Assembly (NCBI GenBank): GCA_016214955.1
Contig: JACRMN010000012.1
Span: 859,901-923,900 of the forward strand
Reading direction: 5' to 3'
Source: Deltaproteobacteria bacterium
Lineage (GTDB): Bacteria > Myxococcota > Myxococcia > Myxococcales > Anaeromyxobacteraceae
Length of the DNA: 64,000 bases
In this document: positions 1 through 64,000 of the stretch, in pieces
Position numbering within the stretch: position 1 is the stretch's first letter
Layout of the letters: each line of letters opens with the position of its first letter
Translations under genes and position numbers: made by a program
Notes under the pieces: generated by a model
Seen by the model: only the letters and a program-made list of their open reading frames with translations
The model's database searches: none
Told to the model about the DNA's origin: nothing

Positions 1-405
1 GTGGTCGAGCCCACCGGCGTGGTCAAGGCCGAGGTGCAGGTCAAGAACTGCGTCATCGCCGGCGCGGTGGTGGGGAACGTCACCGCCAGCGAGAGCGTGG
101 AGATCACCAAGGAGGGGCGCATGATCGGCGACATCAGCGCGCCCCGGGTGATCATCGTCGACGGCGCCAGCTTCCGCGGCCGCATCGACATGGGCGAGTT
201 CGAGGTCCGCGAGGGCGAGCGCCCGGAGCGCACGCTCTCCGCACGGGCCGCGCCGCGCCCGGCGCTGACCACGCGCCGGCCGTCGCCGGCTCCCGCCCCC
301 AAGGCCGAGGCAGCGGAGAAGGCCTCCGCGCCCAGGCCGCCCGAGCCGCCGGTGCCGGCCGCGCTGGGCGGGGCGAAGAAGAAGGTCATCGTCCGGCGGA
401 AGTAG
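1..405 (+). CDS. Bactofilin (polymer-forming cytoskeletal protein), probably 5'-truncated by the window
   Basis: Bactofilins polymerise without nucleotide into a right-handed beta-helix and act as scaffolds at the inner membrane or pole. The first 75 or so residues show the regularly spaced hydrophobic and glycine pattern of the family (for example VIAGAVVGNVTASESVEI, followed by GRMIGDISAPRVIIVDGA). A Pro/Ala-rich tail then runs to a basic end, KKKVIVRRK. The open frame begins at base 1 with GTG, so the true start is probably upstream. The next gene encodes a ParB-domain protein; in Myxococcus xanthus, bactofilins are known to work with ParABS components, which fits the pairing. The family call is firm; the specific role is inferred. 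Confidence 0.85.
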   Translation: MVEPTGVVKAEVQVKNCVIAGAVVGNVTASESVEITKEGRMIGDISAPRVIIVDGASFRGRIDMGEFEVREGERPERTLSARAAPRPALTTRRPSPAPAPKAEAAEKASAPRPPEPPVPAALGGAKKKVIVRRK

Positions 406-426
406 CCGCCGGTCGGGGGCGGCGCC

Positions 427-1194
427 GTGGGTTCCGAGATCCGAACGTCGGCCCCGGCGCACGCCACCGGCGCGGTGGTCTTCGTCTCCCTCGACGAGAT
501 CGCCGAGGACCAGGCCTTCCGGCTGCGCCCCGAGGGCGACACCGCGCTGCTCGCCGCCTCCATGGGGCGGCTCGGGCAGCTCACGCCGGTGGAGCTCCGC
601 CCCTGGCCGGGCGCCGCCTCCGAGGGCCCCCGCTACCAGGTGGTGGCCGGCTTTCGCCGCCTGGCGGGGCTGAAGCTGCTCCTGCGCGACCGGGTGCTGG
701 CCAGGGTCCACGCCAGCCTCTCCGACGAGGACGCCTGGGGGCTGGCGCTGGTGCACGCCCTCACCGGCGAGCCGCTCTCCGAGGAGGATCTCCAGGCGCT
801 GCGCCACCGGCTCCTCGCCGGCGGCCAGGCGCCGTGGGCGCAGGAGCTCATCGACGAGGCGCGGGTGCGCGCGCCGCTGCCGCCCGAGCAGCGGGAGCGG
901 TTCTACGAGTTCCTGGACGGGCCGTTGCCGGCGCGGGCGGAGGAGGAGGGAGGAGGGGAGGAGGCTCCGACCGCGGCCCCGACCCCGACCGATGCGTCGG
1001 CCGACCAGGTGGAGGAGGTGGCGGCCGACGACTTCGCCGAGGACCTGGCCATCCGGATGTCGGAGCTGAACCAGGATCTGGCCACCGCTTACGCGGCATG
1101 GTCGGACTTGCCCCCGTCGGGCCGAAGGCTGATCCTCTCCCAGGCCCGCTACGTGGCCGAGCTTCTGCCCTACCTGGAGGACGCCGAACGATGA
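427..1194 (+). CDS. ParB/Srx-fold domain protein
   Basis: A 255-residue protein whose first 110 residues follow a ParB N-terminal (ParB/sulfiredoxin-fold) domain: a VSLDEIAED start, then a ParB-box-like motif VVAGFRRLAGLKLL. This corresponds to the GERRxRA region, with a Phe replacing the acidic residue. The rest is acidic and Ala/Pro-rich and ends in a helical segment. It lacks a clear DNA-binding HTH like that of chromosomal ParB, so it is more likely an adaptor than a partition protein. It starts with GTG 21 bp after the bactofilin gene and overlaps pyrE by 4 bp (ATGA). A role linking bactofilin to chromosome segregation is inferred from M. xanthus. Confidence 0.7.
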   Translation: MGSEIRTSAPAHATGAVVFVSLDEIAEDQAFRLRPEGDTALLAASMGRLGQLTPVELRPWPGAASEGPRYQVVAGFRRLAGLKLLLRDRVLARVHASLSDEDAWGLALVHALTGEPLSEEDLQALRHRLLAGGQAPWAQELIDEARVRAPLPPEQRERFYEFLDGPLPARAEEEGGGEEAPTAAPTPTDASADQVEEVAADDFAEDLAIRMSELNQDLATAYAAWSDLPPSGRRLILSQARYVAELLPYLEDAER

Positions 1195-1751
1195 GCCTCG
1201 CCGAGGATCGCGCCCGCCTCCTGGAGCTGCTGCGCCAGCTCTCGTTCGAGCGCCGCAAGGTGGTTCTCGCCTCCGGCAAGGAGAGCGACTTCTACATCGA
1301 CTGCAAGCGCACGGCGCTCACCGCCGAGGGGCACCTGCTCATCGGCCGGCTGATGTTCGACCGGGTGCGGCGCCTGCGGCCGCTGGTGCGCGGCGTGGGT
1401 GGGCTCACCCTGGGCGCCGACCCGCTGGCGAGCGCCATCTCGCTCGTGAGCTTCCTGGAGAAGGAGCCGGTGGACGCCTTCATCGTCCGCAAGGAGCCCA
1501 AGGGGCACGGCACCGGCCAGTGGATCGAGGGGCGCAAGACCATCCCCGACGGCAGCCGGGTGGCGGTGCTGGAGGACGTGGTCACCACCGGCGGCTCGGC
1601 GCTCAAGGCCGTCGAGCGCTGCCGCGAGGAGAAGCTCCAGGTGGTGGGCTGCTTCGCCCTGGTGGACCGGATGGAGGGCGGGCGCGAGGCCATCGAGGCC
1701 ACCGGCGTGCCCCTCGACTCCCTGTTCACGCGCAAGGACTTCCTGGGATGA
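1191..1751 (+). CDS. pyrE: Orotate phosphoribosyltransferase
   Basis: Transfers the phosphoribosyl group of PRPP to orotate to give OMP, the fifth step of pyrimidine synthesis, in the cytosol. The 186-residue length is typical. The PRPP-binding motif is clear (VAVLEDVVTTGGSALKAVE, about residues 125-143), and the flexible-loop region KEPKGHGTG precedes it. The gene is translationally coupled to its neighbours by ATGA overlaps on both sides. Its place in a cluster with a bactofilin is probably housekeeping linkage. Confidence 0.95.
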   Translation: MSLAEDRARLLELLRQLSFERRKVVLASGKESDFYIDCKRTALTAEGHLLIGRLMFDRVRRLRPLVRGVGGLTLGADPLASAISLVSFLEKEPVDAFIVRKEPKGHGTGQWIEGRKTIPDGSRVAVLEDVVTTGGSALKAVERCREEKLQVVGCFALVDRMEGGREAIEATGVPLDSLFTRKDFLG

Positions 1752-2332
1752 GGCCGGCCCTGGCGCTCCTCGGCGTGGCCCTGGCCCTCGGCGGCTGCGG
1801 CGTCCTGCGGGCGGCGCGGGCCGGCCCGGAGACCGAGGCATGGGAGGCGGCGCGGCAGCGCCACAGCCGCAGCGCCCAGCTCTACGACCGGCTCGAGACC
1901 TACGCCATCGCCACCGCCGTCTGGCAGGCGCCCGACGTGCGGGCCCGGCGCGCGGCGCAGGTGGCCACCTGGCGGGTGATGACCGCCGAGGAGCGGAAGG
2001 CGCTGGAGGCGGCCGAGGCCACGGAGCAGGCCCGCTGGGACGAGGCACTGGTGTTCCTCTTCACCACCGACCCCCGGGCCAACGACCTCGACGCCAGGAA
2101 GAGCATCTGGCGAGTGGCGCTGGTGGGGACGGCGGGCGAGCGGCTGCCCGCCGAGGTGCGGACCGTGCCCGTGGACGCCGAGCTCAGGGCCCTCTACCCG
2201 GCCATCCACGAGTACGACGTCGTCTACCGGGTGCGCTTCGCCCGCGGCCAGGGAGAGGGGCCGGGCCCCTTCACCCTGCGCATCGCCGGCGCCCAGGGGC
2301 GGATGGACTTCGCCTTCGGCGCCGAGGACTAG
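1748..2332 (+). CDS. Small lipoprotein of unknown function
   Basis: A 194-residue protein beginning with a lipoprotein signal: a short hydrophobic stretch followed by the lipobox LGGC at about residues 14-17. The mature part is charged, mostly helical, and contains the segment WRVALVGTAGERLPAEVR. No catalytic motif is recognised. The ATG overlaps the pyrE stop by 4 bp, so the two are co-translated. It is probably anchored in the outer membrane; its function is unknown. Confidence 0.75.
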   Translation: MRPALALLGVALALGGCGVLRAARAGPETEAWEAARQRHSRSAQLYDRLETYAIATAVWQAPDVRARRAAQVATWRVMTAEERKALEAAEATEQARWDEALVFLFTTDPRANDLDARKSIWRVALVGTAGERLPAEVRTVPVDAELRALYPAIHEYDVVYRVRFARGQGEGPGPFTLRIAGAQGRMDFAFGAED

Positions 2333-2337
2333 CCGGG

Positions 2338-3936
2338 CTACACCTCGCCCCGCTCCAGCACCGTGTCGCGAAGCTGCCCGTCGTCGCTCTTGGGGTAGTC
2401 GAGGGTGTAGTGCAGGCCGCGGGACTCCTTGCGGCGCCGGGCGCACTCGACGATGAGCGCGGCCACGTCGGCCAGGTTGCGCAGCTCCACCAGGTCGGGT
2501 GTCACCTTGTACTGCCAGTAGTAGTCCCGGATCTCGCCGCGCAGCAACGCCAGCCGGGTGCGGGCCCGCTCGAGCCGCTTGGAGGTCCGGACGATGCCCA
2601 CGTAGTTCCACATCAGGCGGCGCACCTCGTCCCAGTTGTGCGTCACCACCACGCCCTCGTCGGGGTCGAGGGCGTTGCCCGGGTTCCAGGGCGGGACCGG
2701 CGGCCGGTCGCCGCGCCCCTCGGCCAGGAGCTCGCGGGCGGCCAGGGCGGCGCGCCGCCCGAAGACCAGCCCCTCCAGCAGCGAGTTGGAGGCCAGGCGG
2801 TTGGCGCCGTGGAGGCCGGTGCAGGACACCTCGCCGGCGGCGAAGAGGCGGGTCACCGCGGTGCGGCCGTGCAGGTCGGTGACCACGCCGCCGCACTGAT
2901 AGTGAACGGCGGGGACCACCGGGATGGGCTGCACCGCCATGTCGATGCCGAACTCCTTGCAGGTGGCGTAGATGTGCGGGAAGTGGTCGAGGAGGAAGGC
3001 CTTGGGCAGGTGCGTCATGTCGAGGAAGGCGCAGTCGTCGCCGCGCCGCTTCACCTCGGCGTCGATGGAGCGGGCCACCACGTCGCGCGGCGCCAGCTCC
3101 TTGCGCGGGTCGTAGCGGACCATGAAGGCCTCGCCGGCCCCGTTGCGCAGGATGCCGCCCTCGCCGCGCAGCGCCTCGGAGATGAGGAACTGCTTGGCGG
3201 CCGGGTGGTAGAGGCAGGTGGGGTGGAACTGGGAGAACTCCATGTTGGCCACCGGCACGCCGGCCCGGTAGGCCATGGCCACGCCGTCGCCGGTGGCGAC
3301 GTCGGGGTTCGAGGTGTACAGGTACACCTTGCCCGACCCGCCGGTGGCCAGCACCGTGACCGCGGCCGAGACGGTGGAGACCTCGCCGCTCTCCCGGTCG
3401 AGCACGTAGGCCCCCAGGCAGCGCGACGGCCCCGGCAGCGCCAGCTTGCCGCTGGTGACGAGGTCGATGGCGATCTGGTCCTCGACGATGCGGATGCCGC
3501 GGGCCTCGCAGGTGGCGAGCAGCGCCCGCTCCACCTCGCGGCCGGTGGTGTCCTTGGCGTGGGCCACGCGGCGCCGGGAGTGGCCGCCCTCGCGGGTGAG
3601 GTGCAGCCGCCCCTCCGCCTTGTCGAACTCCACCCCCAGCTCGATGAGCCAGCGGATGCGGTCCGGCCCCTCGCGGACCGTGACCTCGACCGCGTCCCGG
3701 TGGCAGAGGCCGGCGCCGGCCACCAGGGTGTCCTCGATGTGGTGGCCGAAGTCGTCGTCGGGCCCCAGCACCGAGGCGATGCCGCCCTGGGCGTACTGGG
3801 TGTTGCCCTCGGCCTTGCCCTTCTTGGTGAGGACCAGGACCGAACCGAAAGGGGCCGCCTCGAGGGCGAAGGTCAGGCCGGCGATGCCGCCGCCCAGGAC
3901 CAGGAAATCCACCTGCTCACGCGGTGCGAGGCGCAT
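2338..3936 (-). CDS. nadB: L-aspartate oxidase
   Basis: FAD enzyme that oxidises L-aspartate to iminoaspartate, the first step of de novo NAD synthesis with NadA. The Rossmann FAD motif DFLVLGGGIAGLTFALE lies at about residues 10-26. Family motifs for FAD and substrate binding follow, such as NTQYAQGGIASV, the HFPHIY region and SCTGLHGANRLASNSLLEG. The 532-residue length is normal. It is divergent from the transglycosylase gene, with a gap of about 90 bp. Confidence 0.95.
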   Translation of the reverse strand: MRLAPREQVDFLVLGGGIAGLTFALEAAPFGSVLVLTKKGKAEGNTQYAQGGIASVLGPDDDFGHHIEDTLVAGAGLCHRDAVEVTVREGPDRIRWLIELGVEFDKAEGRLHLTREGGHSRRRVAHAKDTTGREVERALLATCEARGIRIVEDQIAIDLVTSGKLALPGPSRCLGAYVLDRESGEVSTVSAAVTVLATGGSGKVYLYTSNPDVATGDGVAMAYRAGVPVANMEFSQFHPTCLYHPAAKQFLISEALRGEGGILRNGAGEAFMVRYDPRKELAPRDVVARSIDAEVKRRGDDCAFLDMTHLPKAFLLDHFPHIYATCKEFGIDMAVQPIPVVPAVHYQCGGVVTDLHGRTAVTRLFAAGEVSCTGLHGANRLASNSLLEGLVFGRRAALAARELLAEGRGDRPPVPPWNPGNALDPDEGVVVTHNWDEVRRLMWNYVGIVRTSKRLERARTRLALLRGEIRDYYWQYKVTPDLVELRNLADVAALIVECARRRKESRGLHYTLDYPKSDDGQLRDTVLERGEV

Positions 3937-4027
3937 GCCGGGGAGCCTACAACTACCCAGGCGGCGCCTGCGGTACTAAAATCGGGTGTCCGGCTGGCGG
4001 TTGGTTTCCGGCGCCGGTCCCGAGCCC

Positions 4028-4681
4028 ATGAGACTCACCGCTGCAGCCCTGGCCATCGCCGGAGCCCTCGCCGGGCCCTCGCCGGCCCATGCGCGCAGCG
4101 TGTACTCCTACGTGGACCAGGACGGCGTGATCCGGGTCTTCGACGACGCCTCCGAGGAGTACCAGCGGCTCCACCACAAGCCCTCCCGGGGTCGCGGGCG
4201 CATCATCTCCTCGCCCCAGGTGCACCGCATCGAGATCGGCGAGCGCGTGGCCCCCGCCCAGGCCCAGTACCGCTGGAACACCTCGGGCAAGGACTACGAC
4301 CCGCACGTGCAGGAGGCGGCCCGAAAGTACGAGCTGCCCGCGGCGCTCATCAAGGCGGTGATCGCGGCCGAGTCGGCCTTCAACCCCCGCGCCGTTTCCC
4401 GCAAGGGCGCGCAGGGGCTGATGCAGCTCATGCCCCACACCGCGCGCGAGCTCTCGGTGCAGGACGTCTGGGACCCGGCCCAGAACATCGACGGCGGGGC
4501 CCGCTACCTGCGCAAGCTCTGGACCCAGTACGACGGCGACCTCTTCCGGACCCTCTCGGCCTACAACGCCGGCCCGGAGGCGGTGAAGAAGGCGCGCGGC
4601 TCCATCCCCAACATCGCCGAGACCCAGGACTACGTGCGCCGGGTCCTGGCCCTCTACCAGGCCTACATCGGGAGCTCCTAG
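4028..4681 (+). CDS. Lytic transglycosylase with N-terminal DUF4124 domain
   Basis: Periplasmic enzyme that cleaves the MurNAc-GlcNAc bond of peptidoglycan. A signal peptide covers about residues 1-23 (cleavage near AHA). A DUF4124-like segment (VYSYVDQDGVIRVFDD) follows, and then an SLT domain with the catalytic Glu in AAESAFNPRAVS, the GLMQLMP motif and LSAYNAGP. The start at 4028 was chosen because the signal peptide follows it directly. The GTG of the next gene begins just after the stop. Confidence 0.92.
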   Translation: MRLTAAALAIAGALAGPSPAHARSVYSYVDQDGVIRVFDDASEEYQRLHHKPSRGRGRIISSPQVHRIEIGERVAPAQAQYRWNTSGKDYDPHVQEAARKYELPAALIKAVIAAESAFNPRAVSRKGAQGLMQLMPHTARELSVQDVWDPAQNIDGGARYLRKLWTQYDGDLFRTLSAYNAGPEAVKKARGSIPNIAETQDYVRRVLALYQAYIGSS

Positions 4682-4683
4682 AC

Positions 4684-5991
4684 GTGAGCGCGCCCCACGT
4701 CGACGAGGTGGAAGGGCTGGACGACGAGTTCCTCTTCCACCTGAACCGCGGCGCCGAGCTCCTGGCGCGCGGCGAGGCCCCCGCCGCCCGGGCCTCGCTG
4801 GGTCGGGCGCTGGAGCTGCGCCCGCGCGACTCGCAGGCGCTGGGGCTGCTGGGCCAGGCCGAGTACAAGATGGGCCGGTTCGAGGACGCCGCCCACGCCT
4901 ACTCGCGGCTGGTGGACGAGAACCCGGTCGAGCCCTCGGCTCGGGTGAACCTGGGCCTCGCCAACCTCAAGGCCAAGCGGTACGTCGAGGCGGTGAAGCA
5001 GCTCTCGGTGGCGCTCGACCTCCAGCCCACCCACAGGAAGGCCATGGGCTACCTGGGGCTCGCCCACCTCGAGGCCGGCGAGTTCGAGAAGGCGCGCGAC
5101 TGGTTCGCCCAGGCCGGCAGCGAGCAGATGGTGGCCCGCTGCAAGGAGCTGCTGGCGCTCTCGCAGGCAGCCGCGGCCAAGGCGGCCGAGGCGCCGCTGC
5201 GCGCCACGCCGCCGCCCGGGTCCCTGCCGCTCCTCCCCACGCCGCCGCCCGGCCCCAACCCGCTCCACGCCACGCCGGCGCTCGGCTACCCGCCGCAGGC
5301 GGCCGAGCCGCCGCTGGGCGCCTCGACCCTCTCCCAGCTCGCCGAGTCGCGGCTGCTGGTGCCGGCGGCGGTGGAGGTCTTCGCCGCCGGGCGCGGGCTG
5401 CTCACCGTGGCGGTGCACGGCGACGTGCTGGTGCGCGGCAAGGGGCTGGTGGCGGTGCGCGGCAGCGTGCGCCTCTCGCCGGAGATGAAGCGCTTCCGCG
5501 GCAAGGCCACCGACAAGCCCTTCGGTGACGGCGCCGAGCGGATGATGCGGGCCGCCGGCGAGGGGGCGCTGCTCTTCCGCACCGGTGAGCTGCGGCTCAC
5601 CGCCGTGGACCTGGCAGGCGAGTCGGGCTACTTCCGCGAGGAGGCCATCTTCGGCTTCGAGGACGCGCTGGCCTACGAGAACGGGCGCGTGGCCTCGCGG
5701 CTCGGCATCGACCTGAACCTGGTGCACCTGCGCGGGCGGGGCCGGTTCCTGCTGGCCACCACCGGCGAGCTGGCGGCGCTGCCGGTCTCGGCCGACGCGC
5801 CGCTGCGGGTGCCGCTGCCGGTGCTGGCCGGCTGGATGGGCACCGTCACCCCGCGGGTGGCGCCGCTGGCCGAGGGGGCCGACCCGGCCGACCCGTCGGC
5901 GTCGCTGGTGGTGGAGCTCTCCGGCGACGGGCGCGTGTTCCTCGACCCCGAGGCCGCCCCCGGGACGCGGGCCCGCACCGAGAGGGCCTGA
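4684..5991 (+). CDS. TPR protein with C-terminal AIM24-type domain
   Basis: A 435-residue protein with three parts. About residues 10-160 form tandem TPR helices (for example LGLLGQAEYKMGRFEDAAHAYSRL and three related units). A Pro/Ala-rich linker follows at about 160-215. The rest is an AIM24-like beta domain, rich in G-D-V-L-V-R-G and G-A-L-L-F-R patterns. AIM24 domains resemble bacterial tryptophan-RNA-attenuator-fold proteins and have no known enzyme activity. It starts with GTG two bases after the transglycosylase and is followed at once by pgsA. It is probably a scaffold; its function is unproven. Confidence 0.75.
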   Translation: MSAPHVDEVEGLDDEFLFHLNRGAELLARGEAPAARASLGRALELRPRDSQALGLLGQAEYKMGRFEDAAHAYSRLVDENPVEPSARVNLGLANLKAKRYVEAVKQLSVALDLQPTHRKAMGYLGLAHLEAGEFEKARDWFAQAGSEQMVARCKELLALSQAAAAKAAEAPLRATPPPGSLPLLPTPPPGPNPLHATPALGYPPQAAEPPLGASTLSQLAESRLLVPAAVEVFAAGRGLLTVAVHGDVLVRGKGLVAVRGSVRLSPEMKRFRGKATDKPFGDGAERMMRAAGEGALLFRTGELRLTAVDLAGESGYFREEAIFGFEDALAYENGRVASRLGIDLNLVHLRGRGRFLLATTGELAALPVSADAPLRVPLPVLAGWMGTVTPRVAPLAEGADPADPSASLVVELSGDGRVFLDPEAAPGTRARTERA

Positions 5992-5997
5992 GGCCGC

Positions 5998-6591
5998 GTG
6001 CGATCCTTCCGCGACGAGCTCTGGAGCGTCCCCAACCTGGTGACGGTGGTGCGCATCGCCTTCATCCCGGCGTTCCTCGTCTACGCCTACTACGAGTCGC
6101 GCTTCCACAGCTTCCTGGCGGCGCTGATCTACGCAGCGGTGGCGGCCACCGACTTCCTCGACGGCTGGCTGGCGCGCCGGCTCGACATGGTCACGGTGAT
6201 CGGGAAGTTCCTCGATCCGCTGGCCGACAAGCTCATCGCCATGTCGGCGCTGGTGATGCTCGTGCACCTCGGCCGCGTGGGCGCCTGGGTGGTGATCCTC
6301 ATCCTGGCCCGGGAGTTCGCGGTCACCGGCCTGCGCACCATCGCCATGAGCGAGGGGATCGTCATCGCCGCCGGGCAGGAGGGGAAGTACAAGACCGCCA
6401 TCCAGCTCGCGGGCATCGTCTTCCTGCTGCTGCACTACCGGTACCCGGTGGACTTCCTGGCCTTCGTGGTGGAGGTGGACGCCAACAAGGTGGGCCTGGC
6501 GCTCGTGTACCTGTCGCTGTTCTTCTCGGTCTGGTCGGCGGTGAAGTACTTCTACGGCTTCCTGGAGGCGGTCTACCGCAAGCCCAGGTGA
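5998..6591 (+). CDS. pgsA: CDP-diacylglycerol-glycerol-3-phosphate 3-phosphatidyltransferase
   Basis: Inner-membrane enzyme that makes phosphatidylglycerophosphate, the precursor of phosphatidylglycerol and cardiolipin. The CDP-alcohol phosphotransferase signature is complete: an Asp-rich run from about residue 46, with DFLDGWLARR followed by the downstream G and two Asp residues in GKFLDPLADK. There are several hydrophobic helices, and the 197-residue length is usual. It starts with GTG. It is the last chromosomal protein gene before the tRNA. Confidence 0.93.
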   Translation: MRSFRDELWSVPNLVTVVRIAFIPAFLVYAYYESRFHSFLAALIYAAVAATDFLDGWLARRLDMVTVIGKFLDPLADKLIAMSALVMLVHLGRVGAWVVILILAREFAVTGLRTIAMSEGIVIAAGQEGKYKTAIQLAGIVFLLLHYRYPVDFLAFVVEVDANKVGLALVYLSLFFSVWSAVKYFYGFLEAVYRKPR

Positions 6592-6597
6592 GGACCC

Positions 6598-6627
6598 TTG
6601 ACACCCCCCGCCGCTAGCCCCTATAAA
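6598..6627 (+). promoter_or_regulatory. Sigma-70 type promoter of the tRNA-Gly gene
   Basis: A consensus -35 box TTGACA at 6598-6603 and a near-consensus -10 box TATAAA at 6622-6627 are spaced by 18 bp. The tRNA begins 23 bp after the -10 box. This is the strongest promoter-like match noticed in the window. Confidence 0.85.
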
Positions 6628-6649
6628 CCGTCCCCTTCGCAGAGGTTTT

Positions 6650-6724
6650 GCGGGAATAGCTCAGTGGTAGAGCATCGCCTTGCCAAGGCGAGGGTCGAGG
6701 GTTCAAATCCCTTTTCCCGCTCCA
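6650..6724 (+). tRNA. tRNA-Gly (anticodon GCC)
   Basis: The cloverleaf reads directly: acceptor arm GCGGGAA pairs with TTCCCGC, the D-arm contains AGCTCAGTGGTAGAGC, the anticodon loop TTGCCAA gives anticodon GCC, and the T-arm contains GGTTCAAATCC. The 3' CCA is encoded (6722-6724). Its 3' half from 6701 is the attachment core of the ICE, which rebuilds the tRNA end on integration so the gene stays functional. Confidence 0.97.
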
Positions 6725-6726
6725 TC
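6701..6726. repeat. attL core, 26-bp direct repeat
   Basis: Begins GTTCAAATCC in the T-arm of tRNA-Gly and ends two bases past its CCA. The same 26 bases occur at 60884-60909. The bases on both outer sides differ, so 26 bp is the full identity. Confidence 0.95.
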
Positions 6727-7963
6727 AACCGGCCGGCATTTCAGGAGAACTTCCTGGGGTGCCGGCCGGTGCCATTCTGGCGCCATTTTTCGACGCCTTC
6801 TTGTCCAGCTCCCGCCTCGACAGCAGCGCCACCGCCTGCTCCTTGTGCGCCGTCGTGAGGTGGATGTAGCGCATCGTCATGTTGAGCGTGGTGTGCCCGA
6901 GCAGCTCCTGGATGTCCTTCGGCCCCGCGCCCTTCATCGCCAGGTGGCTTCCGAAGGTGTGGCGGAGCACGTAGAGGTTACCCGTCACCTCGAGGCCGGC
7001 GCGCCGCTGCACCTTCTGGAACCACTTGCGGAGCACCTTCTGGTTCGCCGGGCGGCCGTCGTCGCGGAGGAGGACGTGTGGGTCGCCGAGGTGGCGGATC
7101 GCCTGCAGTGAGCCGGCGAGCTCCGGTGTCATGGGCAGGCGCCGGACCACGTTCGTCTTGGTGGAGTCGGTGACCTCACGCCAGGTCTGCTTGTCGACCA
7201 GGATCTCCCCGTGTGCCCCTGTGCTCCAGTAGATGTCGGTCTGGAGCAGGGCGGCGACCTCGCCGGGGCGGAGCCCAGCGTGGGCCACGAGGTAGACCAT
7301 CGCCAGGCAGCGCGGGTCGACCTTGGCGGCAGCCTCCTCGACGCGGGCGAACTCCTCGAAGTCGTAGAAGGCCGGAGCCTTGGACTTCGGCGCAAGCAAC
7401 TCCACCGAGTCGATCGGGATCGCCCGGATGCGCTTCAGCCTCTTCGCCACCTTGAGCATCTTCGAGAGCGTGCAGAGCACGTTGTTCACGGACTTGGGGG
7501 CGTACTCGCTCATCCGGGTCTTGATGCCCTGGACGTCCACCTCGTCGATCTCGTCGAGCTTCTTCTTGCCGAGGTGCGGGAGGAGGTGAACGCGGAGGTT
7601 GACCTCCCAGCCTGCCGCCGTCGAGGCCTTCTGGCGGTTGGCCGTCCCGTAGTCGAGGAACTCCTGCTTGAACTGCTCCATCGTGGGCACCACCTGCTTC
7701 GGCAGCGGATTCGCCGCCAGGTCCTTCAGAATTCCCTGCTGGATCTTGTCGGCCCACGCCTCCCGCTCCGAGCGCGTCCCCGAGAACTCCTTCGGGATCC
7801 GGTAGCGGTACCTGGCGGGCTTGGCGCCCGCCTGGTGGACGATGATGTGGGCCTCGAACACTCCCTTCGCTCTGCGGCGTTTGCAGTCGGGGCCGCAGCC
7901 CTTGTTTCGTTTGCAGCCGGGGACGTGGTCGACCTCGACTGCCTCCTTCACCTTGATGCTCAT
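6725..7963 (-). CDS. int: Tyrosine recombinase (ICE integrase)
   Basis: Catalyses site-specific integration and excision at tRNA-Gly. The 412-residue protein has a basic Cys/His-rich N-terminal segment (DHVPGCKRNKGCGPDCKRRR). A SAM-like core-binding region follows, then the catalytic domain with AGLRPGEVAAL (first Arg), LRHTFGSHLAMKG (His/Arg), LLGHTTLNMTMRYIHL (His and the nucleophilic Tyr). The start at 7963 was chosen because a GAGGAG Shine-Dalgarno lies 9 bp upstream. It overlaps the excisionase stop by 4 bp, so the two are coupled. The stop codon abuts the tRNA CCA, the usual arrangement for tRNA-targeting ICEs. Confidence 0.95.
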   Translation of the reverse strand: MSIKVKEAVEVDHVPGCKRNKGCGPDCKRRRAKGVFEAHIIVHQAGAKPARYRYRIPKEFSGTRSEREAWADKIQQGILKDLAANPLPKQVVPTMEQFKQEFLDYGTANRQKASTAAGWEVNLRVHLLPHLGKKKLDEIDEVDVQGIKTRMSEYAPKSVNNVLCTLSKMLKVAKRLKRIRAIPIDSVELLAPKSKAPAFYDFEEFARVEEAAAKVDPRCLAMVYLVAHAGLRPGEVAALLQTDIYWSTGAHGEILVDKQTWREVTDSTKTNVVRRLPMTPELAGSLQAIRHLGDPHVLLRDDGRPANQKVLRKWFQKVQRRAGLEVTGNLYVLRHTFGSHLAMKGAGPKDIQELLGHTTLNMTMRYIHLTTAHKEQAVALLSRRELDKKASKNGARMAPAGTPGSSPEMPAG

Positions 7964-8250
7964 CGCTCGATCTCCTCGAGCGACGACACGCTGCTTTCCC
8001 GCACGTAGCCTAACAGGCGCCGCCGGCTGACGCGCCACCGGCCGCCCAGGCGGAAGGCGCCGGGCAGTCGGTGCTCCAGGGCCCACTGGTAAGCGGTCTT
8101 TACGTGGATGCGGAGGAGGGCGGCCGCTTCCGGGATGGTGAGGATGGGCGCCGAGGGGTCCTCTGCCGGGGCGGCCGGTTCGGCGGCAACAGCTGCTCCG
8201 GGAGGGGGTACAGGGTCAGGCTGGGCTCCAGGGGCGACGGGTGCTGCCAT
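7960..8250 (-). CDS. xis: Excisionase-like helix-turn-helix protein
   Basis: A 96-residue protein with a disordered Pro/Ala-rich N-terminus and a MerR/excisionase-type HTH: LTIPEAAALLRIHVKTAYQW followed by LGGRWRVSRRRLL. Such proteins bend attachment-site DNA and steer the integrase towards excision. It lies directly upstream of int with an ATGA overlap, so it is very likely the element's recombination directionality factor. Confidence 0.85.
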   Translation of the reverse strand: MAAPVAPGAQPDPVPPPGAAVAAEPAAPAEDPSAPILTIPEAAALLRIHVKTAYQWALEHRLPGAFRLGGRWRVSRRRLLGYVRESSVSSLEEIER

Positions 8251-8405
8251 GAGGCACGCTCAGGAGCAGTGACGGGAATTCTCTAGTCAGGTGTATAGCG
8301 AACAGCAGCCGCTCGTTTCCAGGTCGGGATGGCCGGGCACCCAACCGGCACGACCGCGCGCGGCCGTCCCACCGCCTCATTCGGCGCGATGGTAAGAGGG
8401 GGGCC

Positions 8406-8840
8406 ATGGGCACCTTCGTCTGGTGGTTCCTTCGGGAGGCCGAGGGCCAGATCAGTCCGCTGTCGGTGAGGAAGGCTGACGAGTTTCTGCATGGCAAGCT
8501 CGCGATCCCGAGCGCCGATGGCGTGGTGCGGCTCGCCCTGGTCATGGGGCCGACCGAGGACCGCCGGGCGCTCGCGGTACGGACACTGGAACTCACGAAG
8601 TACAAGGTGGATGCGCGAGGGTTCCACGACAGTTGGCCTGCGATGGTGGAGGCGATGGAACACATGAGCGTGCTCGACGGCCTAGCCGAGCAACCAGACC
8701 GCGGGCACAACGTCATCCCCGCCGAGAAGAAATTCCAGATGGCGCGGTACCGGGCCAAGGCCTACTGGAAGCCCACGCCCGCCGACACCGCTGCGCTCAA
8801 GGCCGCCATCAACACGAAGGCGAAATGCAGGATCGTCTAG
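8406..8840 (+). CDS. Hypothetical protein
   Basis: A 144-residue soluble protein with a good purine-rich ribosome site (GAGGGGGG) before its ATG. No domain is recognised. Features include the segment ADGVVRLALVMGPTEDRRAL and a basic C-terminal third. It is divergent from xis and isolated from other plus-strand genes. It is likely ICE cargo of unknown function. Confidence 0.6.
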   Translation: MGTFVWWFLREAEGQISPLSVRKADEFLHGKLAIPSADGVVRLALVMGPTEDRRALAVRTLELTKYKVDARGFHDSWPAMVEAMEHMSVLDGLAEQPDRGHNVIPAEKKFQMARYRAKAYWKPTPADTAALKAAINTKAKCRIV

Positions 8841-8940
8841 GCTGGCCGGGGCCCAGGCGCGGAAGTGGACCCCTGAAGACCGCCGATCCCCGGGAGCCAG
8901 CGTCCCGCAGCCCCTTTGAGCAGTCTGGCCACAGGCCGCC

Positions 8941-9630
8941 CTACACCGAATCCCACCTGACGGAGATCTCCTCGCACGCAGCGCGGATGTCCTCGAGGCG
9001 CTTCACCCTGGCCTTCGGTGCGCAGAACACCTTCCCACCGAAGACGTCCACGGTGAGTAGGAGCTCGTCGTCGGCGGTGCCGGAGACATGCTCCTGGGCA
9101 AACAGGGCCAGGAGAGTCGAGACGTACGCGCCAGCCTTCTCGTCGAGTGGGTGGTTCTTCGAGAAGTAGAGCTTGATGCACCCGACGCGGGCGCCGCCCC
9201 TTCCCGATCGCGCAACCGTGAGCTCGGGCCGCACCGAGACGTCAACACCGGCCACCACCAGATAGGGGGCGGAGGTTGGCGCCTCGGTTGCCCTGGCCTC
9301 GTCCAAGGGGAGGACTTCGAGAACGTCTTGGAACGCCTCGATGGCCTCGACGCAGAGCTGGCGCCGCTCGGCGTCAAACTCGCTCCGTGCGGGAAGACGG
9401 GAAAGCCGGAGGCTGCTCGCCTCCAGTGCTGCGAGGTCGCGATCGACGAGGAAGCTGACGATTGCGCGCTCCGCTTCGGTGTAGCGCGCTATTTGGAACG
9501 TTGGGGGGTGCTTCTGGTCCTCCACGATCTTCCTGCGCCGCCCAGCCGAAGCCGTGAGGTACTCGCCCAACTTGGTCACCGAGATCCGAGGGAACTCTCG
9601 AACAGCAATGCGCGCCGCGCTGCCTTCCAT
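8941..9630 (-). CDS. Hypothetical protein, possible alpha/beta family of mobile elements
   Basis: A 229-residue soluble protein. The N-terminal third is helical and basic (LTASAGRRRKIVEDQKHPP). The C-terminal half alternates beta strands and ends in a conserved-looking stretch, VDVFGGKVFCAPKARVKRLE, followed by ACEEI. No catalytic motif is assigned. It is a single gene between unrelated neighbours. I recognise the general pattern from hypothetical proteins in mobile elements but cannot name a function. Confidence 0.65.
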   Translation of the reverse strand: MEGSAARIAVREFPRISVTKLGEYLTASAGRRRKIVEDQKHPPTFQIARYTEAERAIVSFLVDRDLAALEASSLRLSRLPARSEFDAERRQLCVEAIEAFQDVLEVLPLDEARATEAPTSAPYLVVAGVDVSVRPELTVARSGRGGARVGCIKLYFSKNHPLDEKAGAYVSTLLALFAQEHVSGTADDELLLTVDVFGGKVFCAPKARVKRLEDIRAACEEISVRWDSV

Positions 9631-9714
9631 GTGGACTACCGACCTTTCCGGAACGGCTCATCCGTTCACGGAACAACCGTTTAGCATGGGGGTCTGTCAG
9701 CGCAGCCGGGGTTT

Positions 9715-10014
9715 CTACGGGTTGGTGTGGGCCGCCTTCCTGTACGCGTAAACGAAGTCAGCCGAGTCGTCGCCGCCGCCTGGGCCTCCATCCGCTCCCA
9801 GTACCTTCAGGAAGTACTCCTCGACCTCCCTGGCAGCCTCGGAGGAATCGGCTTGGCGGAGGATCCACGAGTCCCTCGCCTCGGAAACACCATGGCCGTT
9901 GAACAGGCGAATCCGCGCATCCTTGCTGATGCCGACGTAGACCTCGTCCCACGTCTTGGCGCCGCTGTTGCCGACGTACGCCTTGATCTCCTCGATGATC
10001 TCCGCCTTTGTCAT
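9715..10014 (-). CDS. Small hypothetical protein next to HNH nuclease
   Basis: A 99-residue acidic protein containing YVGISKDARIRLFNGHGV, an acidic middle, and a Gly/Asp-rich segment DGGPGGGDDSADFVYAY. No signal peptide or membrane helix. It lies 14 bp downstream of the HNH/glycine-zipper gene on the same strand, so the two are probably an operon. Whether it is an immunity protein, a cofactor or unrelated is unknown. Confidence 0.6.
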   Translation of the reverse strand: MTKAEIIEEIKAYVGNSGAKTWDEVYVGISKDARIRLFNGHGVSEARDSWILRQADSSEAAREVEEYFLKVLGADGGPGGGDDSADFVYAYRKAAHTNP

Positions 10015-10028
10015 TTGCGCTCCCGCCG

Positions 10029-10433
10029 CTACTCCACCCTGCGCCCGCCGCCGACCAGGCCGCCGACGATCGCACCAAGCAGCGCACCGGGAGGACCTCC
10101 GACAACGGCCCCGGCGGCCGCTCCAAGAACAGCACCGCTGGCCGTGTTGCTGGCGCGCTTCCGACCCTGTTCGGCCGGGGACATGGGTGACCTGCGCAGG
10201 CCGTTCGACCTACGGACCGCACGCGACCCTGTGGTCTGCTTCGATCGATTTGCGGCGACCAGTGCCGGCTTCAAGTTGTTGCCGTGATCCGAGCCGCCCT
10301 TGGCGCGCGGCATCGAGTGATCGACCTCCCAGGTCTTCCCGTAGTCCTTGAGCAGCACTCGGCGACCGGTCAGGTGGCAGCGGCCATCCGTGGATTTCCA
10401 GATGCGGCGGAGTTGCTCGTTCGTGTAGGCCAT
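10029..10433 (-). CDS. HNH endonuclease with C-terminal glycine zipper
   Basis: The 134-residue protein has two distinct parts. About residues 1-60 form an HNH nuclease: a GRCHLTGR turn, then WEVDHSMPRAKGGSDHGNNL and a trailing Asn. The last 35 residues are a glycine zipper, a hydrophobic stretch with small residues every fourth position (AVLGAAAGAVVGG, ALLGAIVGGLVGG). Such zippers insert into or assemble in membranes. The start at 10433 fits a GAGGA site; an in-frame ATG five codons earlier is possible. A nuclease with a membrane-active tail is unusual and suggests a toxin or defence effector. Confidence 0.75.
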   Translation of the reverse strand: MAYTNEQLRRIWKSTDGRCHLTGRRVLLKDYGKTWEVDHSMPRAKGGSDHGNNLKPALVAANRSKQTTGSRAVRRSNGLRRSPMSPAEQGRKRASNTASGAVLGAAAGAVVGGPPGALLGAIVGGLVGGGRRVE

Positions 10434-10590
10434 ATCCGCGTCCTCCAAGTGCTAGGACGAGTAGTCTATCGCGAGCCCCCGACACCGTACGACGCCCAAC
10501 CAGAGACTTGGGAACCGTTGGTGGGAGCCTCAGCCCCGAGTGTAAGCCGCGGTCGCGCCCAGGGATCTCCTTGGAGAGCCACGCACGGGG

Positions 10591-10995
10591 TCATCGCTGG
10601 GGAGCCCCGGACCCCGCGACACGCGCCTTTGCCGCCGCCGCGGCGCGCGCCTGCTTCTTCGCGATCTCCGCTTCCCCGCGCTCGATAGGCCCCTTGAGGA
10701 AGAGCGCCAGGAGCGCGAAGGCCGCGCAGTACTTGAGCCATGTGCGGATGCACCGGCCGAAACCCTCGAACCAGCCGGGTAGCCAGGAGTGCATGAAGGC
10801 CCGGTAGAGCTCCGCCTCGCGGACGACGGCGGCCGGGTCGCCGTCGAGCGCGCGGGTCTCACCGACGGCGTTCTCGTAGGCGCGCCGGAGCGAGCGGTAC
10901 CGGTTGCGCTCCTGGGACCGGACGAAGAAGTGCAGGCCGACGCCGGTGGCGAAGAGCCCGCCGACGATGCTTCCGAGGTTCTCGTAGAACCACAT
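10591..10995 (-). CDS. Small membrane protein, unknown
   Basis: A 134-residue protein with one N-terminal membrane helix (GSIVGGLFATGVGLHFFV), a soluble charged middle (RNRYRSLRRAYENAVGE) and a second hydrophobic helix near WLKYCAAFALLALFL. The tail is Ala-rich. The start at 10995 is set by AGGAGG 9 bp upstream. No family is recognised. It is divergent from parA, and the intergenic region of about 165 bp probably holds both promoters. Confidence 0.6.
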   Translation of the reverse strand: MWFYENLGSIVGGLFATGVGLHFFVRSQERNRYRSLRRAYENAVGETRALDGDPAAVVREAELYRAFMHSWLPGWFEGFGRCIRTWLKYCAAFALLALFLKGPIERGEAEIAKKQARAAAAAKARVAGSGAPQR

Positions 10996-11162
10996 GGCAC
11001 GAACCTCCTGCCTCCCGGCGCCAGCGTGGCATCGGGCGCTGACATTCTGTGCGGTAAGTGGCAGCAGACACCCGAATAAGACGATCGCCGCCGATGGAAT
11101 GCCGCACGACATACATCTAACTTTAGACCATCGACGCCGCCACCGTGCGTGAGAGGTCGGAG

Positions 11163-11931
11163 ATGAAGGCATGCCGCATCATCGTCGCCATGCCCAAGGG
11201 CGGTTCCGGCAAGACCGCGACCGCCGTCGCGCTGGCCTGGGGGTTCGAGCGGCGCGGTCGGCGCGTGCTCCTCGTGGACCTCGACCCGCAGGGGAACGCC
11301 ACCTGCGCGCTCGGCGCCTCGCAGGAGGGCGGCTACGGAACGCTCGAGCTGCTGCTCCGGCCGGAGCGGCCGTTTACGCCCCGCCCGATCACCGGCGGGC
11401 TTCACGTCGTCCCGGCGAGCAGTTGGCGCGCAGGGGCCGACCTGGAGGTGCAGGCCGCGAACCAGGTGACGGGCCCGGTAGCAGTGCGCGAGGCGCTTGC
11501 CAGGGTGGAGGGCGCCTACGACTACGTCATCTGTGACTGCGCGCCATCGCTCGGGCCCGTGACCTACAACGCACTCGCGGCCGGGCCGGTCCTGGTGCCC
11601 GTGGAGATGACGCGGCTCGCGGTCTCGGTCGTACCCGAACTCGACCGCGTCCTCGCCACCATTCGCAGGGGCGTGGCGCCGAAGGCCGGGGTCCTCGGCT
11701 ACCTGCCGATACGACACGTCGAGCACCAGGAGGAGTCGCGCGACGCGTTGCGCTCCCTGGCTGCTCTGGAGGGCCACCGCGTCCTGAAGACGCGCGTGCC
11801 TGCCGCGACCGCCATTGCCCGCAGCCTGGCCGAGGGCATCTCGCTCTTCAGCCCGCGGTACCGCCGCTCGAGGGGACCCACCGCCTACCTCGCCGTGGTC
11901 GACGAGGTGGCCCAACTCCTGGAGGACCGCC

Positions 11932-11939
<8 letters not shown>
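11163..11939 (+). CDS. parA: ParA-family partition ATPase
   Basis: Deviant Walker A P-loop ATPase that drives DNA segregation with ParB. The motif KGGSGKT is near residue 11, the DxDPQGN switch is VDLDPQGNATCALG, and the Walker B region is DYVICDCAPSLGPV. The protein lacks the N-terminal HTH of type Ia plasmid ParA. The ATG at 11163 is preceded by a weak GAGAGG; a GTG 18 bp earlier is also open. It overlaps parB by 8 bp. It probably stabilises the excised element or its replicating form. Confidence 0.93.
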
Positions 11940-12966
<1,027 letters not shown>

Positions 12967-13063
12967 GTGCTCGGCCCCGCGCTCCTCGCCGCGCCGCGGG
13001 CCAGCTGGCCCGGCCCTCAGGGGTACATGGTGTGTCGAAGTTCCACCGTGGTATGCGCGCCCC

Positions 13064-13510
13064 ATGGCCGTCATGCGTATGGACAACGTCGGCATCGTCG
13101 TCGAGGACCTCCCCGCTGCCATCGCCTTCTTCGCGGAGCTTGGGCTGGAGCTGGAGGGGAAGACGGCGGTCAAGGGGCGCTGGGCGGACCGCGTCTGCGG
13201 ACTCGACGGCATGCGGGTCGACATCGCGATGATGCGGACCCCGGACGGCCACGGGCGGCTCGAGCTGACGAAGTTCCGGACGCCCGCAGCCGTGAGCACC
13301 AGGCCGAAGGACGCGCCGGCCAACGCACTGGGCATCCGTCGGGTCATGTTCGCCGTCGATGACGTCGACGAGGTCCTCACCCGCCTGCGAACCCACGGCG
13401 CCGAGCTCCTTGGCGAGGTGGCCCAGTACAGGGACCTGTACCGGCTCTGCTACGTCCGCGGCCCCGAGGGCATCCTCATCGCGCTCGCCGAGCAGCTCCG
13501 TGGAGGGTAG
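13064..13510 (+). CDS. VOC-family (glyoxalase-fold) protein
   Basis: A 148-residue protein of the vicinal oxygen chelate superfamily: two beta-alpha-beta modules, the first starting MRMDNVGIVVEDLPAAIAFF and the second LGIRRVMFAVDDVDEV, ending in VRGPEGILIALAEQL. Metal ligands are plausible in the second half, but the usual leading His of module one is replaced by Asn, so activity is uncertain. Members act in resistance or detoxification. It stands alone between parB and the palindromes. Confidence 0.85.
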   Translation: MAVMRMDNVGIVVEDLPAAIAFFAELGLELEGKTAVKGRWADRVCGLDGMRVDIAMMRTPDGHGRLELTKFRTPAAVSTRPKDAPANALGIRRVMFAVDDVDEVLTRLRTHGAELLGEVAQYRDLYRLCYVRGPEGILIALAEQLRGG

Positions 13511-13514
13511 GCCG

Positions 13515-13693
13515 GCGTCGAGGGAACGCAGTTGGTCCGCGCGGACCAACTCGAGGTCACGCGAGGTACCTGCAACGCGACCCGGTCACTGCGCCGCTCC
13601 GCTGAGGGCGGTCCAGCGTCGAGACGTGCCGTTGGTCCGCGCGGACCAACTCGATGTCGCGCGAAGTACCTGCGACGCAACCCCTGTCACTGG
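13515..13693. repeat. Two 100-bp tandem repeats, each with a perfect palindrome (candidate parS)
   Basis: The unit starts GCGTCGAG at 13515 and again about 100 bp later. Each copy contains the palindrome with half-site GTTGGTCCGC: 22 bp perfect at 13530-13551, and 20 bp perfect at 13631-13650. Both are followed by the related sequences TCGAGGTCACGCGAGGTACC and TCGATGTCGCGCGAAGTACC. The repeats sit downstream of parAB and outside any gene, as plasmid centromeres do. Confidence 0.6.
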
Positions 13694-13834
13694 AGGTGTC
13701 CTGTCACAAGGTCAGGATTGGGAACGACCCGGCTGACAGGATTGAGCACGGGCACCGGCGCGCAACTCCGCAAGACGACGGCCCCGGCCCCGCCACCCGC
13801 CTCTTGGCGTCCATACCGATGAGCGGGGTGCCAT

Positions 13835-13882
13835 CTGCCCGACCCCTTCTCCCCCTACCACCGGGGAGAAGGGGTCGGGCAG
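13835..13882. other. 20-bp perfect inverted repeat with 8-nt loop
   Basis: The arms at 13835-13854 and 13863-13882 are perfectly complementary over 20 bp, with an 8-nt loop. No T-run follows on either side, so a simple rho-independent terminator is unlikely. It lies in the 588-bp gene-free stretch between the VOC gene and the XRE regulator, about 185 bp after the palindromes. A transfer or replication origin, or a bidirectional transcription stop, are possibilities. Confidence 0.7.
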
Positions 13883-14098
13883 TTGTCACTCAAGGAAGAG
13901 CACATGGCGGGTGGCGGGGCCGGGTAGAGGTTCAAAGGCAATGGGCCCATGTAGAAATCCATCCTGAAGAAGAAGAGCAGTGGAGATCAGAACCCCCTGG
14001 GGGTGGCGGCAATCCCGTGGACGGACGGTCGTAGGCGCTCGGAGTCGAGTACGATGCGGCGGCAAGATACCGGTGGCGAGTCACAGAAAGGAACATCG

Positions 14099-14338
14099 AT
14101 GGCGCTCGGCGAGATCGTTTCGGCGAACCTGAGGTCGGTGCGGCAGAACCAGGGCCTGTCTCAGGAGACCGTGGCGCGGAAGGCCGGGATCTCGGTGAGC
14201 TACATCTCGATGCTAGAGCGCGGCGAGCGCACAACCCCGCTAGACACTCTGGAGGCGCTCGCGAAGGCACTCGGTGTCTCGCCGCTGTACCTCCTGCAGG
14301 AGCTCGAGGGCAACCCGAAGTCGCGTCGGCGCCGTTAG
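14099..14338 (+). CDS. XRE-family HTH regulator
   Basis: A 79-residue protein that is almost entirely a lambda-repressor-type HTH: QNQGLSQETVARKAGISVSYISMLERGER, then LEALAKALGVSPLYLL. The start at 14099 has an AAAGGA site 9 bp upstream. Small stand-alone XRE proteins often control ICE genes or a restriction system. No operator could be identified. It probably acts locally. Confidence 0.85.
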   Translation: MALGEIVSANLRSVRQNQGLSQETVARKAGISVSYISMLERGERTTPLDTLEALAKALGVSPLYLLQELEGNPKSRRRR

Positions 14339-14666
14339 GGCGGCGCCCGGCGGCTTCGCCGCGGAAGAGGAGCGGCGGCGGCCGGCGCCGCCGCACCATC
14401 AGAGCGCGCTTCGCGCGCGGGGTGCGAGGGTCGCGCCAGCCGCGGGTCGCCTCGAAGCGTGGCCGCCTGGCCGCATGTACTCGTGGGCGCCCCGCTGCTG
14501 TCACGTCCCTCGCCCGGTCGCACGCCTCGATCGGTCGGGACCGCTGTCTCCGTCCCAGTAGCTTGGCGCGCCGTGTCGCCGCTCGGCGCCACCCCTGGCG
14601 TGCGCCCTGGCCAGGGGGAGGTGAGCGGGCGGGGTGGTGAGGGGCCCGGCCCGGCGGGAGCACGCG
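14339..14666. other. Gene-free stretch, no assignable feature
   Basis: About 330 bp between the XRE gene and radC. Open frames here have no recognisable protein character. A short GC hairpin (GCGCGCTTCGCGCGC, near 14406-14420) could attenuate transcription, but no T-run follows. Confidence 0.4.
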
Positions 14667-15284
14667 ATGGTCAGGAACGAGGTGCGAGAGCGGATGCTGC
14701 TGGACGGCCCCCGGGCGCTGTCGGACGGGGACCTGCTGTCGATGCTGGGGGCGGACACGGCCGCCGACCGGCCCCTGTCGGAACTGGCATGGCTGAACGT
14801 CGGGGAGCTTCGGCTCCTGGGGCTCGGCCAGGTGCGCGCGGCCCTCGTCGCCGCGGCCTTCGAGCTCGGCCGGCGCGGGGCGTGGTCGCCGCCCAAGCGC
14901 GGGGAGAGGTGCCTCGACCCGAGCAGGGTGTTCGAGCTCATGCGCCCACTCGCCCACGCCCCGGTAGAGGAGTTCCACGTGGTCCTGCTCGATGTTCGCG
15001 GCCGCATCCTCCGGACCGAGCGCGTGGCCCAGGGCTCGGTGAGCCAGTGCCCGGTAGCGCCGCGCGACGTGTTCCGGCCGCCCGTGCGCGAGGGGGCGCA
15101 CGGGGTCGTGTTCGTCCATAACCATCCATCAGGCGGATCTCCGGAGCCGAGCGTCGAGGATGTGGCGCTGACAGACCGGCTCCGCGAGGCGGCCGAGCTG
15201 GTCGGGGTGGTGGCAAGGGACCACGTCATCGTTGCGACCGGCGGGTACTTCTCCTTCGTCGAGGCGGGGCGCTGGCGGCGGTGA
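14667..15284 (+). CDS. radC: RadC-like JAB-domain protein
   Basis: A 205-residue protein with an N-terminal helix-hairpin-helix-like region (LLDGPRALSDGDLLSML) and a C-terminal JAB/MPN metalloprotease fold. The zinc motif is HNHPSGGSPEPSVEDV, with a downstream DHVIV strand. RadC proteins are frequent on ICEs and plasmids; their biochemical role is not settled. The start at 14667 is preceded by GGGAG. It begins a three-gene group with a zinc-ribbon protein and an SprT-like protease. Confidence 0.88.
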   Translation: MVRNEVRERMLLDGPRALSDGDLLSMLGADTAADRPLSELAWLNVGELRLLGLGQVRAALVAAAFELGRRGAWSPPKRGERCLDPSRVFELMRPLAHAPVEEFHVVLLDVRGRILRTERVAQGSVSQCPVAPRDVFRPPVREGAHGVVFVHNHPSGGSPEPSVEDVALTDRLREAAELVGVVARDHVIVATGGYFSFVEAGRWRR

Positions 15285-15334
15285 CCTCGAGGGGGGGCGG
15301 CCCGGCGACGGGCCGCCCTCCCGGAGACGCGACA

Positions 15335-15652
15335 ATGACGATCATCAACGTTGCGGATGTGGACGTGAGGTACCGGACCGTCGAGGTCCCCGACACCTGC
15401 CCGGCGTGCGGCAGCTGCCTCGCCAGCGAGGGAAGGCGGTGCAGGCCGGCCGTGCGAGAGCTGAACCTCGCCTCGGCCAACTTCTTCGGCACCTTCGGGC
15501 GGAACGGAGGCGATGGGTTCCAGGTCGACACCGAGGGCGGGGAGGAGCACCCCTCCGACGCGGTCTGGATCGTCTTCGGCTATGAGTGCGTCGCGTGCGG
15601 GGAGCTCCTCGCCACGGGAAGCTTGGGCGTGAGCCAGGAGGGAGAGCCATGA
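15335..15652 (+). CDS. Small zinc-ribbon-like protein
   Basis: A 105-residue protein with two CxxC pairs, CPACGSC near residue 22 and ECVACGELL near residue 87, consistent with one zinc site joining both ends. No wider family is recognised. A GGAGA site precedes the ATG. Its stop overlaps the start of the SprT-like gene by 4 bp, so the two are co-translated. Confidence 0.65.
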   Translation: MTIINVADVDVRYRTVEVPDTCPACGSCLASEGRRCRPAVRELNLASANFFGTFGRNGGDGFQVDTEGGEEHPSDAVWIVFGYECVACGELLATGSLGVSQEGEP

Positions 15653-16374
15653 ACGAGACCGCCACCATCCTGAACACCATCGCGGAGCAGCAGCAGGACC
15701 GGGACACTGCCGCCAACAAGGGCATCCGCGAGGTGGCGACGACGCCGAGCCCGGAGCACATCATCCCTGCCGAAGTCGTGGCGTTCCTCTATCGGCACGT
15801 CGACCTCATGCGGGCCGAGTTCTTCGGTGGCGACCTGCCCGAGATCGTCCTTTCGTTCGACGTCACCGATCGTCGCCAGCTTGGCCACTACGTGATCCGT
15901 CGAAATGGCGTCGGAATCCGCTGGGCCGTAAACCTGAACCCGATTCACCTGGCGAGGCCGGTCTTCGAGGTGCTTTCAACTCTGCTCCATGAAGCGACGC
16001 ATAGCTGGCAGCATCTGCACGGCTCGCCTTCTTCGCCCCCGTACCACAACAAGGAGTTCCGCGATCGCTGCGCCGCGTTCGGCATCCCGACCGACGAGGG
16101 TGGGCACGACCTCGGCGTTCGGCACGGTTCGCCCTTCGAGGAGTACTGCCGCCGGCACGGCGTCGCGTTCCCGCCGGTGCCCTCTGCCGAGCCGGGCGGG
16201 GCGCCTGGCCCGAGCACTGCACCGACTCCCCTCCTGCCAGCGCCCCCGGTGAGACCCAGCGGCTCGCGTCTTCGGAAATGGCAATGCCCCTGCGGCGTAA
16301 ACGCGAGGGTGGCGATCTCCGGGTTTGACGCGACGTGCAACTTGTGCGGCGGGCGGTTCCGGTTGATGGGGTAG
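15649..16374 (+). CDS. SprT-like zinc metallopeptidase
   Basis: A 241-residue protein with the HExxH motif HEATHSWQH at about residue 122 and a preceding SprT-type strand (VNLNPIHL). This is followed by a Pro-rich linker and a C-terminal zinc ribbon (CPCGVNARVAISG and CNLCGGRF). SprT/SPRTN proteins cleave proteins crosslinked to DNA, and the two-domain order is as in that family. On conjugative elements they may clear relaxase or host proteins from DNA; that role is inferred. Confidence 0.8.
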   Translation: MNETATILNTIAEQQQDRDTAANKGIREVATTPSPEHIIPAEVVAFLYRHVDLMRAEFFGGDLPEIVLSFDVTDRRQLGHYVIRRNGVGIRWAVNLNPIHLARPVFEVLSTLLHEATHSWQHLHGSPSSPPYHNKEFRDRCAAFGIPTDEGGHDLGVRHGSPFEEYCRRHGVAFPPVPSAEPGGAPGPSTAPTPLLPAPPVRPSGSRLRKWQCPCGVNARVAISGFDATCNLCGGRFRLMG

Positions 16375-16445
16375 AGTCCGAGTTTAGACTTTAGTGCCTG
16401 CGGATGGTCGGCGGGAGGTGTCGAGGCGAGGCCAGTGAGAGCGCC

Positions 16446-17051
16446 TCAGTGCCCGGGTCTGCGGGTTGCGAAGTGACGAACCAGCGCGGAGGTAAGCCGG
16501 CTCACCCCCTGGCGGGCGAGCCACGGTTCGCAGCGCGCCGCGACACGAGTCGCGATCTGCGGCCACTCCTCGAAGAAGCGTCCGGCCGCAGCGAGGCCGG
16601 CGTAGATGCGGTCGATGTGCGCGAACATCTCCTCGCGAACGGCCTCGGCGAGACGCTCCCGCTCCTGAGCGGTGAGGCCGGCCTCGGAAGCAACCGCGGT
16701 CGCAACGCGGATGCCGACCATCCGGCCCTCGACGTAGGAGAGGGCGCGCGCCTCCTCCGCTGTCACCCACGGCTCGCCGCGCCGACGGGTCCCGTTCTGC
16801 AACTCGGCCTCTTCAGGTGACAAGAGCCGCGCGCCACGACCCAGGATCTCGAGCGCCCGTGCGCCGATTCCCTCGGCGGCACCGTCGGCCAGCTCGACGA
16901 GGAAGTAGTGGCCGGAGTAGTCGGCCAGGCTTCGGCTGACGCCTGGGATCCCGTCGAGGCGCGCCAGCACGGGCGCGAGTTCGGCGCCTCAAGCGAGGCC
17001 CGGGACCGGGCCTCAGCCGAAGCCCGTCGTCCGGATGACAATGGCGCTCAT
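16446..17051 (-). CDS. Candidate selenoprotein or interrupted gene: ORF with two in-frame UGA codons
   Basis: From 16446 to 16970 a 174-residue frame is open and protein-like: a ferredoxin-like start ([20 protein letters not shown]), then helices. It has no good start codon of its own. Reading back in frame, two TGA codons occur at 17013-17015 (codon 13) and 16989-16991 (codon 21), and an ATG at 17049-17051 overlaps the activator stop as ATGA. With both TGAs read through, the protein is 201 residues and starts [12 protein letters not shown]. The flanking residues are Gly-rich, as at metal-binding Cys positions. Either Sec is inserted or the gene is broken. Confidence 0.45.
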
Positions 17052-18096
17052 CGCGGTTCGAGTGTACCGGGCGGCGTCCCGGGCGGTCGAGGGCGAGCGC
17101 GCTCGTCGTCGCCGATGACGCCGTAAGCCCGGAGCTTCCGCCACAGGGTGTTCGAACCGATCCCGAGCGTCTTCGCGGTGTGCTTCCGGCTGCCGCTGTG
17201 GTGCGCCAGGACCCGCAGGACGTGGCGCCGCTCGACCTCCGCGAGCGGGAGGAGGCCCTCGTCCGCGGGCGGAACCTCGTCGCCGGCCAGTACCTCGGGA
17301 GGAAGATCGCCCTCCTCGATGCGCGGCTTTCCCTCGGCGAGCACCACCGCCCGCTCCATGGCGTGCTCGAGCTCGCGCACGTTGCCGGGCCAGGGGTAGG
17401 CGAGGAGCCGGTCGAGCGCCGTGGCCGAGAGCGAGCACGGGCCGCAGTGGTAGCGGGAGCAGTTCCGGCGCACGAAGGCGTGCGCCAGGGGCAGCACGTC
17501 CTCGCGCCTCTCGCGGAGCGGGGGCACCTCGATGCTCACGACCTTGAGGCGGTAGTAGAGGTCCTTGCGGAACTCGCGCGCCCGGACCATCTCGCCGAGG
17601 TCGCGGTTGGTGGCGGCCACGATGCGGACGTCGACCTTCCGGCTCCGCGGCGAGCCCACGGGACGGACCTCGCGGTCCTGGAGGACACGCAGGAGCTTCA
17701 CCTGGACCGGAACCGGGATCTCGCCGACCTCGTCGAGGAGCAGCGTGCCGGTTGCCGCTGCCTCGAAGAGCCCCTGGCGGTCGCGGTCGGCTCCCGTGAA
17801 GGCGCCCCTCACGTGCCCGAAGAGCTCGCTCTCGAAGAGGTTCTCCGGGATGGCACCACAGTTCACGGGGACGAAGGGCCCGGCGGCACGCCTCGAGAGG
17901 GCGTGGATGTGGCGGGCGACGCGCTCCTTGCCGGAGCCGCTCTCGCCGGTGAGGAGCACCGGGGCGTCCACCGCCGCGACGCGCTCGGCGAGGTCGAGGG
18001 CGCGCCGCATGGTCGCGCTCCTCACCACGGGGCGCGCCGCATGGTCGCGCTCCTCACCACGATGTCGTCCGCCCCTTTGCGGGCTTCGTGAGCCAT
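17048..18096 (-). CDS. Sigma-54 enhancer-binding activator, frameshifted near its start
   Basis: AAA+ activator of RNA polymerase-sigma54. Walker A is GESGSGKE, the sigma-54 contact loop is [12 protein letters not shown], Walker B is LLLDEVGEI, and the C-terminus has a Fis-type HTH ([21 protein letters not shown]). No receiver or sensor domain precedes the AAA+ domain. The best start (18096, AGGAGG 5 bp upstream, MAHEARKG) is put out of frame by a 32-bp tandem duplication. An internal ATG at 18010, with GAGGAG upstream, restores the full AAA+ domain. Divergent from merT, it likely activates the mercury genes. Confidence 0.8.
17998..18061. repeat. Perfect 32-bp tandem duplication in the activator 5' end
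   Basis: Bases 17998-18029 and 18030-18061 are identical (each contains CGCGCCGCATGGTCGCGCTC). As 32 is not a multiple of three, the duplication shifts the frame. Removing one copy joins [10 protein letters not shown] to [12 protein letters not shown] in one frame. Confidence 0.9.
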
Positions 18097-18109
18097 GCCT
18101 CCTCCTACT

Positions 18110-18138
18110 CCAGAATGGGGTATGCCATTCCATTCTGG
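18110..18138. promoter_or_regulatory. Nested inverted repeats upstream of merT (activator site candidate)
   Basis: CCAGAATGG at 18110-18118 is the exact reverse complement of CCATTCTGG at 18130-18138. The inner arms GAATGG and CCATTC (18113-18118, 18125-18130) also pair. It lies between the divergent activator and merT, where an upstream activating site would be. A weak -24/-12-like match, TGGCCCGGTCCTTGG (18217-18231), follows; its -12 element lacks the usual GC. Confidence 0.5.
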
Positions 18139-18278
18139 TATCCGGCAGGCCTTCGCGTCCAGTCCTTCCGATCCGCACCTGCCCGTCGCGACGGGGGAAT
18201 CCGGCGGGCAGGCAGCTGGCCCGGTCCTTGGATGGAGGCGGAGAAGCATCGGCGCGCAGGGCGTCGCGAAAGGGTCTC

Positions 18279-18668
18279 ATGGAGAGCACGGCATCAGGAA
18301 CCGGGGGGTCCCCGAGGAAGCTCGCCGCGGCATCGGTCGGAGCAGCGATCGCGGCGGCATTCGCGTCATCGCTCTGCTGTCTTGGCCCCCTCGTCCTGGC
18401 GGCGCTCGGCCTCGGTGGCGCCGGGCTCCTCGTAGGGATGGAGGCCTACCGGCCGCAGCTCGCGGTTCTCACCATCGTCCTGCTGGGCGTGGGGTTCTAC
18501 CTCACCTATCGGCGGCCCCGCCTGGTGCAGGTTGCGGTGGAGGGCCCCTCGTGCGACTGCCCGGTACCGGCGGCGAGCCGCCTAGGGCGGGTGGCACTGT
18601 GGGTCGCGACGCTGGTGATCGCCGCCTTCCTGGCCTTCCCGTACATCGCTGCGATCGTCTTTGGGTGA
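18279..18668 (+). CDS. merT: MerT-type mercuric ion transporter
   Basis: A 129-residue inner-membrane protein with three hydrophobic helices. The vicinal Cys pair in helix one ([16 protein letters not shown], near residue 32) and a cytoplasmic Cys pair (CDCPVP, near residue 97) are the hallmarks of MerT. They pass Hg(II) from the periplasm to cytosolic thiols. It starts ahead of merP by 18 bp. No mercuric reductase gene is present in the window, so the fate of the imported ion is unclear. Confidence 0.88.
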
Positions 18669-18686
18669 TCGCGAATGGAGCACGTC

Positions 18687-19019
18687 ATGAAGCGCTTCGG
18701 AACGCTCGGTGCTGCTGTGATGCTCGCGGCCGCCTTCCCCATCGGCCGCGCGGACGCCGAGCAGGGGGCGGTCGCGAACCTCGCCGCGGTGTCGCTTCAC
18801 GTCGAGGGCATGACCTGCCCGTCCTGCAAGGTGGCCGTGCGGGTCGCGCTCTCCAGGCTCGACGGCGTGAAGGACATGCAGATCGACCTGGCCAACAAGA
18901 GCGCCTCCGTAGCGTATGACTCCACCAAGGTGACGCCACAGCAGCTCGCCGATGCCCTGAACCGACTGGGCTACCCGACGAGCCCGCCCGCGAAGAGCGG
19001 TCCCCAGGGGGGGCCATGA
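18687..19019 (+). CDS. merP: MerP-type periplasmic mercury-binding protein
   Basis: A 110-residue protein with a signal peptide (hydrophobic stretch to about residue 24, AxA-like end in RADAEQ) and a single HMA domain. The metal site is GMTCPSC. It scavenges Hg(II) and hands it to MerT. An ATG four codons earlier (18675) is also open, but GGAG before 18687 favours that start. It overlaps the next gene by 4 bp. Confidence 0.88.
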   Translation: MKRFGTLGAAVMLAAAFPIGRADAEQGAVANLAAVSLHVEGMTCPSCKVAVRVALSRLDGVKDMQIDLANKSASVAYDSTKVTPQQLADALNRLGYPTSPPAKSGPQGGP

Positions 19020-19510
19020 GCTCGTGCTGCGATGGTGGGAGCTGCGAGAAGCCCGGCACTTCGGGGGGCCAGGGCGCCTGCCCACGTTGCGGGGCGGTGG
19101 GAAGAGTCGTGGGGGACGAGACCGTCCGGTCGATCGTGAAGCCGGGGCGAGCGGAAGGGCTGCTCGCGGTCGAGCGGCGCTTCTGCAGGACGCCCACGTG
19201 CGCAGTGCTCTACTACGGCGCCGACGGCCTGGTCGTCGAGAAGAGCGCCGCAGCGGTGCGCGTCGGGGTGAAGGAGACCGAGGATCCCGTTCCGCTCTGC
19301 TACTGTTTCGGCTTTACCCACGCCGATGTGCGGCGCCAGGTGGCCGAGCGCGGCGACTCGGACATCCCCGCCCGGATCACCGCGGAAGTGCGCGCCGGGC
19401 GCTGCGCCTGCGAGGTGAAGAACCCCTCGGGCGCCTGCTGCCTGGGCGAGGTGAACGCGGCGGTCAAGCAGGCGCGGGAGGATCTCGCGCGGCGGCTCTC
19501 AGCCGTTTGA
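19016..19510 (+). CDS. CopZ-like Fe-S cluster protein of mercury loci
   Basis: A 164-residue Cys-rich protein. The N-terminus has CCDGGSC and a CPRCG pair, the middle has FCRTPTC, and the C-terminal half has a BFD-like [2Fe-2S] Cys set: LCYCFGF, RCACEVKNP and GACCLGE. The layout resembles the extra N-terminal domain of Archaeoglobus CopZ, which carries a [2Fe-2S] cluster and a metal. Translationally coupled to merP. It probably binds or reduces the imported metal in the cytosol; the exact role is unknown. Confidence 0.75.
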   Translation: MSSCCDGGSCEKPGTSGGQGACPRCGAVGRVVGDETVRSIVKPGRAEGLLAVERRFCRTPTCAVLYYGADGLVVEKSAAAVRVGVKETEDPVPLCYCFGFTHADVRRQVAERGDSDIPARITAEVRAGRCACEVKNPSGACCLGEVNAAVKQAREDLARRLSAV

Positions 19511-20001
19511 CGGCAGCCGGTCGACCGCTGGACCCTCGGCGCGTGGACTGCAGCGGTCCGGAGATTCGCAGGCGCCTGCAGGGCACGCATCGTCGCCGCT
19601 CCCGGGGCGGGCGAGCGCCCGCTGGAGCAGGCCGTCGAGGCAGTCGGGCCCGCGTTCGGCGTCGCCACGGTCGCGCCGGCGGACTGGTCCTGTTCGGGCC
19701 CCAGGCGGCCCGAACGGCGGCAGGGCGCGCTGTTGCCCTCGTCGTCTGAGCAAACCCCCCGGCGGGGTTCGCCTGCGTCGCCGCCGGGCTCGGGCTCGCT
19801 GGGGCGCGGCGCTGGGCGGCCGGTGCCGCCGCGGGCATCGCCCTGGTCCACCGGCCTTGTGGCTCTGGTCTTCGCGGCTCACGCGTTCTGCGGCGGCGCC
19901 TTTGGGCCGCGGACCGCGGGGGCGCTCGTCGCGCGGACCGGCCTGTGGGTGGGGGTTGCGATCTGGGCACGTCGTCGGCTCGGGGCGGCTGGCCACGGAG
20001 C
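19511..20001. other. Gene-free stretch after the mercury locus
   Basis: Open frames exist in most phases because stops are rare at this GC, but none has convincing protein character, start site or family match. A hydrophobic stretch in the frame starting at 19733 (ALVFAAHAFCGGAFG) may be a decayed membrane gene. Nothing else is identified. Confidence 0.4.
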
Positions 20002-20289
20002 TTAGTCTCGACCGGGAGTGCCGGTAGCACCACCCGCGGGCAAGAGTCCGCGGATGGTGGCGATGGCGCCTCGGAACTCGGCGTCGTGGCAGGTCCGGCA
20101 GCCGCCGGCGCCGTAGGTGACGACGGCGTCGAGTCGCTCGTTGAGCAGGCGCACGACGTGGTCGAGAGTGAGCGGGTCCAGCGGCGGAGGGGGCGGCTTG
20201 GGACGGGGGAACATCCCTGCCACATAGCATGGGAGCCTGGACGTATGTTCAGGTTTCGCGAAATCCATCTCGCCCTGCGGATGCCGCAT
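20002..20289 (-). CDS. Small hypothetical protein with a CxxCH motif
   Basis: A 95-residue protein with a proline run (PRPKPPPPPLDPLTLDH) and a helical C-terminal half. It contains GGCRTCHDAEF, which has the form of a c-type heme site. No signal peptide is visible, so covalent heme attachment is unlikely and the motif may bind a metal or be chance. The start is uncertain; ATGs at 20271 and 20214 are alternatives. Divergent from the next gene. Confidence 0.5.
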   Translation of the reverse strand: MRHPQGEMDFAKPEHTSRLPCYVAGMFPRPKPPPPPLDPLTLDHVVRLLNERLDAVVTYGAGGCRTCHDAEFRGAIATIRGLLPAGGATGTPGRD

Positions 20290-20344
20290 CGGATAATTGC
20301 GGAACCCGCAGAGACCGGCGACGAGGCGAGCAGGGAGGTACCAG

Positions 20345-20926
20345 GTGCTCTACCCCTACGGCAGGCCGCCCTCCCGGCGGGAGCCGTGCGTGATCGATCG
20401 CTGGGCACGCCCTGGCTGGCGGCTACTGGAGCGCCACGAACTGCACGTCCGGGCTACCGCCGCGGCGGCGGTAGAGGCCGTGGCCAGCACGACGCTCGCC
20501 GAGCTCCCCGCGGTGAGGGCGCTGTTCGCCTTGCGGGGCCTCCGGTTCTCGAAGGAGATGACCCTCCGCACGTTCTTCTCCACGCCGCCCTTCGTGTGGC
20601 TCGAGGAGGAGGTGGACCGGGAGGCGGTCTTCGGTGTGCTTATCCCGCCCGCTGGCCCCGGTGGCCGGAAGCGCCCGGCGTCGCCGGTGGAGTTCCGGGA
20701 GGCCCTGGGCGCCGCGCCGTTCGCCGCCCTCGGGACGTTCCGGGCGGAGCCGGAAGGCCAAGGCGTCAGGCTGTGGACCGAGACGTGGTCGCGGACGAGG
20801 GGCGGCGTACCCTCGCTGGTCTTCGGCGCGTACTGGCTTGCCGTCGGGCCGTGGAGCGCGTGGATCCGGAGGATGTTCCTGCGCGCCGCGCGGGCCAGGG
20901 CGGAGCGTAATAGGCCGACTGACTGA
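20345..20926 (+). CDS. SRPBCC-like hydrophobic-ligand-binding protein
   Basis: A 193-residue protein with a pattern I associate with the START/SRPBCC fold: an early strand and helix (VEAVASTTLAELPAVRAL), a long beta region (EEVDREAVFGVLI), FRAEPEGQGVRLWTETW, and a terminal helix after YWLAVGPWSAWIRRMFLR. The GTG start has GGGAGGT 6 bp upstream. No operon partner is evident. Family placement is by pattern, not by alignment. Confidence 0.6.
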   Translation: MLYPYGRPPSRREPCVIDRWARPGWRLLERHELHVRATAAAAVEAVASTTLAELPAVRALFALRGLRFSKEMTLRTFFSTPPFVWLEEEVDREAVFGVLIPPAGPGGRKRPASPVEFREALGAAPFAALGTFRAEPEGQGVRLWTETWSRTRGGVPSLVFGAYWLAVGPWSAWIRRMFLRAARARAERNRPTD

Positions 20927-21195
20927 GCCCCCGTAATCTCGAAGCCGCTGCACCGCAGGTGACCAGGTCTTGAAGGCTGTCTCGGGGCGCGCGCCAAGGC
21001 GGCTGGTGCGCTGTCTCTTGTTCGGAGTGGGGTTGGTCCGGATCGCGTCGCCCCATCAGGGCCTTCCCGCCGCGCAAGCTGGTGATCACGCGGCTGGTTT
21101 GGCAGACTGCCCATGCTAGTCGTTCGTCAGTCTGAGCAAGACCAGTTGACAGGCGAAGTGCAACGCAGCATCTTCGACATACAGAGGACAGTCTG

Positions 21196-21528
21196 ATGCC
21201 TCCCAAGTCCAAGGGCGACGACCCGTTCAGCTCGACCGAGAAGCTCATGCAGACGTTCCGCATGCCTCGGGAGCTGGTCACCTTCCTCCGCGGGGAGGCC
21301 GACGCGAGCGGGCGCGACCTCACCGCCTTCGTGAATCGGCACCTCGACGGGCTCCGCACCTGGTTCGGCCTCCCCGAGGCGGCGTCGCTGCTCCTCGAGG
21401 AGGACCGGAAGGCGCTGAAGATGCACCGGTACGAGTACCTGCTCCACCTGCTCTTCCAGCGGAGCCTGGCGCTCCGCGAGCAGGGCCCGGGCTTCGATGC
21501 GCCGGGCGCGGAGCGCAAGAAGAAGTGA
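21196..21528 (+). CDS. Hypothetical protein at the head of the conjugation operon
   Basis: A 110-residue basic, helical protein with a middle segment (FRMPRELVTFLRGEADASGR, then LTAFVNRHLDGL) that resembles a ribbon-helix-helix or accessory DNA-binding protein. No family is assigned. It starts with ATG 8 bp before the next gene's start region and is followed by membrane and pilin genes, so it is probably the first gene of the transfer operon. A regulator or transfer accessory role is possible. Confidence 0.6.
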   Translation: MPPKSKGDDPFSSTEKLMQTFRMPRELVTFLRGEADASGRDLTAFVNRHLDGLRTWFGLPEAASLLLEEDRKALKMHRYEYLLHLLFQRSLALREQGPGFDAPGAERKKK

Positions 21529-21535
21529 GGCGGTC

Positions 21536-21946
21536 ATGCGCGTGGAGCCGGGACAGCGTGCCACGGACGGCAGGGCGGCGTCGGGGTGGGCGCGCATCCG
21601 GCTCCTCCCGCGCCCTGTCCTCCTCCTGGCGGTCGCCTTCCTCCTCTCGGCTCTCGGCCAGGCAGTCGCGGGCCTGATCGCGGCCCTGGAACCGCACCCC
21701 GGTGCGAGCGTGCTCGCCCGGCTGGCGCGCAGCCCGGTGCTGGTTGCCGCGTTGTCGCTCGCCGCGGCGCTCGGCGCGCTGCTCCTCGCGGAGCGGCCGC
21801 GAAGCCGCTCACCGGTGGCCTATGCCCGTCAGCTCCGGGCTCGCTGGGCAGAGATCGAGGCCGACTTCGACGGCGCCCTTCGCCGCCGATCGGGAGGGGA
21901 AGGGGAGAATCGCCATGCACCGGAGGCTCATCCGTCGGAACCCTGA
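21536..21946 (+). CDS. Two-helix membrane protein in the transfer operon
   Basis: A 136-residue protein with hydrophobic helices at about residues 27-48 (VLLLAVAFLLSALGQAVAG) and 66-86 (VLVAALSLAAALGALLLA), and a charged cytoplasmic tail. Its 3' end overlaps the VirB2-like gene by 32 bp. No family is recognised. Position suggests a role in assembling the transfer apparatus. Confidence 0.6.
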   Translation: MRVEPGQRATDGRAASGWARIRLLPRPVLLLAVAFLLSALGQAVAGLIAALEPHPGASVLARLARSPVLVAALSLAAALGALLLAERPRSRSPVAYARQLRARWAEIEADFDGALRRRSGGEGENRHAPEAHPSEP

Positions 21947-22229
21947 TCCCGCCGCCCTGGCCGTCGCCGTCGCGCTCACCGCCCTCGTGGCGCTCTCGCC
22001 GCTCCCGGCCCTCGCCCAGAGCAGCATGCCTGGCCAGCAGCTCCTGCTCTTCGCCCGCAACTACATCATCGCTCCCATCGCGCTCTTCGCGATCGTCATC
22101 ACCGCCGTCGCCGCCTTTATCCGGCCGGAGATGATCAGGGCATCCGGGTACATCGCCATCATCGCGGTGGTCCTGTTCTTCCTCCTCGCCAACGCCGATC
22201 GCCTCCTCCAGGTGATGCGCGCCGGCTGA
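21915..22229 (+). CDS. virB2: VirB2/TrbC-type pilin subunit
   Basis: A 104-residue pre-pilin: a long signal sequence ending near PALAQSS, then two hydrophobic helices (YIIAPIALFAIVITAVAAFI and a second, IAIIAVVLFFLLANA) with a short loop. Size and order fit VirB2/TrbC, the major subunit of the conjugative pilus. The start at 21915 follows GGGGAG. Located directly before virB3, as in most VirB operons. Confidence 0.82.
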   Translation: MHRRLIRRNPDPAALAVAVALTALVALSPLPALAQSSMPGQQLLLFARNYIIAPIALFAIVITAVAAFIRPEMIRASGYIAIIAVVLFFLLANADRLLQVMRAG

Positions 22230-22260
22230 CGCTCGCTCGAGCTCGAACCGGGGAGCGGCC

Positions 22261-22593
22261 ATGATCGCGCCCGTCTACCGGAACCTCGACGCCCCGAGCA
22301 CGTTCCTCGGGCTCGCCTTCCCCGTGGAGTGGCTCGCCGTGCTCGCCGCCGGCTGGGCCGGCACCGCGGTAGGCACCCCGAACGTCGGAGGCGGCGCCGC
22401 GCTCGCCATCTACCTCGTGCTTCGCGTCGCCGGGCATGGCCGGCCGGAGGGCCACCTGCAGCACTGGCTCCTCTGGCGGGTGCGCCAGGTCCAGACGGGC
22501 GGGCGCCTCTCGGCGGCGGCGCGGGCGCGGACGCCGCGCTTCCCGTTCGGCCCCTACGAGTGGCGCGACCCGCCCAGGGAGGGCCGGCCGTGA
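22261..22593 (+). CDS. virB3: VirB3/TrbD-type inner-membrane protein
   Basis: A 110-residue protein beginning IAPVYRNLDAPSTFLGL, typical of VirB3/TrbD, with one or two hydrophobic helices (WLAVLAAGWAGTAVG and AALAIYLVLRVAG) and a basic tail. VirB3 works with VirB4 at the base of the channel. The stop overlaps the virB4 start by 1 bp. Confidence 0.8.
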   Translation: MIAPVYRNLDAPSTFLGLAFPVEWLAVLAAGWAGTAVGTPNVGGGAALAIYLVLRVAGHGRPEGHLQHWLLWRVRQVQTGGRLSAAARARTPRFPFGPYEWRDPPREGRP

Positions 22594-25178
22594 TGCGGGA
22601 GTCTGCGCTCGCCGACCTCCTGCCCCTCTGGCGGACGCTGCGGGAGGGCGGCGTCACTGCCATCGTCACGCCAGCGCTGGACTACGTGGGCGGCCTCGAG
22701 CTCGGGAGCCTCGACGTCCGCTACGCCGGCGAGGATCAACTCGCCTCCATCGGCGAGGCGCTCCGGAGCTTCGTGGGGTCCCTCGACGACGACACCACCC
22801 TCCACTTCCTCTTCGCGGTGCGACGGGGCGCCGAGGAGGAGGTGCGGGAGTACGAGGCCTCCTGCGCCGGGGCGGAGAGCCTCGCGCTCCGGGCCTACGT
22901 CTCGGGCAGGGCGGCCTGGCTCCGGGAGCAGCGGCTCCGCCGGACGCGGGTGTTCCTCTTCTTCGGCGGGCAGGGCGGCCTCCGGCTCGGCCTCTCCCGG
23001 GGTCTCCTCGGGGGGCGCCTCCTCTTCGCGAGCCTCGCGAAGCTCACGCAGGTCGAGCACCAGCGGCGGCTCGTGCGGCTCGCCCAGCTTCGCGACCGGA
23101 TCGCGACGCGCCTCGGCGCGGCCGGCATTCCCGCCCGCGAGCTCGACCTCGACGACGTGTGGCGCGTGCACCACGATCTCCTCAACCCCAGCCGGGCGCG
23201 GCACGGGCTGCCGCCCCCTCGCGTGCGGCTCCGCGACACGCTCTGGTCGGAGGAGACGCTGAAGCGGGAGGGGCGCTGGCTCGCCGAGTACACGGAAGCA
23301 GAGCAGCTCGCCCACGAGGACATCGAGGAAAGCCGAGGCTACTTCCGGCAGGGCGACACCTACCGGAGGGTCTGCACCCTCAAGGTGCTGCCCGAGGGCG
23401 GCACCTCCTGCTTCGCGCTGGAGCCGCTCCTCGGCCTCGCGACCGCGGCGGGGCCGCTACCGTACACGCTGGCCGTCACGGTGCACGTCCGGTCCCAGCG
23501 GCCGGCCCGCTGGCTCCTCAACAACCAGCACGCTCTCGTCCAGAGCCTGCGCCAGGTGATGCCGTTGCTGGAGCGCCACACCGTCGAGCAGGAAGAGGCA
23601 GACCGCTCGAAGCGCGAGGCCATCCGCGGCCTCTTCGAGGAGCTGTCCGCGATGAGCAGCAAGATCGCCTCCCTCTCGGCCTCGCTGCTCCTCGAGGCCG
23701 GCTCGCTCGACGAGCTCGACGCCGCCACCGAGGCGGCCCGGAGCGCCTTCTCGGCCGCCGGCAACTCGGAGCTCCTCGCCGAGGAGGTCACGCAGGTCCC
23801 GGCCTTCCTCTCGATGGTCCCCGGCGCCGGCCGATACCAGCTCCGCCGAAAGGGCTGCACCAGCCGGAACGCGGCTGACTTCCTGCCGGTGTACGCGCCC
23901 TGGCGCGGGACGGCCCGGGCCGCGAGCCTCCTCCTGACGCCGACGGGCGATGCCTTCCGCTTCGACCTCTTCGACAAGTCGAGCGGCGTGAACGCCCACC
24001 ACGGCATCGTCGTCGCCGACACAGGGTCCGGGAAGAGCGTGACCCTGGGCGCGCTCACCCTCGACGCCCGCGCCGCCGGCATCGAAGCCATCCTCATCGA
24101 CAACGGGCGCTCGTGGGCGCCGCTCACGGAGCTCCTCGGGGGAGTCCACATCTCGGTGGATCTCTCCACGTCCATCTCACCGTTCCTCAGCTACGCCCAG
24201 CTCGCCGGCCCGGACGGGACCATCTCCAACGAGGAGATCGAGCACGCGGTCCAGTTCATCGAGGTGTGCGTCGCCGACCGGACGCGGCCTCCCTTCGACA
24301 ACGTGGAGCGCGAAGTGGTCTCCCGCGCCGTGCGCTGGCTCTACGAGACGCGGTTCCGGCCACACCCGGAGGAGCCGGTGCTCATCGGGAACGTCTCCGA
24401 GGCGCTCGCCACGCATCCCTGGACCCACCCGAACGATCGCTCCATCGCCGAGGAGCTGGTCCGGCGGCTCGGCATCTACTGCACCGGCCTCTACGCGGAC
24501 CTCCTGAACCGCCCCTCCAAGCTCCGCTTCGACGCCCCGCTCCTCACCTTCGACCTCGCGCGCATCTCGGAGAGCGCCGGGACGCGCGCGGTCGCCATGG
24601 CCACCATCATCCAGGCCATCACCAACCGGGCGATGGCGCGGCGGACCCGCACGCTCGTCGAGGTGGACGAGGGGCACGAGTACCTCGGCCAGGACGACGC
24701 GACCGAGCGGTTCCTCGGCGGCTGCTACCGGAAGATGCGGAAGTACGACACCGCAATGTGGATGATCTCGCAGAACCTAGCCGACTTCCTCGGGTCGCGG
24801 GTGGGGCGCGAGGCCATCGTCGGGAACAGCACCATCCGCATCTTCCTGCGCCACCTCGCCGGGAAGCATCAGGCGGTCATCGGGCACTTCGGCCTCTCGC
24901 CCCGCGCGGCCGCGGCCTTCGCCGGCCTCGAGATGAAGCCCGGCTGGTACAGCGACTTCCTCCTCATGTACGGGGCGCGGACGGCGGTGGTGCGCCTCGC
25001 GCTCCACCCGCTCGCCTACTGGCTCCTCACCACCGACAGGGAAGACCAGGACTTCCTCACCCGCGCCGCGGCGAGGAACCCGCGCCTCGACCGGCTCACG
25101 CTGCTGCGGGAGCTGGCGGCGCGATACCCCCACGGCGTCGTCGGGCGGGCTCCCGCGACCGGCGCCACGGCGGCGTGA
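22593..25178 (+). CDS. virB4: VirB4/TrbE-type secretion ATPase
   Basis: Energises pilus assembly and substrate transfer at the inner membrane. The 861-residue length is usual. Walker A is GIVVADTGSGKSVTLG (about residue 472) and the Walker B region LVEVDEGHEYLG (about 686). Further ATPase motifs include WMISQNLADFLGS. The N-terminal third is the VirB4-specific domain. It overlaps virB3 by 1 bp. Confidence 0.93.
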   Translation: MRESALADLLPLWRTLREGGVTAIVTPALDYVGGLELGSLDVRYAGEDQLASIGEALRSFVGSLDDDTTLHFLFAVRRGAEEEVREYEASCAGAESLALRAYVSGRAAWLREQRLRRTRVFLFFGGQGGLRLGLSRGLLGGRLLFASLAKLTQVEHQRRLVRLAQLRDRIATRLGAAGIPARELDLDDVWRVHHDLLNPSRARHGLPPPRVRLRDTLWSEETLKREGRWLAEYTEAEQLAHEDIEESRGYFRQGDTYRRVCTLKVLPEGGTSCFALEPLLGLATAAGPLPYTLAVTVHVRSQRPARWLLNNQHALVQSLRQVMPLLERHTVEQEEADRSKREAIRGLFEELSAMSSKIASLSASLLLEAGSLDELDAATEAARSAFSAAGNSELLAEEVTQVPAFLSMVPGAGRYQLRRKGCTSRNAADFLPVYAPWRGTARAASLLLTPTGDAFRFDLFDKSSGVNAHHGIVVADTGSGKSVTLGALTLDARAAGIEAILIDNGRSWAPLTELLGGVHISVDLSTSISPFLSYAQLAGPDGTISNEEIEHAVQFIEVCVADRTRPPFDNVEREVVSRAVRWLYETRFRPHPEEPVLIGNVSEALATHPWTHPNDRSIAEELVRRLGIYCTGLYADLLNRPSKLRFDAPLLTFDLARISESAGTRAVAMATIIQAITNRAMARRTRTLVEVDEGHEYLGQDDATERFLGGCYRKMRKYDTAMWMISQNLADFLGSRVGREAIVGNSTIRIFLRHLAGKHQAVIGHFGLSPRAAAAFAGLEMKPGWYSDFLLMYGARTAVVRLALHPLAYWLLTTDREDQDFLTRAAARNPRLDRLTLLRELAARYPHGVVGRAPATGATAA

Positions 25179-25189
25179 AGGAGACGGCG

Positions 25190-26116
25190 ATGCGTTGGCC
25201 AAGGGTGCAGACGGTTGTGGGCGTGGTCCTCTCGGCGGCGGTGACCCTCTACGGGGCGAAGGCGGCCGCGTTCCTGGACATCGGCGGCAACGCGCTGCTC
25301 GCCGACCTCCTCGCGAACGCGACGAAGCAGCTCGCGGTGGCGACCCAGAGCCTCGCGCTACTGCGCCGGAGCTACGCCGAGGCGCGCAAGGTCGCGGACT
25401 ACGCCGAGGAGGCCGCGGAAGCCGCCCGCTCCTTCCAGCGGGTTGCGAGCACGCGGCTCGGCGATCGCTTCCTCGCCGACCTCGATGCCGCCGGGCCGGA
25501 CCTCGCTCGCTACCGGCGCGACGCCCTCGGCGCCGCTGGCATGTCGGGGAGCGACTGGGCGAGCGGAACGGGAACGCTGCGGGGCCTCTCGACCTACTGC
25601 CTCGGCGGCGCAGGCCAAGGGCGCACGGGCTGCGTGAAGCTCGGGAACGAGCTCGCCGCGGAGAAGGTGCTGGCGGCGCTCGGAAGCACGTTCGGTCGCC
25701 CGGGGACGCTCGGAGCGCTCGAGGCGGGGGCGGTGGACGCGGAGGTGGCCGCGGCCATCCAGGGAGACGCCGCTCAGGCCCGGCTCGCCTCGCTGCAGAA
25801 GGCGCGGGTCCGCGAGCTTCTACGGCGGTGCAACAGCGCGAGCCCTGTCGCGACCGCGCGCCAGGCGAAGCGGGTCGCAGAGGAGTGCCGCGCCGCCGCC
25901 GAGCAGGCGCAGCTCCTCCACCTCGAGGAGGGGCAGGAGACGAACGCCAAGCTCTCCCAGCTCGCGCGCCTCCAGGCGGTGGGGGTCGAGCAGAAGAATG
26001 GCGACCTGAAGCGCGAGCTCACCGAGCAGGCGGCGCGGAGGGCGGGGCTCACCGCCGGCCTCGACGACCTCGCGCGGCAGCGCGTCTCCATCAAGAGCGG
26101 CGGGCTGGAATTCTAG
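25190..26116 (+). CDS. virB5: VirB5/TrbJ-like protein
   Basis: A 308-residue secreted protein: a signal peptide to about residue 25 (AKAAAFLD), then LADLLANATKQLAVATQSL, a long helical body with coiled-coil character, and two Cys pairs. This matches TrbJ/VirB5 proteins, which sit at the pilus tip. It lies between virB4 and virB6, the usual order. Family call by pattern and position. Confidence 0.75.
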   Translation: MRWPRVQTVVGVVLSAAVTLYGAKAAAFLDIGGNALLADLLANATKQLAVATQSLALLRRSYAEARKVADYAEEAAEAARSFQRVASTRLGDRFLADLDAAGPDLARYRRDALGAAGMSGSDWASGTGTLRGLSTYCLGGAGQGRTGCVKLGNELAAEKVLAALGSTFGRPGTLGALEAGAVDAEVAAAIQGDAAQARLASLQKARVRELLRRCNSASPVATARQAKRVAEECRAAAEQAQLLHLEEGQETNAKLSQLARLQAVGVEQKNGDLKRELTEQAARRAGLTAGLDDLARQRVSIKSGGLEF

Positions 26117-26118
26117 CG

Positions 26119-27273
26119 ATGTCCGTCATGAGGGCCCGCGCAGATGTCCTGCTCCTCCTCGCTGTCGCGGTGGCGGTCGTGCCGCTCGCCGCCCTGGCCG
26201 CCGAGGCCGCGCCCCGGGATATCGTGCTCGACTTCCAGCGGCCCGGGCCGATGCGGGACCTCCTCGGGAAGTCGATCGGCTTGGCGAAGAGCTTCCTCTT
26301 CCTCGCCGCCTTCCTCGGCTACGCGCTGGAGGCCTTCGGCCGGTCGCCCACGTCGGAGAGGGACTACGGCGCCGTGACCTGGCGGGTCGTCGCCGTCCTC
26401 TTCCTCCTCTGGAACTACCAGCCCATCTTCGGGTCGGTCATCAACCTCATGGACCGGGTCGAGCAGGAGGTCGCGCCGCCCTCCACCTGGGAAGCGCTCA
26501 AGGCGGCAGTCACGCGAAACCAGATGGCTCTCGAGGAGCTGTCGGCCCACGGCGAGGCGACGCAGCCGCACGCGGAGGGCCAGCGACCGACACCGGCCCG
26601 GAAGCCCTCGACCCTGACCTCGTGGGTGTACGAGGCGCTCGTCACCATCCTCCAGCTCCTCGGCGAGGGGCTCGTCTTCCTCATCCGCTGGATGTCCCGA
26701 GTTCTCACCGCGACGCTCTTCATCCTCGGGCCGCTCGCCCTCGTCGCCGGCATCCCGCGGGTGAGCAGCACGGGTTCGCGGTGGTTCCTCCGCTTCGTCA
26801 CCATCGCGAGCTGGCCCGTCTTCGCCGGGGTCCTCCTCGCGGTCCTGGTGGCCCTCGGGGGTCAGGGCGCGCAGTACCAGAGCTATCTCCAGTGCCTGGT
26901 GGCGTCGCTCGTCATGCTGGTGACCGCGCTCGCAACCCCGGTGCTCGCTAGCCAGGTGGTGGGCGGCGCCCTGCAGAACTTCGCCGGGACGGGATTCGCC
27001 GCGGCGAAGGCGGTCCACCGCGACGCCGTCGTGCCGGCGGCTGGCCTCGTCGTGGGCGTGGCGAGGGGGACAAAGAGCCTCGCCTTGGCCGCTGCAGAGA
27101 CCATTGCCGCGCGCCGCGCCAGGAAGGGCGCCGGAGGCGAGCAAGGAGGCCAGGGGCCCGGGCCGGCCGCCGGCGGCAGGGGCGGGCAGGGGAGCGTCGT
27201 TGCCAACTCACCGGAGAAGCCGGTGGGCGGCAACGGCGCGGGAGCGCCACGTGGTCCCAGGAGCGCCACGTAG
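26119..27273 (+). CDS. virB6: VirB6/TrbL-type polytopic membrane protein
   Basis: A 384-residue protein with a signal-like start, then at least five hydrophobic helices (for example FLFLAAFLGYALEAFG, AVLFLLWNYQPIFGS, ATLFILGPLALVAGI, VFAGVLLAVLVALGG), and a Gly/Pro-rich low-complexity tail. TrbL/VirB6 forms part of the inner-membrane channel. The segment LFILGPLALVAGIPR is typical. It starts two bases after the virB5 stop. Confidence 0.82.
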   Translation: MSVMRARADVLLLLAVAVAVVPLAALAAEAAPRDIVLDFQRPGPMRDLLGKSIGLAKSFLFLAAFLGYALEAFGRSPTSERDYGAVTWRVVAVLFLLWNYQPIFGSVINLMDRVEQEVAPPSTWEALKAAVTRNQMALEELSAHGEATQPHAEGQRPTPARKPSTLTSWVYEALVTILQLLGEGLVFLIRWMSRVLTATLFILGPLALVAGIPRVSSTGSRWFLRFVTIASWPVFAGVLLAVLVALGGQGAQYQSYLQCLVASLVMLVTALATPVLASQVVGGALQNFAGTGFAAAKAVHRDAVVPAAGLVVGVARGTKSLALAAAETIAARRARKGAGGEQGGQGPGPAAGGRGGQGSVVANSPEKPVGGNGAGAPRGPRSAT

Positions 27274-27312
27274 CCTCGATGAGGCGCTGGCAGGCAGGCA
27301 GGAGCGACCGGA

Positions 27313-28059
27313 ATGGAAGGGAAGACCGTCATCCGGACCGATCGAAGGGGCAGCCGGGCGCCGCCGGGCTCGCCGCCGGCGATCTGGGCGGCGTTCGCGG
27401 CCCAGGGCCGGTGGAAGAGCTGGACCATCGCCGGGCTCCTCGGGCTCGTCTCGCTCCAGTCCCTCGCGATCGCTCGGCTCGTGTCCCAACCGCCGGAGGT
27501 GGTGCTCGTGAGCGCCGCGGGAGACGCGACACCGGTCGGCCGCTCGGTGGCGACCGACGCGCTCCTCAAGTTCCTGGCCGACCGGACCCGCCCGCCGGAC
27601 GTCGCTGTGGTCCGCTTCACCCGCGACTTCCTCCACCTTGCGCTCGGCGTCAACTCCAGCACGGTCGATGCCGCCTGGCCGGCCGCGCTCGCCATGATGG
27701 CACCGGAGCTCCGCGCCCGCCTCGAGCGGGAGGCGGCCGAGAAGCACCTCGTCGAGGCGTGGCGGCTGGCCCAGCGGAAGACCGAGCTCACCTTCGAGGA
27801 GATCGTTCTGGAGGAACGCCCGCCCGGCCTGGTCGCCATCCGGGCCCGACTCACCCGGCGCACCGGGCCGCTCGTGGAGGGGGCGGCGGGGAGTAGTACC
27901 GATCGGGTGCAGGTGGACCTGGTCGCCCGGACCACGGCGCCGACCATCGAGCGTCCGGACGGCCTGGAAGTGGCCGAGTGGCGCCTCACGCCCCTCCCGG
28001 TTACGGACACCCCGCCCACACCGAGGGCGAAGGCCGAAGGAGGCGCCCATGCGCCCTGA
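27313..28059 (+). CDS. virB8: VirB8/TrbF-like protein
   Basis: A 248-residue bitopic protein: a cytoplasmic N-terminus of about 35 residues, one membrane helix (WTIAGLLGLVSLQSLAIARL), and a periplasmic domain with the alternating helix and beta pattern of VirB8/TrbF. VirB8 links the inner-membrane and core complexes. Similarity is weak apart from layout and position. Its end overlaps the DUF2381 gene by 11 bp. Confidence 0.7.
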   Translation: MEGKTVIRTDRRGSRAPPGSPPAIWAAFAAQGRWKSWTIAGLLGLVSLQSLAIARLVSQPPEVVLVSAAGDATPVGRSVATDALLKFLADRTRPPDVAVVRFTRDFLHLALGVNSSTVDAAWPAALAMMAPELRARLEREAAEKHLVEAWRLAQRKTELTFEEIVLEERPPGLVAIRARLTRRTGPLVEGAAGSSTDRVQVDLVARTTAPTIERPDGLEVAEWRLTPLPVTDTPPTPRAKAEGGAHAP

Positions 28060-28972
28060 TCGAGTCCGAAGCCTCGCGGCGGTGCTCGTACTGGCCGCGA
28101 CGGCGGAGGCCGCCGGAGCGGCCGAGCCGAAGAGCCCGCCCCGGCGGGAGCTCCGCCGCCGGACGCTCGTCGTCGACGACCAGAGCATCGGCTCGCTCGC
28201 GGACCTTCACGTCGCCGGGGGCTCCGCCACCATCCTCAGCTTCGAGGTGCCGGTCGAGCCGAAAGGCGCGCTCATCATGGGCACGCCGGAGCTCTTCCAC
28301 CCGCCGACGCAGTCCGACCGGACGGTCATCCTCGTCCCGAAGGTGGACCTCGTGCGGCCCGTCCCGCTCAGCATCGCGCTCGCCGACGGAACGGCGCTGA
28401 GCTTCAGGATGCTGACGGCACCGCTGGACGCGGACGTCCAGGTGGACGTGATGCTGAAGCTCAAGAGCCGCGCGCCGCCCGAATCTGCCGAGGCCCTGCG
28501 CACCACCATCGCACAGCTCCGGAGCGAGCTCGACGAGTGCCGAGGGTCCTCGGTGACCGCGGGAGCGGCGAGGCTGGCGGCGCTCCTACTTGCCCAGAGC
28601 CTCGACGAGCCACTGGCGTTCGAGCGCCACTCGATGCGCGGCGGCGACAGGCAGCGTCGGCTCATCGTCGAGGCGCGCTGGGTCTACAGGCTCGTCGGCC
28701 TCACCTACCTCGTCTTCAACGTGGCCAACCGCGACCCCGACCGGTCGTGGGTGTTCGACCGGGCCGAGGTGAAGCTCACCGGCGGCGCCGAGCCGGCGGA
28801 CCTCCCGGTCCTCGCCTCCGCCGCGAGCGCGGACGTCCTCGCGCCGGGCCAGGAGAGCAAGGTGATCGTCGCTTTCAAGACGCCGGCGCGATCCACCTCC
28901 CACCGGTACGCCGTCGCGTTCGTCGAGCGGGACGGGGACCGGAGGGTCGTTCTCGAGGGGCTGTCGCCATGA
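28049..28972 (+). CDS. DUF2381-family protein in the VirB9 position
   Basis: A 307-residue exported protein: signal peptide to about residue 25, then a beta-rich region (TILSFEVPVEPKGALIMG and VDLVRPVPLSIALADGTALS), a helical middle, and a second beta domain (LTYLVFNVANRDPDRSWVF). I recognise DUF2381/TIGR02268, a family expanded in Myxococcus. Here it occupies the slot where VirB9/TrbG would be, and the N-terminal strand pattern resembles VirB9. No other VirB9 candidate exists in the operon. It overlaps the kinase-VirB10 gene by 4 bp. Confidence 0.75.
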   Translation: MRPDRVRSLAAVLVLAATAEAAGAAEPKSPPRRELRRRTLVVDDQSIGSLADLHVAGGSATILSFEVPVEPKGALIMGTPELFHPPTQSDRTVILVPKVDLVRPVPLSIALADGTALSFRMLTAPLDADVQVDVMLKLKSRAPPESAEALRTTIAQLRSELDECRGSSVTAGAARLAALLLAQSLDEPLAFERHSMRGGDRQRRLIVEARWVYRLVGLTYLVFNVANRDPDRSWVFDRAEVKLTGGAEPADLPVLASAASADVLAPGQESKVIVAFKTPARSTSHRYAVAFVERDGDRRVVLEGLSP

Positions 28973-31296
28973 CCGCGCCGGGGATCAAGCCCAACTACCT
29001 GATACCGGGGACGGTCGTGGGTGCCTACCGCGTGGAGGAGCAGATCGGCGGGGGCGGCTTCGGCTTCGTCTACCGGGTGATGCGCGACGGCAAGACGTAC
29101 GCGCTCAAGATCGGCCAGGCGCGCCTCTCGGAGCTCGGCGCCGAGGAGCGGGTCGAGACGCTGGAGCGGCTCGAGCGCGAGGTGGCGGCGCTGATGAGCC
29201 TGCGCCACCCGAACATCGTCCGCGTTCACTCCTACGAGCGATGGCCCGACCTGGAGGGCGGGTTCCCGTACCTCGTCATGGACTACGTGGAGGGGAGGCC
29301 GCTGCAGGAGTGGCGAGAGCGCGCCCGGCCCTCGCTCGCCCGCGTCGCCGCGGTCTTCGAGAGGATCGCCGACGCGCTACAGCACATGCACGCGCTCGGC
29401 ATCATCCACCGCGACCTGAAGAGCGAGAACCTCATCGTGCGCCAGGTCGATGGCGTCCCCTTCATCGTCGACTTCGGCATCGCCCGCCCGGTCCTCGCCC
29501 GGAACGTAACCCAGGCCTCGGCCGTGGGCACGCTCACCCACCTCGCGCCGGAGTACGCGACGTTCCTGGACTCGGCCGAGGGGAGGCGGGGGGCGCCCTT
29601 CGACTGGCAGCCGGCGACCGACCTCTATGCCCTCGGCTACGTGCTCTACGAGGCGCTCGCTTGCGAGCCGCCCGTGCCGCGCTTTCCGGAGCGGACCGCG
29701 CGGGCGGAGTCGGAGCTGCTGAACGCCGTGAAGAGCGTGGTCCCGAGGCGGCCGAAGGAGATCGAGCCGCGCATCCCGGAGGCGCTCGACGAGCTCGTCA
29801 TGCAGCTCATCGAGAAGGACCCGCGGAAGCGACCCCAGTCGGCCGAAGAGGTCGGAAGGCGGCTCCGCGACGCGCGCGAGGCGGGGGAGGCACTGGAGGC
29901 GGCGGCCTGGGCCCGGCCGCTCGATGTGCCCGGAGCAGGTTCGGAGCCAGCCGCCGGCGAAGACGCGCGACCCGAGCCCGCCGTGGGTGGCGAGGAGGAG
30001 CTGGCGCCGCTCGAAGCCGGGGACGAACCGAAGGCCGCTGCCGCGGGGAAGGACGACAAGGCGGCCGCGCCGGCAACCGGCGCGTGGCCGCGCAAGGAGC
30101 AGCGTCCTCCTGCGCCAGCACCGCGCCCTTCGCCAGCCGTCTCGGTGCCGACGGAGGGGGGATCCCCCGCGTACGTCGGGGGCCCCGAGGAGGCCGCCAG
30201 GGCGGAAGAGCGGAGGCCCGTGGAGCACTCGCAGGTGAGCCAGATCCTGAGGCGCGCCGCAGCCGAGTTCCCGACTGCGGCCCCGGGGCCCCGGCGCTGG
30301 AAGGTTGCTGGTGCGGCCGCGGCGGGTGTGCTGGTGCTCGTCAGCGTCGCCCTCGCCGCAGTTGCGATGCGGGACGCGTCGAGACAGCCAGCGGCCAGGA
30401 CCCTGCTCGCGGGGACGGAGTCGCCCGGGAGCCAGGGCCCTCCCGCGCTCGCGGATCCACCTGCGGCGGCGCCCTCGCCCGCGCTGACCCTGCCGGCTGC
30501 TCCCTCGGGGCCGGCGCCCGGCGCGGACATGGATCGGTCCGCCCTCCCGTCCACCGCGGCCAGGCGGGCGCGACCGAGCGGAGATGCCCGCGCCAGAGAC
30601 GAAGAACTAATGCGGGAGCCCGGGCGCCCCGCGGACCCGCCGGATGGCCGGCTTGCGGAGACGCCGCCGGCGGAGGTGGGTGAGCCGAGCGGCCTCCTGC
30701 GATCGAAGCCGCTGGGTGCCGAGCCGCCCGGCCTGCTCCGGTCGGTGACCCTGGACCGCGGGGAGGCGCGGAAGCCGGCGAGCCGCGGCGTGGTCTTCGG
30801 TTCGCACATACAGGCGCGGCTGCTCACCAACCTCGACACCCGGACCATCGGCAACGGCCCTGTCGAGGCCCTGCTCCACGTCCCCTTCATCGTCCGCGGG
30901 AAGGTACTCCTGCCGAGCCGCACCATGGTCTACGGCACGGCGGCCGAGTCCGGCGGGCGGTTCACGATCCGGTTCACGCGGATGCGGCTTCCGGACGACA
31001 CGGACCTCACCTTCGAGGGCATCGCACTGGCGCGCGATGACGGCAAGCCCGGACTCGCCGCCTCGGGGCGCATCGGCCAGGAGCCGAGGCGGGGGGAGGG
31101 GCTCGGCACCAAGGTGGCGAGGGGCACCGGGAACCTCCTCCTCGACACCGTGGCCGGGGGGCTGGGGCAGGACATCGCTCGCGGCGCCGGCCAGGCCGCG
31201 CTCAACCACGAGGAGGCGCCGCCCGTGAGCAGCGAGTGGGCGCTCCTCCTCGACGCGGGCGTCGTCTTCGACGTCTTCGTCGAGAGAGCGTTCTGA
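28969..31296 (+). CDS. Ser/Thr protein kinase fused to a VirB10/TrbI-like periplasmic domain
   Basis: A 775-residue single protein. About residues 15-310 form a Hanks-type kinase with all key motifs: GGGGFGFVY loop, the VAIK-type Lys in YALKIG, HRDLKSEN, DFGIARP and the activation segment VGTLTHLAPE. A Pro/Ala/acidic linker follows, then one membrane helix at about 443-465 (VAGAAAAGVLVLVSVALAAV). After a Pro-rich stretch, residues 608-775 match the VirB10/TrbI core: GSHIQARLLTNLDTRTIGNG, VLLPSRTMVYGTA, DTDLTFEGIAL and a final beta strand. This is the only VirB10 candidate in the operon. Confidence 0.85.
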   Translation: MTAPGIKPNYLIPGTVVGAYRVEEQIGGGGFGFVYRVMRDGKTYALKIGQARLSELGAEERVETLERLEREVAALMSLRHPNIVRVHSYERWPDLEGGFPYLVMDYVEGRPLQEWRERARPSLARVAAVFERIADALQHMHALGIIHRDLKSENLIVRQVDGVPFIVDFGIARPVLARNVTQASAVGTLTHLAPEYATFLDSAEGRRGAPFDWQPATDLYALGYVLYEALACEPPVPRFPERTARAESELLNAVKSVVPRRPKEIEPRIPEALDELVMQLIEKDPRKRPQSAEEVGRRLRDAREAGEALEAAAWARPLDVPGAGSEPAAGEDARPEPAVGGEEELAPLEAGDEPKAAAAGKDDKAAAPATGAWPRKEQRPPAPAPRPSPAVSVPTEGGSPAYVGGPEEAARAEERRPVEHSQVSQILRRAAAEFPTAAPGPRRWKVAGAAAAGVLVLVSVALAAVAMRDASRQPAARTLLAGTESPGSQGPPALADPPAAAPSPALTLPAAPSGPAPGADMDRSALPSTAARRARPSGDARARDEELMREPGRPADPPDGRLAETPPAEVGEPSGLLRSKPLGAEPPGLLRSVTLDRGEARKPASRGVVFGSHIQARLLTNLDTRTIGNGPVEALLHVPFIVRGKVLLPSRTMVYGTAAESGGRFTIRFTRMRLPDDTDLTFEGIALARDDGKPGLAASGRIGQEPRRGEGLGTKVARGTGNLLLDTVAGGLGQDIARGAGQAALNHEEAPPVSSEWALLLDAGVVFDVFVERAF

Positions 31297-31303
31297 GGCT
31301 CGC

Positions 31304-31957
31304 ATGCGTCCCACGGGCCTTGCCGCTGCGCTCGCGATCGCAACCGCCGCAGTGCCAGGCGTGGCCAGGGCGGACCAGGGTGCGCTGACCCTCGAGCTCG
31401 GGCCGGCTCTCACATGGTGGCCGGGCATGGGGCCCGCGGTCGGCAGCGGGGGAGGTGTCAACGGAAGCTCCGGCGGCGGCATGATCGGCGTCCGCTACGG
31501 GCTCCGCCAGGGCCTCGACCTGACCGCGGCCGGCTTCTACGAGGCACCCGCCCGCTTCAGCAACCCCGGGACGGCCATCGACACCGGCGGTGCGCCGGCC
31601 TCCGGGACGTTCACGGCCGAGACCAGCAGGTGGGGCGTTCTCCTTGGTGCCCGGTGGATCCACGGCTTGGCGCTGCGATGGTTCGTGGGCGGCGAGGTGG
31701 GCTGGTCGCGCCAGACCTTCACCGGGCTCGACCTAGTCAACGTCTCCGACCCGACGAACCCGCACACCTTCGGCCTCGGGCTGGCGGACCGGGGCAAGAG
31801 CGCGCTCCTGCTCTCGCCGCTCGCCGGCGTCGAGTGGCAGTTCGCGGGCCGGTGGAGCATCGCGTTCACGCCGAGGGTGCAGGTGCTGGTGGGTGGCGCG
31901 GGAAAGGTGGGAGTCGTGTTGCCGGTGAGTGTGGGGTACAGTTGGTACGGCCTGTAG
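31304..31957 (+). CDS. Outer-membrane beta-barrel protein
   Basis: A 217-residue protein with a signal peptide (to about residue 23, VARADQ) and many amphipathic strands ending in an aromatic C-terminal strand (VGYSWYGL). The pattern, with GARWIHGLALRWFVGGEVGW, is that of small outer-membrane barrels. It follows the kinase-VirB10 gene by 7 bp, so it may be part of the outer-membrane end of this transfer channel. Its stop abuts the stop of the convergent GHKL gene. Confidence 0.75.
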   Translation: MRPTGLAAALAIATAAVPGVARADQGALTLELGPALTWWPGMGPAVGSGGGVNGSSGGGMIGVRYGLRQGLDLTAAGFYEAPARFSNPGTAIDTGGAPASGTFTAETSRWGVLLGARWIHGLALRWFVGGEVGWSRQTFTGLDLVNVSDPTNPHTFGLGLADRGKSALLLSPLAGVEWQFAGRWSIAFTPRVQVLVGGAGKVGVVLPVSVGYSWYGL

Positions 31958-33979
31958 TCACCCTTGGCCCTTCGCCCCCCTTGGCGTTGAAGCCTGCTCA
32001 AGTACCTCAGGGAAGTTCTTTTGGAGATACTCCGAAACACTCAGCTCGCGCGACTTCTGATCCAGATGGTCACGGACCAGGCGCATTTCTGAACGAGCAC
32101 GGTCGATAATCTCCCCCCACGAGAGAACCCACACGGTTGCGTTCTCGTACTCGCTCACGAGCCCAGGTTCCTTGTTCTTCTGTCTACGCTGAAGGTCTAT
32201 CTCGGGCTTGATGTCAGAAGACACCAAGAAGACATCCCAGGCTGTCATGGCCTTGTCGAACTGTGGTGATGCCATCACCGTTTGCGCGTACCGCGCCGCC
32301 TGCTGCAATTCCTTCCACCCAAGCGGAACCGACGGTGCCTTGAGCTCCACGAGGAGGTGCCGATTCGACGGGACGGTCGGATACTCTCGCTTCGCCGCGA
32401 GAAACAGATCCGGGATGTCACCCAGCCCAGTCGCGGTCTTCAATTCGGCTTCCGGGATGTCCGGTAGTCCCGCCTCTTCCCGGTGTCGCCGAATCACTGT
32501 CCGGAAGTTCTTGTCGCTGGTGGCGAGATGATACGCGGGTCCAAAGATCCAACAGTTGGGCTCCAGGATCTTGTGGAGTTGGCTCCGCTCTTTGAGCGAC
32601 CCTGCTGCATCCCCGTACACGAGGGAGTGCAGGATATCCAGGAACTCCAGCCTGGCCGTTACTTCGGACGAGAGTCGGATCAGTGACTGAAGGGTGGTTC
32701 GCTCAAGGACTCGGCGGAACTTCTCCATGTCCTCATCGGAGAGCTTTGCGACCTCATGTAAGATGTCGAGCAGATCCTCGTTGTCGAGTGACCGGTTAAG
32801 CAGGCTGAAGATCACTGCCTGCTGCTTCATAGTCATGCCCTCGACATTCGCATGCTCATTCATGCGTTCAAGCACGACGTCGAAGATTGCCTTCTTCGCC
32901 TCCACAACCGCGTTGGCGGAAGGCACGCGAAACGGGTAGAACGCTTGCTCGCGCGCCCTTTCCAGGAATGTGGACTTCCTCCCTTCGCGAACTCGCTCCG
33001 CAAAGTGTGCGACCTCTGCCAAAGCAGCGTCCTTGAGCTGCGCAAAGCCCGTGTCCAACTCAACGACGCCCTCGCGATTCGCTGAGACAATAGAGTCGAG
33101 GTAAGTCGACTCGACGATGCCAAGGTAGTTGGACGAGGCGACATCATCGGCAAGGCAACGATGGACCGTCCGGCCCTTGCCTGTGAAGAGAACTCGTCCG
33201 GCAACGCGGCTTTCGTCGAGCGGTCGGTGCAAGAGAAGATGGTGCAGGCGCACAGGGACATCGACCCGCGAGATCCCTTGAAGCTCTTGGAGTTCGCGCG
33301 ACTCGACAATTGAGGCCACGTCCAGAGGCTCGCCATGTACCGCTATCACGTGGCGAGGATTCCCAAGCAGGTACGAGCAGAACTGAGACAACAGGTCTGA
33401 CCGCAACCGCGCGACGAAAGCTGCCTCGAACTCCTGGTCGAGGGCGTTGAAGATCTTGATCGTGGTGCCAGTCGGTGTCGCAGGTGCAACGCTGCGCACT
33501 TCAACTCTGGGAGAGCTTCGATCATCGGACCGCAGCGTGAAGGTGCTCTGGACGCGAGTCCCATGAGCGCCCTCGGCCACAGTAGTCCATTCACTTATCG
33601 TCCCCAGCCTATGAACCGCGAAGCGGCCGACCCCAAATCGGCCGAGGCGTGCGCTCGCGCCGGCCGCGTTTGGCGACACTCCAATCACCGCGAATCGTTG
33701 CTTAAGGTCCTCTCTAGACATGCCGCGCCCGTTGTCGGACACCTCGATTCCCGCGAGCCCGCCAAGCGGGTTCGCTGAGGTTTCGATCTCCACACGCGTC
33801 GCGCCAGCATCCAGAGCGTTCGCGATCAGTTCACCGACCGCGGTCGATGCCGCGGCATACTTGGCGCGGCCGAGGTGCTCCGCGACGAGGCGTGGCTCGT
33901 AGACCCAGTTCAGGTCATACGAGCTCACAGGCGGGTTCCCGCGGTTCCTGGGGGTCAAGGTGCGCTGGCGGCGCGACAT
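31958..33979 (-). CDS. GHKL ATPase with C-terminal Shedu-like nuclease domain
   Basis: The 673-residue protein begins with a Bergerat-fold ATPase: ELIANALDAGAT (E50, N54), VSDNGRGM (D82, G84, G86) and GRFGVGRF. A helical middle follows. About residues 465-580 contain WIFGPAYHL, then PDLFLA and LLVELKAPSVPLG with a downstream Gln/Tyr pair, as in DUF4263/Shedu PD-(D/E)xK nucleases. The arrangement suggests ATP-gated nuclease action, probably in phage defence. It is opposite to the transfer genes and lies between the operon end and a decayed virD4 start, consistent with late insertion. Confidence 0.75.
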   Translation of the reverse strand: MSRRQRTLTPRNRGNPPVSSYDLNWVYEPRLVAEHLGRAKYAAASTAVGELIANALDAGATRVEIETSANPLGGLAGIEVSDNGRGMSREDLKQRFAVIGVSPNAAGASARLGRFGVGRFAVHRLGTISEWTTVAEGAHGTRVQSTFTLRSDDRSSPRVEVRSVAPATPTGTTIKIFNALDQEFEAAFVARLRSDLLSQFCSYLLGNPRHVIAVHGEPLDVASIVESRELQELQGISRVDVPVRLHHLLLHRPLDESRVAGRVLFTGKGRTVHRCLADDVASSNYLGIVESTYLDSIVSANREGVVELDTGFAQLKDAALAEVAHFAERVREGRKSTFLERAREQAFYPFRVPSANAVVEAKKAIFDVVLERMNEHANVEGMTMKQQAVIFSLLNRSLDNEDLLDILHEVAKLSDEDMEKFRRVLERTTLQSLIRLSSEVTARLEFLDILHSLVYGDAAGSLKERSQLHKILEPNCWIFGPAYHLATSDKNFRTVIRRHREEAGLPDIPEAELKTATGLGDIPDLFLAAKREYPTVPSNRHLLVELKAPSVPLGWKELQQAARYAQTVMASPQFDKAMTAWDVFLVSSDIKPEIDLQRRQKNKEPGLVSEYENATVWVLSWGEIIDRARSEMRLVRDHLDQKSRELSVSEYLQKNFPEVLEQASTPRGAKGQG

Positions 33980-34059
33980 GGTCAGGCAGTGTAGCCTTCA
34001 GTACTGACGGGGCAAGGAAGGTCCGGCGGGCGCCTCTGGGCTGCTCCACGAGGCGTGTC

Positions 34060-34320
34060 GTGGCCGCAGAAGCTCGCAAGCCCTCTTCCCCGCTCCTGAC
34101 CCGCCTGCTGGTGGGATCTGCGGGGTTGGGGCTTATCACCCTCGCCTTTCTCTACCGCTGGCAGGTGCAGCGCTGGGCGAGCCGTTCCCTCTGCCTGCGG
34201 CCGTCTGCGAAGAGGCCTCCACCGCGGTCGGGCGCTACCTGCCCGCCCCCGTCAGGTGACGATTCACCCCTGCTGGCGCTCGTGCTCGGGCTGTTGACGC
34301 GGCCCACCAACCTTTACCAG
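34060..34320 (+). pseudogene. Degenerate duplicate of the virD4 5' end
   Basis: The frame from GTG 34060 reads VVAAEARKPSSPLLTRLLVG, then FLYRWQV, closely matching the intact coupling protein that starts at 35541 (ASDARSPSFPILSRLAAG, LLYRWQT). After RWQ one base is missing relative to the intact gene, and the matching GEPFPLPAAV...VGRYLPA and LLALVLGLL segments lie in other frames. Similarity also extends a few bases upstream of the GTG. It ends after about 260 bp. This is a relic left when cargo entered between transfer genes, or a decayed paralogue. Confidence 0.8.
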
Positions 34321-34556
34321 AAGTGAGTGGGCCCGGTGGCCCGCAGGCAAGAACCCTTGTCGGCCTGCCCCCGCGCCGCCGGCTCCGGGGCTGGGGCTGG
34401 TGGCCCGTCTACTTGGGATGAGGTTTGGGTCGTAGCGCTCCGCCTAGGTCCCAGCCAGGCCGCCGATGCCGCCTTCTCACGCCGAACTACGCGCCGCCAG
34501 TGCCTGTTGAATCGTGAGGCGGGCGAGCGTACCATAAACGCTACGGAGCCCGCCCA

Positions 34557-34928
34557 ATGCCCCCCCGCCCCAAGACCGCCTTCGACCGCTACTTCGACGC
34601 GCAGATGAAGGATCCGGCGTTCGCCCGAGAGTACCGGGCCGCGCGCGCCGAGATCGACGCCATCGACAAGCTCGTTCGCGCCCTCGACGCCGCGAGGGTC
34701 ATCGCGGGTCTCTCCAAGGCGGACCTGGCGCGGAAGGTCGGGTCCCAGCCGGAGATGGTGCGGCGCCTCCTCACCGCGACCCGGGGGAATCCGACCATGG
34801 GAACCGTGCTCAAGGTCGCGTCGGCCCTCGGGTATCACCTCGAGCTGGTCCCGAACCGGGCTGCGAGGGCGGCGCGCCGCTCGGCGCCGGGCAGGCACGC
34901 CGCCCGCGTGGCGCGGGCCCGCGGCTAA
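34557..34928 (+). CDS. XRE-family antitoxin
   Basis: A 123-residue protein with an N-terminal acidic helical region (FDRYFDAQMKDPAFAREYRA), typical of HigA-like antitoxins, and a central HTH (LSKADLARKVGSQPEMVRRLL, then TMGTVLKVASALGYHLEL). The tail is Arg/Ala-rich. Its stop overlaps the stop of a RelE/HigB-like gene on the other strand. Probably neutralises that toxin and represses its own promoter. Confidence 0.8.
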   Translation: MPPRPKTAFDRYFDAQMKDPAFAREYRAARAEIDAIDKLVRALDAARVIAGLSKADLARKVGSQPEMVRRLLTATRGNPTMGTVLKVASALGYHLELVPNRAARAARRSAPGRHAARVARARG

Positions 34929-35395
34929 CTTGCCACGCTGCGTGGGGACCGGGACCGATACTCGGCGCCGAGCTGCCGGACCTTCTCGTAGTCCCGCGAC
35001 GAGAAGGTGGTGCGGAACTCCTTCGCCATCCCGGTGATGAGCACGAGGCTCGGCCCACGCAGGCCAAGCGCCATGCCATCGCGCTCCAGGATGCAGAAGA
35101 GGCGGTAGTGGCGTCTGCCGGGTCCATCGACCCGGACCTCGTAGAAGCCGGCCATGTCGCCGTGCATGGCCTCCCACTTCCCGCCACCGGCGAACGCGGG
35201 GGGAGGGGTCTCTGCCACGGCCCTCACGACCGCGAGCAGCTTCGGCGCGATGGACCTGTGCGCGTCGAGGAACGCCCGCGCGGGAACCGACCGGTGGGGA
35301 TCGTCGGCCGGATGGCGCTGGAAGAAGTGAACCAGCCACGGCCCGCTCCAGACCTCCTCGGTCGAGGGCCGCCCTCTGGCTGGCGTCTTCGCCAT
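34925..35395 (-). CDS. RelE/HigB (Gp49-like) toxin
   Basis: A 156-residue protein with the Gp49/HigB pattern: a GKWEAMHGDMAGFYEVRVDG strand pair, RHYRLFCILERDG, LVLITGMAKEF and a helix with Arg and Lys. These toxins cut mRNA at the ribosome. The start at 35395 has GAGG upstream; a longer form from 35464 is possible. Facing the antitoxin tail-to-tail is unusual for such pairs, which are normally co-directional. Confidence 0.75.
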   Translation of the reverse strand: MAKTPARGRPSTEEVWSGPWLVHFFQRHPADDPHRSVPARAFLDAHRSIAPKLLAVVRAVAETPPPAFAGGGKWEAMHGDMAGFYEVRVDGPGRRHYRLFCILERDGMALGLRGPSLVLITGMAKEFRTTFSSRDYEKVRQLGAEYRSRSPRSVAS

Positions 35396-35540
35396 GGAGT
35401 ACCTCGCATACCACTCGGTTCCGACGGCCAGGCCCCTTTCGGTCGCCGCCAGGCCGGTTGACATACGATCATCAGCGCACTAGACTCCTCTCGTCAACCC
35501 AGGTGACTCGCAGGAGGGGCGGGCCGCCGCGAGGCAAGTC

Positions 35541-37388
35541 GTGGCATCCGATGCTCGTAGCCCCTCCTTCCCGATCCTGAGCCGCCTGGCGGCAGGCTCC
35601 GCGGGCATCCTTCTTTCCCTCGAGCTCCTCTACCGCTGGCAGACGCTGCTCGGCCGCGAGCCGCTCCCACTGCCGGGCTACCTCCGGGAGCAGGCCTACG
35701 CGGCGCTCTCCCGCTATTTGCCGGCCCGCGCCTGGGCTTCCACCCACCCCGGCCTGGCGCTCGCCCTCGGGCTACTCATCCTGGGCCTCGCGCTCGTCGC
35801 CTTCCGCTACTGGCTCATCTTCTGGCGGAATCAGGTCGGCGCCCGGCTGTCCGGCACTTACTTCAAACAGGACGACGGCCGGTTCCCGGTCCGGCCGGTG
35901 AACCTCCTCCGGGAGCTCGCGCGCCGGCCGCAGGGGCTCACCCTCGTGGGCCTCACGCCGCAGCGGGGCCTGCTCGGCTGGCGCTGGAAGCCGGTCTACC
36001 TGGACGAGCGGCAGCGAACCACGCACCGCCACGTTCTCGGCAAGACCGGCTCCGGCAAGACGCTCTCCGTCCTCTGGCCGCAGGTCCTGCAGGACGTGCT
36101 CGACGGCAAGGGGTGCGTCGTCGTCTCGGGAAAGGGGAGCGACGAGGAGATCGGCATCGTCAAGGCCATCGCCCAGATCGCGAGACGGGAGCAGGACCTC
36201 CGGGTGTTCGCCCTGCCGGCCTGGAACCAGTCGGCCATCCCGAGCCACACCTACAACATGGTGTGGGTCGATCCGCGGACGCCCGACGGCGCCGGAGGCG
36301 ACCCGACCGCGGTGGCCGAGCGGGTCTTCTCGGTGCTGCCCATCGGCGACCACAGCTACTACAACACGCAGGCCCAGCTCATGTTCACGAACCTCTGCCG
36401 CCTGCTGCACGGCATAGTGGACGAGGAGGGGCGCGGCCTGCCGTTCACGATGCGGGACGTGGCCCTCTGCCTCAAGGCCATCGGCAACCGCAACGAGGCC
36501 TGGGCGCGCGCGCTCGAGCACTGCCTCACGGCGTCGCTCGACCAGGAGGCCGCTCGCGAGATCGTCTCGCAGGTCGACCGGCTCGGCCACGAGATCCACA
36601 AGGTGCTCTCGGGCCTCGTGGGCGCGGTGGACAAGTTCCAGGCGCCGCTCGTCAACGCCTACGCGCCCGACATCGTGATGCGCGAGGTGCTGGAGCGGAA
36701 CCTCATTCTCTACGTCCAGCTCCCCTCGAACCTCTTCAAGATCCAGGCGCCCTCGCTCGGCAAGGTCTTCCTCATGGACATCCAGCAAGAGGGGAGCCTG
36801 CGCCAGGTGTTCCGGTCGGTGCGGAACCAGAGGCCCTTCAGCGTGGTGGTGGACGAGTTCGGGCGCTTTGCCGACCTCACCTTCGTGGATTCCATCAACC
36901 AGCTCCGCGACGCCAACCTCCAGTTCACCGTCGCCCACCAGTCGCTCGCCGACCTGGAGCTCGTGAGCCGCGAGTTCGCCAACGCCGTCTGGGACAACAC
37001 CCGCATCAAGGACGTGCTCTCCCAGGACAACCCGGCGCTCTGCGAGATGCTGGCGAAGAGCATCGGCACCCGGCAGGAGATCGTGAGGACCGTCCGAGCC
37101 GAGCCCGGTCCGCTCTTCACCTCGCTCGCCACGCGCGAGTCCTCGACGCGGTCGGTGGAATCCTACCGGCTCCATCCGAACCGCATCCGGAACCTGGCGC
37201 GCTGCGGGCAGGGCTACCTCTACACCGACTCGACGCTCCACCCCATCTGCTACGGGCAGCTCCCGCCGATGAAGGCGAGCTACCCGCTGCCGAGCCGCGG
37301 GTCCTCCGGCCGCGGACTGCGCCTCTACGAGACCTTCGTGGAGCGCTCGCCGCTGAAGGCCTTCGCGCACGTGAGGAGGCTGTCATGA
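35541..37388 (+). CDS. virD4: VirD4/TraG-type coupling protein
   Basis: Hexameric ATPase that brings transfer DNA to the type IV channel. The 615-residue protein has two N-terminal membrane helices (about residues 15-35 and 75-100), Walker A GKTGSGKT (about 168), Walker B SVVVDEFGRF (about 435), and TraG motifs such as ILYVQLPSNLFKIQ. It starts with GTG. The stop overlaps the next gene by 4 bp. It heads a second transfer operon with a primase and a replication-relaxation protein. Confidence 0.92.
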   Translation: MASDARSPSFPILSRLAAGSAGILLSLELLYRWQTLLGREPLPLPGYLREQAYAALSRYLPARAWASTHPGLALALGLLILGLALVAFRYWLIFWRNQVGARLSGTYFKQDDGRFPVRPVNLLRELARRPQGLTLVGLTPQRGLLGWRWKPVYLDERQRTTHRHVLGKTGSGKTLSVLWPQVLQDVLDGKGCVVVSGKGSDEEIGIVKAIAQIARREQDLRVFALPAWNQSAIPSHTYNMVWVDPRTPDGAGGDPTAVAERVFSVLPIGDHSYYNTQAQLMFTNLCRLLHGIVDEEGRGLPFTMRDVALCLKAIGNRNEAWARALEHCLTASLDQEAAREIVSQVDRLGHEIHKVLSGLVGAVDKFQAPLVNAYAPDIVMREVLERNLILYVQLPSNLFKIQAPSLGKVFLMDIQQEGSLRQVFRSVRNQRPFSVVVDEFGRFADLTFVDSINQLRDANLQFTVAHQSLADLELVSREFANAVWDNTRIKDVLSQDNPALCEMLAKSIGTRQEIVRTVRAEPGPLFTSLATRESSTRSVESYRLHPNRIRNLARCGQGYLYTDSTLHPICYGQLPPMKASYPLPSRGSSGRGLRLYETFVERSPLKAFAHVRRLS

Positions 37389-37645
37389 GGCCGAAGAAGG
37401 CGGCGCCCGCCCCGAGGCGCATCATCAAGGTGGGCGGCCTGTACCGCGACAGAGCGCGGGGCGTGACGGTCACCGCCGAGGACCACGAGATCCGCGATGC
37501 CCACCGGACCGGCCGCATCCTCGTCCGCGCCGCCGACGGCATGGCCCGGTTCCCGCGGCGCTGGTACTCCCGGGACGTGGACCTCACGGAGGTCCAGGGT
37601 GACCTCGCGAACTTCATCGACGCGGACAGCGGGGTGCGGCCGTGA
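37385..37645 (+). CDS. Small basic protein between virD4 and primase
   Basis: An 86-residue highly basic protein (RPKKAAPAPRRIIKVGGLYRD start) with a predicted beta-rich core (GVTVTAEDHEIRDA). No family is recognised. It overlaps virD4 and the primase gene by 4 bp at each end, so its dose is tied to theirs. It may bind nucleic acid or act as a coupling-protein accessory. Confidence 0.65.
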   Translation: MRPKKAAPAPRRIIKVGGLYRDRARGVTVTAEDHEIRDAHRTGRILVRAADGMARFPRRWYSRDVDLTEVQGDLANFIDADSGVRP

Positions 37646-39033
37646 TCCCCGAGGCGGTCATCGAGGAGATCCGCTCGCGGGTGGATTCCGTCCAGGTCAT
37701 CGGGCGGCGCGTCGAGCTCCGGAAGAGCGGGAGCTCCTTCTCGGCCTCCTGCCCCTTCCACCCTGACCGCACGCCCAGCTTCCACGTCTTCCCCGACTCG
37801 AAGCGCTTCAAGTGCTTCGGGTGCGGCGCGCGCGGCGACGTGTTCGAGTTCCTGCGCCGCTTCGAGGGAAAGGACTTCAGGACGGCGGTGCGCGACCTGG
37901 CCGCTGAGGTCGGGGTGGTCATCCCCGGCACCGGGCAGGAGGGGGCGGGGCCGGCAGCCACTTCCGCAGCCGACCCCGGCCGCGCGGTGCTCGAGCGCGC
38001 CTGCGAGGCGGCCGCGGCACACTGGACGGAGCGGCTTTGGAGCGACGCGGGCGCGGCGGCGCGGCGTTACCTCGCCGCGCGCGGCATCCAGGAGTCGACG
38101 GCCCGCCAGTTCCGGCTCGGCTTGGCCCCGCGGGAGTGGCACGACCTCGAGGAGGCGCTCGTCGCCCGGGGCTTCTCGCGCGAAGACCTCCTGCGGGCTG
38201 GCCTCCTCCGCAAGAGCGACAAGGGCGAGCCTCCTGCGCACGACCGCTTCCGGGGCCGGCTCATATTCCCCCTCGCCGCCGGCGATCGCAGCGTGGTCGG
38301 CTTCGCGGGGCGCGCGGTGGCGGACAGGGAGGGGAGCGGCGAGCCGAAGTACCTGAACAGCCCCGAGACCCCCATCTTCAGGAAGGGGCACCTCCTCTTC
38401 GGGCTGCCCGAGGCGCAGGCGGGCATCCGCTCGGCGCGGCGTGCCGTGCTGGTCGAGGGCTACTTCGACGCCGTCGCGGTTCATCAGGCGGGTGCGCGAG
38501 ACGTGGTCGCCTGCGGCGGGACGGCGCTCACGGAGCACCAGATCGGTCTCCTGCAGCGTGCCGGCTGCACGGACCTGGTCCTGCTCTTCGACACCGACCC
38601 GCCGGGCCTCGACGCACCGGCCGTGGCGGCGCCCGCGCTCCTCCGGTCCGGCCTCACGGTTCGCGTGGCGCGCCTACCCGGTCCCGCCTCGACGGACCCC
38701 GCGGCCCACCTGCACGCGGCAGGCCCCGGGAGCCTGCCCGGCGTGCTCGACGCGGCCATGCCGCTCACCGAGTGGCTCATCGAGCGTGCGATCGCGGGGA
38801 GGACGCGGCCAACCGGGATCCGCGGCCTCTCCGTGGAGCAGAAGCTCCTGGTGGTGCGGGACCTGCGCCCCTTCGTGGCGGCGGCGCGCCCGGGGCTCCC
38901 GCGCGCCCTCTTCGAGCAGCGCCTCGCGCGGCGGCTCGAGCTCTACATCGTGGCCCTGCGGGCCGAGCTCGGTCGCGGCGACGGGCGCGAGGTGCAGGCA
39001 ACCCGGGCAGGAGGCGCGCCATGGCACGCGTGA
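37642..39033 (+). CDS. DnaG-type DNA primase
   Basis: A 463-residue primase. The N-terminal CHC2 zinc site is CPFHPDRTPSFHVFP with CFGCGARGDVFEF. The Toprim domain has VLVEGYFDAVAVHQ (about residue 268) and LLFDTDPPGL (about 314), in which the acidic pair D-T-D is kept but the usual AG is PG. The C-terminal helicase-binding domain is short. It is probably used to start complementary-strand synthesis after transfer. It overlaps the replication-relaxation gene by 13 bp. Confidence 0.9.
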   Translation: MIPEAVIEEIRSRVDSVQVIGRRVELRKSGSSFSASCPFHPDRTPSFHVFPDSKRFKCFGCGARGDVFEFLRRFEGKDFRTAVRDLAAEVGVVIPGTGQEGAGPAATSAADPGRAVLERACEAAAAHWTERLWSDAGAAARRYLAARGIQESTARQFRLGLAPREWHDLEEALVARGFSREDLLRAGLLRKSDKGEPPAHDRFRGRLIFPLAAGDRSVVGFAGRAVADREGSGEPKYLNSPETPIFRKGHLLFGLPEAQAGIRSARRAVLVEGYFDAVAVHQAGARDVVACGGTALTEHQIGLLQRAGCTDLVLLFDTDPPGLDAPAVAAPALLRSGLTVRVARLPGPASTDPAAHLHAAGPGSLPGVLDAAMPLTEWLIERAIAGRTRPTGIRGLSVEQKLLVVRDLRPFVAAARPGLPRALFEQRLARRLELYIVALRAELGRGDGREVQATRAGGAPWHA

Positions 39034-40151
39034 AGGGGGCGGTCCTCACGGCGAGGGACCGGGTCCTCCTCTCGTACCTCGCGATCGCCCGCTACGCCTC
39101 GACCCTGCAGCTCCACCGGCTCCTCGCCGACGGCCACGACATCTCGCTCGTATACCGGCGGCTCCGGCGGCTCAGCGCCGACATGAACCGGCCCGGCGAG
39201 TCGCCGCCGGTGAGGCGGCTCGCGTACCGCCGCGCGGAGGGCACCGCGGTCGCCGTCTGGGCGCTCACGCAGTACGGCCGGGCGGTGGCTGAGGACGCGG
39301 TGCCGTACCTCCGGCCGCCCGGGAAGGCCGACGTGAGCGCTCGGTTCCTCCTCCACACCCTCATGCTGAACGACGTGCTGGTGGAGCTGGTGCTCGCGCT
39401 GCGCCAGTCGCCGGAGGCGCCGCTCGCGGAGCTGCCGTTCCGATGGCTCTGCGAGAACGACGAGCAGCTCGGGTTCAGCGTCTTCCGCCAGGACCTCGGC
39501 CAGACGCGCGCGTCGATCCTGAAGCCGGACGCGATCCTGGAGCTGCCCGGGCCGCGGCGGCGCCTCTTCGTCGAGGCCGAGACCGGCGCCCACAGCATCG
39601 CGACCGCGGACCCCCTGAGCCACGGGGCGGTCCTGAAGAAGCTCGAGCGCTACGCCCGCTTCATCACCGGGCTGGTGCCCGGCTCGGGCCCCACCACCTT
39701 CTACGAGGCGGCCTTCTCCGACGGCCTCGCCCCGGAGCTCGTCCTCCTCGTCCACTCGGAGGGGAGGAAGGCCAAGGTCGAGGCGGCCATCCGGGAGTGG
39801 AGCCGCGGGCGCGGGGTCGAGGAGCTCGCCGTCCGCGTCCTCACGTTCCGGGGTGCGGCCGCGGAGATCGTCTCGCTGCTGGGCGGCCAGGCCGCCCTGA
39901 GCCGGGGACCTCGCCTCGTAACTATCGATGATCACAGGGCTCGCAGGCTCCGCGAGGGCTTCAACGCAGTCGCCGAGGCGCTGAACGCCGCGCGGAGGGC
40001 CGTCGCCGAGCACAACGGCCGCTGCGGCGACCGCCTGGTCCTGCCGCCGGCGCCGATGGCAGAGCTCAAGGATCTCCGCGATCTCATCAAGCACGACCTG
40101 CTTGGGGAGCCCCGGTCGCCGAGGGGAGAAACCGGCGTGGTCGCTCGCTAA
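39021..40151 (+). CDS. Replication-relaxation family protein
   Basis: A 376-residue protein that I assign to the Replic_Relax family: an N-terminal winged-helix region (TARDRVLLSYLAIARYASTL, then LVYRRLRRLSAD) and a nuclease-like core with LKPDAILELPG and LFVEAETGAHSI, a D...ExE/K-type site. Members occur on conjugative elements and are thought to act at the transfer or replication origin. It could serve as the element's nicking protein, since no HUH-type relaxase is found. Confidence 0.7.
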   Translation: MARVKGAVLTARDRVLLSYLAIARYASTLQLHRLLADGHDISLVYRRLRRLSADMNRPGESPPVRRLAYRRAEGTAVAVWALTQYGRAVAEDAVPYLRPPGKADVSARFLLHTLMLNDVLVELVLALRQSPEAPLAELPFRWLCENDEQLGFSVFRQDLGQTRASILKPDAILELPGPRRRLFVEAETGAHSIATADPLSHGAVLKKLERYARFITGLVPGSGPTTFYEAAFSDGLAPELVLLVHSEGRKAKVEAAIREWSRGRGVEELAVRVLTFRGAAAEIVSLLGGQAALSRGPRLVTIDDHRARRLREGFNAVAEALNAARRAVAEHNGRCGDRLVLPPAPMAELKDLRDLIKHDLLGEPRSPRGETGVVAR

Positions 40152-40203
40152 GTGAAAGGTCGACGTCCGGGGGAGGAGCGGGCGATCGACCGGGAGTGGT
40201 CCG

Positions 40204-42999
40204 ATGCGCACCTGGTCCCGAAAGATCCTCGCGGCAGCTACGGCTGCCGCCGTCCTTGTGACCGCCGGCTGCGGAGGGGGTCCCACGGCCCCGACGGCGC
40301 CGAGCCCCGGGTCCTTCGACGTTCGCGTCAGCGCCGGATCGCCGGTGGCCGGCGCCATCGTCACCGTCTACGCCATCAGCGACTCCACGGGCGCCATCGA
40401 CGGCACGGCGGGGGCGGGCGGGGTACTCGGCTCGGCCGGACCGACCGACTCGACGGGCCGCGTCAGTGTCCCGACGAGGCCCTACGCCGGGCCGGTCCAG
40501 GTGGTTGCGAGCGGCCTCGCGCTCTACTACGCCGACCCCGCCTCGCCGCCGGATTCCAGCGGCGCCCCCGTCTACGTGCAGATGCCCGCCGCGTTCACCC
40601 TGTCGTCCTACGTGACGAGGTTCACCGCCGGCGAGACCATGGTCGTGCCTGTCACCCTCTACACCACGCTCGCCGACCACGCCGCGCTGGCATACGCGAG
40701 GGGTCTCAGCCCGACCCATCCCGCGAAGGCGAACCTCACCGACGCCATCCGGGCGCGAGACCCGCTCTTCGTTCAGCACATCACCACCCTGGCGGCGGGC
40801 TGGGACCCGGCGGCGCTGCGAACCACGGTTCCGGCCGACCTCGCCCGGGCCCCGCACAGCCTCGTGAACTCCGCCTTTGCGGCCATCTTCGACGTGGCGC
40901 TGAACGGGCTCGCACGCGACCGGACCGTCCTCGCCACCTACGGGAGCAGCGGCCTCGGGATCACCGCGCCCGTCCTCCTGCAGATCCTCGAGGCGGACAT
41001 CGACGCCGACGGCGTGCTCGACGGGAAGGGGGAGGCCGGCAAGCCCCTCGCGCTCCCCGGCTCCGCAGGGCGGGCCCTCGACGGCCAGTTCCTGCGGATG
41101 CCGATGGCGATGGCGCTCGACGGCTGGGCGCGGCGCGCGGACCTCAACAAGAGCGGGATCGGCCCGGGCGACCTGCTCGCCGGCAACGTCTACGAGGCGA
41201 TCGTCCGCGACAGCTCGGCGCTCTTCGCCGACCCGCCGGCCGGCAGCGTCGACGCGCTCATCGACCACGCTCCTCCGATCGTGACCTGGGAGGTGGAGCC
41301 GGTGGTGGCGGTCACGACGCCAGAAGTGACCCTCACCGTCAGGGCGACCGACGACCGGAGCGGTGTGTCCCGAGTCCTGGGTCAGGCGGGCACAAACTCG
41401 CCGGTCGAGGGCACGCCCCAGGGAGCGGACACCTGGACGCTGACGCTCGGACTCCTGCCTGGGCCCAATCGGATCTCCGTCTGGGCGGAGGATGCGGCCG
41501 CGCTTCCCAACTCGGGCCGGTTCATGTCCGGACCGCATGAGCTCGCGACGACGGTCTTCTGGGATTTCAGCGACCCCTCCATCGCCTACAACACGGCCTT
41601 TGCCTCCTACCGCGACGAGCGCGGGATGACCGTCGCCAAGGATGCTGCCGGCCTCGCCCTCGTCCCCGCGGTCCACGAGTACGCCGACCCGACCCCGCTG
41701 ACGATCCCCTCGGCCGGTGGCCACGTCCACAAGGCGGCGACGCGGCTCGGCTGGGTCGACCCGCCGACCGCGGCGGTGCTCGAGGACCCCGTCTCCGGGA
41801 ACCCGGACAACATCCCGGTCCTCCAGTTCTGGGTTCCCTACGTGGAGGGGGTCGACGCGCCGATCGTCTCCGCGACCTACGCCGTCTCGATCGCCTGCGC
41901 CGGCTGCAGTTACGCCGACGCCACGGGGTCCCTCTGGCCGAGCCCTACCCAGGCGCCGGGGGTGCTCCTCTTCGACCTGCCGCTCTCCTCGAACCTCGTC
42001 CCGGCGCTGCCGTACCTCCCCAGCCCAGCAACGCTCGCCGTGACGGTCAGGGTCAGCGACGCGGCCGGGAACCAGTCGTCGGTGACACCGGTGTCGCTGA
42101 CCTTCCACACCATCGGTGGACCGCTCGCGATCTCCGAGGACCTCTCCTACCCGGGCCAGCGCGAGCCGCGGAGCACGTACCCGTACACGATCGCCACCGG
42201 CCTCTACTCGGATCTCTTCGCCCTGAGCCCCGCGGCCTTCCTTCCCGAGCAGCAGGTGCGGCTCATCCGCTACCTGGTCTCCAACCCTGCTCCCTCGAGC
42301 GTGGCGCTCGCCCTCCCGCGGATCGCGGGCGGCTGGAGGATGGTCGAGACGTGGCCAGGCAGCCCGGGTACGTCGCTCGGAACGGTGACGTACCCCGTCG
42401 CCAACATCGTCTGCAGCAGGGCGCCCACCTGCGGAGGCACGACGCCCATCGCCTACGGGGGAGGATCCGCCGGCGGCGGTTGCGGAACGTCACCGCCCCA
42501 CAACATGACGCCCGCCACCGACAACCCCGTCGTCGTTAGCGGAGACCTCGCGACCTTCGCCTACGTGCAGAACCAGGGCGTGGACCTCGCGCCCGCGGTG
42601 AAGACGCCGGCGGGGCAGGTCGTCGTCCCGCCGGCCGAGGGCGGCGCCCCGGGAGTCGTCGCCCTGTACGTCGGGCGCCCCGCCGGCGCGCCAGCGCGGA
42701 GCTACGTGCTGCCGTGGACTGGGTCGGGCTACCAGTACGTCGTCGAGGATGCGTGGACCAAGATCTGGCAGGGGACGACGGTGTGCTGCGACTACGATGC
42801 CGAGTCTCGCCGTTGCTTCCAGTTCGCGGCGCCCACGACCTGGGCCGGGACGCGTTTCGTCCGGACCCTCGCCGCGGGGGTGGATTCGCTCGAGGGGTCC
42901 TTCGAGATCGTGACGAACGGCATGGCGGGAGCCGTGGTTGTGGGCGAGGCCAACACCGTGGGTGGCGTTGTGAGCGTCACGCGGGCCATTCCACACTGA
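40204..42999 (+). CDS. Large lipoprotein, probable surface protein
   Basis: A 931-residue lipoprotein: signal peptide with lipobox VTAGC (Cys near residue 23), a short Pro/Thr linker, then a carboxypeptidase-regulatory-like Ig fold ([20 protein letters not shown]) and several beta-sandwich regions, including [17 protein letters not shown] and [20 protein letters not shown]. The C-terminal part has many Cys pairs. No enzyme motif. Its position between transfer genes and the collagen-like lipoprotein suggests a role in cell contact, exclusion or adhesion. Confidence 0.75.
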
Positions 43000-43007
43000 G
43001 GAGCCGT

Positions 43008-43508
43008 ATGGCGAACCTGATGCGAGCCTGCCTGGTGGCCACGCTGACGATGCTCGCGGCCTGCGAAGGCAAGAGGGGTCCGCAGGGGCCGGTCGGGCCT
43101 CCCGGCGCCGACGGCACCCCGGGGACGCCGGGAGTTCCGGGCGCGCCCGGGGCCCAGGGCGATCCGGGACCCCAGGGCATCCAAGGGATACAGGGCCCCC
43201 CAGGGCCCGCAAACGGCGGGCTTTACGCCTCCCGGGCCGACATCTACTACCGCTCCAGCGCGGTGGGGACCACCACCGGCTCCGTCAGCGTTAGCTGCGA
43301 CGCCAACGCCGACCTGCCCCTCGCCGGTTCGTGCACCGAGTCGGAGACGACCGCGCTGCACCTGTGCCTGGAGCCCGGCATCAGCGCCTGGTCCAGCGCA
43401 AGCCCATCGGTGCCGGCGCTCTATCGGTGCGTCTGGTGTTCGGGCGGGACCGTTGTGAACACGGTGGCGACGGCGCAGGCGCACATCGTGTGTGTGAAGC
43501 ACCCGTGA
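43008..43508 (+). CDS. Collagen-like lipoprotein
   Basis: A 166-residue lipoprotein. The lipobox is MLAAC near residue 19. It is followed at once by 16 Gly-X-Y triplets ([15 protein letters not shown] and so on), a collagen-type triple-helix segment. The C-terminal 95 residues hold about eight Cys residues in a beta-rich head. Bacterial collagens form trimeric stalks on the cell surface and can bind partner cells or phage. It starts 8 bp after the large lipoprotein, so both are likely one operon. Confidence 0.85.
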
Positions 43509-43785
43509 CCTTGGACGACTGGCCCAGATCCGCCCGCTGATGTCGAGGCGCCCATCCTGTCGGCCCAAGCCATGACCGGAAGGAGCCACGGCGACCGGGC
43601 CCGCGAGGCGGCGAGGCGCGAAGCCCGGCGACAGGTGACGAACTCGCAGGGTCGGGGATGTCGGCAGTATCCAAGCCGAAACTGCGGTAGGGTCGCCCGA
43701 CCGGGGCGTCGGAAGCGGTCCTGCTAGATCCCGTTGGTGCGAACGCCGCGGCCTAGACTCGGCAGCTTGAAAACCGGAGGTCGGC

Positions 43786-45948
43786 ATGGCGCGGGGCGGG
43801 AGGAAGCAGGAGGGTGAGGGAGCAGGCAAGTACCGCAAGCAGCGCCGCAAGATCGAGCCTTCCGGGGCGGACCGCACAGCGAGTGATGCGCGTGTAGCGC
43901 CAGCCGAGCCAGTGCCGAGCTTCGACGAGGCGGAACCGGGCGAAGACGCGGCCGCCGACGCTCCAGAGCAGGGGAAGCTTGTCTGCTCCGTCACGGGAGA
44001 GCACCGCGAGGCTACACCTCAGGAGGAGCTCCTGCAGTCGTTTGCCGAGCAACTCCATCGCGAGTACGGCTTCGCGTTCGGCGATATGGGACGCGACGTG
44101 CCAGTGCGTTGCGAGGTCCAGGACGGCGAGGGCAGAGTGCGTAGGAAGACGCGCACCGTCCAGCTCGCCGTCTTCTCGCCGGACACGCCCCACACGGCTG
44201 AGCACCTCGTTCGAGCGGTGATGCTCTCTCGCCCGGAGGCGAAGGCCGACGCTGCCGTCGAGGCGCTCGACCAGGTTCTGAGCAACGTGGCGCCGGCCGA
44301 GGACCGCGTATTCGGGCTTTGGAGCGATGGGGTGCGGCTGGCTTTCCGCATGCGCACCTATGACCCGGGCGGTGGCGAGCCGGTGTGTAGCGACCTCACC
44401 GATTTTCCCGGTGCCGGTGAGACGCTGGAGGACCTAGAGGTTGCCGACCGGCGGCCCCTGCGTGTGGCCAGCCGCGACTCGCTCGTGCGCACCTTCAAGC
44501 GGTGCCACGACTACTTGTACGGCAACCAGGCGATGGCGCCGAGCAAAGCGTTCTGGCAGTTGCTCTACCTTATCTTTGCCAAGATCCTCGACGAGCAAGG
44601 CAGCCGACGGCTCTTCTTCGTCGGGGCAAGTGAAGGGAACACCGAGGCGGGCCGGAAGGCTGTGGCAAAGCGCATGCGCCTGCTGTTCGACAATGCCAAA
44701 GCCAAGTTCAAGGACGTATTCGAGCCGAGCGACGAGCTCATCCTCAACGAAGGCGCGCTGACGTTCATCGCCGGGGAGCTCGGCAGGTACAGCCTCCTCA
44801 CGACGGACGCGGACGCGAAGGGCACGGCGTACGAGTCGATCACGTCAACGACACTGAAGCGCGAGCGGGGGCAGTTCTTCACGCCGAGGAACGTCATCCG
44901 CATGATGGTCGAGCTCGCCGACCCGGCGCCGGGGCAGCGCGTGCTCGATCCGGCGTGCGGTTCGGGCGGGTTCCTGGTGGTAGCGCTCACGCACGTGCGC
45001 CGCCGGTTCCTCGCCGACATCGGGTGTCCCGACCTCGAGAATCCGATGCCGTCGGAGCTGCGCCGCGTCGACCCGAAGGTCAGCAAATACGCGTCCAGCT
45101 GCCTCTGGGGCATCGATGTAGACCCCGATCTGCGCAAGGCGGCGCGGATGAACATGGTCATGAACAACGACGGGCACGGCAACATCTTCTGCCTGAACAG
45201 CCTGGCATATGGGGTCGAGGAGTACCGGTCCGCCGAGTCGCGCGCGCTGGAGGCGCGCCTGGGAAGGTCCGCCGAGGGCGAGTTCGACTTCGTGTTCACG
45301 AACCCGCCGTTCGGGTCAAAGATCCCGGTCTCCGACCCGCGCGTGCTGGATCGGTACGACCTAGGCCACGCGTGGACACCTTCGGCGCACGGCTTCGTGC
45401 GCGCACCAACGGTGCACAAGAAGGTCCCGCCCGAGGTGCTCTTCCTGGAGCGCTGCGCGCGGTTCCTCAAGCCCGGCACCGGCGTCATGGCGATGATCGT
45501 GCCCAACGGTATCCTGGGAAACCCGGGCGGCCAGATGGAGTTCGTGCGCTGGTGGCTCCTGCGCGAGCTCGAGCTCGTCGCCAGTGTCGATCTGCCGGCT
45601 GAGACCTTCCTCCCGCAGGTTTCGGTGCAGGCGAGCGCGGTCCTGTTCCGCCGGCGCCATCCAGACGAGCTCCGGCGCGTGGGCCCGGAAGGCCCCAAAC
45701 AGGGCCCGGTGTTCATGGCCATCGCCGAGCGGTGCGGCCACGGTCGGCGCGGTGAGACGACCTGGGAACGCGAGCCGGACGGCTCGGAGCGGTTCCTCGA
45801 AGTTTCGGTACTAGAGCGGCGCGAGCGCGACGGCAAGGTGCAGGACACACGCCGGACCAAGCTCACCAGGGTGCTCGCTGACGACATGCCCTGGGTAGTC
45901 GAGCAGTACCGCCGTTTCAAGCGCGGCGAGCCGCTGGAGGACGCGTAG
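43786..45948 (+). CDS. N6-adenine DNA methyltransferase, MAD2-like
   Basis: A 720-residue type I-like M subunit. SAM motif I is VLDPACGSGGFLVVA (about residue 385) and the catalytic motif IV is FTNPPFGSK (about 507). The HsdM N-terminal helical domain precedes them, and the first 70 residues are basic and disordered. It is the first gene of the defence operon. In the methylation-associated defence system this enzyme marks self DNA and works with the S subunit encoded next. Confidence 0.88.
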   Translation: MARGGRKQEGEGAGKYRKQRRKIEPSGADRTASDARVAPAEPVPSFDEAEPGEDAAADAPEQGKLVCSVTGEHREATPQEELLQSFAEQLHREYGFAFGDMGRDVPVRCEVQDGEGRVRRKTRTVQLAVFSPDTPHTAEHLVRAVMLSRPEAKADAAVEALDQVLSNVAPAEDRVFGLWSDGVRLAFRMRTYDPGGGEPVCSDLTDFPGAGETLEDLEVADRRPLRVASRDSLVRTFKRCHDYLYGNQAMAPSKAFWQLLYLIFAKILDEQGSRRLFFVGASEGNTEAGRKAVAKRMRLLFDNAKAKFKDVFEPSDELILNEGALTFIAGELGRYSLLTTDADAKGTAYESITSTTLKRERGQFFTPRNVIRMMVELADPAPGQRVLDPACGSGGFLVVALTHVRRRFLADIGCPDLENPMPSELRRVDPKVSKYASSCLWGIDVDPDLRKAARMNMVMNNDGHGNIFCLNSLAYGVEEYRSAESRALEARLGRSAEGEFDFVFTNPPFGSKIPVSDPRVLDRYDLGHAWTPSAHGFVRAPTVHKKVPPEVLFLERCARFLKPGTGVMAMIVPNGILGNPGGQMEFVRWWLLRELELVASVDLPAETFLPQVSVQASAVLFRRRHPDELRRVGPEGPKQGPVFMAIAERCGHGRRGETTWEREPDGSERFLEVSVLERRERDGKVQDTRRTKLTRVLADDMPWVVEQYRRFKRGEPLEDA

Positions 45949-47322
45949 GTGGGCCGCGCGTTCGCGGCGACGGTCGATCGCGCGGCGCTGCGGGCGTTGA
46001 ACTACGCCCCGGAGCTGCGGGGGTCGGCTGGAAGGCGAGGGCCTGGGCTCGGTGAGCTATTGGCCGAACTTGCTCCCGCCTACGGGCAGGTCTTTACCCG
46101 CATCGACTGCGAGCCGGAACACGGGGTGGAGTTGCTCTCGCAGTCGGACATGTTCGCGGCCGAGCCACAGGGCCGGGTCATTCGTCGGGACTCCATGCCG
46201 GTCCCGGAACGGCACCTCGTTAGCCGGTGGCAGGTACTTATCGCGGGGGCGGGAACGCTTGGCGAAACCGAGCTTTATGGTAGGTCGATCGTGGCGGACG
46301 CCCGGCTCGCGGGGAAGTACGTCGGCCCGCACGCGGTCGTGCTCACTTTCACGGAGCCGGAATCAGACCAAACCCTGTTCGCCTACGCGTACCTGCTGAG
46401 CAGGAACGGTATCGCTGCCGTACGGGCCACGAGCTACGGAACGAAGGTGCTTGGCGTTCGCTTCGACCTGCTTCGGAGCCTGCGGCTGCCGGAAGCCAGT
46501 ACCGCTGTGCAGCGGCGCGTCGCTCATCTCGTGCGGCAGGCCGTTGAGGGCAGGGAAGCGCACCTGGAGCGCGTGCAGCACGCCCGCGGCACCCTCCTTT
46601 CTGCTGAACCGATGGCCGAAGCCGCGCGGCTATGTGCGAAGCGGTCGCGCAAGGCAGTGGCGTGGCGGGAGCCCTTGCCCACTATGGTTGCCTGGAACTG
46701 CGCTTCGGCGGGCGAGGCGCTGCCCCTGCTGCGACGAGCGTCGAAGACGCGGCTCAGGGACGTGCTCGCGGACGGCGGCGTGTTCCGGGGCGACCGCGCT
46801 GCTCGCGTAACGTGCGAGTCGCCGCACGGCATCGACTTCTACTCGCAGCGCGACGTCTTCCTTGCTCGCCCGGTGCCCCGGCGGGTCGTTCAGCCGGACA
46901 TTGACGCGGACCGACTCTTCGCTCGGCCCGGTACGCTCCTGGCGGGTGGCCACGGCACGCTCGGCGAGGGCGAGATCTTTGGACGTGTCGTGATGGTGAC
47001 GAGGAGCATGGAACGCGTGGGGATGAGTGAAGACCTCCTTCGCATCCGCACTCGGTCAGAACACGCTGCAGTCGTGTACACATTCCTTTCGTCGGTCGTT
47101 GGTCTCCGGCTTCTGCGGTCTACCGCGGTCGGAACGAAGCTCCTTAGCATGCGTCCCGACCTCGTCGCGGAGCTGCCGTTCCCGGAGGTTTCGTCCGAAG
47201 CCCGGGCCACCATCGACGATGACGTGACGCGCGCGATGGCCGCCCGCGAGGCGGCCGACGCGGCCGAGACCGAAGCCATTCGCATCATGGAGGAGGAGGT
47301 CGTCCCCTCATGGCTCGCATAG
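45949..47322 (+). CDS. Specificity (S) subunit, MAD5-like
   Basis: A 457-residue protein built from two related halves, each with a target-recognition-like domain: GTLGETELYGRSIVAD, then SYGTKVLGVRFDLLRSLRLP in the first, and GTLGEGEIFGRVVMVT, then AVGTKLLSMRPDLVAELPFP in the second. Each is followed by a long helix. This is the HsdS plan, giving a bipartite recognition site. It starts with GTG immediately after the methyltransferase stop and overlaps the kinase gene by 13 bp. Confidence 0.85.
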   Translation: MGRAFAATVDRAALRALNYAPELRGSAGRRGPGLGELLAELAPAYGQVFTRIDCEPEHGVELLSQSDMFAAEPQGRVIRRDSMPVPERHLVSRWQVLIAGAGTLGETELYGRSIVADARLAGKYVGPHAVVLTFTEPESDQTLFAYAYLLSRNGIAAVRATSYGTKVLGVRFDLLRSLRLPEASTAVQRRVAHLVRQAVEGREAHLERVQHARGTLLSAEPMAEAARLCAKRSRKAVAWREPLPTMVAWNCASAGEALPLLRRASKTRLRDVLADGGVFRGDRAARVTCESPHGIDFYSQRDVFLARPVPRRVVQPDIDADRLFARPGTLLAGGHGTLGEGEIFGRVVMVTRSMERVGMSEDLLRIRTRSEHAAVVYTFLSSVVGLRLLRSTAVGTKLLSMRPDLVAELPFPEVSSEARATIDDDVTRAMAAREAADAAETEAIRIMEEEVVPSWLA

Positions 47323-50300
47323 TCCTCCCGGCTGGTGGCAGCGGCCCCGAAGACCCCTTCGAGCAGAAGGTACTCTTCGCGCTGGAGAAGGGCCTGCCCG
47401 ACACCTACGTTGTCGTGCCCAACATCCAACTCGTCTCCGTGCTCAAGAATGGCAAGGAGATGCTCGAGTATGACGACGTCGTGCTCACGCCGCACGGCCT
47501 GTGCGTCGTCGAGGCGAAGGAGTGGTACGGCAAGCTCGCTGGCGATCAGCATGAGTGGAGCATCAACGGCAAGCCCAAGAAGAATCCTCTCAGGCTCCTC
47601 AACCGCAAGTGCCAGGTGCTGAAGAGTGACTTGGGTGGCTTCGGAGCGCTGACCTGCGTGGAGCCGCTCCTCGTTGTGCCGGACGGCACGCAAGTCTTCC
47701 TTGGCCAGATCGGTGCCAACGTTCGCAACCTGGGTTCGCTGACCGCGTGGCTTTCGGATAGGGCGCGCTTCCGCAAGAGCGACGCCATCGGCACCTACCA
47801 CGCCGGCATGCTCCAGGCGCTCGTCGGCAAGGCGCACACCCGCCACGCGCATAAGCCGGCCACCATCGGCGGCTACGCCATCCTGGAGACCGTGAGCTCC
47901 TCGGCCGAGCAGAGCACCTACATCGGGCGGCGCGCGCTGGTGAACGACGGGACGCGCTACCGCATCCGCGTCTTTCGCCCGCCCTACAGCGCCGACCCAG
48001 CCGAGCGCGAGCGGCAGCAGGCCATCGTTAAGCGGCCTTCCGAGGCCGTCGCACAGGCCGGCAAGCACCCGAACCTGCTGCCGGTGATCCAGTTCGAGTT
48101 CCTCGAGGACACGAACGAGTTCATCGAGGTCACCGAGTGGTCGGACTACGGCACGCTCCGCGGGTTCCTCGCCCGGCCGGAGACTCAGCTCACGGTTCGC
48201 GAGAAGCTCGAGATCGCTGACGGCATTCTTGCGGGGCTGGAGGCAGTGCACGCCCGCGGGGTCGTCCACCGCGCAGTCTCGCCCGACACCGTGCTCATCG
48301 GCTTCGACCGCCGTCCGCTCCTGACCGACTTCGACCGGGCGTTTCTCGAGTCCGCCACCCAGACCGTGTGGGCCGCCACGGTGCGCGATGAGGACCCCGC
48401 CTACCTCGCGCCGGAGCTGCGCGACCGGTTCGACTACGACTTCGACGCGTCGGCCGACCTCTACTCGCTAGGCGCCATCCTCTACCGGCTCTTCGTCGGC
48501 GAGCCGCCGTTCCCCAAGCCCGACGCCGCCATCGCCGCCGCGGGCAAGCCCCCGAAGCCGCCGAGCGCGTCCTTGCCCGAGCCGCTGCCCGCCCTCGACG
48601 CGCTGGTCGAGCGCATGCTGCAGGTCGACGACTTCAAGGGCAGGCCCACGGCGAACGCGGCGCGCGCCGTGCTCCGCACGCTCCTCGACGAGGAGTCCAA
48701 GAAGAGCGATCGTCCCACGGAGGCGCCGTCTCCGTCTGCACCTTCCGCGCTTGAGCCGCCGTCCTTCGGTGTAGGGCAGGTGGTGGAACCGTGGCGCATC
48801 GACGCGGAACTAGGCGGGGGCTCGTTCTCGAAGGTATACCGCGCGTTCCACCTCACGCAGGTGAAGTCGTACGCCCTCAAGGTGTTTGCGGAACCCGACC
48901 AGCTCGCCTTCACTCAGCAGGAGTTCGGCGAAATCTCGGCTCGCATCCCGGCGCACCCCAACCTCGTCAAGCCGGTGTGGCTCGACAGGCTCCCGGATGG
49001 CCGCCCGTACCTCGTGAGCGAGCTCGTCGAGGGGGAGACGCTGGAAGCATACTGCGACGGCCGCAAGACCTTGCCCTGGAGCGAGGTGAAGCGGGTTGGT
49101 AGCGCCCTCCTGTCGGCGCTCGCAGTGGTGCATCCCGACGTCCTCCACCGCGACGTGAAGCCCGCGAACATCATGCTCGCACTCCCGTCGGGGGAGCCCC
49201 GGCTCATCGATTTCAACATCGCAGCGCTGGCGCGCGATGCGGCCGGCCGCAGCGGTACGCCGCGCTACGGCGCGCCAGATCGAGGCCGTCCGGGGTGGCG
49301 GCCGGACATGGACCTGTTCTCGCTCGGTGTCGTCTTGTACGAGCTGGTCACGCAGCGGCACCCGTACGCGGAAGGCAATCCGGAGAAGGGTGCTCCGCTC
49401 GACCCGCGGGAGGTGCGGCCGGATCTCCGACTGTCCACCGCGCTCGCCGAGTTCCTGCTCACCGCCGTGGCGCCGGACGGTGCCAGGCGATTCCAGACCG
49501 CGACGGCCATGCGCGCGGCGCTCGAGTTACTGGCGCACGTATACGACACGGCTGCGCCCACCAAGGTGCAGGCCACGCCATCGCCGCTCGCGTTGGAGCC
49601 CTGGGAGGTGGGCAAGCAGAACTACAACCCGTACGTTACGCGTCTGCTCACACTCTACAGCCAGGCGAGGCGAACCAATTCCGGGACCCGGGGACTCGAC
49701 GAGATCGGTCGGCTCACCTACGTGCCCACGCGCCTCGACGAGGTGTTGGCGTCGCACGTGGCGGAGGGGCGCTACCGGCTGGTCGTCGTGACCGGCAATG
49801 CCGGAGATGGAAAGACAGCCTTTCTCCAGCAGACCGAGGCGTTCTTTCAGCGAAAGGACACCGTTGTCGAGCGGATGTCCTCCGGCAACGGCAGCCGCTG
49901 GAGTTCCGAGGGGCTGCGATTTGAGACAAACTACGACGGATCTCAGGATGAGGGAGACCGCGCGAACGAGGACGTGCTGCGCGAGTTTCTGGCTCCTTTC
50001 GCGGGTGACACGTTCACCGCTGGGGGTGGGGACGAGGTGCGCCTCATCGCCATCAACGAAGGGCGTCTCATCGACTTCCTGCACGGAGAGCATCGCGAGC
50101 AGTTCTCAGGCCTGCGGCGCTGGGCGACTGCCGCACTGGCCGGCAAAGGGGGCGCGCCCGGGGCCTTGCTCGTAAACCTCAATCTGCGCGCGGTGACGTC
50201 GGGTGGACCGCGATCGCTGGTCGAACGCCAGCTTCTGGAGCTGCTGCGCGACGACCTCTGGTCGCCCTGCGAAGGCTGCAAGTACCTGGGTCGGTGCCCG

Positions 50301-51413
50301 CTGCGCCACAACGCCGACACGCTCCGCGACCCGGCGAGCGGGGCGGAGGTCCGGGCCCGCGTCCGCCGGCTCCTCGAAATCGTCCACCTCCGCCGCCGTA
50401 TGCACGTGACCATGCGCGACCTCCGGTCGGCGCTTTCTTGGCTCGTCCTGCGCGACACGAGCTGTGACGACGTGGGGCGCCTGCTGGAACGGCACGACGA
50501 TCGAGTGCAGGGGGATCTCGCGATCCTCTACTACCACCAGGCGTACGGGTCTGACGACGTCCTCGCGACACCAGCTGACCGGCTCGTCCGGCTCCTCCGC
50601 GAGGTCGACGTGGGCGCCGTCGAGGATCCCGAGCTCGACCGGCGTCTCCACAACCACGCCGAGCGAGCCGTACCATGGATGCGCTTCGATAGCCGGGCGA
50701 CGCATGGTGACCACGTGGAGGCGTCGCTCCATCGGCGCGTCACGCGCACCGAAGACCCCGAGTCGCTCGTGGCAGCACTCGTGCGTCACCGCGCGCTGCT
50801 GCGCCGTACCCGCCGGCGGGCCTACTTTGAGCGGCTGGACGCGGGGTGGCAGGCCATGCTGCCGTACCGCTCCCTGCCGCTGCTTGAAGACGCGGTCCGG
50901 CCCGATCGCGCCGATGCGCGCGCTGAACTGCGCAACCGCGTTCTCGATGCCATCTCGATGAGCGAGGGTCTACGCAGCGAGTCCGAGCGCCGCGATCACC
51001 TTGCACTTCGCGTGTCGCGCGTGACGGGCGCGCCGGTGCGGAGCTATCGCCTGTTCAGGAAGGATGCTTTCAAGGCGCAGGTCGCCGTCCAGGACTGCGT
51101 CTCGGAGTACCTGGAGGTGGAGCCCGACGCGATCCGGATTGCGGGCGCGAACGCAGCCTCTCTCGTCCTCTCGCTCGATCTCCTTGAGATGCTGGAACTG
51201 GTCCGGGCCGGCTACCGGCCCACCGTGTCGGAGCTGCAGGGTCTCTTCGTCAACCTGTCCATCTTCCGGAACGAGCTCCTGAGCGAGCCGTTCAGCGAGG
51301 TGCTGGTGACGCCGGACGACCGCGAGTTCTACCGCGTGACGGCGGTGGGCGAGGCGGACGGCGTGCACCTCACGCTGGAGCGTCGCCCGACGGCCGAGGA
51401 GTCCTCCCCGTGA
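47310..51413 (+). CDS. NERD-pseudokinase-kinase-NTPase protein, MAD6/PglW-like
   Basis: A 1367-residue protein. A NERD nuclease-like domain comes first (VVLTPHGLCVVEAKEWYG, about residues 50-70). A first kinase fold is degenerate: HRAVSPDT replaces HRD, and DFD replaces DFG. A second, at about 487-740, is intact with GGGSFSKVY, YALKVF and HRDVKPANI, though DFN replaces DFG. The C-terminal half carries a P-loop, VTGNAGDGKTAFLQQ (about 828). PglW of BREX type 2 and MAD6 share the NERD-kinase plan. It probably senses infection and phosphorylates partners. Confidence 0.85.
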   Translation: MARIVLPAGGSGPEDPFEQKVLFALEKGLPDTYVVVPNIQLVSVLKNGKEMLEYDDVVLTPHGLCVVEAKEWYGKLAGDQHEWSINGKPKKNPLRLLNRKCQVLKSDLGGFGALTCVEPLLVVPDGTQVFLGQIGANVRNLGSLTAWLSDRARFRKSDAIGTYHAGMLQALVGKAHTRHAHKPATIGGYAILETVSSSAEQSTYIGRRALVNDGTRYRIRVFRPPYSADPAERERQQAIVKRPSEAVAQAGKHPNLLPVIQFEFLEDTNEFIEVTEWSDYGTLRGFLARPETQLTVREKLEIADGILAGLEAVHARGVVHRAVSPDTVLIGFDRRPLLTDFDRAFLESATQTVWAATVRDEDPAYLAPELRDRFDYDFDASADLYSLGAILYRLFVGEPPFPKPDAAIAAAGKPPKPPSASLPEPLPALDALVERMLQVDDFKGRPTANAARAVLRTLLDEESKKSDRPTEAPSPSAPSALEPPSFGVGQVVEPWRIDAELGGGSFSKVYRAFHLTQVKSYALKVFAEPDQLAFTQQEFGEISARIPAHPNLVKPVWLDRLPDGRPYLVSELVEGETLEAYCDGRKTLPWSEVKRVGSALLSALAVVHPDVLHRDVKPANIMLALPSGEPRLIDFNIAALARDAAGRSGTPRYGAPDRGRPGWRPDMDLFSLGVVLYELVTQRHPYAEGNPEKGAPLDPREVRPDLRLSTALAEFLLTAVAPDGARRFQTATAMRAALELLAHVYDTAAPTKVQATPSPLALEPWEVGKQNYNPYVTRLLTLYSQARRTNSGTRGLDEIGRLTYVPTRLDEVLASHVAEGRYRLVVVTGNAGDGKTAFLQQTEAFFQRKDTVVERMSSGNGSRWSSEGLRFETNYDGSQDEGDRANEDVLREFLAPFAGDTFTAGGGDEVRLIAINEGRLIDFLHGEHREQFSGLRRWATAALAGKGGAPGALLVNLNLRAVTSGGPRSLVERQLLELLRDDLWSPCEGCKYLGRCPLRHNADTLRDPASGAEVRARVRRLLEIVHLRRRMHVTMRDLRSALSWLVLRDTSCDDVGRLLERHDDRVQGDLAILYYHQAYGSDDVLATPADRLVRLLREVDVGAVEDPELDRRLHNHAERAVPWMRFDSRATHGDHVEASLHRRVTRTEDPESLVAALVRHRALLRRTRRRAYFERLDAGWQAMLPYRSLPLLEDAVRPDRADARAELRNRVLDAISMSEGLRSESERRDHLALRVSRVTGAPVRSYRLFRKDAFKAQVAVQDCVSEYLEVEPDAIRIAGANAASLVLSLDLLEMLELVRAGYRPTVSELQGLFVNLSIFRNELLSEPFSEVLVTPDDREFYRVTAVGEADGVHLTLERRPTAEESSP

Positions 51414-53050
51414 AGCTGCACAAGAGCTACCAGGAATTCCGCAACACGCGGGTGTTCTATCCCGACCCCAAGAACGTCGATCTCGACCGCGTGCTGGTGA
51501 ACCTATTCTTGCTCTTCCGCTGCCAGGGGACGCGGCCCGTGGCGCCAGGACCGGCCCGCCCCGATCTCGAGCGGGCCGAGTTCCATCGCAAGAAGCTTGC
51601 AGGCCGACCTCACGTCAAAGGATTCGACGAGCACGCCGAGGTGGCCCGTAGCTGGCTCGAAACCGACATTCTCGACCTCGTTAACCGTGGCCGGTCCAAC
51701 GAGGCGGTTGCCTCTCTCCGGCCACTTCACCTCGAGGCGCACAAGGTTCGCGTCGCTAAGTACTGCCGAGACTACAACCACGCGGACGCGCTTTACGCCA
51801 TGCTCGCGCACGCCGAACGGCAGGCGCTGCACGATCTCGAAGCGTACCTCGACCGAGGTCGGAGCCCGGCAACCCGCCAATACGACGGGAGCACGAAACT
51901 CGACCTTGAGACCCTCACCGTTCTCAAGCTCGTCGAGGACATCTCTGATCGCCACCCATCGACGGAGCTCGTTGCGCCGCACCCGCCAGTGTGCATAGGC
52001 CAGTCGCGCGTGCTCTGTGACGATGTGCAGCGGCTTCTCGCCTACGCCGACGTGGTGCCGCGGCCGGTGATGATCGAGTACCTGAAGGCGCTATTCGGGC
52101 TGCATCTCGGACTGTTCACCCTTCGCGTCGCCCGCCAGCTTCCGTCCTGGATCCGCGAAGGGGCTCCTTCGCCCGAGTGCGTGGACTGCCCGGTTTCGGG
52201 TGGGGCGGAGACTCCGTTCTCCGGTTGCCCGCACGTCGTGCGGTTCACCGTTGACATGGGCGGAGACTGGCGGAGCCGAATGGCGCGCATGGCGCAGGCC
52301 GACGCCGTGCGGGAGTTCGGGCGCACGGCCGAGCTCGTGCGCGCCATCTTCACGGTGAACCAACTCCTTCGTTACGCCCGGGAGAACGGGGCTACCCACG
52401 TGACCGGGCCAGCGGAGGCGGTGACCCTGCTGCGCGACCGGCCGCCCGACCTCGACGCGGTATTCAAGGTGACGCTCGCGAACGTCGTGCGCGACAGCAC
52501 GGAGGGTGCCGACGGCGGCGATGCACAGCTTCCGCCGGAGATCGAGGCAATCCGCTCGGCCGGGCTCCCGCCCTTCGAGACCTTCGTCGAACTTGTGACG
52601 CACATTCGCCAGGCGCACCATCTGCGCTACCTGACGCAAATGTTGGACAAGCTCTTTCAGAAGAACGCACCATTCGGCGCGCTAGTGCAGGGGAGGTCGC
52701 GAGCGAACCCGCGCCGCTGGCAACTCGGGGGAAGGCTCCTTGAGCTGTTCGTGCAGCTCGCGGTGCTGCGTTTCGACGAGGTGGATGGGCGGAAGCGCTA
52801 CTACACGGACACGTTGCTCGTCGACGATCTTGTCGCCTGGATCGAGGCAAGGTACGGCTTCGTGGTCGCGCCACGGCGCGAGGCCCTGCGCACGGCTTCA
52901 GCCGAGGAGCATCGCGCATTCCAGGGGAACGTTCGTGCATTCAGGGACCGCCTCCGGGAGATAGGCTTCTACGTCGACTTGAGCGATGCGTATATCGCGC
53001 AGACGGTGCGCCCACGGTACACGCTCGCCCGGGCGGAGGTCGCACCGTGA
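51410..53050 (+). CDS. Protein of unknown function, MAD7-like by position
   Basis: A 546-residue soluble protein, mostly helical, with a CVDCPVSGGAETPFSGCPH segment (about residues 263-281) that could hold zinc. A basic C-terminal region ends in ALRTASAEEHRAFQGNVRAF. No enzyme motif is recognised. It overlaps the kinase gene and the next gene by 4 bp each, so it belongs to the same operon. Its assignment to MAD7 rests on order, not on sequence comparison. Confidence 0.65.
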   Translation: MKLHKSYQEFRNTRVFYPDPKNVDLDRVLVNLFLLFRCQGTRPVAPGPARPDLERAEFHRKKLAGRPHVKGFDEHAEVARSWLETDILDLVNRGRSNEAVASLRPLHLEAHKVRVAKYCRDYNHADALYAMLAHAERQALHDLEAYLDRGRSPATRQYDGSTKLDLETLTVLKLVEDISDRHPSTELVAPHPPVCIGQSRVLCDDVQRLLAYADVVPRPVMIEYLKALFGLHLGLFTLRVARQLPSWIREGAPSPECVDCPVSGGAETPFSGCPHVVRFTVDMGGDWRSRMARMAQADAVREFGRTAELVRAIFTVNQLLRYARENGATHVTGPAEAVTLLRDRPPDLDAVFKVTLANVVRDSTEGADGGDAQLPPEIEAIRSAGLPPFETFVELVTHIRQAHHLRYLTQMLDKLFQKNAPFGALVQGRSRANPRRWQLGGRLLELFVQLAVLRFDEVDGRKRYYTDTLLVDDLVAWIEARYGFVVAPRREALRTASAEEHRAFQGNVRAFRDRLREIGFYVDLSDAYIAQTVRPRYTLARAEVAP

Positions 53051-56000
53051 AGACTATCGCCCCGCTCCGAGAGGAGGCTGTTCACGCCGCATTGGCCCAC
53101 TCGGCGCTGCCCCGCCTTCGGAATATCCTGGCCCGCGCCGGCGCTCACGCCTGTCTTCGCGTCACCGCGCTTCCAGAACCGGTGATGGAGCTTCTCGCCG
53201 AGGAGCTAGCAGGCGATCCCCGTTATGTGGTTCGCGTGCTCGCGTCGTCGGTGAAGCCAGGGGATCCGCCCTGGCGGGCGACGCCAAGCAAAGTTGTCGA
53301 GCTCCGTAACGGTTCCGCGGCCCCCCTGCTCGTGCTGAAACCGCAAGGCCTGCGCTTCGCCGCGGAGGACTCGATCGACGTCGCGACGTTCGCTGAAGTG
53401 TCCCTCGAGGAAGAGGCCGCGACGCTCCGGGAAAGGCTCCTCGAGGCGCTGCCGGACGAGCTTCGTTCCCGGATCGTGACCGGTCTGGGGCGACTGCGCG
53501 AGCAGAGTAGGGCGCGCGACCTCGACGAGGAGCTGCGATACCTCCTCCTGGTTCGGGAGAACGGCAACACGCCCGAGGCCGCCGGCGGTGGGCTGTTTGC
53601 CCTCGGCCTCGTCCCCGACTTCGAGGCCTTCTCGAGGACGGGTATCGAGTCACGGCTGTTGCAGAACGCCGCCTGCGCGGCAGTGCTCGAAGACGCGACT
53701 CGACCGCTCCAGAAGAGGCTCGCAGACTTGCGGCTCGCGCCCGGCGATCTCCCCCGTGAGCTGTTCCTCTTCCTGCGCGACCGCCGGGAGCTCCCGGTTC
53801 GTGCGTGGGGTGAGCACGTGGCCAGTGAGGCACGGTGGCGCCCGCTCGCCTTCGAGCAGTGGAAGTTCAGCGGCGACCAAACCGGGCAGGAGCTCCACCT
53901 CCTCATTGAGCCGCTTGGTCTTCCGTTGCAGGCGCGTGATGAGGTGGGCGGCACGGCTCAAGTAAAGGTGCTCCGCGCGAACGCGCCGCTCCCGGTCGCC
54001 TTCCGATCCGACCCTCGACCATCAGAACACGCCGCTTGGGCCACGTACCGGTTCCAGGTGGTCTCGCTGGCAGGTGGGGAGCCGACAGTGGTGTGGGAGA
54101 GCAGCGCCTTCAAGAAGCCCACCGGTGGCGGGCGGGTAATGCGCCGGAGACTCAGGCCTACCGGTCTCGAGGTTGGCACGTACTTCGTGCGGGTCGATGC
54201 CTACACCACCGACGGCGTGCTGCTCACCACGGCTCTGGAGCGGACCGAAGGGAGCGCGGCGAGCGCCAGAGAAAACGAGTCGGAGGTGTTCCTCTACGTC
54301 GAAGACGAGCAACCCGTCGTCGAGGACACAGCGCGGGCGAGACCAGTACGCTCGTTGCTCGAAGGATGGGCGGAGATCGCGAGGCGGCACCTCAAGGAGA
54401 AGCGCAGGGCCGAGTTGCCGGATCGCTCGCGCGTCACGGGCGGTTGGACCGAGCCAGCGGGTATGACCGCTCGCGGCCAGGTGCACTTCGAGCTCGCGGG
54501 CGAGGGCACCGAGGGCTTCACCGTCGTGATGCCGGCGATCCTGAGGCGGCTCGAGCTCGAGATCCTGGCCCAACCCGACAGGCTCGGGATCTGCCGGCTA
54601 AACGTTCGGCGCGCACCCCGGCCTTGGGACGTGGCGCCCGAGGCTACTATGGACGGCGTCGCCGCTCTCGACGCCTGGGCGGAAGGACGCGAGTTCCTGT
54701 CGCAGCGCCGAGGTCTCTTCAGGCGGCTCCGGGACCAGCACACGGAACGCTCGAGCGGCGCTGATGCCGAAGGCCGGCGATCTCCAGACGAGATCCGCGG
54801 TAAGCGAGCGACGGTCGTTGAAACGGCTGACTTGCTCTCGCTTGCGGCGGACATCGAAGCCTACGCGTCTGCGTACGCGCGCCTGGTGGAGGTCACCCTC
54901 GGCGCGAGCTCCGAGCCGGGATGGGGGGCCGCGGTTGCGGCGCTCGCGCGGCTCGACACGGTGGAGCTGCGGTGGTCGTCCACGGAGCTCGATCCCGGTC
55001 GCGCGCTCTTGGCCGCGCCGACACATCCGCTTCGGTTGCTCTGGCACCTGCACCACGCCACCGCGGTAACCACCGCCGTCGAGGCGTGGTCCGCCGGTTC
55101 GGCGCGCGTTCCGGACTGGCCGTCACACCTTCAGACGCTTCTGCGCGGCATCCTTCCGCTGAATCTGCCCTCCGTCCTCTTCGGCACGGGTGAGCGCGCC
55201 TACGTCGAGCACGGCCCGCTGACGAATTGCTGGGCACTCTACCTTCCCGATGGGCACGAGGCCGGAACCGTCGATCCGGCGGTCTGCCGCGATCGCGTGT
55301 GCCAGATCCTCGCGGTGCAGGACCGCGACATCGCTCCGACGCTCGTGGGTGCGGACGAGGTGGGCCGCCGCCTCGTCGAGTACCTCGGCGCGCACCCCTA
55401 CGTCGAGCAGCTCACGGTTAACGTGTTCAACCCTGGGGATGCTGGGCTCGTCGCCGATACGCTGCGAGACGTCGAGCGACGGAGGCGCGAGATCAGCCCA
55501 GGGGAACCACCGCCGCTCCGGTACGCGGTGCGTCTGTTCTCGGACGGGGAAAGGCCCGAGGCGATCGGCTCCGAGATCGACTCACTCATCGATCCCGAGC
55601 GACAGGTGGGAGAGGATGACGAGTTCACACTCGCTAACGGTCAGTACGTCCGGCCCAAGCTCGTCTTCGCAAAGAACAGGATCGCAGATTTTGTGCGCGA
55701 TCCCGCTGCTTACCGCGCTCACGTCTCAATCGTTCTCGAGGGTTTCTCCGCTCGAGGTCGCGTCGCGGACCTGGGCGCTTTTCGGCGCGGATCCTTCTTC
55801 GGCGGACTGATTCAGGAACCGGAAAGCCTGTATCAGGCCGAGAGCCCAGTCTTCGGATGGGTGAAAGGTCTGCGCCCGGGCCACGGAGCCTCTGCCGCGC
55901 CGCGTGAGGCGCTCATGGCGCGTGCCTTGAGCGCTGTCCAACGCCTGCAGGCATCGGCGGCGCTCGGAGGTCCCGCTCGGTCCGGCACCGGTCCGGTAGT

Positions 56001-58671
56001 GGCGCTTGAGCTCGGGGTGGATGCCCAGCTGCTTCTCAGGCTCGTACACGAGGCGAGCGATTGGGTGTTGACCATCGACCGCAATCTCGGCTTGGACTTC
56101 TTCGACAGCCCGTCCTCGGCGGAGGACATGGGCTACCTGCTCGACTTCGCTCCGGAGTATCTCCAGGAGGATCGACAGCGCATCCTACTCACGACGCGTT
56201 CCAGCCAGGAGCTGTACGCCACGATCGCGCCTATGCTCGGACGCATGGGGCTCGACATCCGCGAGGGGGAGGAGCGCGCCGTGTTGGAAGCGGTTCGCAC
56301 GCTCTCCGGACGGCTCGCCCTGCGCTTCGCGGCATCGAACAACGAGGCAACCGAAGTATCGGGGCTGCTTCTCGCGCGCTGGAAGCTCGAGCAGGCCAAC
56401 CTCCTGTCGCGGGTGGTTGTGATCCCGCTTGATGCACACCAGGGATGGTTCGCAACGCCCGAGCCTCCAGAGAACGACGGTGAGGCTGCTGTCTCGGCGC
56501 GCCGAGCCGATCTGCTCCTCGTCGCCTTCGATCCGAGTCGGCGGCGACTCCTGTTCCGAATCGTGGAGGTGAAGGCTCGGGCCGACATCGCCTCCTCCGG
56601 GCTGGCTCAGCTCTATGCCGAAATGAAGGAGCAGACCGATCGTACGGCGCAACGTCTTCGCGGACTCTTTGATCCAGAGAGCTTCGCGGGCGCCGACGGT
56701 GCGCCTCGCTTCGACCTGCCGCTCCGAGCGAAGGAACTCGCGACCGTGCTCGCCTTCTACGTGCGCCGCGCGAGGCGCTACGGACTCATGTCGGAGGCGG
56801 ACGCGGAGGGCGCACTTCAGTTCTTGGCCACACTCGAAGAGGGCTATCGGATCGACCTGGCGGCGCTCGGGGTAGTGTACCAACGCAGCGCGCAGGGAAG
56901 CCGAGTGGACGAGCTCGAGCCGGGCTTCCCGGTGTATCGCTTCGGTCACGACGACGCGAAGGCGCTCCTCGCAGCCGCTCTGCGTCGCCCACTCGAGCGC
57001 GACGCCTCGGGCACCGACCGTGGCGACGGCGGACCCGGAACTGGTGGCGGCGGCCTAGCGGGTGGCACGCCTGGCGGGCCGGCGGGCGCCGCTCCGGGCG
57101 GCTCAGCGGGTGCGCCTGCCGCCATGCCGAGCCCCGCGGCCGCGAGCGCACGTGAGCTGCTGCGCATCGTGGATATGGCAGTGCCGCCGGGACCGGGCGG
57201 CGTGGCCGACGTGAGTTCACCCGCGACCCTAGACACTCCGGCCGTGGTCCGTCCGAACGCTCCAGAGGCGCCATCGCCCGAGTCCGCTACACCCACACCG
57301 GCTCATCTCCCTGCGCACTCCACTGCGTTGGGAGCGGAGTCTTCGTTGCCGAGGAGCGAGCGTGACGTTGTCGCGGGCCTCGATGCGGCTCACGAGGCAG
57401 GGAGAGGTGCCAGCGGTCGCGCTGCAGGGCCGATGCGCTCGGAGGTCACGGCTCCGGCGTCCTCCGAGATCGTGTTCGTCGGCGCCTCCGAGCCGACGGC
57501 CCAGTACGGCATCCTCGGCAGGCTGCGAGATCGCCCATTCGCACTCGACCTCAACGGCTGCAACACCATCAGCCTGTTCGGAGTTCAAGGGTTCGGGAAG
57601 TCGTACACGCTCGGTGCGATCGCAGAGATGGCCTCGATGCCGGCGCCGGGCATCAACCACCTGCCCGCGCCCCTCGCCACGGTCATCTTCCACTACCACA
57701 AGTCCGACGCCTACCCGCCCGAGTACGCCAGCGCGAGATTCCCGAACAGCAAAGAGCGGGAGGTCGGCCGTCTTGCGGAGGACTACGGTGCCAAGCCGCA
57801 GGGACTCACGGACGTCGTGCTCCTCTCGCCTGAGGCGAAGCTCGAGGCGCGCCGCCGAGAGTTCCCAGGCGTCGACGTGCGTCCCATCAAGTTCGCATCG
57901 AGCGAGCTTGGGGCGGAGAGCTGGAAGTTCCTCCTGGGCGCGTCGGATAACCAGTCGCTCTACATGCGGCAGCTCGTTGCGCTCATGCGCGAGCTCCGCG
58001 GCCGGCTGACGGTACCCGCATTGCGCGAAGCGCTCAACGCGGCGGACATGCAGCCTGCCGGGAGGCAGCTCGCGCAGGAACGGCTTAGGATTGCGGAGCC
58101 GTACATCGATGACACCGCCACTCTCGCGACCCTGCTGCGACCCGGCCGGACGGTCATCGTCGACCTCCGGGACGAGTGGGTCGAGAAGGAGGACGCGCTC
58201 GGGCTGTTCGTGGTCATGCTCCGGATCTTCGCGGCTGCGAAGGTCGGCGGTCAGGACTTCAACAAGCTCGTGGTGTTCGACGAGGCGCACAAGTACATCA
58301 CCGAGTCCGACCTCATCGGGCAGGTGGTGGAGACGATTCGCGAGATGCGCCACCAGGCCACGTCCGTCGTGATCGCGAGCCAAGACCCGCTGTCCGTGCC
58401 GAGAGCCGTCGTGGAGCTCACGTCGGTGCTCCTCCTTCACCGCATGACCTCCCCTCAGTGGCTCAAGCATCTCAAGTCGGCGATCCACGCGCTGGATCCG
58501 GTATCGAACGACTTGGTAGCGTCCCTGCCGCCGGGGGAGGCCCTGCTCTGGGCGCAGCGGGCGTCCGACCGACTGCTCACCCAGCGACCACAGCGCGTGC
58601 AGATCCGGCCGCGCGTGACTCAGCACGGCGGCGGCACACGAACGGCGGTCGAGGGCGCGTCGGTACGCTGA
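53047..58671 (+). CDS. Large HerA/DUF87-type ATPase with nuclease-like motif, MAD8-like
   Basis: A 1874-residue protein. The C-terminal 370 residues form a HerA/FtsK-type ATPase: Walker A LFGVQGFGKSYTLGAI (about 1510) and Walker B KLVVFDEAHKYI (about 1740), with an Arg-finger region. At about 1160-1175 lies ADLLLVAFD followed by IVEVKARADI, a PD-(D/E)xK-like arrangement. A Gly/Pro-rich linker at about 1320-1420 separates the halves. The N-terminal 1100 residues show no known domain. This is the likely DNA translocase or effector of the defence system. Confidence 0.8.
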   Translation: MKTIAPLREEAVHAALAHSALPRLRNILARAGAHACLRVTALPEPVMELLAEELAGDPRYVVRVLASSVKPGDPPWRATPSKVVELRNGSAAPLLVLKPQGLRFAAEDSIDVATFAEVSLEEEAATLRERLLEALPDELRSRIVTGLGRLREQSRARDLDEELRYLLLVRENGNTPEAAGGGLFALGLVPDFEAFSRTGIESRLLQNAACAAVLEDATRPLQKRLADLRLAPGDLPRELFLFLRDRRELPVRAWGEHVASEARWRPLAFEQWKFSGDQTGQELHLLIEPLGLPLQARDEVGGTAQVKVLRANAPLPVAFRSDPRPSEHAAWATYRFQVVSLAGGEPTVVWESSAFKKPTGGGRVMRRRLRPTGLEVGTYFVRVDAYTTDGVLLTTALERTEGSAASARENESEVFLYVEDEQPVVEDTARARPVRSLLEGWAEIARRHLKEKRRAELPDRSRVTGGWTEPAGMTARGQVHFELAGEGTEGFTVVMPAILRRLELEILAQPDRLGICRLNVRRAPRPWDVAPEATMDGVAALDAWAEGREFLSQRRGLFRRLRDQHTERSSGADAEGRRSPDEIRGKRATVVETADLLSLAADIEAYASAYARLVEVTLGASSEPGWGAAVAALARLDTVELRWSSTELDPGRALLAAPTHPLRLLWHLHHATAVTTAVEAWSAGSARVPDWPSHLQTLLRGILPLNLPSVLFGTGERAYVEHGPLTNCWALYLPDGHEAGTVDPAVCRDRVCQILAVQDRDIAPTLVGADEVGRRLVEYLGAHPYVEQLTVNVFNPGDAGLVADTLRDVERRRREISPGEPPPLRYAVRLFSDGERPEAIGSEIDSLIDPERQVGEDDEFTLANGQYVRPKLVFAKNRIADFVRDPAAYRAHVSIVLEGFSARGRVADLGAFRRGSFFGGLIQEPESLYQAESPVFGWVKGLRPGHGASAAPREALMARALSAVQRLQASAALGGPARSGTGPVVALELGVDAQLLLRLVHEASDWVLTIDRNLGLDFFDSPSSAEDMGYLLDFAPEYLQEDRQRILLTTRSSQELYATIAPMLGRMGLDIREGEERAVLEAVRTLSGRLALRFAASNNEATEVSGLLLARWKLEQANLLSRVVVIPLDAHQGWFATPEPPENDGEAAVSARRADLLLVAFDPSRRRLLFRIVEVKARADIASSGLAQLYAEMKEQTDRTAQRLRGLFDPESFAGADGAPRFDLPLRAKELATVLAFYVRRARRYGLMSEADAEGALQFLATLEEGYRIDLAALGVVYQRSAQGSRVDELEPGFPVYRFGHDDAKALLAAALRRPLERDASGTDRGDGGPGTGGGGLAGGTPGGPAGAAPGGSAGAPAAMPSPAAASARELLRIVDMAVPPGPGGVADVSSPATLDTPAVVRPNAPEAPSPESATPTPAHLPAHSTALGAESSLPRSERDVVAGLDAAHEAGRGASGRAAGPMRSEVTAPASSEIVFVGASEPTAQYGILGRLRDRPFALDLNGCNTISLFGVQGFGKSYTLGAIAEMASMPAPGINHLPAPLATVIFHYHKSDAYPPEYASARFPNSKEREVGRLAEDYGAKPQGLTDVVLLSPEAKLEARRREFPGVDVRPIKFASSELGAESWKFLLGASDNQSLYMRQLVALMRELRGRLTVPALREALNAADMQPAGRQLAQERLRIAEPYIDDTATLATLLRPGRTVIVDLRDEWVEKEDALGLFVVMLRIFAAAKVGGQDFNKLVVFDEAHKYITESDLIGQVVETIREMRHQATSVVIASQDPLSVPRAVVELTSVLLLHRMTSPQWLKHLKSAIHALDPVSNDLVASLPPGEALLWAQRASDRLLTQRPQRVQIRPRVTQHGGGTRTAVEGASVR

Positions 58672-58937
58672 CGCGGGGTGCCGTACGCGCGCGGGGCGAA
58701 AGGCGCACTGGGAGGGAAAGCGGAAGTCACCACCGGGGAACCACAAGCTATTGGTTAATGGCGGCAGGGGAACCTCCTGGGATGACAGCGCCTGTCGCCG
58801 GGCGCGGACAGCCATAAACACTATCAGTAGATCCCGGCGACCAGGGGCGCCAACCGGGGGAGGCTGCGGACGCTTGCGCGGGTCCTAGCCACCAGCCTGC
58901 TTGCCCGCATGCGGCGGGGACGGTAGGGTAACAGCCC

Positions 58938-59345
58938 GTGAGCGATCCTGCCGAACTGGCCGACAAGGTTCGCTACACAGGCAGTGGAGAACACAAGAGG
59001 TACCCGAGTCCGCTTGCGGATCCTGCGCTGCGCTCGGACGCTACGGACTGCGACGCAGTGGACCCGACGCTGAGCCAAGACCCTGGTCGCTTGCAGCGGT
59101 TGCTTCAGGAGGTCATCCGTCGCGGACAAGTAGATCCTCGAAAGGAGGGCGCGTTTCCGAGGCGTGCCTGGGGCAGGTTACGAGTCGCGGACGGAAGCGT
59201 TCAGTTGTTCGAGGCTCGTCTGACGAACTCCGCACAGGGCCTCTACAAGGGGTACTTCATCGAAGCGGGTGACCTCATCGGAAAGAGGGCTTGGCTGCGT
59301 CGCCAGTTCGCTGAAGGCGGTCCATGGACCGAAGTGTTGCCATGA
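58938..59345 (+). CDS. Small partner of a degenerate ImmA/IrrE protein
   Basis: A 135-residue soluble protein, start GTG. Recognisable features are YTGSGEHKRYPSP near the start, an acidic middle, and RVADGSVQLFEARLTNSAQG with YKGYF. No catalytic motif is assigned. It overlaps the next gene by 4 bp (ATGA). I have a general recollection of this pattern as an uncharacterised gene paired with a larger partner. Probably a two-gene defence or toxin-antitoxin unit. Confidence 0.6.
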   Translation: MSDPAELADKVRYTGSGEHKRYPSPLADPALRSDATDCDAVDPTLSQDPGRLQRLLQEVIRRGQVDPRKEGAFPRRAWGRLRVADGSVQLFEARLTNSAQGLYKGYFIEAGDLIGKRAWLRRQFAEGGPWTEVLP

Positions 59346-60706
59346 GCCTGAAGTTCGACATCGAGTGGTTACCGGCACCAGGAGTCCGTGACCCCGCCGA
59401 GGCGGCGACTTGGGCTGAGATGTCGCTGGTGCTCAACGGCGACAAGGTATCGCGGGTCTTGGACGAGCGCCTGAATTCGGGCCGCAACAGCTACTTCGGG
59501 AGCGCACTTCCGCTTGCGGAGTGGCTTGTTGATGCCTGGCCAAGGCTGGTCCACGAACGCCGCGCTCCTGTCCCCCTGCGGGAAGCGCTCACAACCAGGA
59601 CGGGGGCAGCCGAACCTTCGATCGGAGTCACACGCAGTGACTTCTACGAGTGGGTGGGATACCACTCGCTTCGTGCTGCACGGGATGGCGGAGTCGTCCC
59701 AGACATTCGTATCGTCAGGTTCGACAGTTCCTCGTTCGCCGTTCGAGTGAACTCCGATGTCGGAGCTCTTGCGCCGGGTGTGACTGTTCGATTCATCGCC
59801 GAGGCCGACGCCCGTGTGCCGGCGGTAGAACTCCAGGCAGAACTGCATAGGGTCATCGAGTCTGCCGTCGCGCGGCTCAAGGGCGTTAGCACAGAACGGG
59901 TTCAGCGCTTGCGTGAGCGCTGGTGCGCCGCCCATAGCGAGGCTGCCACGGTTGCCGGTCGGCTAGGCGTGGACGACGAGACCCTGTCGCCTGATGAGCG
60001 AGAGGCTATCGACGAAGTTGTAGGCGATCCGGAACGCGAGATCCTACTTGGCATCGCGGAGGGTTCAGCCGCGGCGTCAGTCGCTCGTCGACTGAGCGAG
60101 GCCCGAACTGTAAGAAATGATGAACCCGACGCGGCTCCTGCCGGCAAGGCGTGGGTGCATCTTGAGGAAACGCTGCATCGGTTGCGTCTGGGCCGGCCGT
60201 GGCTCACGGGGTGGGCTGCTGCGTCGCAGTTTCGGACGGCGGTCGGCCTGAGCGCGATGGATGCCCCGGCCAAGGTGTTTCCGATGTTCTTAGAGGAACG
60301 ATGTGGATGGCCGCAGGAGCGCCAGCTGTTTGCCCTGACCGCTCCCCCGACGGGTGTCGAAACAGTACACGTGAAGCACTCGGATCGAACGCCCGTCGTA
60401 ATGACGGCCACGACAACTCCACAGGCACATCGGTTCCGGCTGGCGCGATCGCTGTACTACTTCTTGTTCCTCAACGGTCCTGGAGATCGAGCTGTCTCTG
60501 ACTCGCATCTCATTCAGGGTCGCCTGAGTGAAGCAAATGCATTTGCTGCGGAACTGCTCGCACCAGCTGAGCTGATCCGCGCACACGCCCCTCCGGGCTC
60601 TATTTGGACGCGAGAGCAACGCAAGCTCGTTGCAAAGGAGCTCGGTGTCGATCAACGCGTCGTGGCTCACCAGATCGAGAACCGTGACCTTGGTTACGCT
60701 GCCTGA
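59342..60706 (+). CDS. ImmA/IrrE-like protein lacking its HExxH zinc motif
   Basis: A 454-residue protein. The C-terminal part has the ImmA/IrrE signature EANAFAAELLAPAELIR, but the preceding helix that normally reads HExxH is RFRLARSLYYFLFLNG, with no His or Glu. An active metalloprotease is therefore unlikely. The N-terminal 200 residues show no known domain. The start at 59342 is set by the ATGA overlap; an upstream ATG at 59324 is possible. It ends about 30 bp before the right-end repeat region. Confidence 0.65.
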   Translation: MSLKFDIEWLPAPGVRDPAEAATWAEMSLVLNGDKVSRVLDERLNSGRNSYFGSALPLAEWLVDAWPRLVHERRAPVPLREALTTRTGAAEPSIGVTRSDFYEWVGYHSLRAARDGGVVPDIRIVRFDSSSFAVRVNSDVGALAPGVTVRFIAEADARVPAVELQAELHRVIESAVARLKGVSTERVQRLRERWCAAHSEAATVAGRLGVDDETLSPDEREAIDEVVGDPEREILLGIAEGSAAASVARRLSEARTVRNDEPDAAPAGKAWVHLEETLHRLRLGRPWLTGWAAASQFRTAVGLSAMDAPAKVFPMFLEERCGWPQERQLFALTAPPTGVETVHVKHSDRTPVVMTATTTPQAHRFRLARSLYYFLFLNGPGDRAVSDSHLIQGRLSEANAFAAELLAPAELIRAHAPPGSIWTREQRKLVAKELGVDQRVVAHQIENRDLGYAA

Positions 60707-60736
60707 ACGGTGTTGGTTCCGGGTACGGTGGAGTGC

Positions 60737-60755
60737 TGCCATTCTGGCGCCATTT
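60737..60755. repeat. 19-bp repeat also present near the left end (6770-6788); possible integrase arm site
   Basis: TGCCATTCTGGCGCCATTT occurs at 6770-6788, inside the 3' end of int, and at 60737-60755, in the same orientation. The copies lie 44 bp and 128 bp inside the two attachment cores. In the excised circle they would flank the core, as arm-type binding sites do. Confidence 0.5.
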
Positions 60756-60883
60756 CTTGGCCGGAAGCGGCCGGACCGAGGCGGAAGGAGACGGACGCGG
60801 ACGGACACCCGAAACGGCTGAAGCTGCGGTCGACATTGGGAAAACAGCGTGTCGGCGCGCGGTTAGCGTTCACGGCTCACAAA

Positions 60884-60909
60884 GTTCAAATCCCTTTTCC
60901 CGCTCCATC
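60884..60909. repeat. attR core, 26-bp direct repeat
   Basis: Identical to 6701-6726. The sequence just upstream (GGCTCACAAA) is not tRNA, so this copy marks the element's right junction and the tRNA gene has been rebuilt only on the left. Confidence 0.95.
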
Positions 60910-60910
60910 T

Positions 60911-60937
60911 AAGGCCCCGGTTCGCCGGGGCCTTTTT
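60911..60937 (+). terminator. Rho-independent terminator of the tRNA-Gly gene
   Basis: A 10-bp stem (60911-60920 with 60925-60934) with the loop TTCG, running into TTTTT. It lies immediately after attR, so it originally followed the tRNA and was separated from it by the insertion. Confidence 0.9.
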
Positions 60938-60971
60938 CATTCCACCCCCTCCATGTGCCCCACCTGTGCCC

Positions 60972-61323
60972 CTACGGCGCCGGAGCCGGCGTGATCGCGG
61001 GGGTTTCGGCCCGGGCCACCTGTGGCGGAGGCTTGTCGAGCAGCTGGACCGCGTCCCGCTTCACGTCCGGCGAGAGGTGCGCGTAGCGCATCGTCATGTC
61101 GATGGTGGCGTGGCCGAGGAGCTCCTGCACCGCCTTGAGCGCCACGCCCCGCATCACCAGGTGTGAAGCGAAGGTGTGCCGGAGGTCGTGCGTCGTGAGC
61201 CGCTTCGCGAGGCCGGCCCTGGCGCAAGTCCGGGGGACCACCTGCTTCACCCGGTTGTGGTTGAGCCGCTTCCCGGTGGCCTCGCAGAACACGTACGGCC
61301 CCCGCAGGTGACGGTGCGCCTGC
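60972..61323 (-). pseudogene. C-terminal remnant of a second tyrosine integrase
   Basis: The frame encodes the last 117 residues of a tyrosine recombinase: [29 protein letters not shown] with the catalytic Tyr, and a Pro-rich end. The region upstream lacks the catalytic first Arg and becomes non-integrase sequence near 61330. It is distinct from the ICE integrase (different tail and spacing) and lies just beyond the tRNA terminator. It is the relic of an older element at this tRNA. Confidence 0.85.
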
Positions 61324-61549
61324 AGCGTTGCCACCCTTCGAGGGTGCGCTCGCGAATGCCATCGCCCCATGCGGCCCGAGCGCCCCCGACGCGGCGGTCG
61401 ACCTTCGTACGCGAGATGAGCGGTCGAGACCTTTCGTGACGGCCGCGCGAGACGCCTGGCTGAGGGGACTCCTCGCGAACGGGTGGACCCAGGCGGAGTG
61501 GCAGCAGATCGCCGAGGCATGGCGATAGCAGGAGAGCAGCGCCAGCGCT

Positions 61550-61570
61550 CTTGCACAGGACCCGTGCAAG
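61550..61570. promoter_or_regulatory. Inverted repeat upstream of higBA
   Basis: CTTGCAC (61550-61556) and GTGCAAG (61564-61570) are perfect complements with a 7-bp spacer, 16 bp before the higB start. A TTAAAC-like -10 sequence follows. This is where HigA would bind for self-repression. Confidence 0.6.
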
Positions 61571-61586
61571 CATTAAACTGGCTCCC

Positions 61587-61880
61587 GTGATCCTCGACTT
61601 CGCCGACCAGGCCACCGAGGACATCTTCCATGGGGTGACGAGCAAGGCCGCACGCCGCAGCCTGCCGCAGGAGCTGTGGGGCGCGGCTCGGCGCAAGCTC
61701 GACCGGCTCAACGCGGCGCGAGAGCCCCGAGACCTCGCCGACCCGCCCGGCAACCGCCTGGAGGCCCTCAAGGGAGACTACGCGGGCTTCTTCAGCATCC
61801 GGGTGAACGACCAATACCGCATCGTCTTCCGGTTCGAGCACGGCGACGCCCGCGCGGTCCAGATCGTCGACTATCACTGA
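61587..61880 (+). CDS. higB: HigB-type toxin
   Basis: A 97-residue RelE/HigB-superfamily protein. Its pattern is [32 protein letters not shown] and the C-terminal [12 protein letters not shown], with the basic and aromatic residues of ribosome-dependent mRNA cleavers. The GTG start at 61587 matches the usual family start. It lies 11 bp before higA, the toxin-first order of higBA operons. Confidence 0.9.
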
Positions 61881-61891
61881 GGAGAGCCGTC

Positions 61892-62209
61892 ATGCTGCCC
61901 AAGAACAGGCCCCCGACCCCGCCCGGCGAGATGCTTCTCGAGGAGTACCTCCGGCCCCGCGGCATCACCCAGGTCGACCTGGCGGCGCGCATGGGCGTGC
62001 CGATCCAGCGGGTGAACACCATCGTCAACGGGAAGCGCGGCATCACCGCCGAGACGGCCATCCTGCTCTCGGAGGCGCTGAACACCAGCCCGGAGCTCTG
62101 GATGGGGCTGCAGGCGAACCACGACCTCTGGCAGGCGCTGCGGAAGCGGGGAAGCAGGCGCGTCGGATCCGGGGGGGCACGAGGGGTGGGCAAGCATCGA
62201 GCGGCTTGA
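61892..62209 (+). CDS. higA: HigA-type antitoxin
   Basis: A 105-residue protein with the HigA pattern PPGEMLLEEYLRPRGITQVDLAARMGVP and VNTIVNGKRGITAETAILLSEAL, an XRE-type HTH. The C-terminal third is Arg/Gly-rich. It neutralises HigB and likely binds the upstream inverted repeat. Confidence 0.9.
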   Translation: MLPKNRPPTPPGEMLLEEYLRPRGITQVDLAARMGVPIQRVNTIVNGKRGITAETAILLSEALNTSPELWMGLQANHDLWQALRKRGSRRVGSGGARGVGKHRAA

Positions 62210-62447
62210 CTCAGGCGAGGGTTGGGCATTGGCCATGTCTGCCCCAGCTCCTGGCCCAGCTGGCGCTCCCCGGGAATGAGCGGGAGCTGCGGTAGATCCT
62301 CGCGGAGCTGGCCATGCTCTCGGCGTGGAAGCCCATCACCGCCGGCCTGGCCAGGGCACCCCCGCCTCGAGCCGACTGCGGTGTCAGGCGGGGTCGACGA
62401 CATGCAGGGGCAGGGATCGGGTCCCTTGCCCGGGAAGTCGAAACCGG

Positions 62448-62465
62448 ATATGATGCTCGTCATAT
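62448..62465. promoter_or_regulatory. TetR-type operator upstream of the regulator gene
   Basis: An 18-bp imperfect palindrome, ATATGATGCTCGTCATAT, 13 bp before the tetR-family start. A close variant lies upstream of the SDR gene. Confidence 0.6.
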
Positions 62466-62478
62466 TTGTGAGCCCGCG

Positions 62479-63060
62479 ATGAAACGACCCGCCCAGAGCC
62501 GCAAGGAAGCCACGCACGAGCGCATCGTCGACGTCGCGTCGCGCGCCATCCGGCGCAGCGGATATCAAGGCATCGGCGTCGCCGACCTCATGAAGGAGGC
62601 CGGCCTGACGCACGGAGGCTTCTACGCCCACTTCGAGTCGCGTGACGCGCTGCTCGCCGAGGTGGCCGACCGGGCCGGAGCCGAGAGCGTGGCCACGCTG
62701 GAGCGCATCGCGGCCGGCGCGCCGCGGGGGAGGGGGCTCGAGGCCCTGCTCCGGGCGTACCTCTCGAAGCCGCACGAGAAGGCCGTCGAGACGGGGTGCC
62801 CGGTCGCCGCCCTCGGCTCGGAGATGCCGCGTCAGGCGCCCGAGGTCAGGCGGGCCGCCACCCGGCGCATCAAGGAGCTGATCGACCTCGTCGGCCGCCA
62901 GTCGCCGGACTGGGGTGAGCCGGGCGCGCACGAGCGCGCACTCGTCACCGTCGCGACCATGCTGGGCGCCCTGGTGCTCTCGCGCGCGGTCGACGACCCG
63001 CGACTCTCGGACTCCCTGCGCGAAGCCGCGCTGAAGTCTCTCTCTCCCGCGCGCGGCTGA
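62479..63060 (+). CDS. TetR-family transcriptional regulator
   Basis: A 193-residue repressor with the TetR HTH (RIVDVASRAIRRSGYQGIGV, then GLTHGGFYAHFESRDALL) and a ligand-binding C-terminal domain. The start at 62479 follows the operator palindrome by 13 bp. It likely represses itself and the SDR gene downstream. The HTH sequence resembles regulators of aldehyde or redox stress genes. Confidence 0.9.
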   Translation: MKRPAQSRKEATHERIVDVASRAIRRSGYQGIGVADLMKEAGLTHGGFYAHFESRDALLAEVADRAGAESVATLERIAAGAPRGRGLEALLRAYLSKPHEKAVETGCPVAALGSEMPRQAPEVRRAATRRIKELIDLVGRQSPDWGEPGAHERALVTVATMLGALVLSRAVDDPRLSDSLREAALKSLSPARG

Positions 63061-63105
63061 CGCGGGCCGATCTCGATCGAACGGAGCCTTTGCGGTTGCG
63101 TCCGA

Positions 63106-63123
63106 ATATGATGACCATCATAC
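63106..63123. promoter_or_regulatory. TetR-type operator upstream of the SDR gene
   Basis: ATATGATGACCATCATAC, with 7-bp arms TATGATG and CATCATA and a 2-bp spacer. It shares its left half with 62448-62465, so one repressor probably binds both. Confidence 0.6.
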
Positions 63124-63208
63124 AGCAGCGATCCACCCACCGGCGGCCTCCGGCCGCCGCTCCCACTACCCAGCACGCCTCACACGCATCCACCGAAAGG
63201 AAGTTCCG

Positions 63209-63916
63209 ATGAAGATCCAGAACTCCGTCGCGCTCGTCACCGGCGCCAACCGCGGCCTCGGCGCCGCATTCGCCCGCGGCCTGCTTGCGGCCGGCGCGGC
63301 CAAGGTCTACGCGGCGGCGCGCGATCCCTCCACCGTCCAGCTGCCCGGCGTCGCACCGGTGCGCCTCGACGTGACGCACCCGGAGCACGCGGCCGCGCTC
63401 GCGCGCGAGCTCGGTGACGTGACGCTGCTCGTGAACAACGCGGGCATCTTCGAGCCCGGACCGCTGCTCGAGGCGGGCAGCGTCGACGCGCTGCGCCGGC
63501 TGGTCGAGACCAACGCCGTCGGTCCGCTCCGCCTGGTCCAGGCGTTCGCGCCGGTGCTCGCTCGAAACGGCGGCGGCGCCGTCGTCCACGTGCTCTCGGC
63601 CCTGAGCTGGCTGACGCTGCCCGGCACCGGCGCCTACAGCGCCTCGAAAGCTGCCGGCTGGGCGCTCGGCAACGCGCTCAGGCAGGAGCTGAAGGCGCAG
63701 CGCACTGAGCTCCTGGCGATCCACGCTGCATTCATCGACACGGACATGGCCCGTGGCGCGCCCGGGCCGAAGATCGCCCCCGAGGACGTCGTGCGGCAGG
63801 CGCTCGCCACGCTCGAGGCCAGTCGGTTCGAGCTGCTGGCCGACGACGTCACCCGCGGCGTCAAGCAGGGGTTCGTCGCCGAGCCCCCCGTGTACGTGAC
63901 GGGGCCGAAGGCGTGA
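63209..63916 (+). CDS. Short-chain dehydrogenase/reductase
   Basis: A 235-residue NAD(P)-dependent oxidoreductase: cofactor motif VTGANRGLGAAFARGLL, NNAGIFEP, and the catalytic set with Ser (VLSALSWL), then YSASKAA, in which Tyr and Lys have the usual spacing. Substrate unknown. A GAAAGGAA site precedes the ATG. Controlled by the adjacent TetR protein, judging from the shared operators. Confidence 0.92.
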   Translation: MKIQNSVALVTGANRGLGAAFARGLLAAGAAKVYAAARDPSTVQLPGVAPVRLDVTHPEHAAALARELGDVTLLVNNAGIFEPGPLLEAGSVDALRRLVETNAVGPLRLVQAFAPVLARNGGGAVVHVLSALSWLTLPGTGAYSASKAAGWALGNALRQELKAQRTELLAIHAAFIDTDMARGAPGPKIAPEDVVRQALATLEASRFELLADDVTRGVKQGFVAEPPVYVTGPKA

Positions 63917-63992
63917 GCGCAAACGTCATGGACCTCCTCATCACGTCGCACCACGTTCCTCGATGGTATCCGCTGCCCCCAGGAGCCTCGCC

Positions 63993-64000
63993 ATGAAGCT
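63993..64000 (+). CDS. Start of a gene cut by the window end
   Basis: An ATG at 63993 is preceded by AGGAG with suitable spacing. Only the first codons (Met-Lys) are inside the window, so the product cannot be named. Confidence 0.4.

Follow-up and report, generated by a model that had tools for sequence, protein, structure and literature searches.

At the position that VirB9 holds in a type IV secretion system (T4SS), the 64,000-nucleotide stretch of myxobacterial DNA analysed here (the window, from genome G000) carries a gene of DUF2381, a domain of unknown function, and the protein kinase gene that follows it ends in a VirB10-type domain. The locus raises the question of whether DUF2381 is a VirB9-type core subunit, as a sequence-only reading of the window had proposed, and what this would mean for the many DUF2381 genes of Myxococcaceae that lie outside such operons.

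The DUF2381 gene and its operon

The open reading frame at 28049-28972 (forward strand, codon GC 0.74/0.50/0.92) encodes 307 amino acids, and among Pfam family profiles the protein matches DUF2381 (PF09544) only, with E 8.7e-54 and 183.2 bits against a cut-off of 29.2. TIGR02268, which NCBIfam calls "Myxococcus xanthus paralogous family", is the same family, known by name only, and the protein scores barely above its cut-off (78.0 bits against 76.15). The gene is the single PF09544 match in its own genome, and the profile matches in 78 of 195 Myxococcota genomes, with at least 10 copies in many of those of Myxococcaceae (f4), in agreement with the earlier description of a family expanded in Myxococcus. 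A literature search that covered few subscription journals found no paper naming DUF2381, TIGR02268 or DUF4138, and a term search of PMC7694542 gave neither VirB nor paralog.

DUF2381 overlaps its neighbors at both ends, by 11 bp with the VirB8 gene and by 4 bp with the kinase-VirB10 gene. By eye, the N-terminus resembles a signal peptide, with an Arg-containing start, a hydrophobic stretch and a site of the A-x-A kind, whereas a 19-residue hydropathy scan called no segment there. Export to the periplasm, as stated earlier for this protein, is plausible.

The operon, on the forward strand throughout, is headed by a small gene of 110 amino acids (21196-21528) that has no Pfam match and is kept at the operon head in relatives. 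There follow a VirB2/pilin-like protein of 104 amino acids (21915-22229), with hydrophobic stretches seen by eye and a homologue in the same slot of relatives, and a VirB3-like protein of 110 amino acids (22261-22593), identified by length, hydrophobicity and position; in the window the names VirB2, VirB3, VirB5 and VirB6 reflect place and membrane pattern. The VirB4/TraC-type ATPase (22593-25178) matches TIGR02746 (TraC-F-type, 1.1e-64), TIGR00929 (6.8e-37), P-loop_TraG (3.2e-17) and TraC_F_IV (2.6e-7). The protein in the VirB5 position (25190-26116) has no match in Pfam or NCBIfam, and that in the VirB6 position (26119-27273) is a polytopic membrane protein with seven hydrophobic stretches, a conserved slot and a weak TraJ match (0.028). 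The VirB8/TraE-type inner-membrane protein (27313-28059) has a weak match to TraE (PF05309, E 0.0076), a single N-terminal transmembrane segment at residues 39-57 and likewise a conserved slot. Beyond DUF2381 lie the kinase-VirB10 fusion of 775 amino acids (28969-31296), in which a Pkinase match (4.8e-38) and a TrbI match (3.4e-7) are separated by a transmembrane segment (449-467) and a proline-rich linker, and a probable outer-membrane beta-barrel-type protein (31304-31957), recognized by eye and without a family, which is a conserved companion of the operon and has homologues both in related genomes and on the Myxococcus plasmid described below. Further on are the VirD4/TraG coupling protein (35541-37388; TraG-D_C 2.5e-10, T4SS-DNA_transf 5.6e-9), a DnaG-type primase (37642-39033; DNAG_N 5.6e-34) and a replication-relaxation protein (39021-40151; PF13814, 4.7e-15). 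This general annotation recognized neither a VirB7 nor a VirB11.

Since the operon has this gene set, and since the same full set is present on the circular plasmid NZ_CP123279.1, the window most likely includes part of a conjugative element. Adjoining the conjugation genes, PADLOC assigns five genes at 43786-58671 to proteins of the MADS defence system, namely mad2 (2.2e-55, with a stronger methyltransferase match alongside), mad5 (8.2e-7), mad6 (9.8e-66), mad7 (8.2e-62) and mad8 (6.1e-27), and by this adjacency they are likely cargo of the element. A reverse-strand gene at 31958-33979, between the T4SS operon and VirD4, has lower GC3, a start resembling an HSP90/histidine-kinase-like ATPase by eye, and a weak restriction-enzyme match (PADLOC, 1.2e-9).

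The order VirB8, DUF2381, kinase-VirB10 was also seen in genomes G019, G021, G013, G020 and G029, in G110, G146 and G160 (two copies in the last), and on three contigs of G053, which belongs to another order (L097 and L098 found with the DUF2381 profile, L096 by Pfam match). A fourth G053 contig, L188, has in the same slot a relative that PF09544 missed. In the census of DUF2381 genes described below, DUF2381 stands between VirB8 and kinase-VirB10 in all 12 T4SS operons that are not cut there. The complete, circular, 64,379-bp plasmid NZ_CP123279.1 of Myxococcus sp. MxC21-1 carries the whole T4SS set: its annotation lists a TraC family protein, a DUF2381 family protein, a protein kinase, a TraM recognition domain and replication-relaxation, and profiles match VirB2, 3, 4, 5, 6 and 8, DUF2381, kinase, VirB10, the barrel protein and VirD4. 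Window, relatives and plasmid thus agree in placing DUF2381 in the VirB9 slot, as had been claimed from the window alone. MOB-suite types this plasmid (L210/L211) as non-mobilizable despite its full T4SS of the DUF2381/kinase-VirB10 kind, and plasmid-typing tools may miss this T4SS family.

A different setting is found in two genomes with a canonical CagX T4SS, G003 and G126: some 10-15 kb from that system lies a DUF2381-like gene with a kinase-TrbI gene (L185 4980-7839 and L186 9535-12732). PF09544 scores L185 at 7.4e-6, under its cut-off, and does not match L186; in profile comparison the two together match the DUF2381 sets at 65-97%. G004 and G016 may share this setting, as each has a second, weak TrbI match.

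Predicted folds of DUF2381 and of the kinase C-terminus

A blind AlphaFold2 (AF2) model of DUF2381 was built from the mature window protein and nine relatives, and has a mean pLDDT of 79.6 and a pTM of 0.48; with 10 sequences and these scores, the mutual arrangement of its two domains is unsure. Foldseek against the PDB returned 14 matches with E<=1e-3, of which ranks 1-6 are VirB9-type chains of T4SS core complexes (7spb and 7oko of the F plasmid, 7muc twice and 7mue of Dot/Icm, and 8rt6_B of R388; E 6.3e-9 to 3.3e-5) and the remainder comprise FlaF/FlaG, chains of COPI and a single antibody chain. The identity of the six chains as TraK, DotH and TrwF is taken from the entries, chain sizes and papers, TrwF/VirB9 being named in the 8rt6 title only. 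TraK, CagX and DotH are termed VirB9 homologues (PMC8617172, PMC9371333), and a strand of TraB is described as joining the sandwich of the F-plasmid VirB9 homologue TraK (PMC8617172).

With VIA-align, the best eight rows for the DUF2381 model are again all T4SS core chains, at Z 13.6-10.8. The CagX/CagY entry 6x6j (Z 13.6, 112 residues, rmsd 3.4), Dot/Icm 7mue (Z 13.4, 108 residues, rmsd 3.1) and R388 7o3t (Z 11.1, 102 residues, rmsd 3.0) are among them, as are longer alignments to X. citri 6gyb (Z 11.6, 195 residues, rmsd 15.7) and F 7spb (Z 11.1, 196 residues, rmsd 14.8); in 7muc both domains are aligned in order, over model residues 5-282 (190 residues, rmsd 14.3). From the ninth row (Z 10.5) onward, matches cover only the C-terminal part of the model, so that the N-terminal domain is the part specific for VirB9 in these comparisons, and the C-terminal domain, as modelled, has a fold that is compatible with VirB9 and also common. 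The structural comparison with VirB9 that had been proposed as a check thus comes out in favor of the VirB9 idea.

If DUF2381 were instead an unrelated two-domain beta protein, Ig-like and perhaps a periplasmic sensor or stator in the manner of FlaF/FlaG, standing in the VirB9 slot by chance, the behavior of its C-terminal domain would be expected, as widespread folds of the Ig-like type match that domain nearly as well (COPI ears, and adaptin ears and FlaF/FlaG at Z 9-10.5), and so would the missing sequence link to CagX. The N-terminal domain is harder to accommodate, with T4SS core chains as its sole matches among the 50 rows listed (Z 10.8-13.6), as are the retention of the slot across families and in another order and the TraN and DUF4138 matches of a distant relative, and such a chance placement is quite improbable.

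Sequence comparison gave a more divided result. Against seven Myxococcota CagX (PF03524) proteins, hhalign returned 0.4% and 1.3%, with a best value of 3.3%, so the profile comparison suggested alongside the structural one found no link to CagX-type VirB9. Searches of PDB sequences by phmmer and hmmsearch with the DUF2381 queries P0001, A1 and L098 gave nothing relevant, and A4 gave just weak VirB10-type matches (6gyb 0.04, 2bhv 0.66); proof of VirB9 kinship by sequence alone failed in both approaches. Among viral contigs no relatives of P0001 were found. CagX itself is present in 7 of 189 Myxococcota genomes examined and absent from G000, and among those seven PF09544 matches in G126 only.

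The more distant relatives reach further. TraN is the presumed VirB9 of the Bacteroides conjugative-transposon system. L098, the G053 protein in the same slot, matches Bacteroides TraN (TIGR03780) over most of its length (6.9e-6, residues 19-284) and DUF4138 at 3.9e-5, both scores being under the curated cut-offs, and the window protein has zero match to either profile. L097 matches TIGR02268 weakly (0.0016) and DUF4138 at 0.051, with TraN unmatched in NCBIfam, and L188 matches CagX at 0.014. DUF2381 resembles the group of VirB9, TrwF, CagX, DotH and F TraK in its slot between VirB8 and VirB10, its two predicted beta domains and its best fold matches, and differs from it in having no PF03524 match and in being partnered by a kinase-fused VirB10.

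That partner was modelled separately with AF2, from residue 600 of the fusion (30769-31296) together with six relatives. The TrbI profile scores the fusion at 30.7 bits, under the Pfam cut-off of 35, which its kinase-VirB10 relatives in G021 and G013 pass. The model has a pLDDT of 75.2, with a low-confidence region at residues 106-155, where the two-helix antenna of VirB10 would be expected, that contains a single helix (135-146). Foldseek returned 25 matches with E<=1e-3, each of them a VirB10-type chain from a T4SS core complex, and VIA-align gave 14 entries between Z 16.0 and 8.8, all of them T4SS core complexes, before falling to 3.2. On this model the C-terminal domain of the kinase has the barrel fold of the VirB10 C-terminus. 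The fusion is like VirB10, TrbI and TraB in its C-terminal barrel, transmembrane segment and proline-rich linker, and unlike them in that its cytoplasmic part is a Ser/Thr kinase, with G-loop, Lys, HRDLK..N, DFG and APE motifs all intact (about residues 20-292).

Solo copies and their VirB10-like partners

The surroundings of DUF2381 were surveyed in a census of 53 genes from 21 genomes, chosen as near relatives or low-copy genomes with G000 left out, in which two genes split into two matches each, and one match listed twice, were merged; the gene caller was crude (GC3-based), and the census and partner counts use profile matches to open frames. VirB8 is alongside in 14 of the 53: 12 of these have kinase-VirB10, and the other two are truncated by the end of the contig. 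A further gene, at a contig edge, has kinase-VirB10. Without VirB8 are 34, comprising 32 with a kinase and VirB10-like end, one with a free VirB10-like lipoprotein and one with a contig-cut kinase. A VirB10-type domain is in view for 46 of 53 genes, cut away by the contig for three and missing for four, each of them either incomplete or at the end of its contig (one in G116, three in G033). The expected co-occurrence of DUF2381 with kinase-VirB10 fusions is found, as is the frequent adjacency of DUF2381 and kinase genes that had been described for Myxococcus. The idea of a VirB9 role had been said to fall if DUF2381 genes are usually apart from secretion genes, and taken literally this is so in Myxococcaceae (34 of 53 census genes); those genes nevertheless retain a VirB10-type partner, and because profile comparison ties this partner to T4SS VirB10 the idea is not refuted by them.

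In the copy-rich genomes, where single loci were read (L021-L049), the neighbor is more often a small VirB10-like protein (23 of 29) than a kinase (5 of 29; one cut), and this small free partner is a probable lipoprotein. Two such proteins had no family in Pfam or NCBIfam. In profile comparisons whose unrelated control pairs all remained at or below 1.3%, kinase C-termini matched T4SS kinase-VirB10 at 96.6% (E 6.6e-10) and canonical VirB10 at 72% (E 3.4e-5); small proteins matched kinase C-termini at 99.8% (E 5e-30), T4SS kinase-VirB10 at 15.2% (E 0.0017) and canonical VirB10 at 0.5%; and T4SS kinase-VirB10 matched canonical VirB10 at 19.4% (E 0.0012). When four small proteins and nine kinase C-termini were pooled, this partner domain matched T4SS VirB10 at 97.6% (E 3.5e-12) from separately built alignments.

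A profile of the Myxococcaceae VirB10-like domains (A5) matched 65 places in 13 genomes. In G000 its single place is the VirB10 part of the window fusion (E 5.9e-5), in G053 it matches kinase-VirB10 (6.4e-4), and in G013 and G019 it has no match although both have the same kinase-VirB10. With G083 set aside, the eight Myxococcaceae genomes of this set account for 45 places. Of these, 35 lie no more than about 3.5 kb from DUF2381 or from a fragment of the gene, two are at the ends of contigs, and the remaining eight are small genes standing singly; seven of the eight are of one kind, with one per genome. Loci L190-L196 and L208 have a small VirB10-like protein with no DUF2381 alongside, and in the three such loci that were read the neighbor is a POTRA/BamA-like gene. 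Two cysteines are invariant in the A5 columns of the solo VirB10-like domain (C40 and C126 of L021, 2403-2894) and could form a disulphide.

The solo domains are short at one particular end. After the last barrel anchor, 89-93 residues follow in T4SS kinase-VirB10s (nine of nine) and 98-100 in canonical VirB10s (the three of seven fitted by pattern), against 30-49 in solo Myxococcaceae domains (63 of 68 measured). The missing stretch is that which holds the antenna of VirB10, proposed as the outer-membrane channel in PMC9371333, and for this reason a channel of the usual type is not likely to be formed by the solo modules. A number of copies, L197, L201, L202 and L207 among them, are short or disrupted, as would be seen if the solo pairs were decayed, functionless T4SS remnants; the long open frames, the retention of pairs in many genera and the conserved partner-domain cysteines make such decay very improbable as an account of the pairs.

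A tree of 69 DUF2381 proteins, midpoint-rooted and with no outgroup, has a branch (support 93/78) that separates the 52 solo Myxococcaceae copies from the rest, and another (100/98) that bears 11 T4SS copies. Within it 25 solo copies, including loci with the small partner, form one 100/100 group, and the T4SS copies of G053, four in number, join two ICE-type copies (99/94). Under a midpoint root either direction of evolution is conceivable, and DUF2381 might have begun as part of an envelope sensor that worked with a kinase and a VirB10-like domain, the trio later being recruited by T4SSs and secretion being derived. The lack of an outgroup root leaves room for this order of events, most DUF2381 copies are solo, and the G003 and G126 pairs stand apart from the canonical T4SS; yet in the tree as drawn T4SS copies flank the solo Myxococcaceae group on both sides, the solo VirB10-like domains miss a region that T4SS VirB10 has, and the 14 solved matches of the VirB10 domain above Z 3.2 are all T4SS core complexes. 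A sensor-first origin is, on balance, unlikely.

A probable kinase-linked secretion core and its proposed reuse

The kinases themselves bear on the age of the association. Compared with four Myxococcaceae genomes, the window kinase domain gave 444 matches (for one genome, the best 150 of 199 candidates). Pair-type kinases, recognized from an adjacent DUF2381 gene or gene fragment or from a VirB10-like end (n=23), take 22 of the top 26 places among the 444 matches listed, the 23rd (G094:8583460) being far down. Among the matches listed, the kinases closest to that of the window are thus those of the pair type, which supports the suggestion that the DUF2381-kinase pair is an old functional unit. 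Among 49 census kinases, some of which are contig-cut or not pair kinases, the strict HRD..N pattern is present in 39 and the DFG pattern in 47; since 10 and two, respectively, miss these patterns, some may be degenerate. A second kinase-like gene of about 400 residues is often near the DUF2381-kinase pair (L057 12533-13759, L102 5639-6835, L105, L106 and others).

Taken together, the computed family membership, gene order, folds, partner-domain homology and co-occurrence argue that DUF2381 is very probably a VirB9-type subunit in the core of a conjugative, kinase-linked T4SS, and that this VirB9-kinase-VirB10 core has been reused in Myxococcaceae, perhaps for envelope signalling. In the assembly that we infer, exported DUF2381 would contribute its N-terminal beta domain to the periplasmic ring as the inner (I) layer, with the C-terminal beta-sandwich packed round the VirB10 barrel. 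The fusion would present an active kinase to the cytoplasm, cross the membrane once and reach its barrel through a proline-rich periplasmic linker. With VirB10 on the same chain as a membrane-spanning kinase, the state of the channel or envelope could be coupled to cytoplasmic phosphorylation, in either direction. In Myxococcaceae the trio would have become independent of the T4SS in what looks like a single event, with loss of the antenna region of VirB10 and expansion to at least 10 copies in many genomes, and in one subclade the VirB10-like domain would have become a free small lipoprotein.

A further proposal is tentative, its chances being put at slightly less than even: that Myxococcaceae turned a conjugation core into a family of sensor kinases, in which VirB9-like and antenna-less VirB10-like domains form the sensing end and the kinase signals inside, the T4SS of the window being a link that does both transfer and signalling. 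The VirB9-type reading, for its part, assigns DUF2381, which has at least 10 genes per genome in many Myxococcaceae, a role that can be tested, and it introduces a T4SS in which VirB10 bears a protein kinase. A group of myxobacterial kinases would be explained as built round a secretion-core domain, and the question of what these kinases sense would become directly testable.

Follow-up and report, generated by a model that had tools for sequence, protein, structure and literature searches.

A Hanks-type kinase fused to the VirB10-like protein of a myxobacterial conjugation operon, a candidate trans-envelope signal relay

VirB10 spans both membranes and makes contact with VirB4 and VirD4 through its cytoplasmic part (PMC12624023, PMC12857230). 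In Agrobacterium, VirB10 is known as an ATP energy sensor (as cited in PMC12857230 and PMC12624023). A 2025 review (PMC12624023) leaves open how the cytoplasmic base of a conjugation machine senses that a recipient has been contacted at the cell surface. A 2025 T4SS review makes no mention of kinases or myxobacteria. VirB10 is thought to relay signals, and a kinase built into it would make the relay measurable, as phosphorylation, and breakable, by a mutant in one catalytic residue. Such an arrangement could wire the attachment of a partner cell directly into the cell. Here, we analyzed a myxobacterial locus that appears to encode a VirB10 whose cytoplasmic domain is an enzyme. The original prediction, that no VirB10 of this kind had been described, held within the open-licence literature, where searches for VirB10/TrbI with a kinase, for DUF2381, and for myxobacterial conjugation found no description of the fusion or of DUF2381; subscription papers and preprints were outside the search. 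A VirB10 of this type is conserved in myxobacteria and apparently undescribed.

The gene lies in a 64,000-nucleotide stretch of DNA, hereafter the window. It is a single open frame running from an ATG at 28969 to a TGA at 31296, and its ATG overlaps the TGA of the preceding DUF2381 gene (ATGA), a typical operon arrangement. The parts of the protein are as follows.

28969..31296, plus strand: kinase-VirB10 fusion, whole gene, 775 aa; one frame, start overlapping the DUF2381 stop
28996..29868, plus strand: Hanks-type Ser/Thr kinase domain, residues ~10-300; PF00069, catalytic residues invariant in 31 relatives
30313..30369, plus strand: single inner-membrane helix, residues ~449-467; predicted by hydropathy, position the same in all relatives
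30766..31293, plus strand: VirB10/TrbI-like periplasmic core, residues ~600-775; TrbI 36.5 bits, hhalign 95%, PDB profile match 6gyb

This layout, together with the linker between kinase and helix, had been proposed from the letters alone and was confirmed by the reading frame, Pfam, and hydropathy. The kinase, which had been called complete, matched PF00069 over residues 20-292 with 131.5 bits (E 4.8e-38, Pfam), and its Lys, HRD Asp, Asn, and DFG Asp (K47, D149, N154, and D168) are intact. All kinases compared (31/31) share the HRD, Asn, and DFG residues without exception. Six proteins differ in the column of the ATP-site Lys. We ascribe this to a shift in the alignment, since those inspected show VAIK/VAVK-like motifs alongside that column. 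The DFG is damaged in L045, a copy at a contig end that is not part of the set of 31. The kinase is thus active-looking by its residues; phosphotransfer is inferred, as there are no activity data.

The membrane helix is preceded by basic residues (GPRRWK) and leads into a segment containing 17% proline. Hydropathy and composition of 18 proteins gave the same picture of one helix, a cytoplasmic N-terminus, and a Pro-rich periplasmic segment, which meets what is expected of VirB10/TrbI. The predicted arrangement of helix, basic flank, and Pro-rich segment is that of VirB10. Where the two-helix antenna of VirB10 would be expected, the protein has an Ala/Gly-rich, helix-prone segment; the antenna itself is not recognisable by sequence.

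Assignment of the C-terminus relied on several comparisons. The curated Pfam cut-off for TrbI (PF03743) is 35 bits. In the full-length scan, residues 610-699 matched TrbI with 30.7 bits, below this cut-off, and in the genome scan the gene scored 33-36 bits. The isolated C-terminal domain reached 36.5 bits, and six relatives passed the cut-off unaided in the genome scan. Across the family, 13/16 members matched TrbI and 16/16 matched Transposon_TraM, a conjugative-transposon family which we take to be the VirB10 equivalent. Aligned with hhalign against six canonical Myxococcota TrbI proteins, the family gave a probability of 95.4%, and the pattern LPxGTxxxG...RFxxxFxRxxLPdG...DxxxG together with a terminal strand aligned with TrbI. 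When the family profile was run against all PDB sequences, the sole natural-protein match was Xanthomonas VirB10 (6gyb, E 0.013). Single-sequence AlphaFold2 models were not usable, with a mean pLDDT of 36 for the C-terminal domain and 42 for DUF2381. Based on these results, the proposed VirB10/TrbI-like C-terminus is supported for the last ~175 residues by profile similarity, with single-sequence similarity near the detection limit and ring assembly not shown.

The gene stands in a T4SS operon, listed here with the ends of the element that carries it.

6650-6724: tRNA-Gly
6701..6726, no strand: att repeat at the tRNA-Gly 3' end; 26-bp exact direct repeat
6725..7963, minus strand: tyrosine integrase of the putative ICE, adjoining tRNA-Gly; PF00589 E 3e-20
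21915..22229, plus strand: VirB2/TrbC-like pilin; PF04956 weak, E 0.0025, conserved in the operon
22261..22593, plus strand: VirB3-like, by position and conservation in the family operon
22593..25178, plus strand: VirB4/TraC ATPase; TraC-F-type E 1e-64
25175..26116, plus strand: operon gene of unknown role in the VirB5 position; no family, BLAST-recognisable only in the closest relative L035
26119..27273, plus strand: VirB6/TrbL-like membrane protein; L036 homologue matches TrbL, E 4e-5
27313..28059, plus strand: VirB8/TraE-like; TraE weak, L156 homologue matches VirB8, E 9e-5
28049..28972, plus strand: DUF2381 protein in the VirB9 position, with a signal-peptide-like N-terminal segment; PF09544 E 9e-54
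31304..31957, plus strand: conserved operon gene, role unknown; 7 family operons have a homologue
35541..37388, plus strand: VirD4/TraD coupling protein; TraG-D_C E 2.5e-10, T4SS-DNA_transf E 6e-9
39021..40151, plus strand: replication-relaxation (relaxase-like) protein; PF13814 E 5e-15
40345..42999, plus strand: large conserved operon protein, directly 3' of the kinase gene in many relatives
60884..60909, no strand: second att repeat at the ICE right end; exact copy of 6701..6726

A primase gene is also present downstream of the fusion. With an integrase at a tRNA gene, att repeats, a coupling protein, VirB4, and a relaxase-like protein, the ~54.2 kb element meets the description of an ICE as judged from its gene content; transfer is inferred. 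The same ICE encodes a MADS-like defence system with a kinase protein of its own (PADLOC).

A separate VirB10 gene in the element was considered and rejected. Scans with PF03743 and with the more sensitive family profile found no second TrbI-type VirB10 in the element or in the whole genome, as the original prediction had assumed for the operon, and the one match of the whole-genome TrbI scan was the kinase-VirB10 gene. The fusion therefore stands in a T4SS operon as its only VirB10, as found by these scans, beside a VirB9 that is itself only probable. Neither of the two conditions named beforehand as refuting the original prediction, a C-terminus unlike VirB10/TrbI or a separate VirB10 gene, was borne out.

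Conservation of the fusion was assessed in 195 Myxococcota genomes, 14 of which contained the C-terminal domain. In every one of the first-found full-frame homologues (17/17), the kinase and the C-terminal domain shared one reading frame. At 16 loci, kinase, VirB10-like domain, and DUF2381 occurred together with a T4SS VirB4, two plasmids among them; this count includes the window, and two of the loci (L037 and L038) are near-identical. The gene order VirB2-3-4-x-6-8-DUF2381-kinase:VirB10 was kept down to 36-60% identity, also on the complete plasmid NZ_CP123279.1, where the fusion is annotated merely as 'protein kinase'. More divergent versions, each with its own VirB4, were found on plasmid pYRE and at four loci of genome G013. 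The architecture is thus that of a conserved family and more general than had been supposed. No relatives were found in the viral contigs searched, and a phage collection gave kinase-only matches. In other phyla, a single-protein contig scan returned kinases that lack the VirB10 domain. As its power for the C-terminal domain is low, the family is not shown to be confined to Myxococcota.

Between loci L036 and L037, dN/dS was 0.078 for the kinase, 0.31 for the linker, and 0.075 for VirB10. Purifying selection acts on both domains. These observations bear on whether the fusion could be an artefact, that is, a misassembly, a frameshift, or a Pro/Ala-rich tail that merely happens to resemble TrbI. 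The full-length TrbI score below the Pfam cut-off would be compatible with such an artefact, but the architecture shared by the first-found homologues, the low dN/dS, and the profile matches over the cut-off leave it practically no room, and we consider it refuted by the conserved family. The identity of the protein as a kinase-VirB10 fusion is near certain, whereas the direction of signalling is only inferred.

The distances of kinase, VirB10, and VirB4 correlated across 14 loci (Spearman 0.75-0.79, Mantel p 0.0005), so the kinase was inherited together with the machine. The covalent linkage to VirB10 and the family-wide linkage to T4SS genes point to a role tied to transfer. A function of the kinase unrelated to the control of transfer, such as defence or manipulation of the host in favour of the ICE, is very improbable in view of these linkages, even though kinase domains of PADLOC defence families gave matches and the MADS-like system with its own kinase sits on the same element. 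The PADLOC matches were rejected as a sign of a defence role, being generic to kinase domains.

The origin of the kinase was examined in a FastTree tree with midpoint rooting. The window kinase fell into the group of T4SS fusions, whose neighbours were the DUF2381-linked kinases from Myxococcaceae chromosomes (support 0.995). The fusions L054, L159, L161, and L170 and, separately, L047 and L163 fell among other myxobacterial kinases. By this placement, no fewer than two kinase lineages have become fused to VirB10-like domains. In genomes G016 (L156) and G193 (L155), the corresponding gene encodes the helix and the VirB10-like core, and the kinase is absent. These two related operons indicate that the kinase is not mechanically essential. 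Taken with the two or more kinase lineages, they mark the kinase as an added module that was attached more than once or exchanged.

In G031, G037, G042, and probably G120, a canonical VirB10 is present and the same region also encodes a kinase with a VirB10-like end. These genomes, along with the shortened VirB10-like domains of chromosomal copies, raise the question of whether DUF2381 and the kinase-VirB10 protein form a sensor kinase of VirB9/VirB10 ancestry, carried along with the operon but no part of the channel. For the window, three observations speak against it: the whole genome lacks any other TrbI-type VirB10 or CagX-type VirB9, the gene occupies precisely the VirB9-VirB10 slot in an operon that looks complete, and the kinase-free version fills that slot in the two homologous operons. 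Because no other VirB10 was found, we regard a sensor outside the channel as unlikely in this element. We retain the reading of the fusion as the channel's own VirB10.

The adjacent gene belongs to DUF2381 (the PF09544 match listed above), and it passed the TIGR02268 cut-off of 76 with 78 bits. Its position directly before VirB10 is conserved in the family loci. DUF4138, CagX, DotH/IcmK, and TraK_C are outer-membrane-core families of other T4SSs, and DUF4138 is presumably the TraN/VirB9-type family among them. Of 21 DUF2381 relatives, four weakly matched DUF4138 and one each weakly matched the other three families; the best DUF4138 match (E 4e-5) was below cut-off, and the sole CagX (PF03524) match had an E of 0.013. 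The window protein itself matched DUF2381 only, with no CagX (PF03524) match, so the CagX mark of a VirB9 was not met, and the CagX scan of the whole genome found no CagX-type VirB9. DUF2381 gave no match in a PDB profile search, and Foldseek on the low-confidence model returned essentially generic beta-sandwich matches. From position and these weak matches, DUF2381 is probably VirB9-like, which is not shown.

DUF2381 was found in 78/195 Myxococcota genomes, often with at least 10 scored copies per genome; the number of candidates scored in each genome was capped, and actual copy numbers may exceed these counts. In the chromosomal copies sampled, the following gene is of one of two kinds, coding for a kinase with a helix and a short C-terminal domain or for a kinase-less small lipoprotein-like protein. 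In the chromosomal DUF2381-kinase pairs of Myxococcaceae, the VirB10-like domain is shortened, and no T4SS genes were seen in the stretches examined around such pairs. The C-terminal domain of the chromosomal partners aligned with the window family (hhalign 96.1%, P 3e-9), and against canonical TrbI gave no direct match (hhalign 11.5%). This similarity supports the inference that the chromosomal pairs descend from, or share descent with, the T4SS pair. The most plausible reading of these pairs is that the T4SS module was put to a second use as trans-envelope receptor kinases.

Overall, we somewhat favour the interpretation that the fusion is the VirB10 of an ICE-borne conjugative T4SS and acts as a trans-envelope relay through which the outer-membrane core signals to the kinases; there are no activity, substrate, or transfer data. 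In this relay, a ring of VirB10 would keep the kinases adjacent to one another at the channel base, beside VirB4 and VirD4. The outer-membrane core, with DUF2381 as VirB9 and the VirB10 core, would take up a conformational signal, such as recipient contact or channel state, and the signal would cross the envelope through VirB10. The kinases, clustered or released, may then phosphorylate each other and proteins of the T4SS or the element, such as VirB4, VirD4, the relaxosome, or regulators. The machine would thereby be switched from assembly to DNA transfer, or mating would be reported to the cell.

The signal could also run from inside to outside. The kinase would then read a cytoplasmic state (ATP, the cell cycle, or an ICE regulator) and phosphorylate the VirB10 tail, VirB4, or VirD4, gating the channel while the periplasmic half serves as a mere anchor. 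The energy sensing cited for Agrobacterium VirB10, with its contacts to VirB4 and VirD4 (PMC12857230, PMC12624023), and the co-evolution of kinase, VirB10, and VirB4 agree with such control. The chromosomal DUF2381-kinase pairs, with no T4SS genes in the stretches examined, fit a receptor better and lead us to favour outside-to-inside signalling. We judge inside-out gating improbable on balance, though it is still a serious rival. Our relay reading extends, more tentatively and with less than even confidence, to the fusion and DUF2381 acting as a mating-signal receptor, in which the channel's outer-membrane core would detect the recipient and fire the kinase ring, the pair having later multiplied on myxobacterial chromosomes into a large set of receptor kinases that reach across the envelope. 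If true, this would add to the bacterial receptors a new class with a secretion channel as its ancestor. The kinase-bearing VirB10 itself provides a first hypothesis for DUF2381, and likewise for the receptor kinases adjoining it.

Compared with known systems, the locus has three relatives. The adjacent gene is a member of DUF2381/TIGR02268, the 'Myxococcus xanthus paralogous family', which had no prior function; here it occupies the VirB9 slot, and its relatives weakly match DUF4138 and CagX. Transmembrane Hanks kinases of the PknB/PASTA type (NF033483) likewise combine a cytoplasmic kinase, a linker, one helix, and an extracytoplasmic domain, with intact motifs. The fusion scored 169.9 bits against NF033483, not reaching the cut-off of 450, and unlike these kinases its extracytoplasmic part is a T4SS channel-core domain in a T4SS operon rather than a PASTA or ligand-binding domain. 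With VirB10/TrbI (PF03743) and the TraM of Bacteroides conjugative transposons (PF12508), it has in common the C-terminal core, the single helix, the cytoplasmic N-terminus, the Pro-rich periplasmic stretch, and a position adjoining a putative VirB9 gene. It differs from both in carrying a Hanks kinase of ~300 residues and a linker of ~150 residues in place of their short cytoplasmic tail.

The window positions 6701-60909 form a complete-looking 54.2-kb integrative and conjugative element (ICE) at tRNA-Gly(GCC), to which the 26-bp att repeat belongs. The transfer region of this ICE is interrupted midway by an HATPase_c_3 gene on the opposite strand. A MADS-like defence cluster is also present within the ICE at 43912-58671, and the genes at 17048-19019 are possibly mercury-related cargo.

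Features of the ICE (window coordinates)
11163-12966, ParA/ParB
14634-15284, RadC
17048-19019, fragment of a sigma-54 activator, MerT-like protein and HMA (heavy-metal-associated) protein genes
31958-33979, minus strand, GHKL ATPase (HATPase_c_3) that weakly resembles restriction/defence models
43912-45948, mad2-like methylase, MADS-like cluster
47310-51413, mad6/PglW-like protein with NERD and two kinase domains, MADS-like cluster
51410-53050, mad7, MADS-like cluster
53047-58671, large frame with mad8 as its C-terminal part, MADS-like cluster; no Pfam family matched the frame taken whole

The kinase-VirB10 type of T4SS is borne by the Myxococcus plasmids NZ_CP123279.1 and NZ_CP102771.1 (loci L053 and L054). 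Both are typed as 'non-mobilizable' by MOB-suite in PLSDB, and this typing seems blind to their T4SS type. A fusion copy at a contig end (locus L045, 5704-7761) has lost the DFG Asp and reads NAIG; the same genome also holds an intact close relative, L046. The L045 copy could be a kinase-dead paralogue or a pseudogene.

A canonical TrbI VirB10 and a kinase with a VirB10-like end share a region in genomes G042 (locus L161), G031 (L170/L171), G037 (L072), and probably G120 (L074). In L161 and L170, DUF2381 adjoins this kinase. In related operons of genomes G193 (L155) and G016 (L156), DUF2381 is followed by a VirB10-like gene without a kinase, possibly an ancestral or kinase-lost state. On Myxococcaceae chromosomes (loci L105-L124 and L165-L169), the DUF2381 gene is followed by a kinase or lipoprotein-like partner. 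A VirB10-like C-terminal domain was found in these partners, and the chromosomal pairs may constitute a large receptor family descended from a T4SS core.
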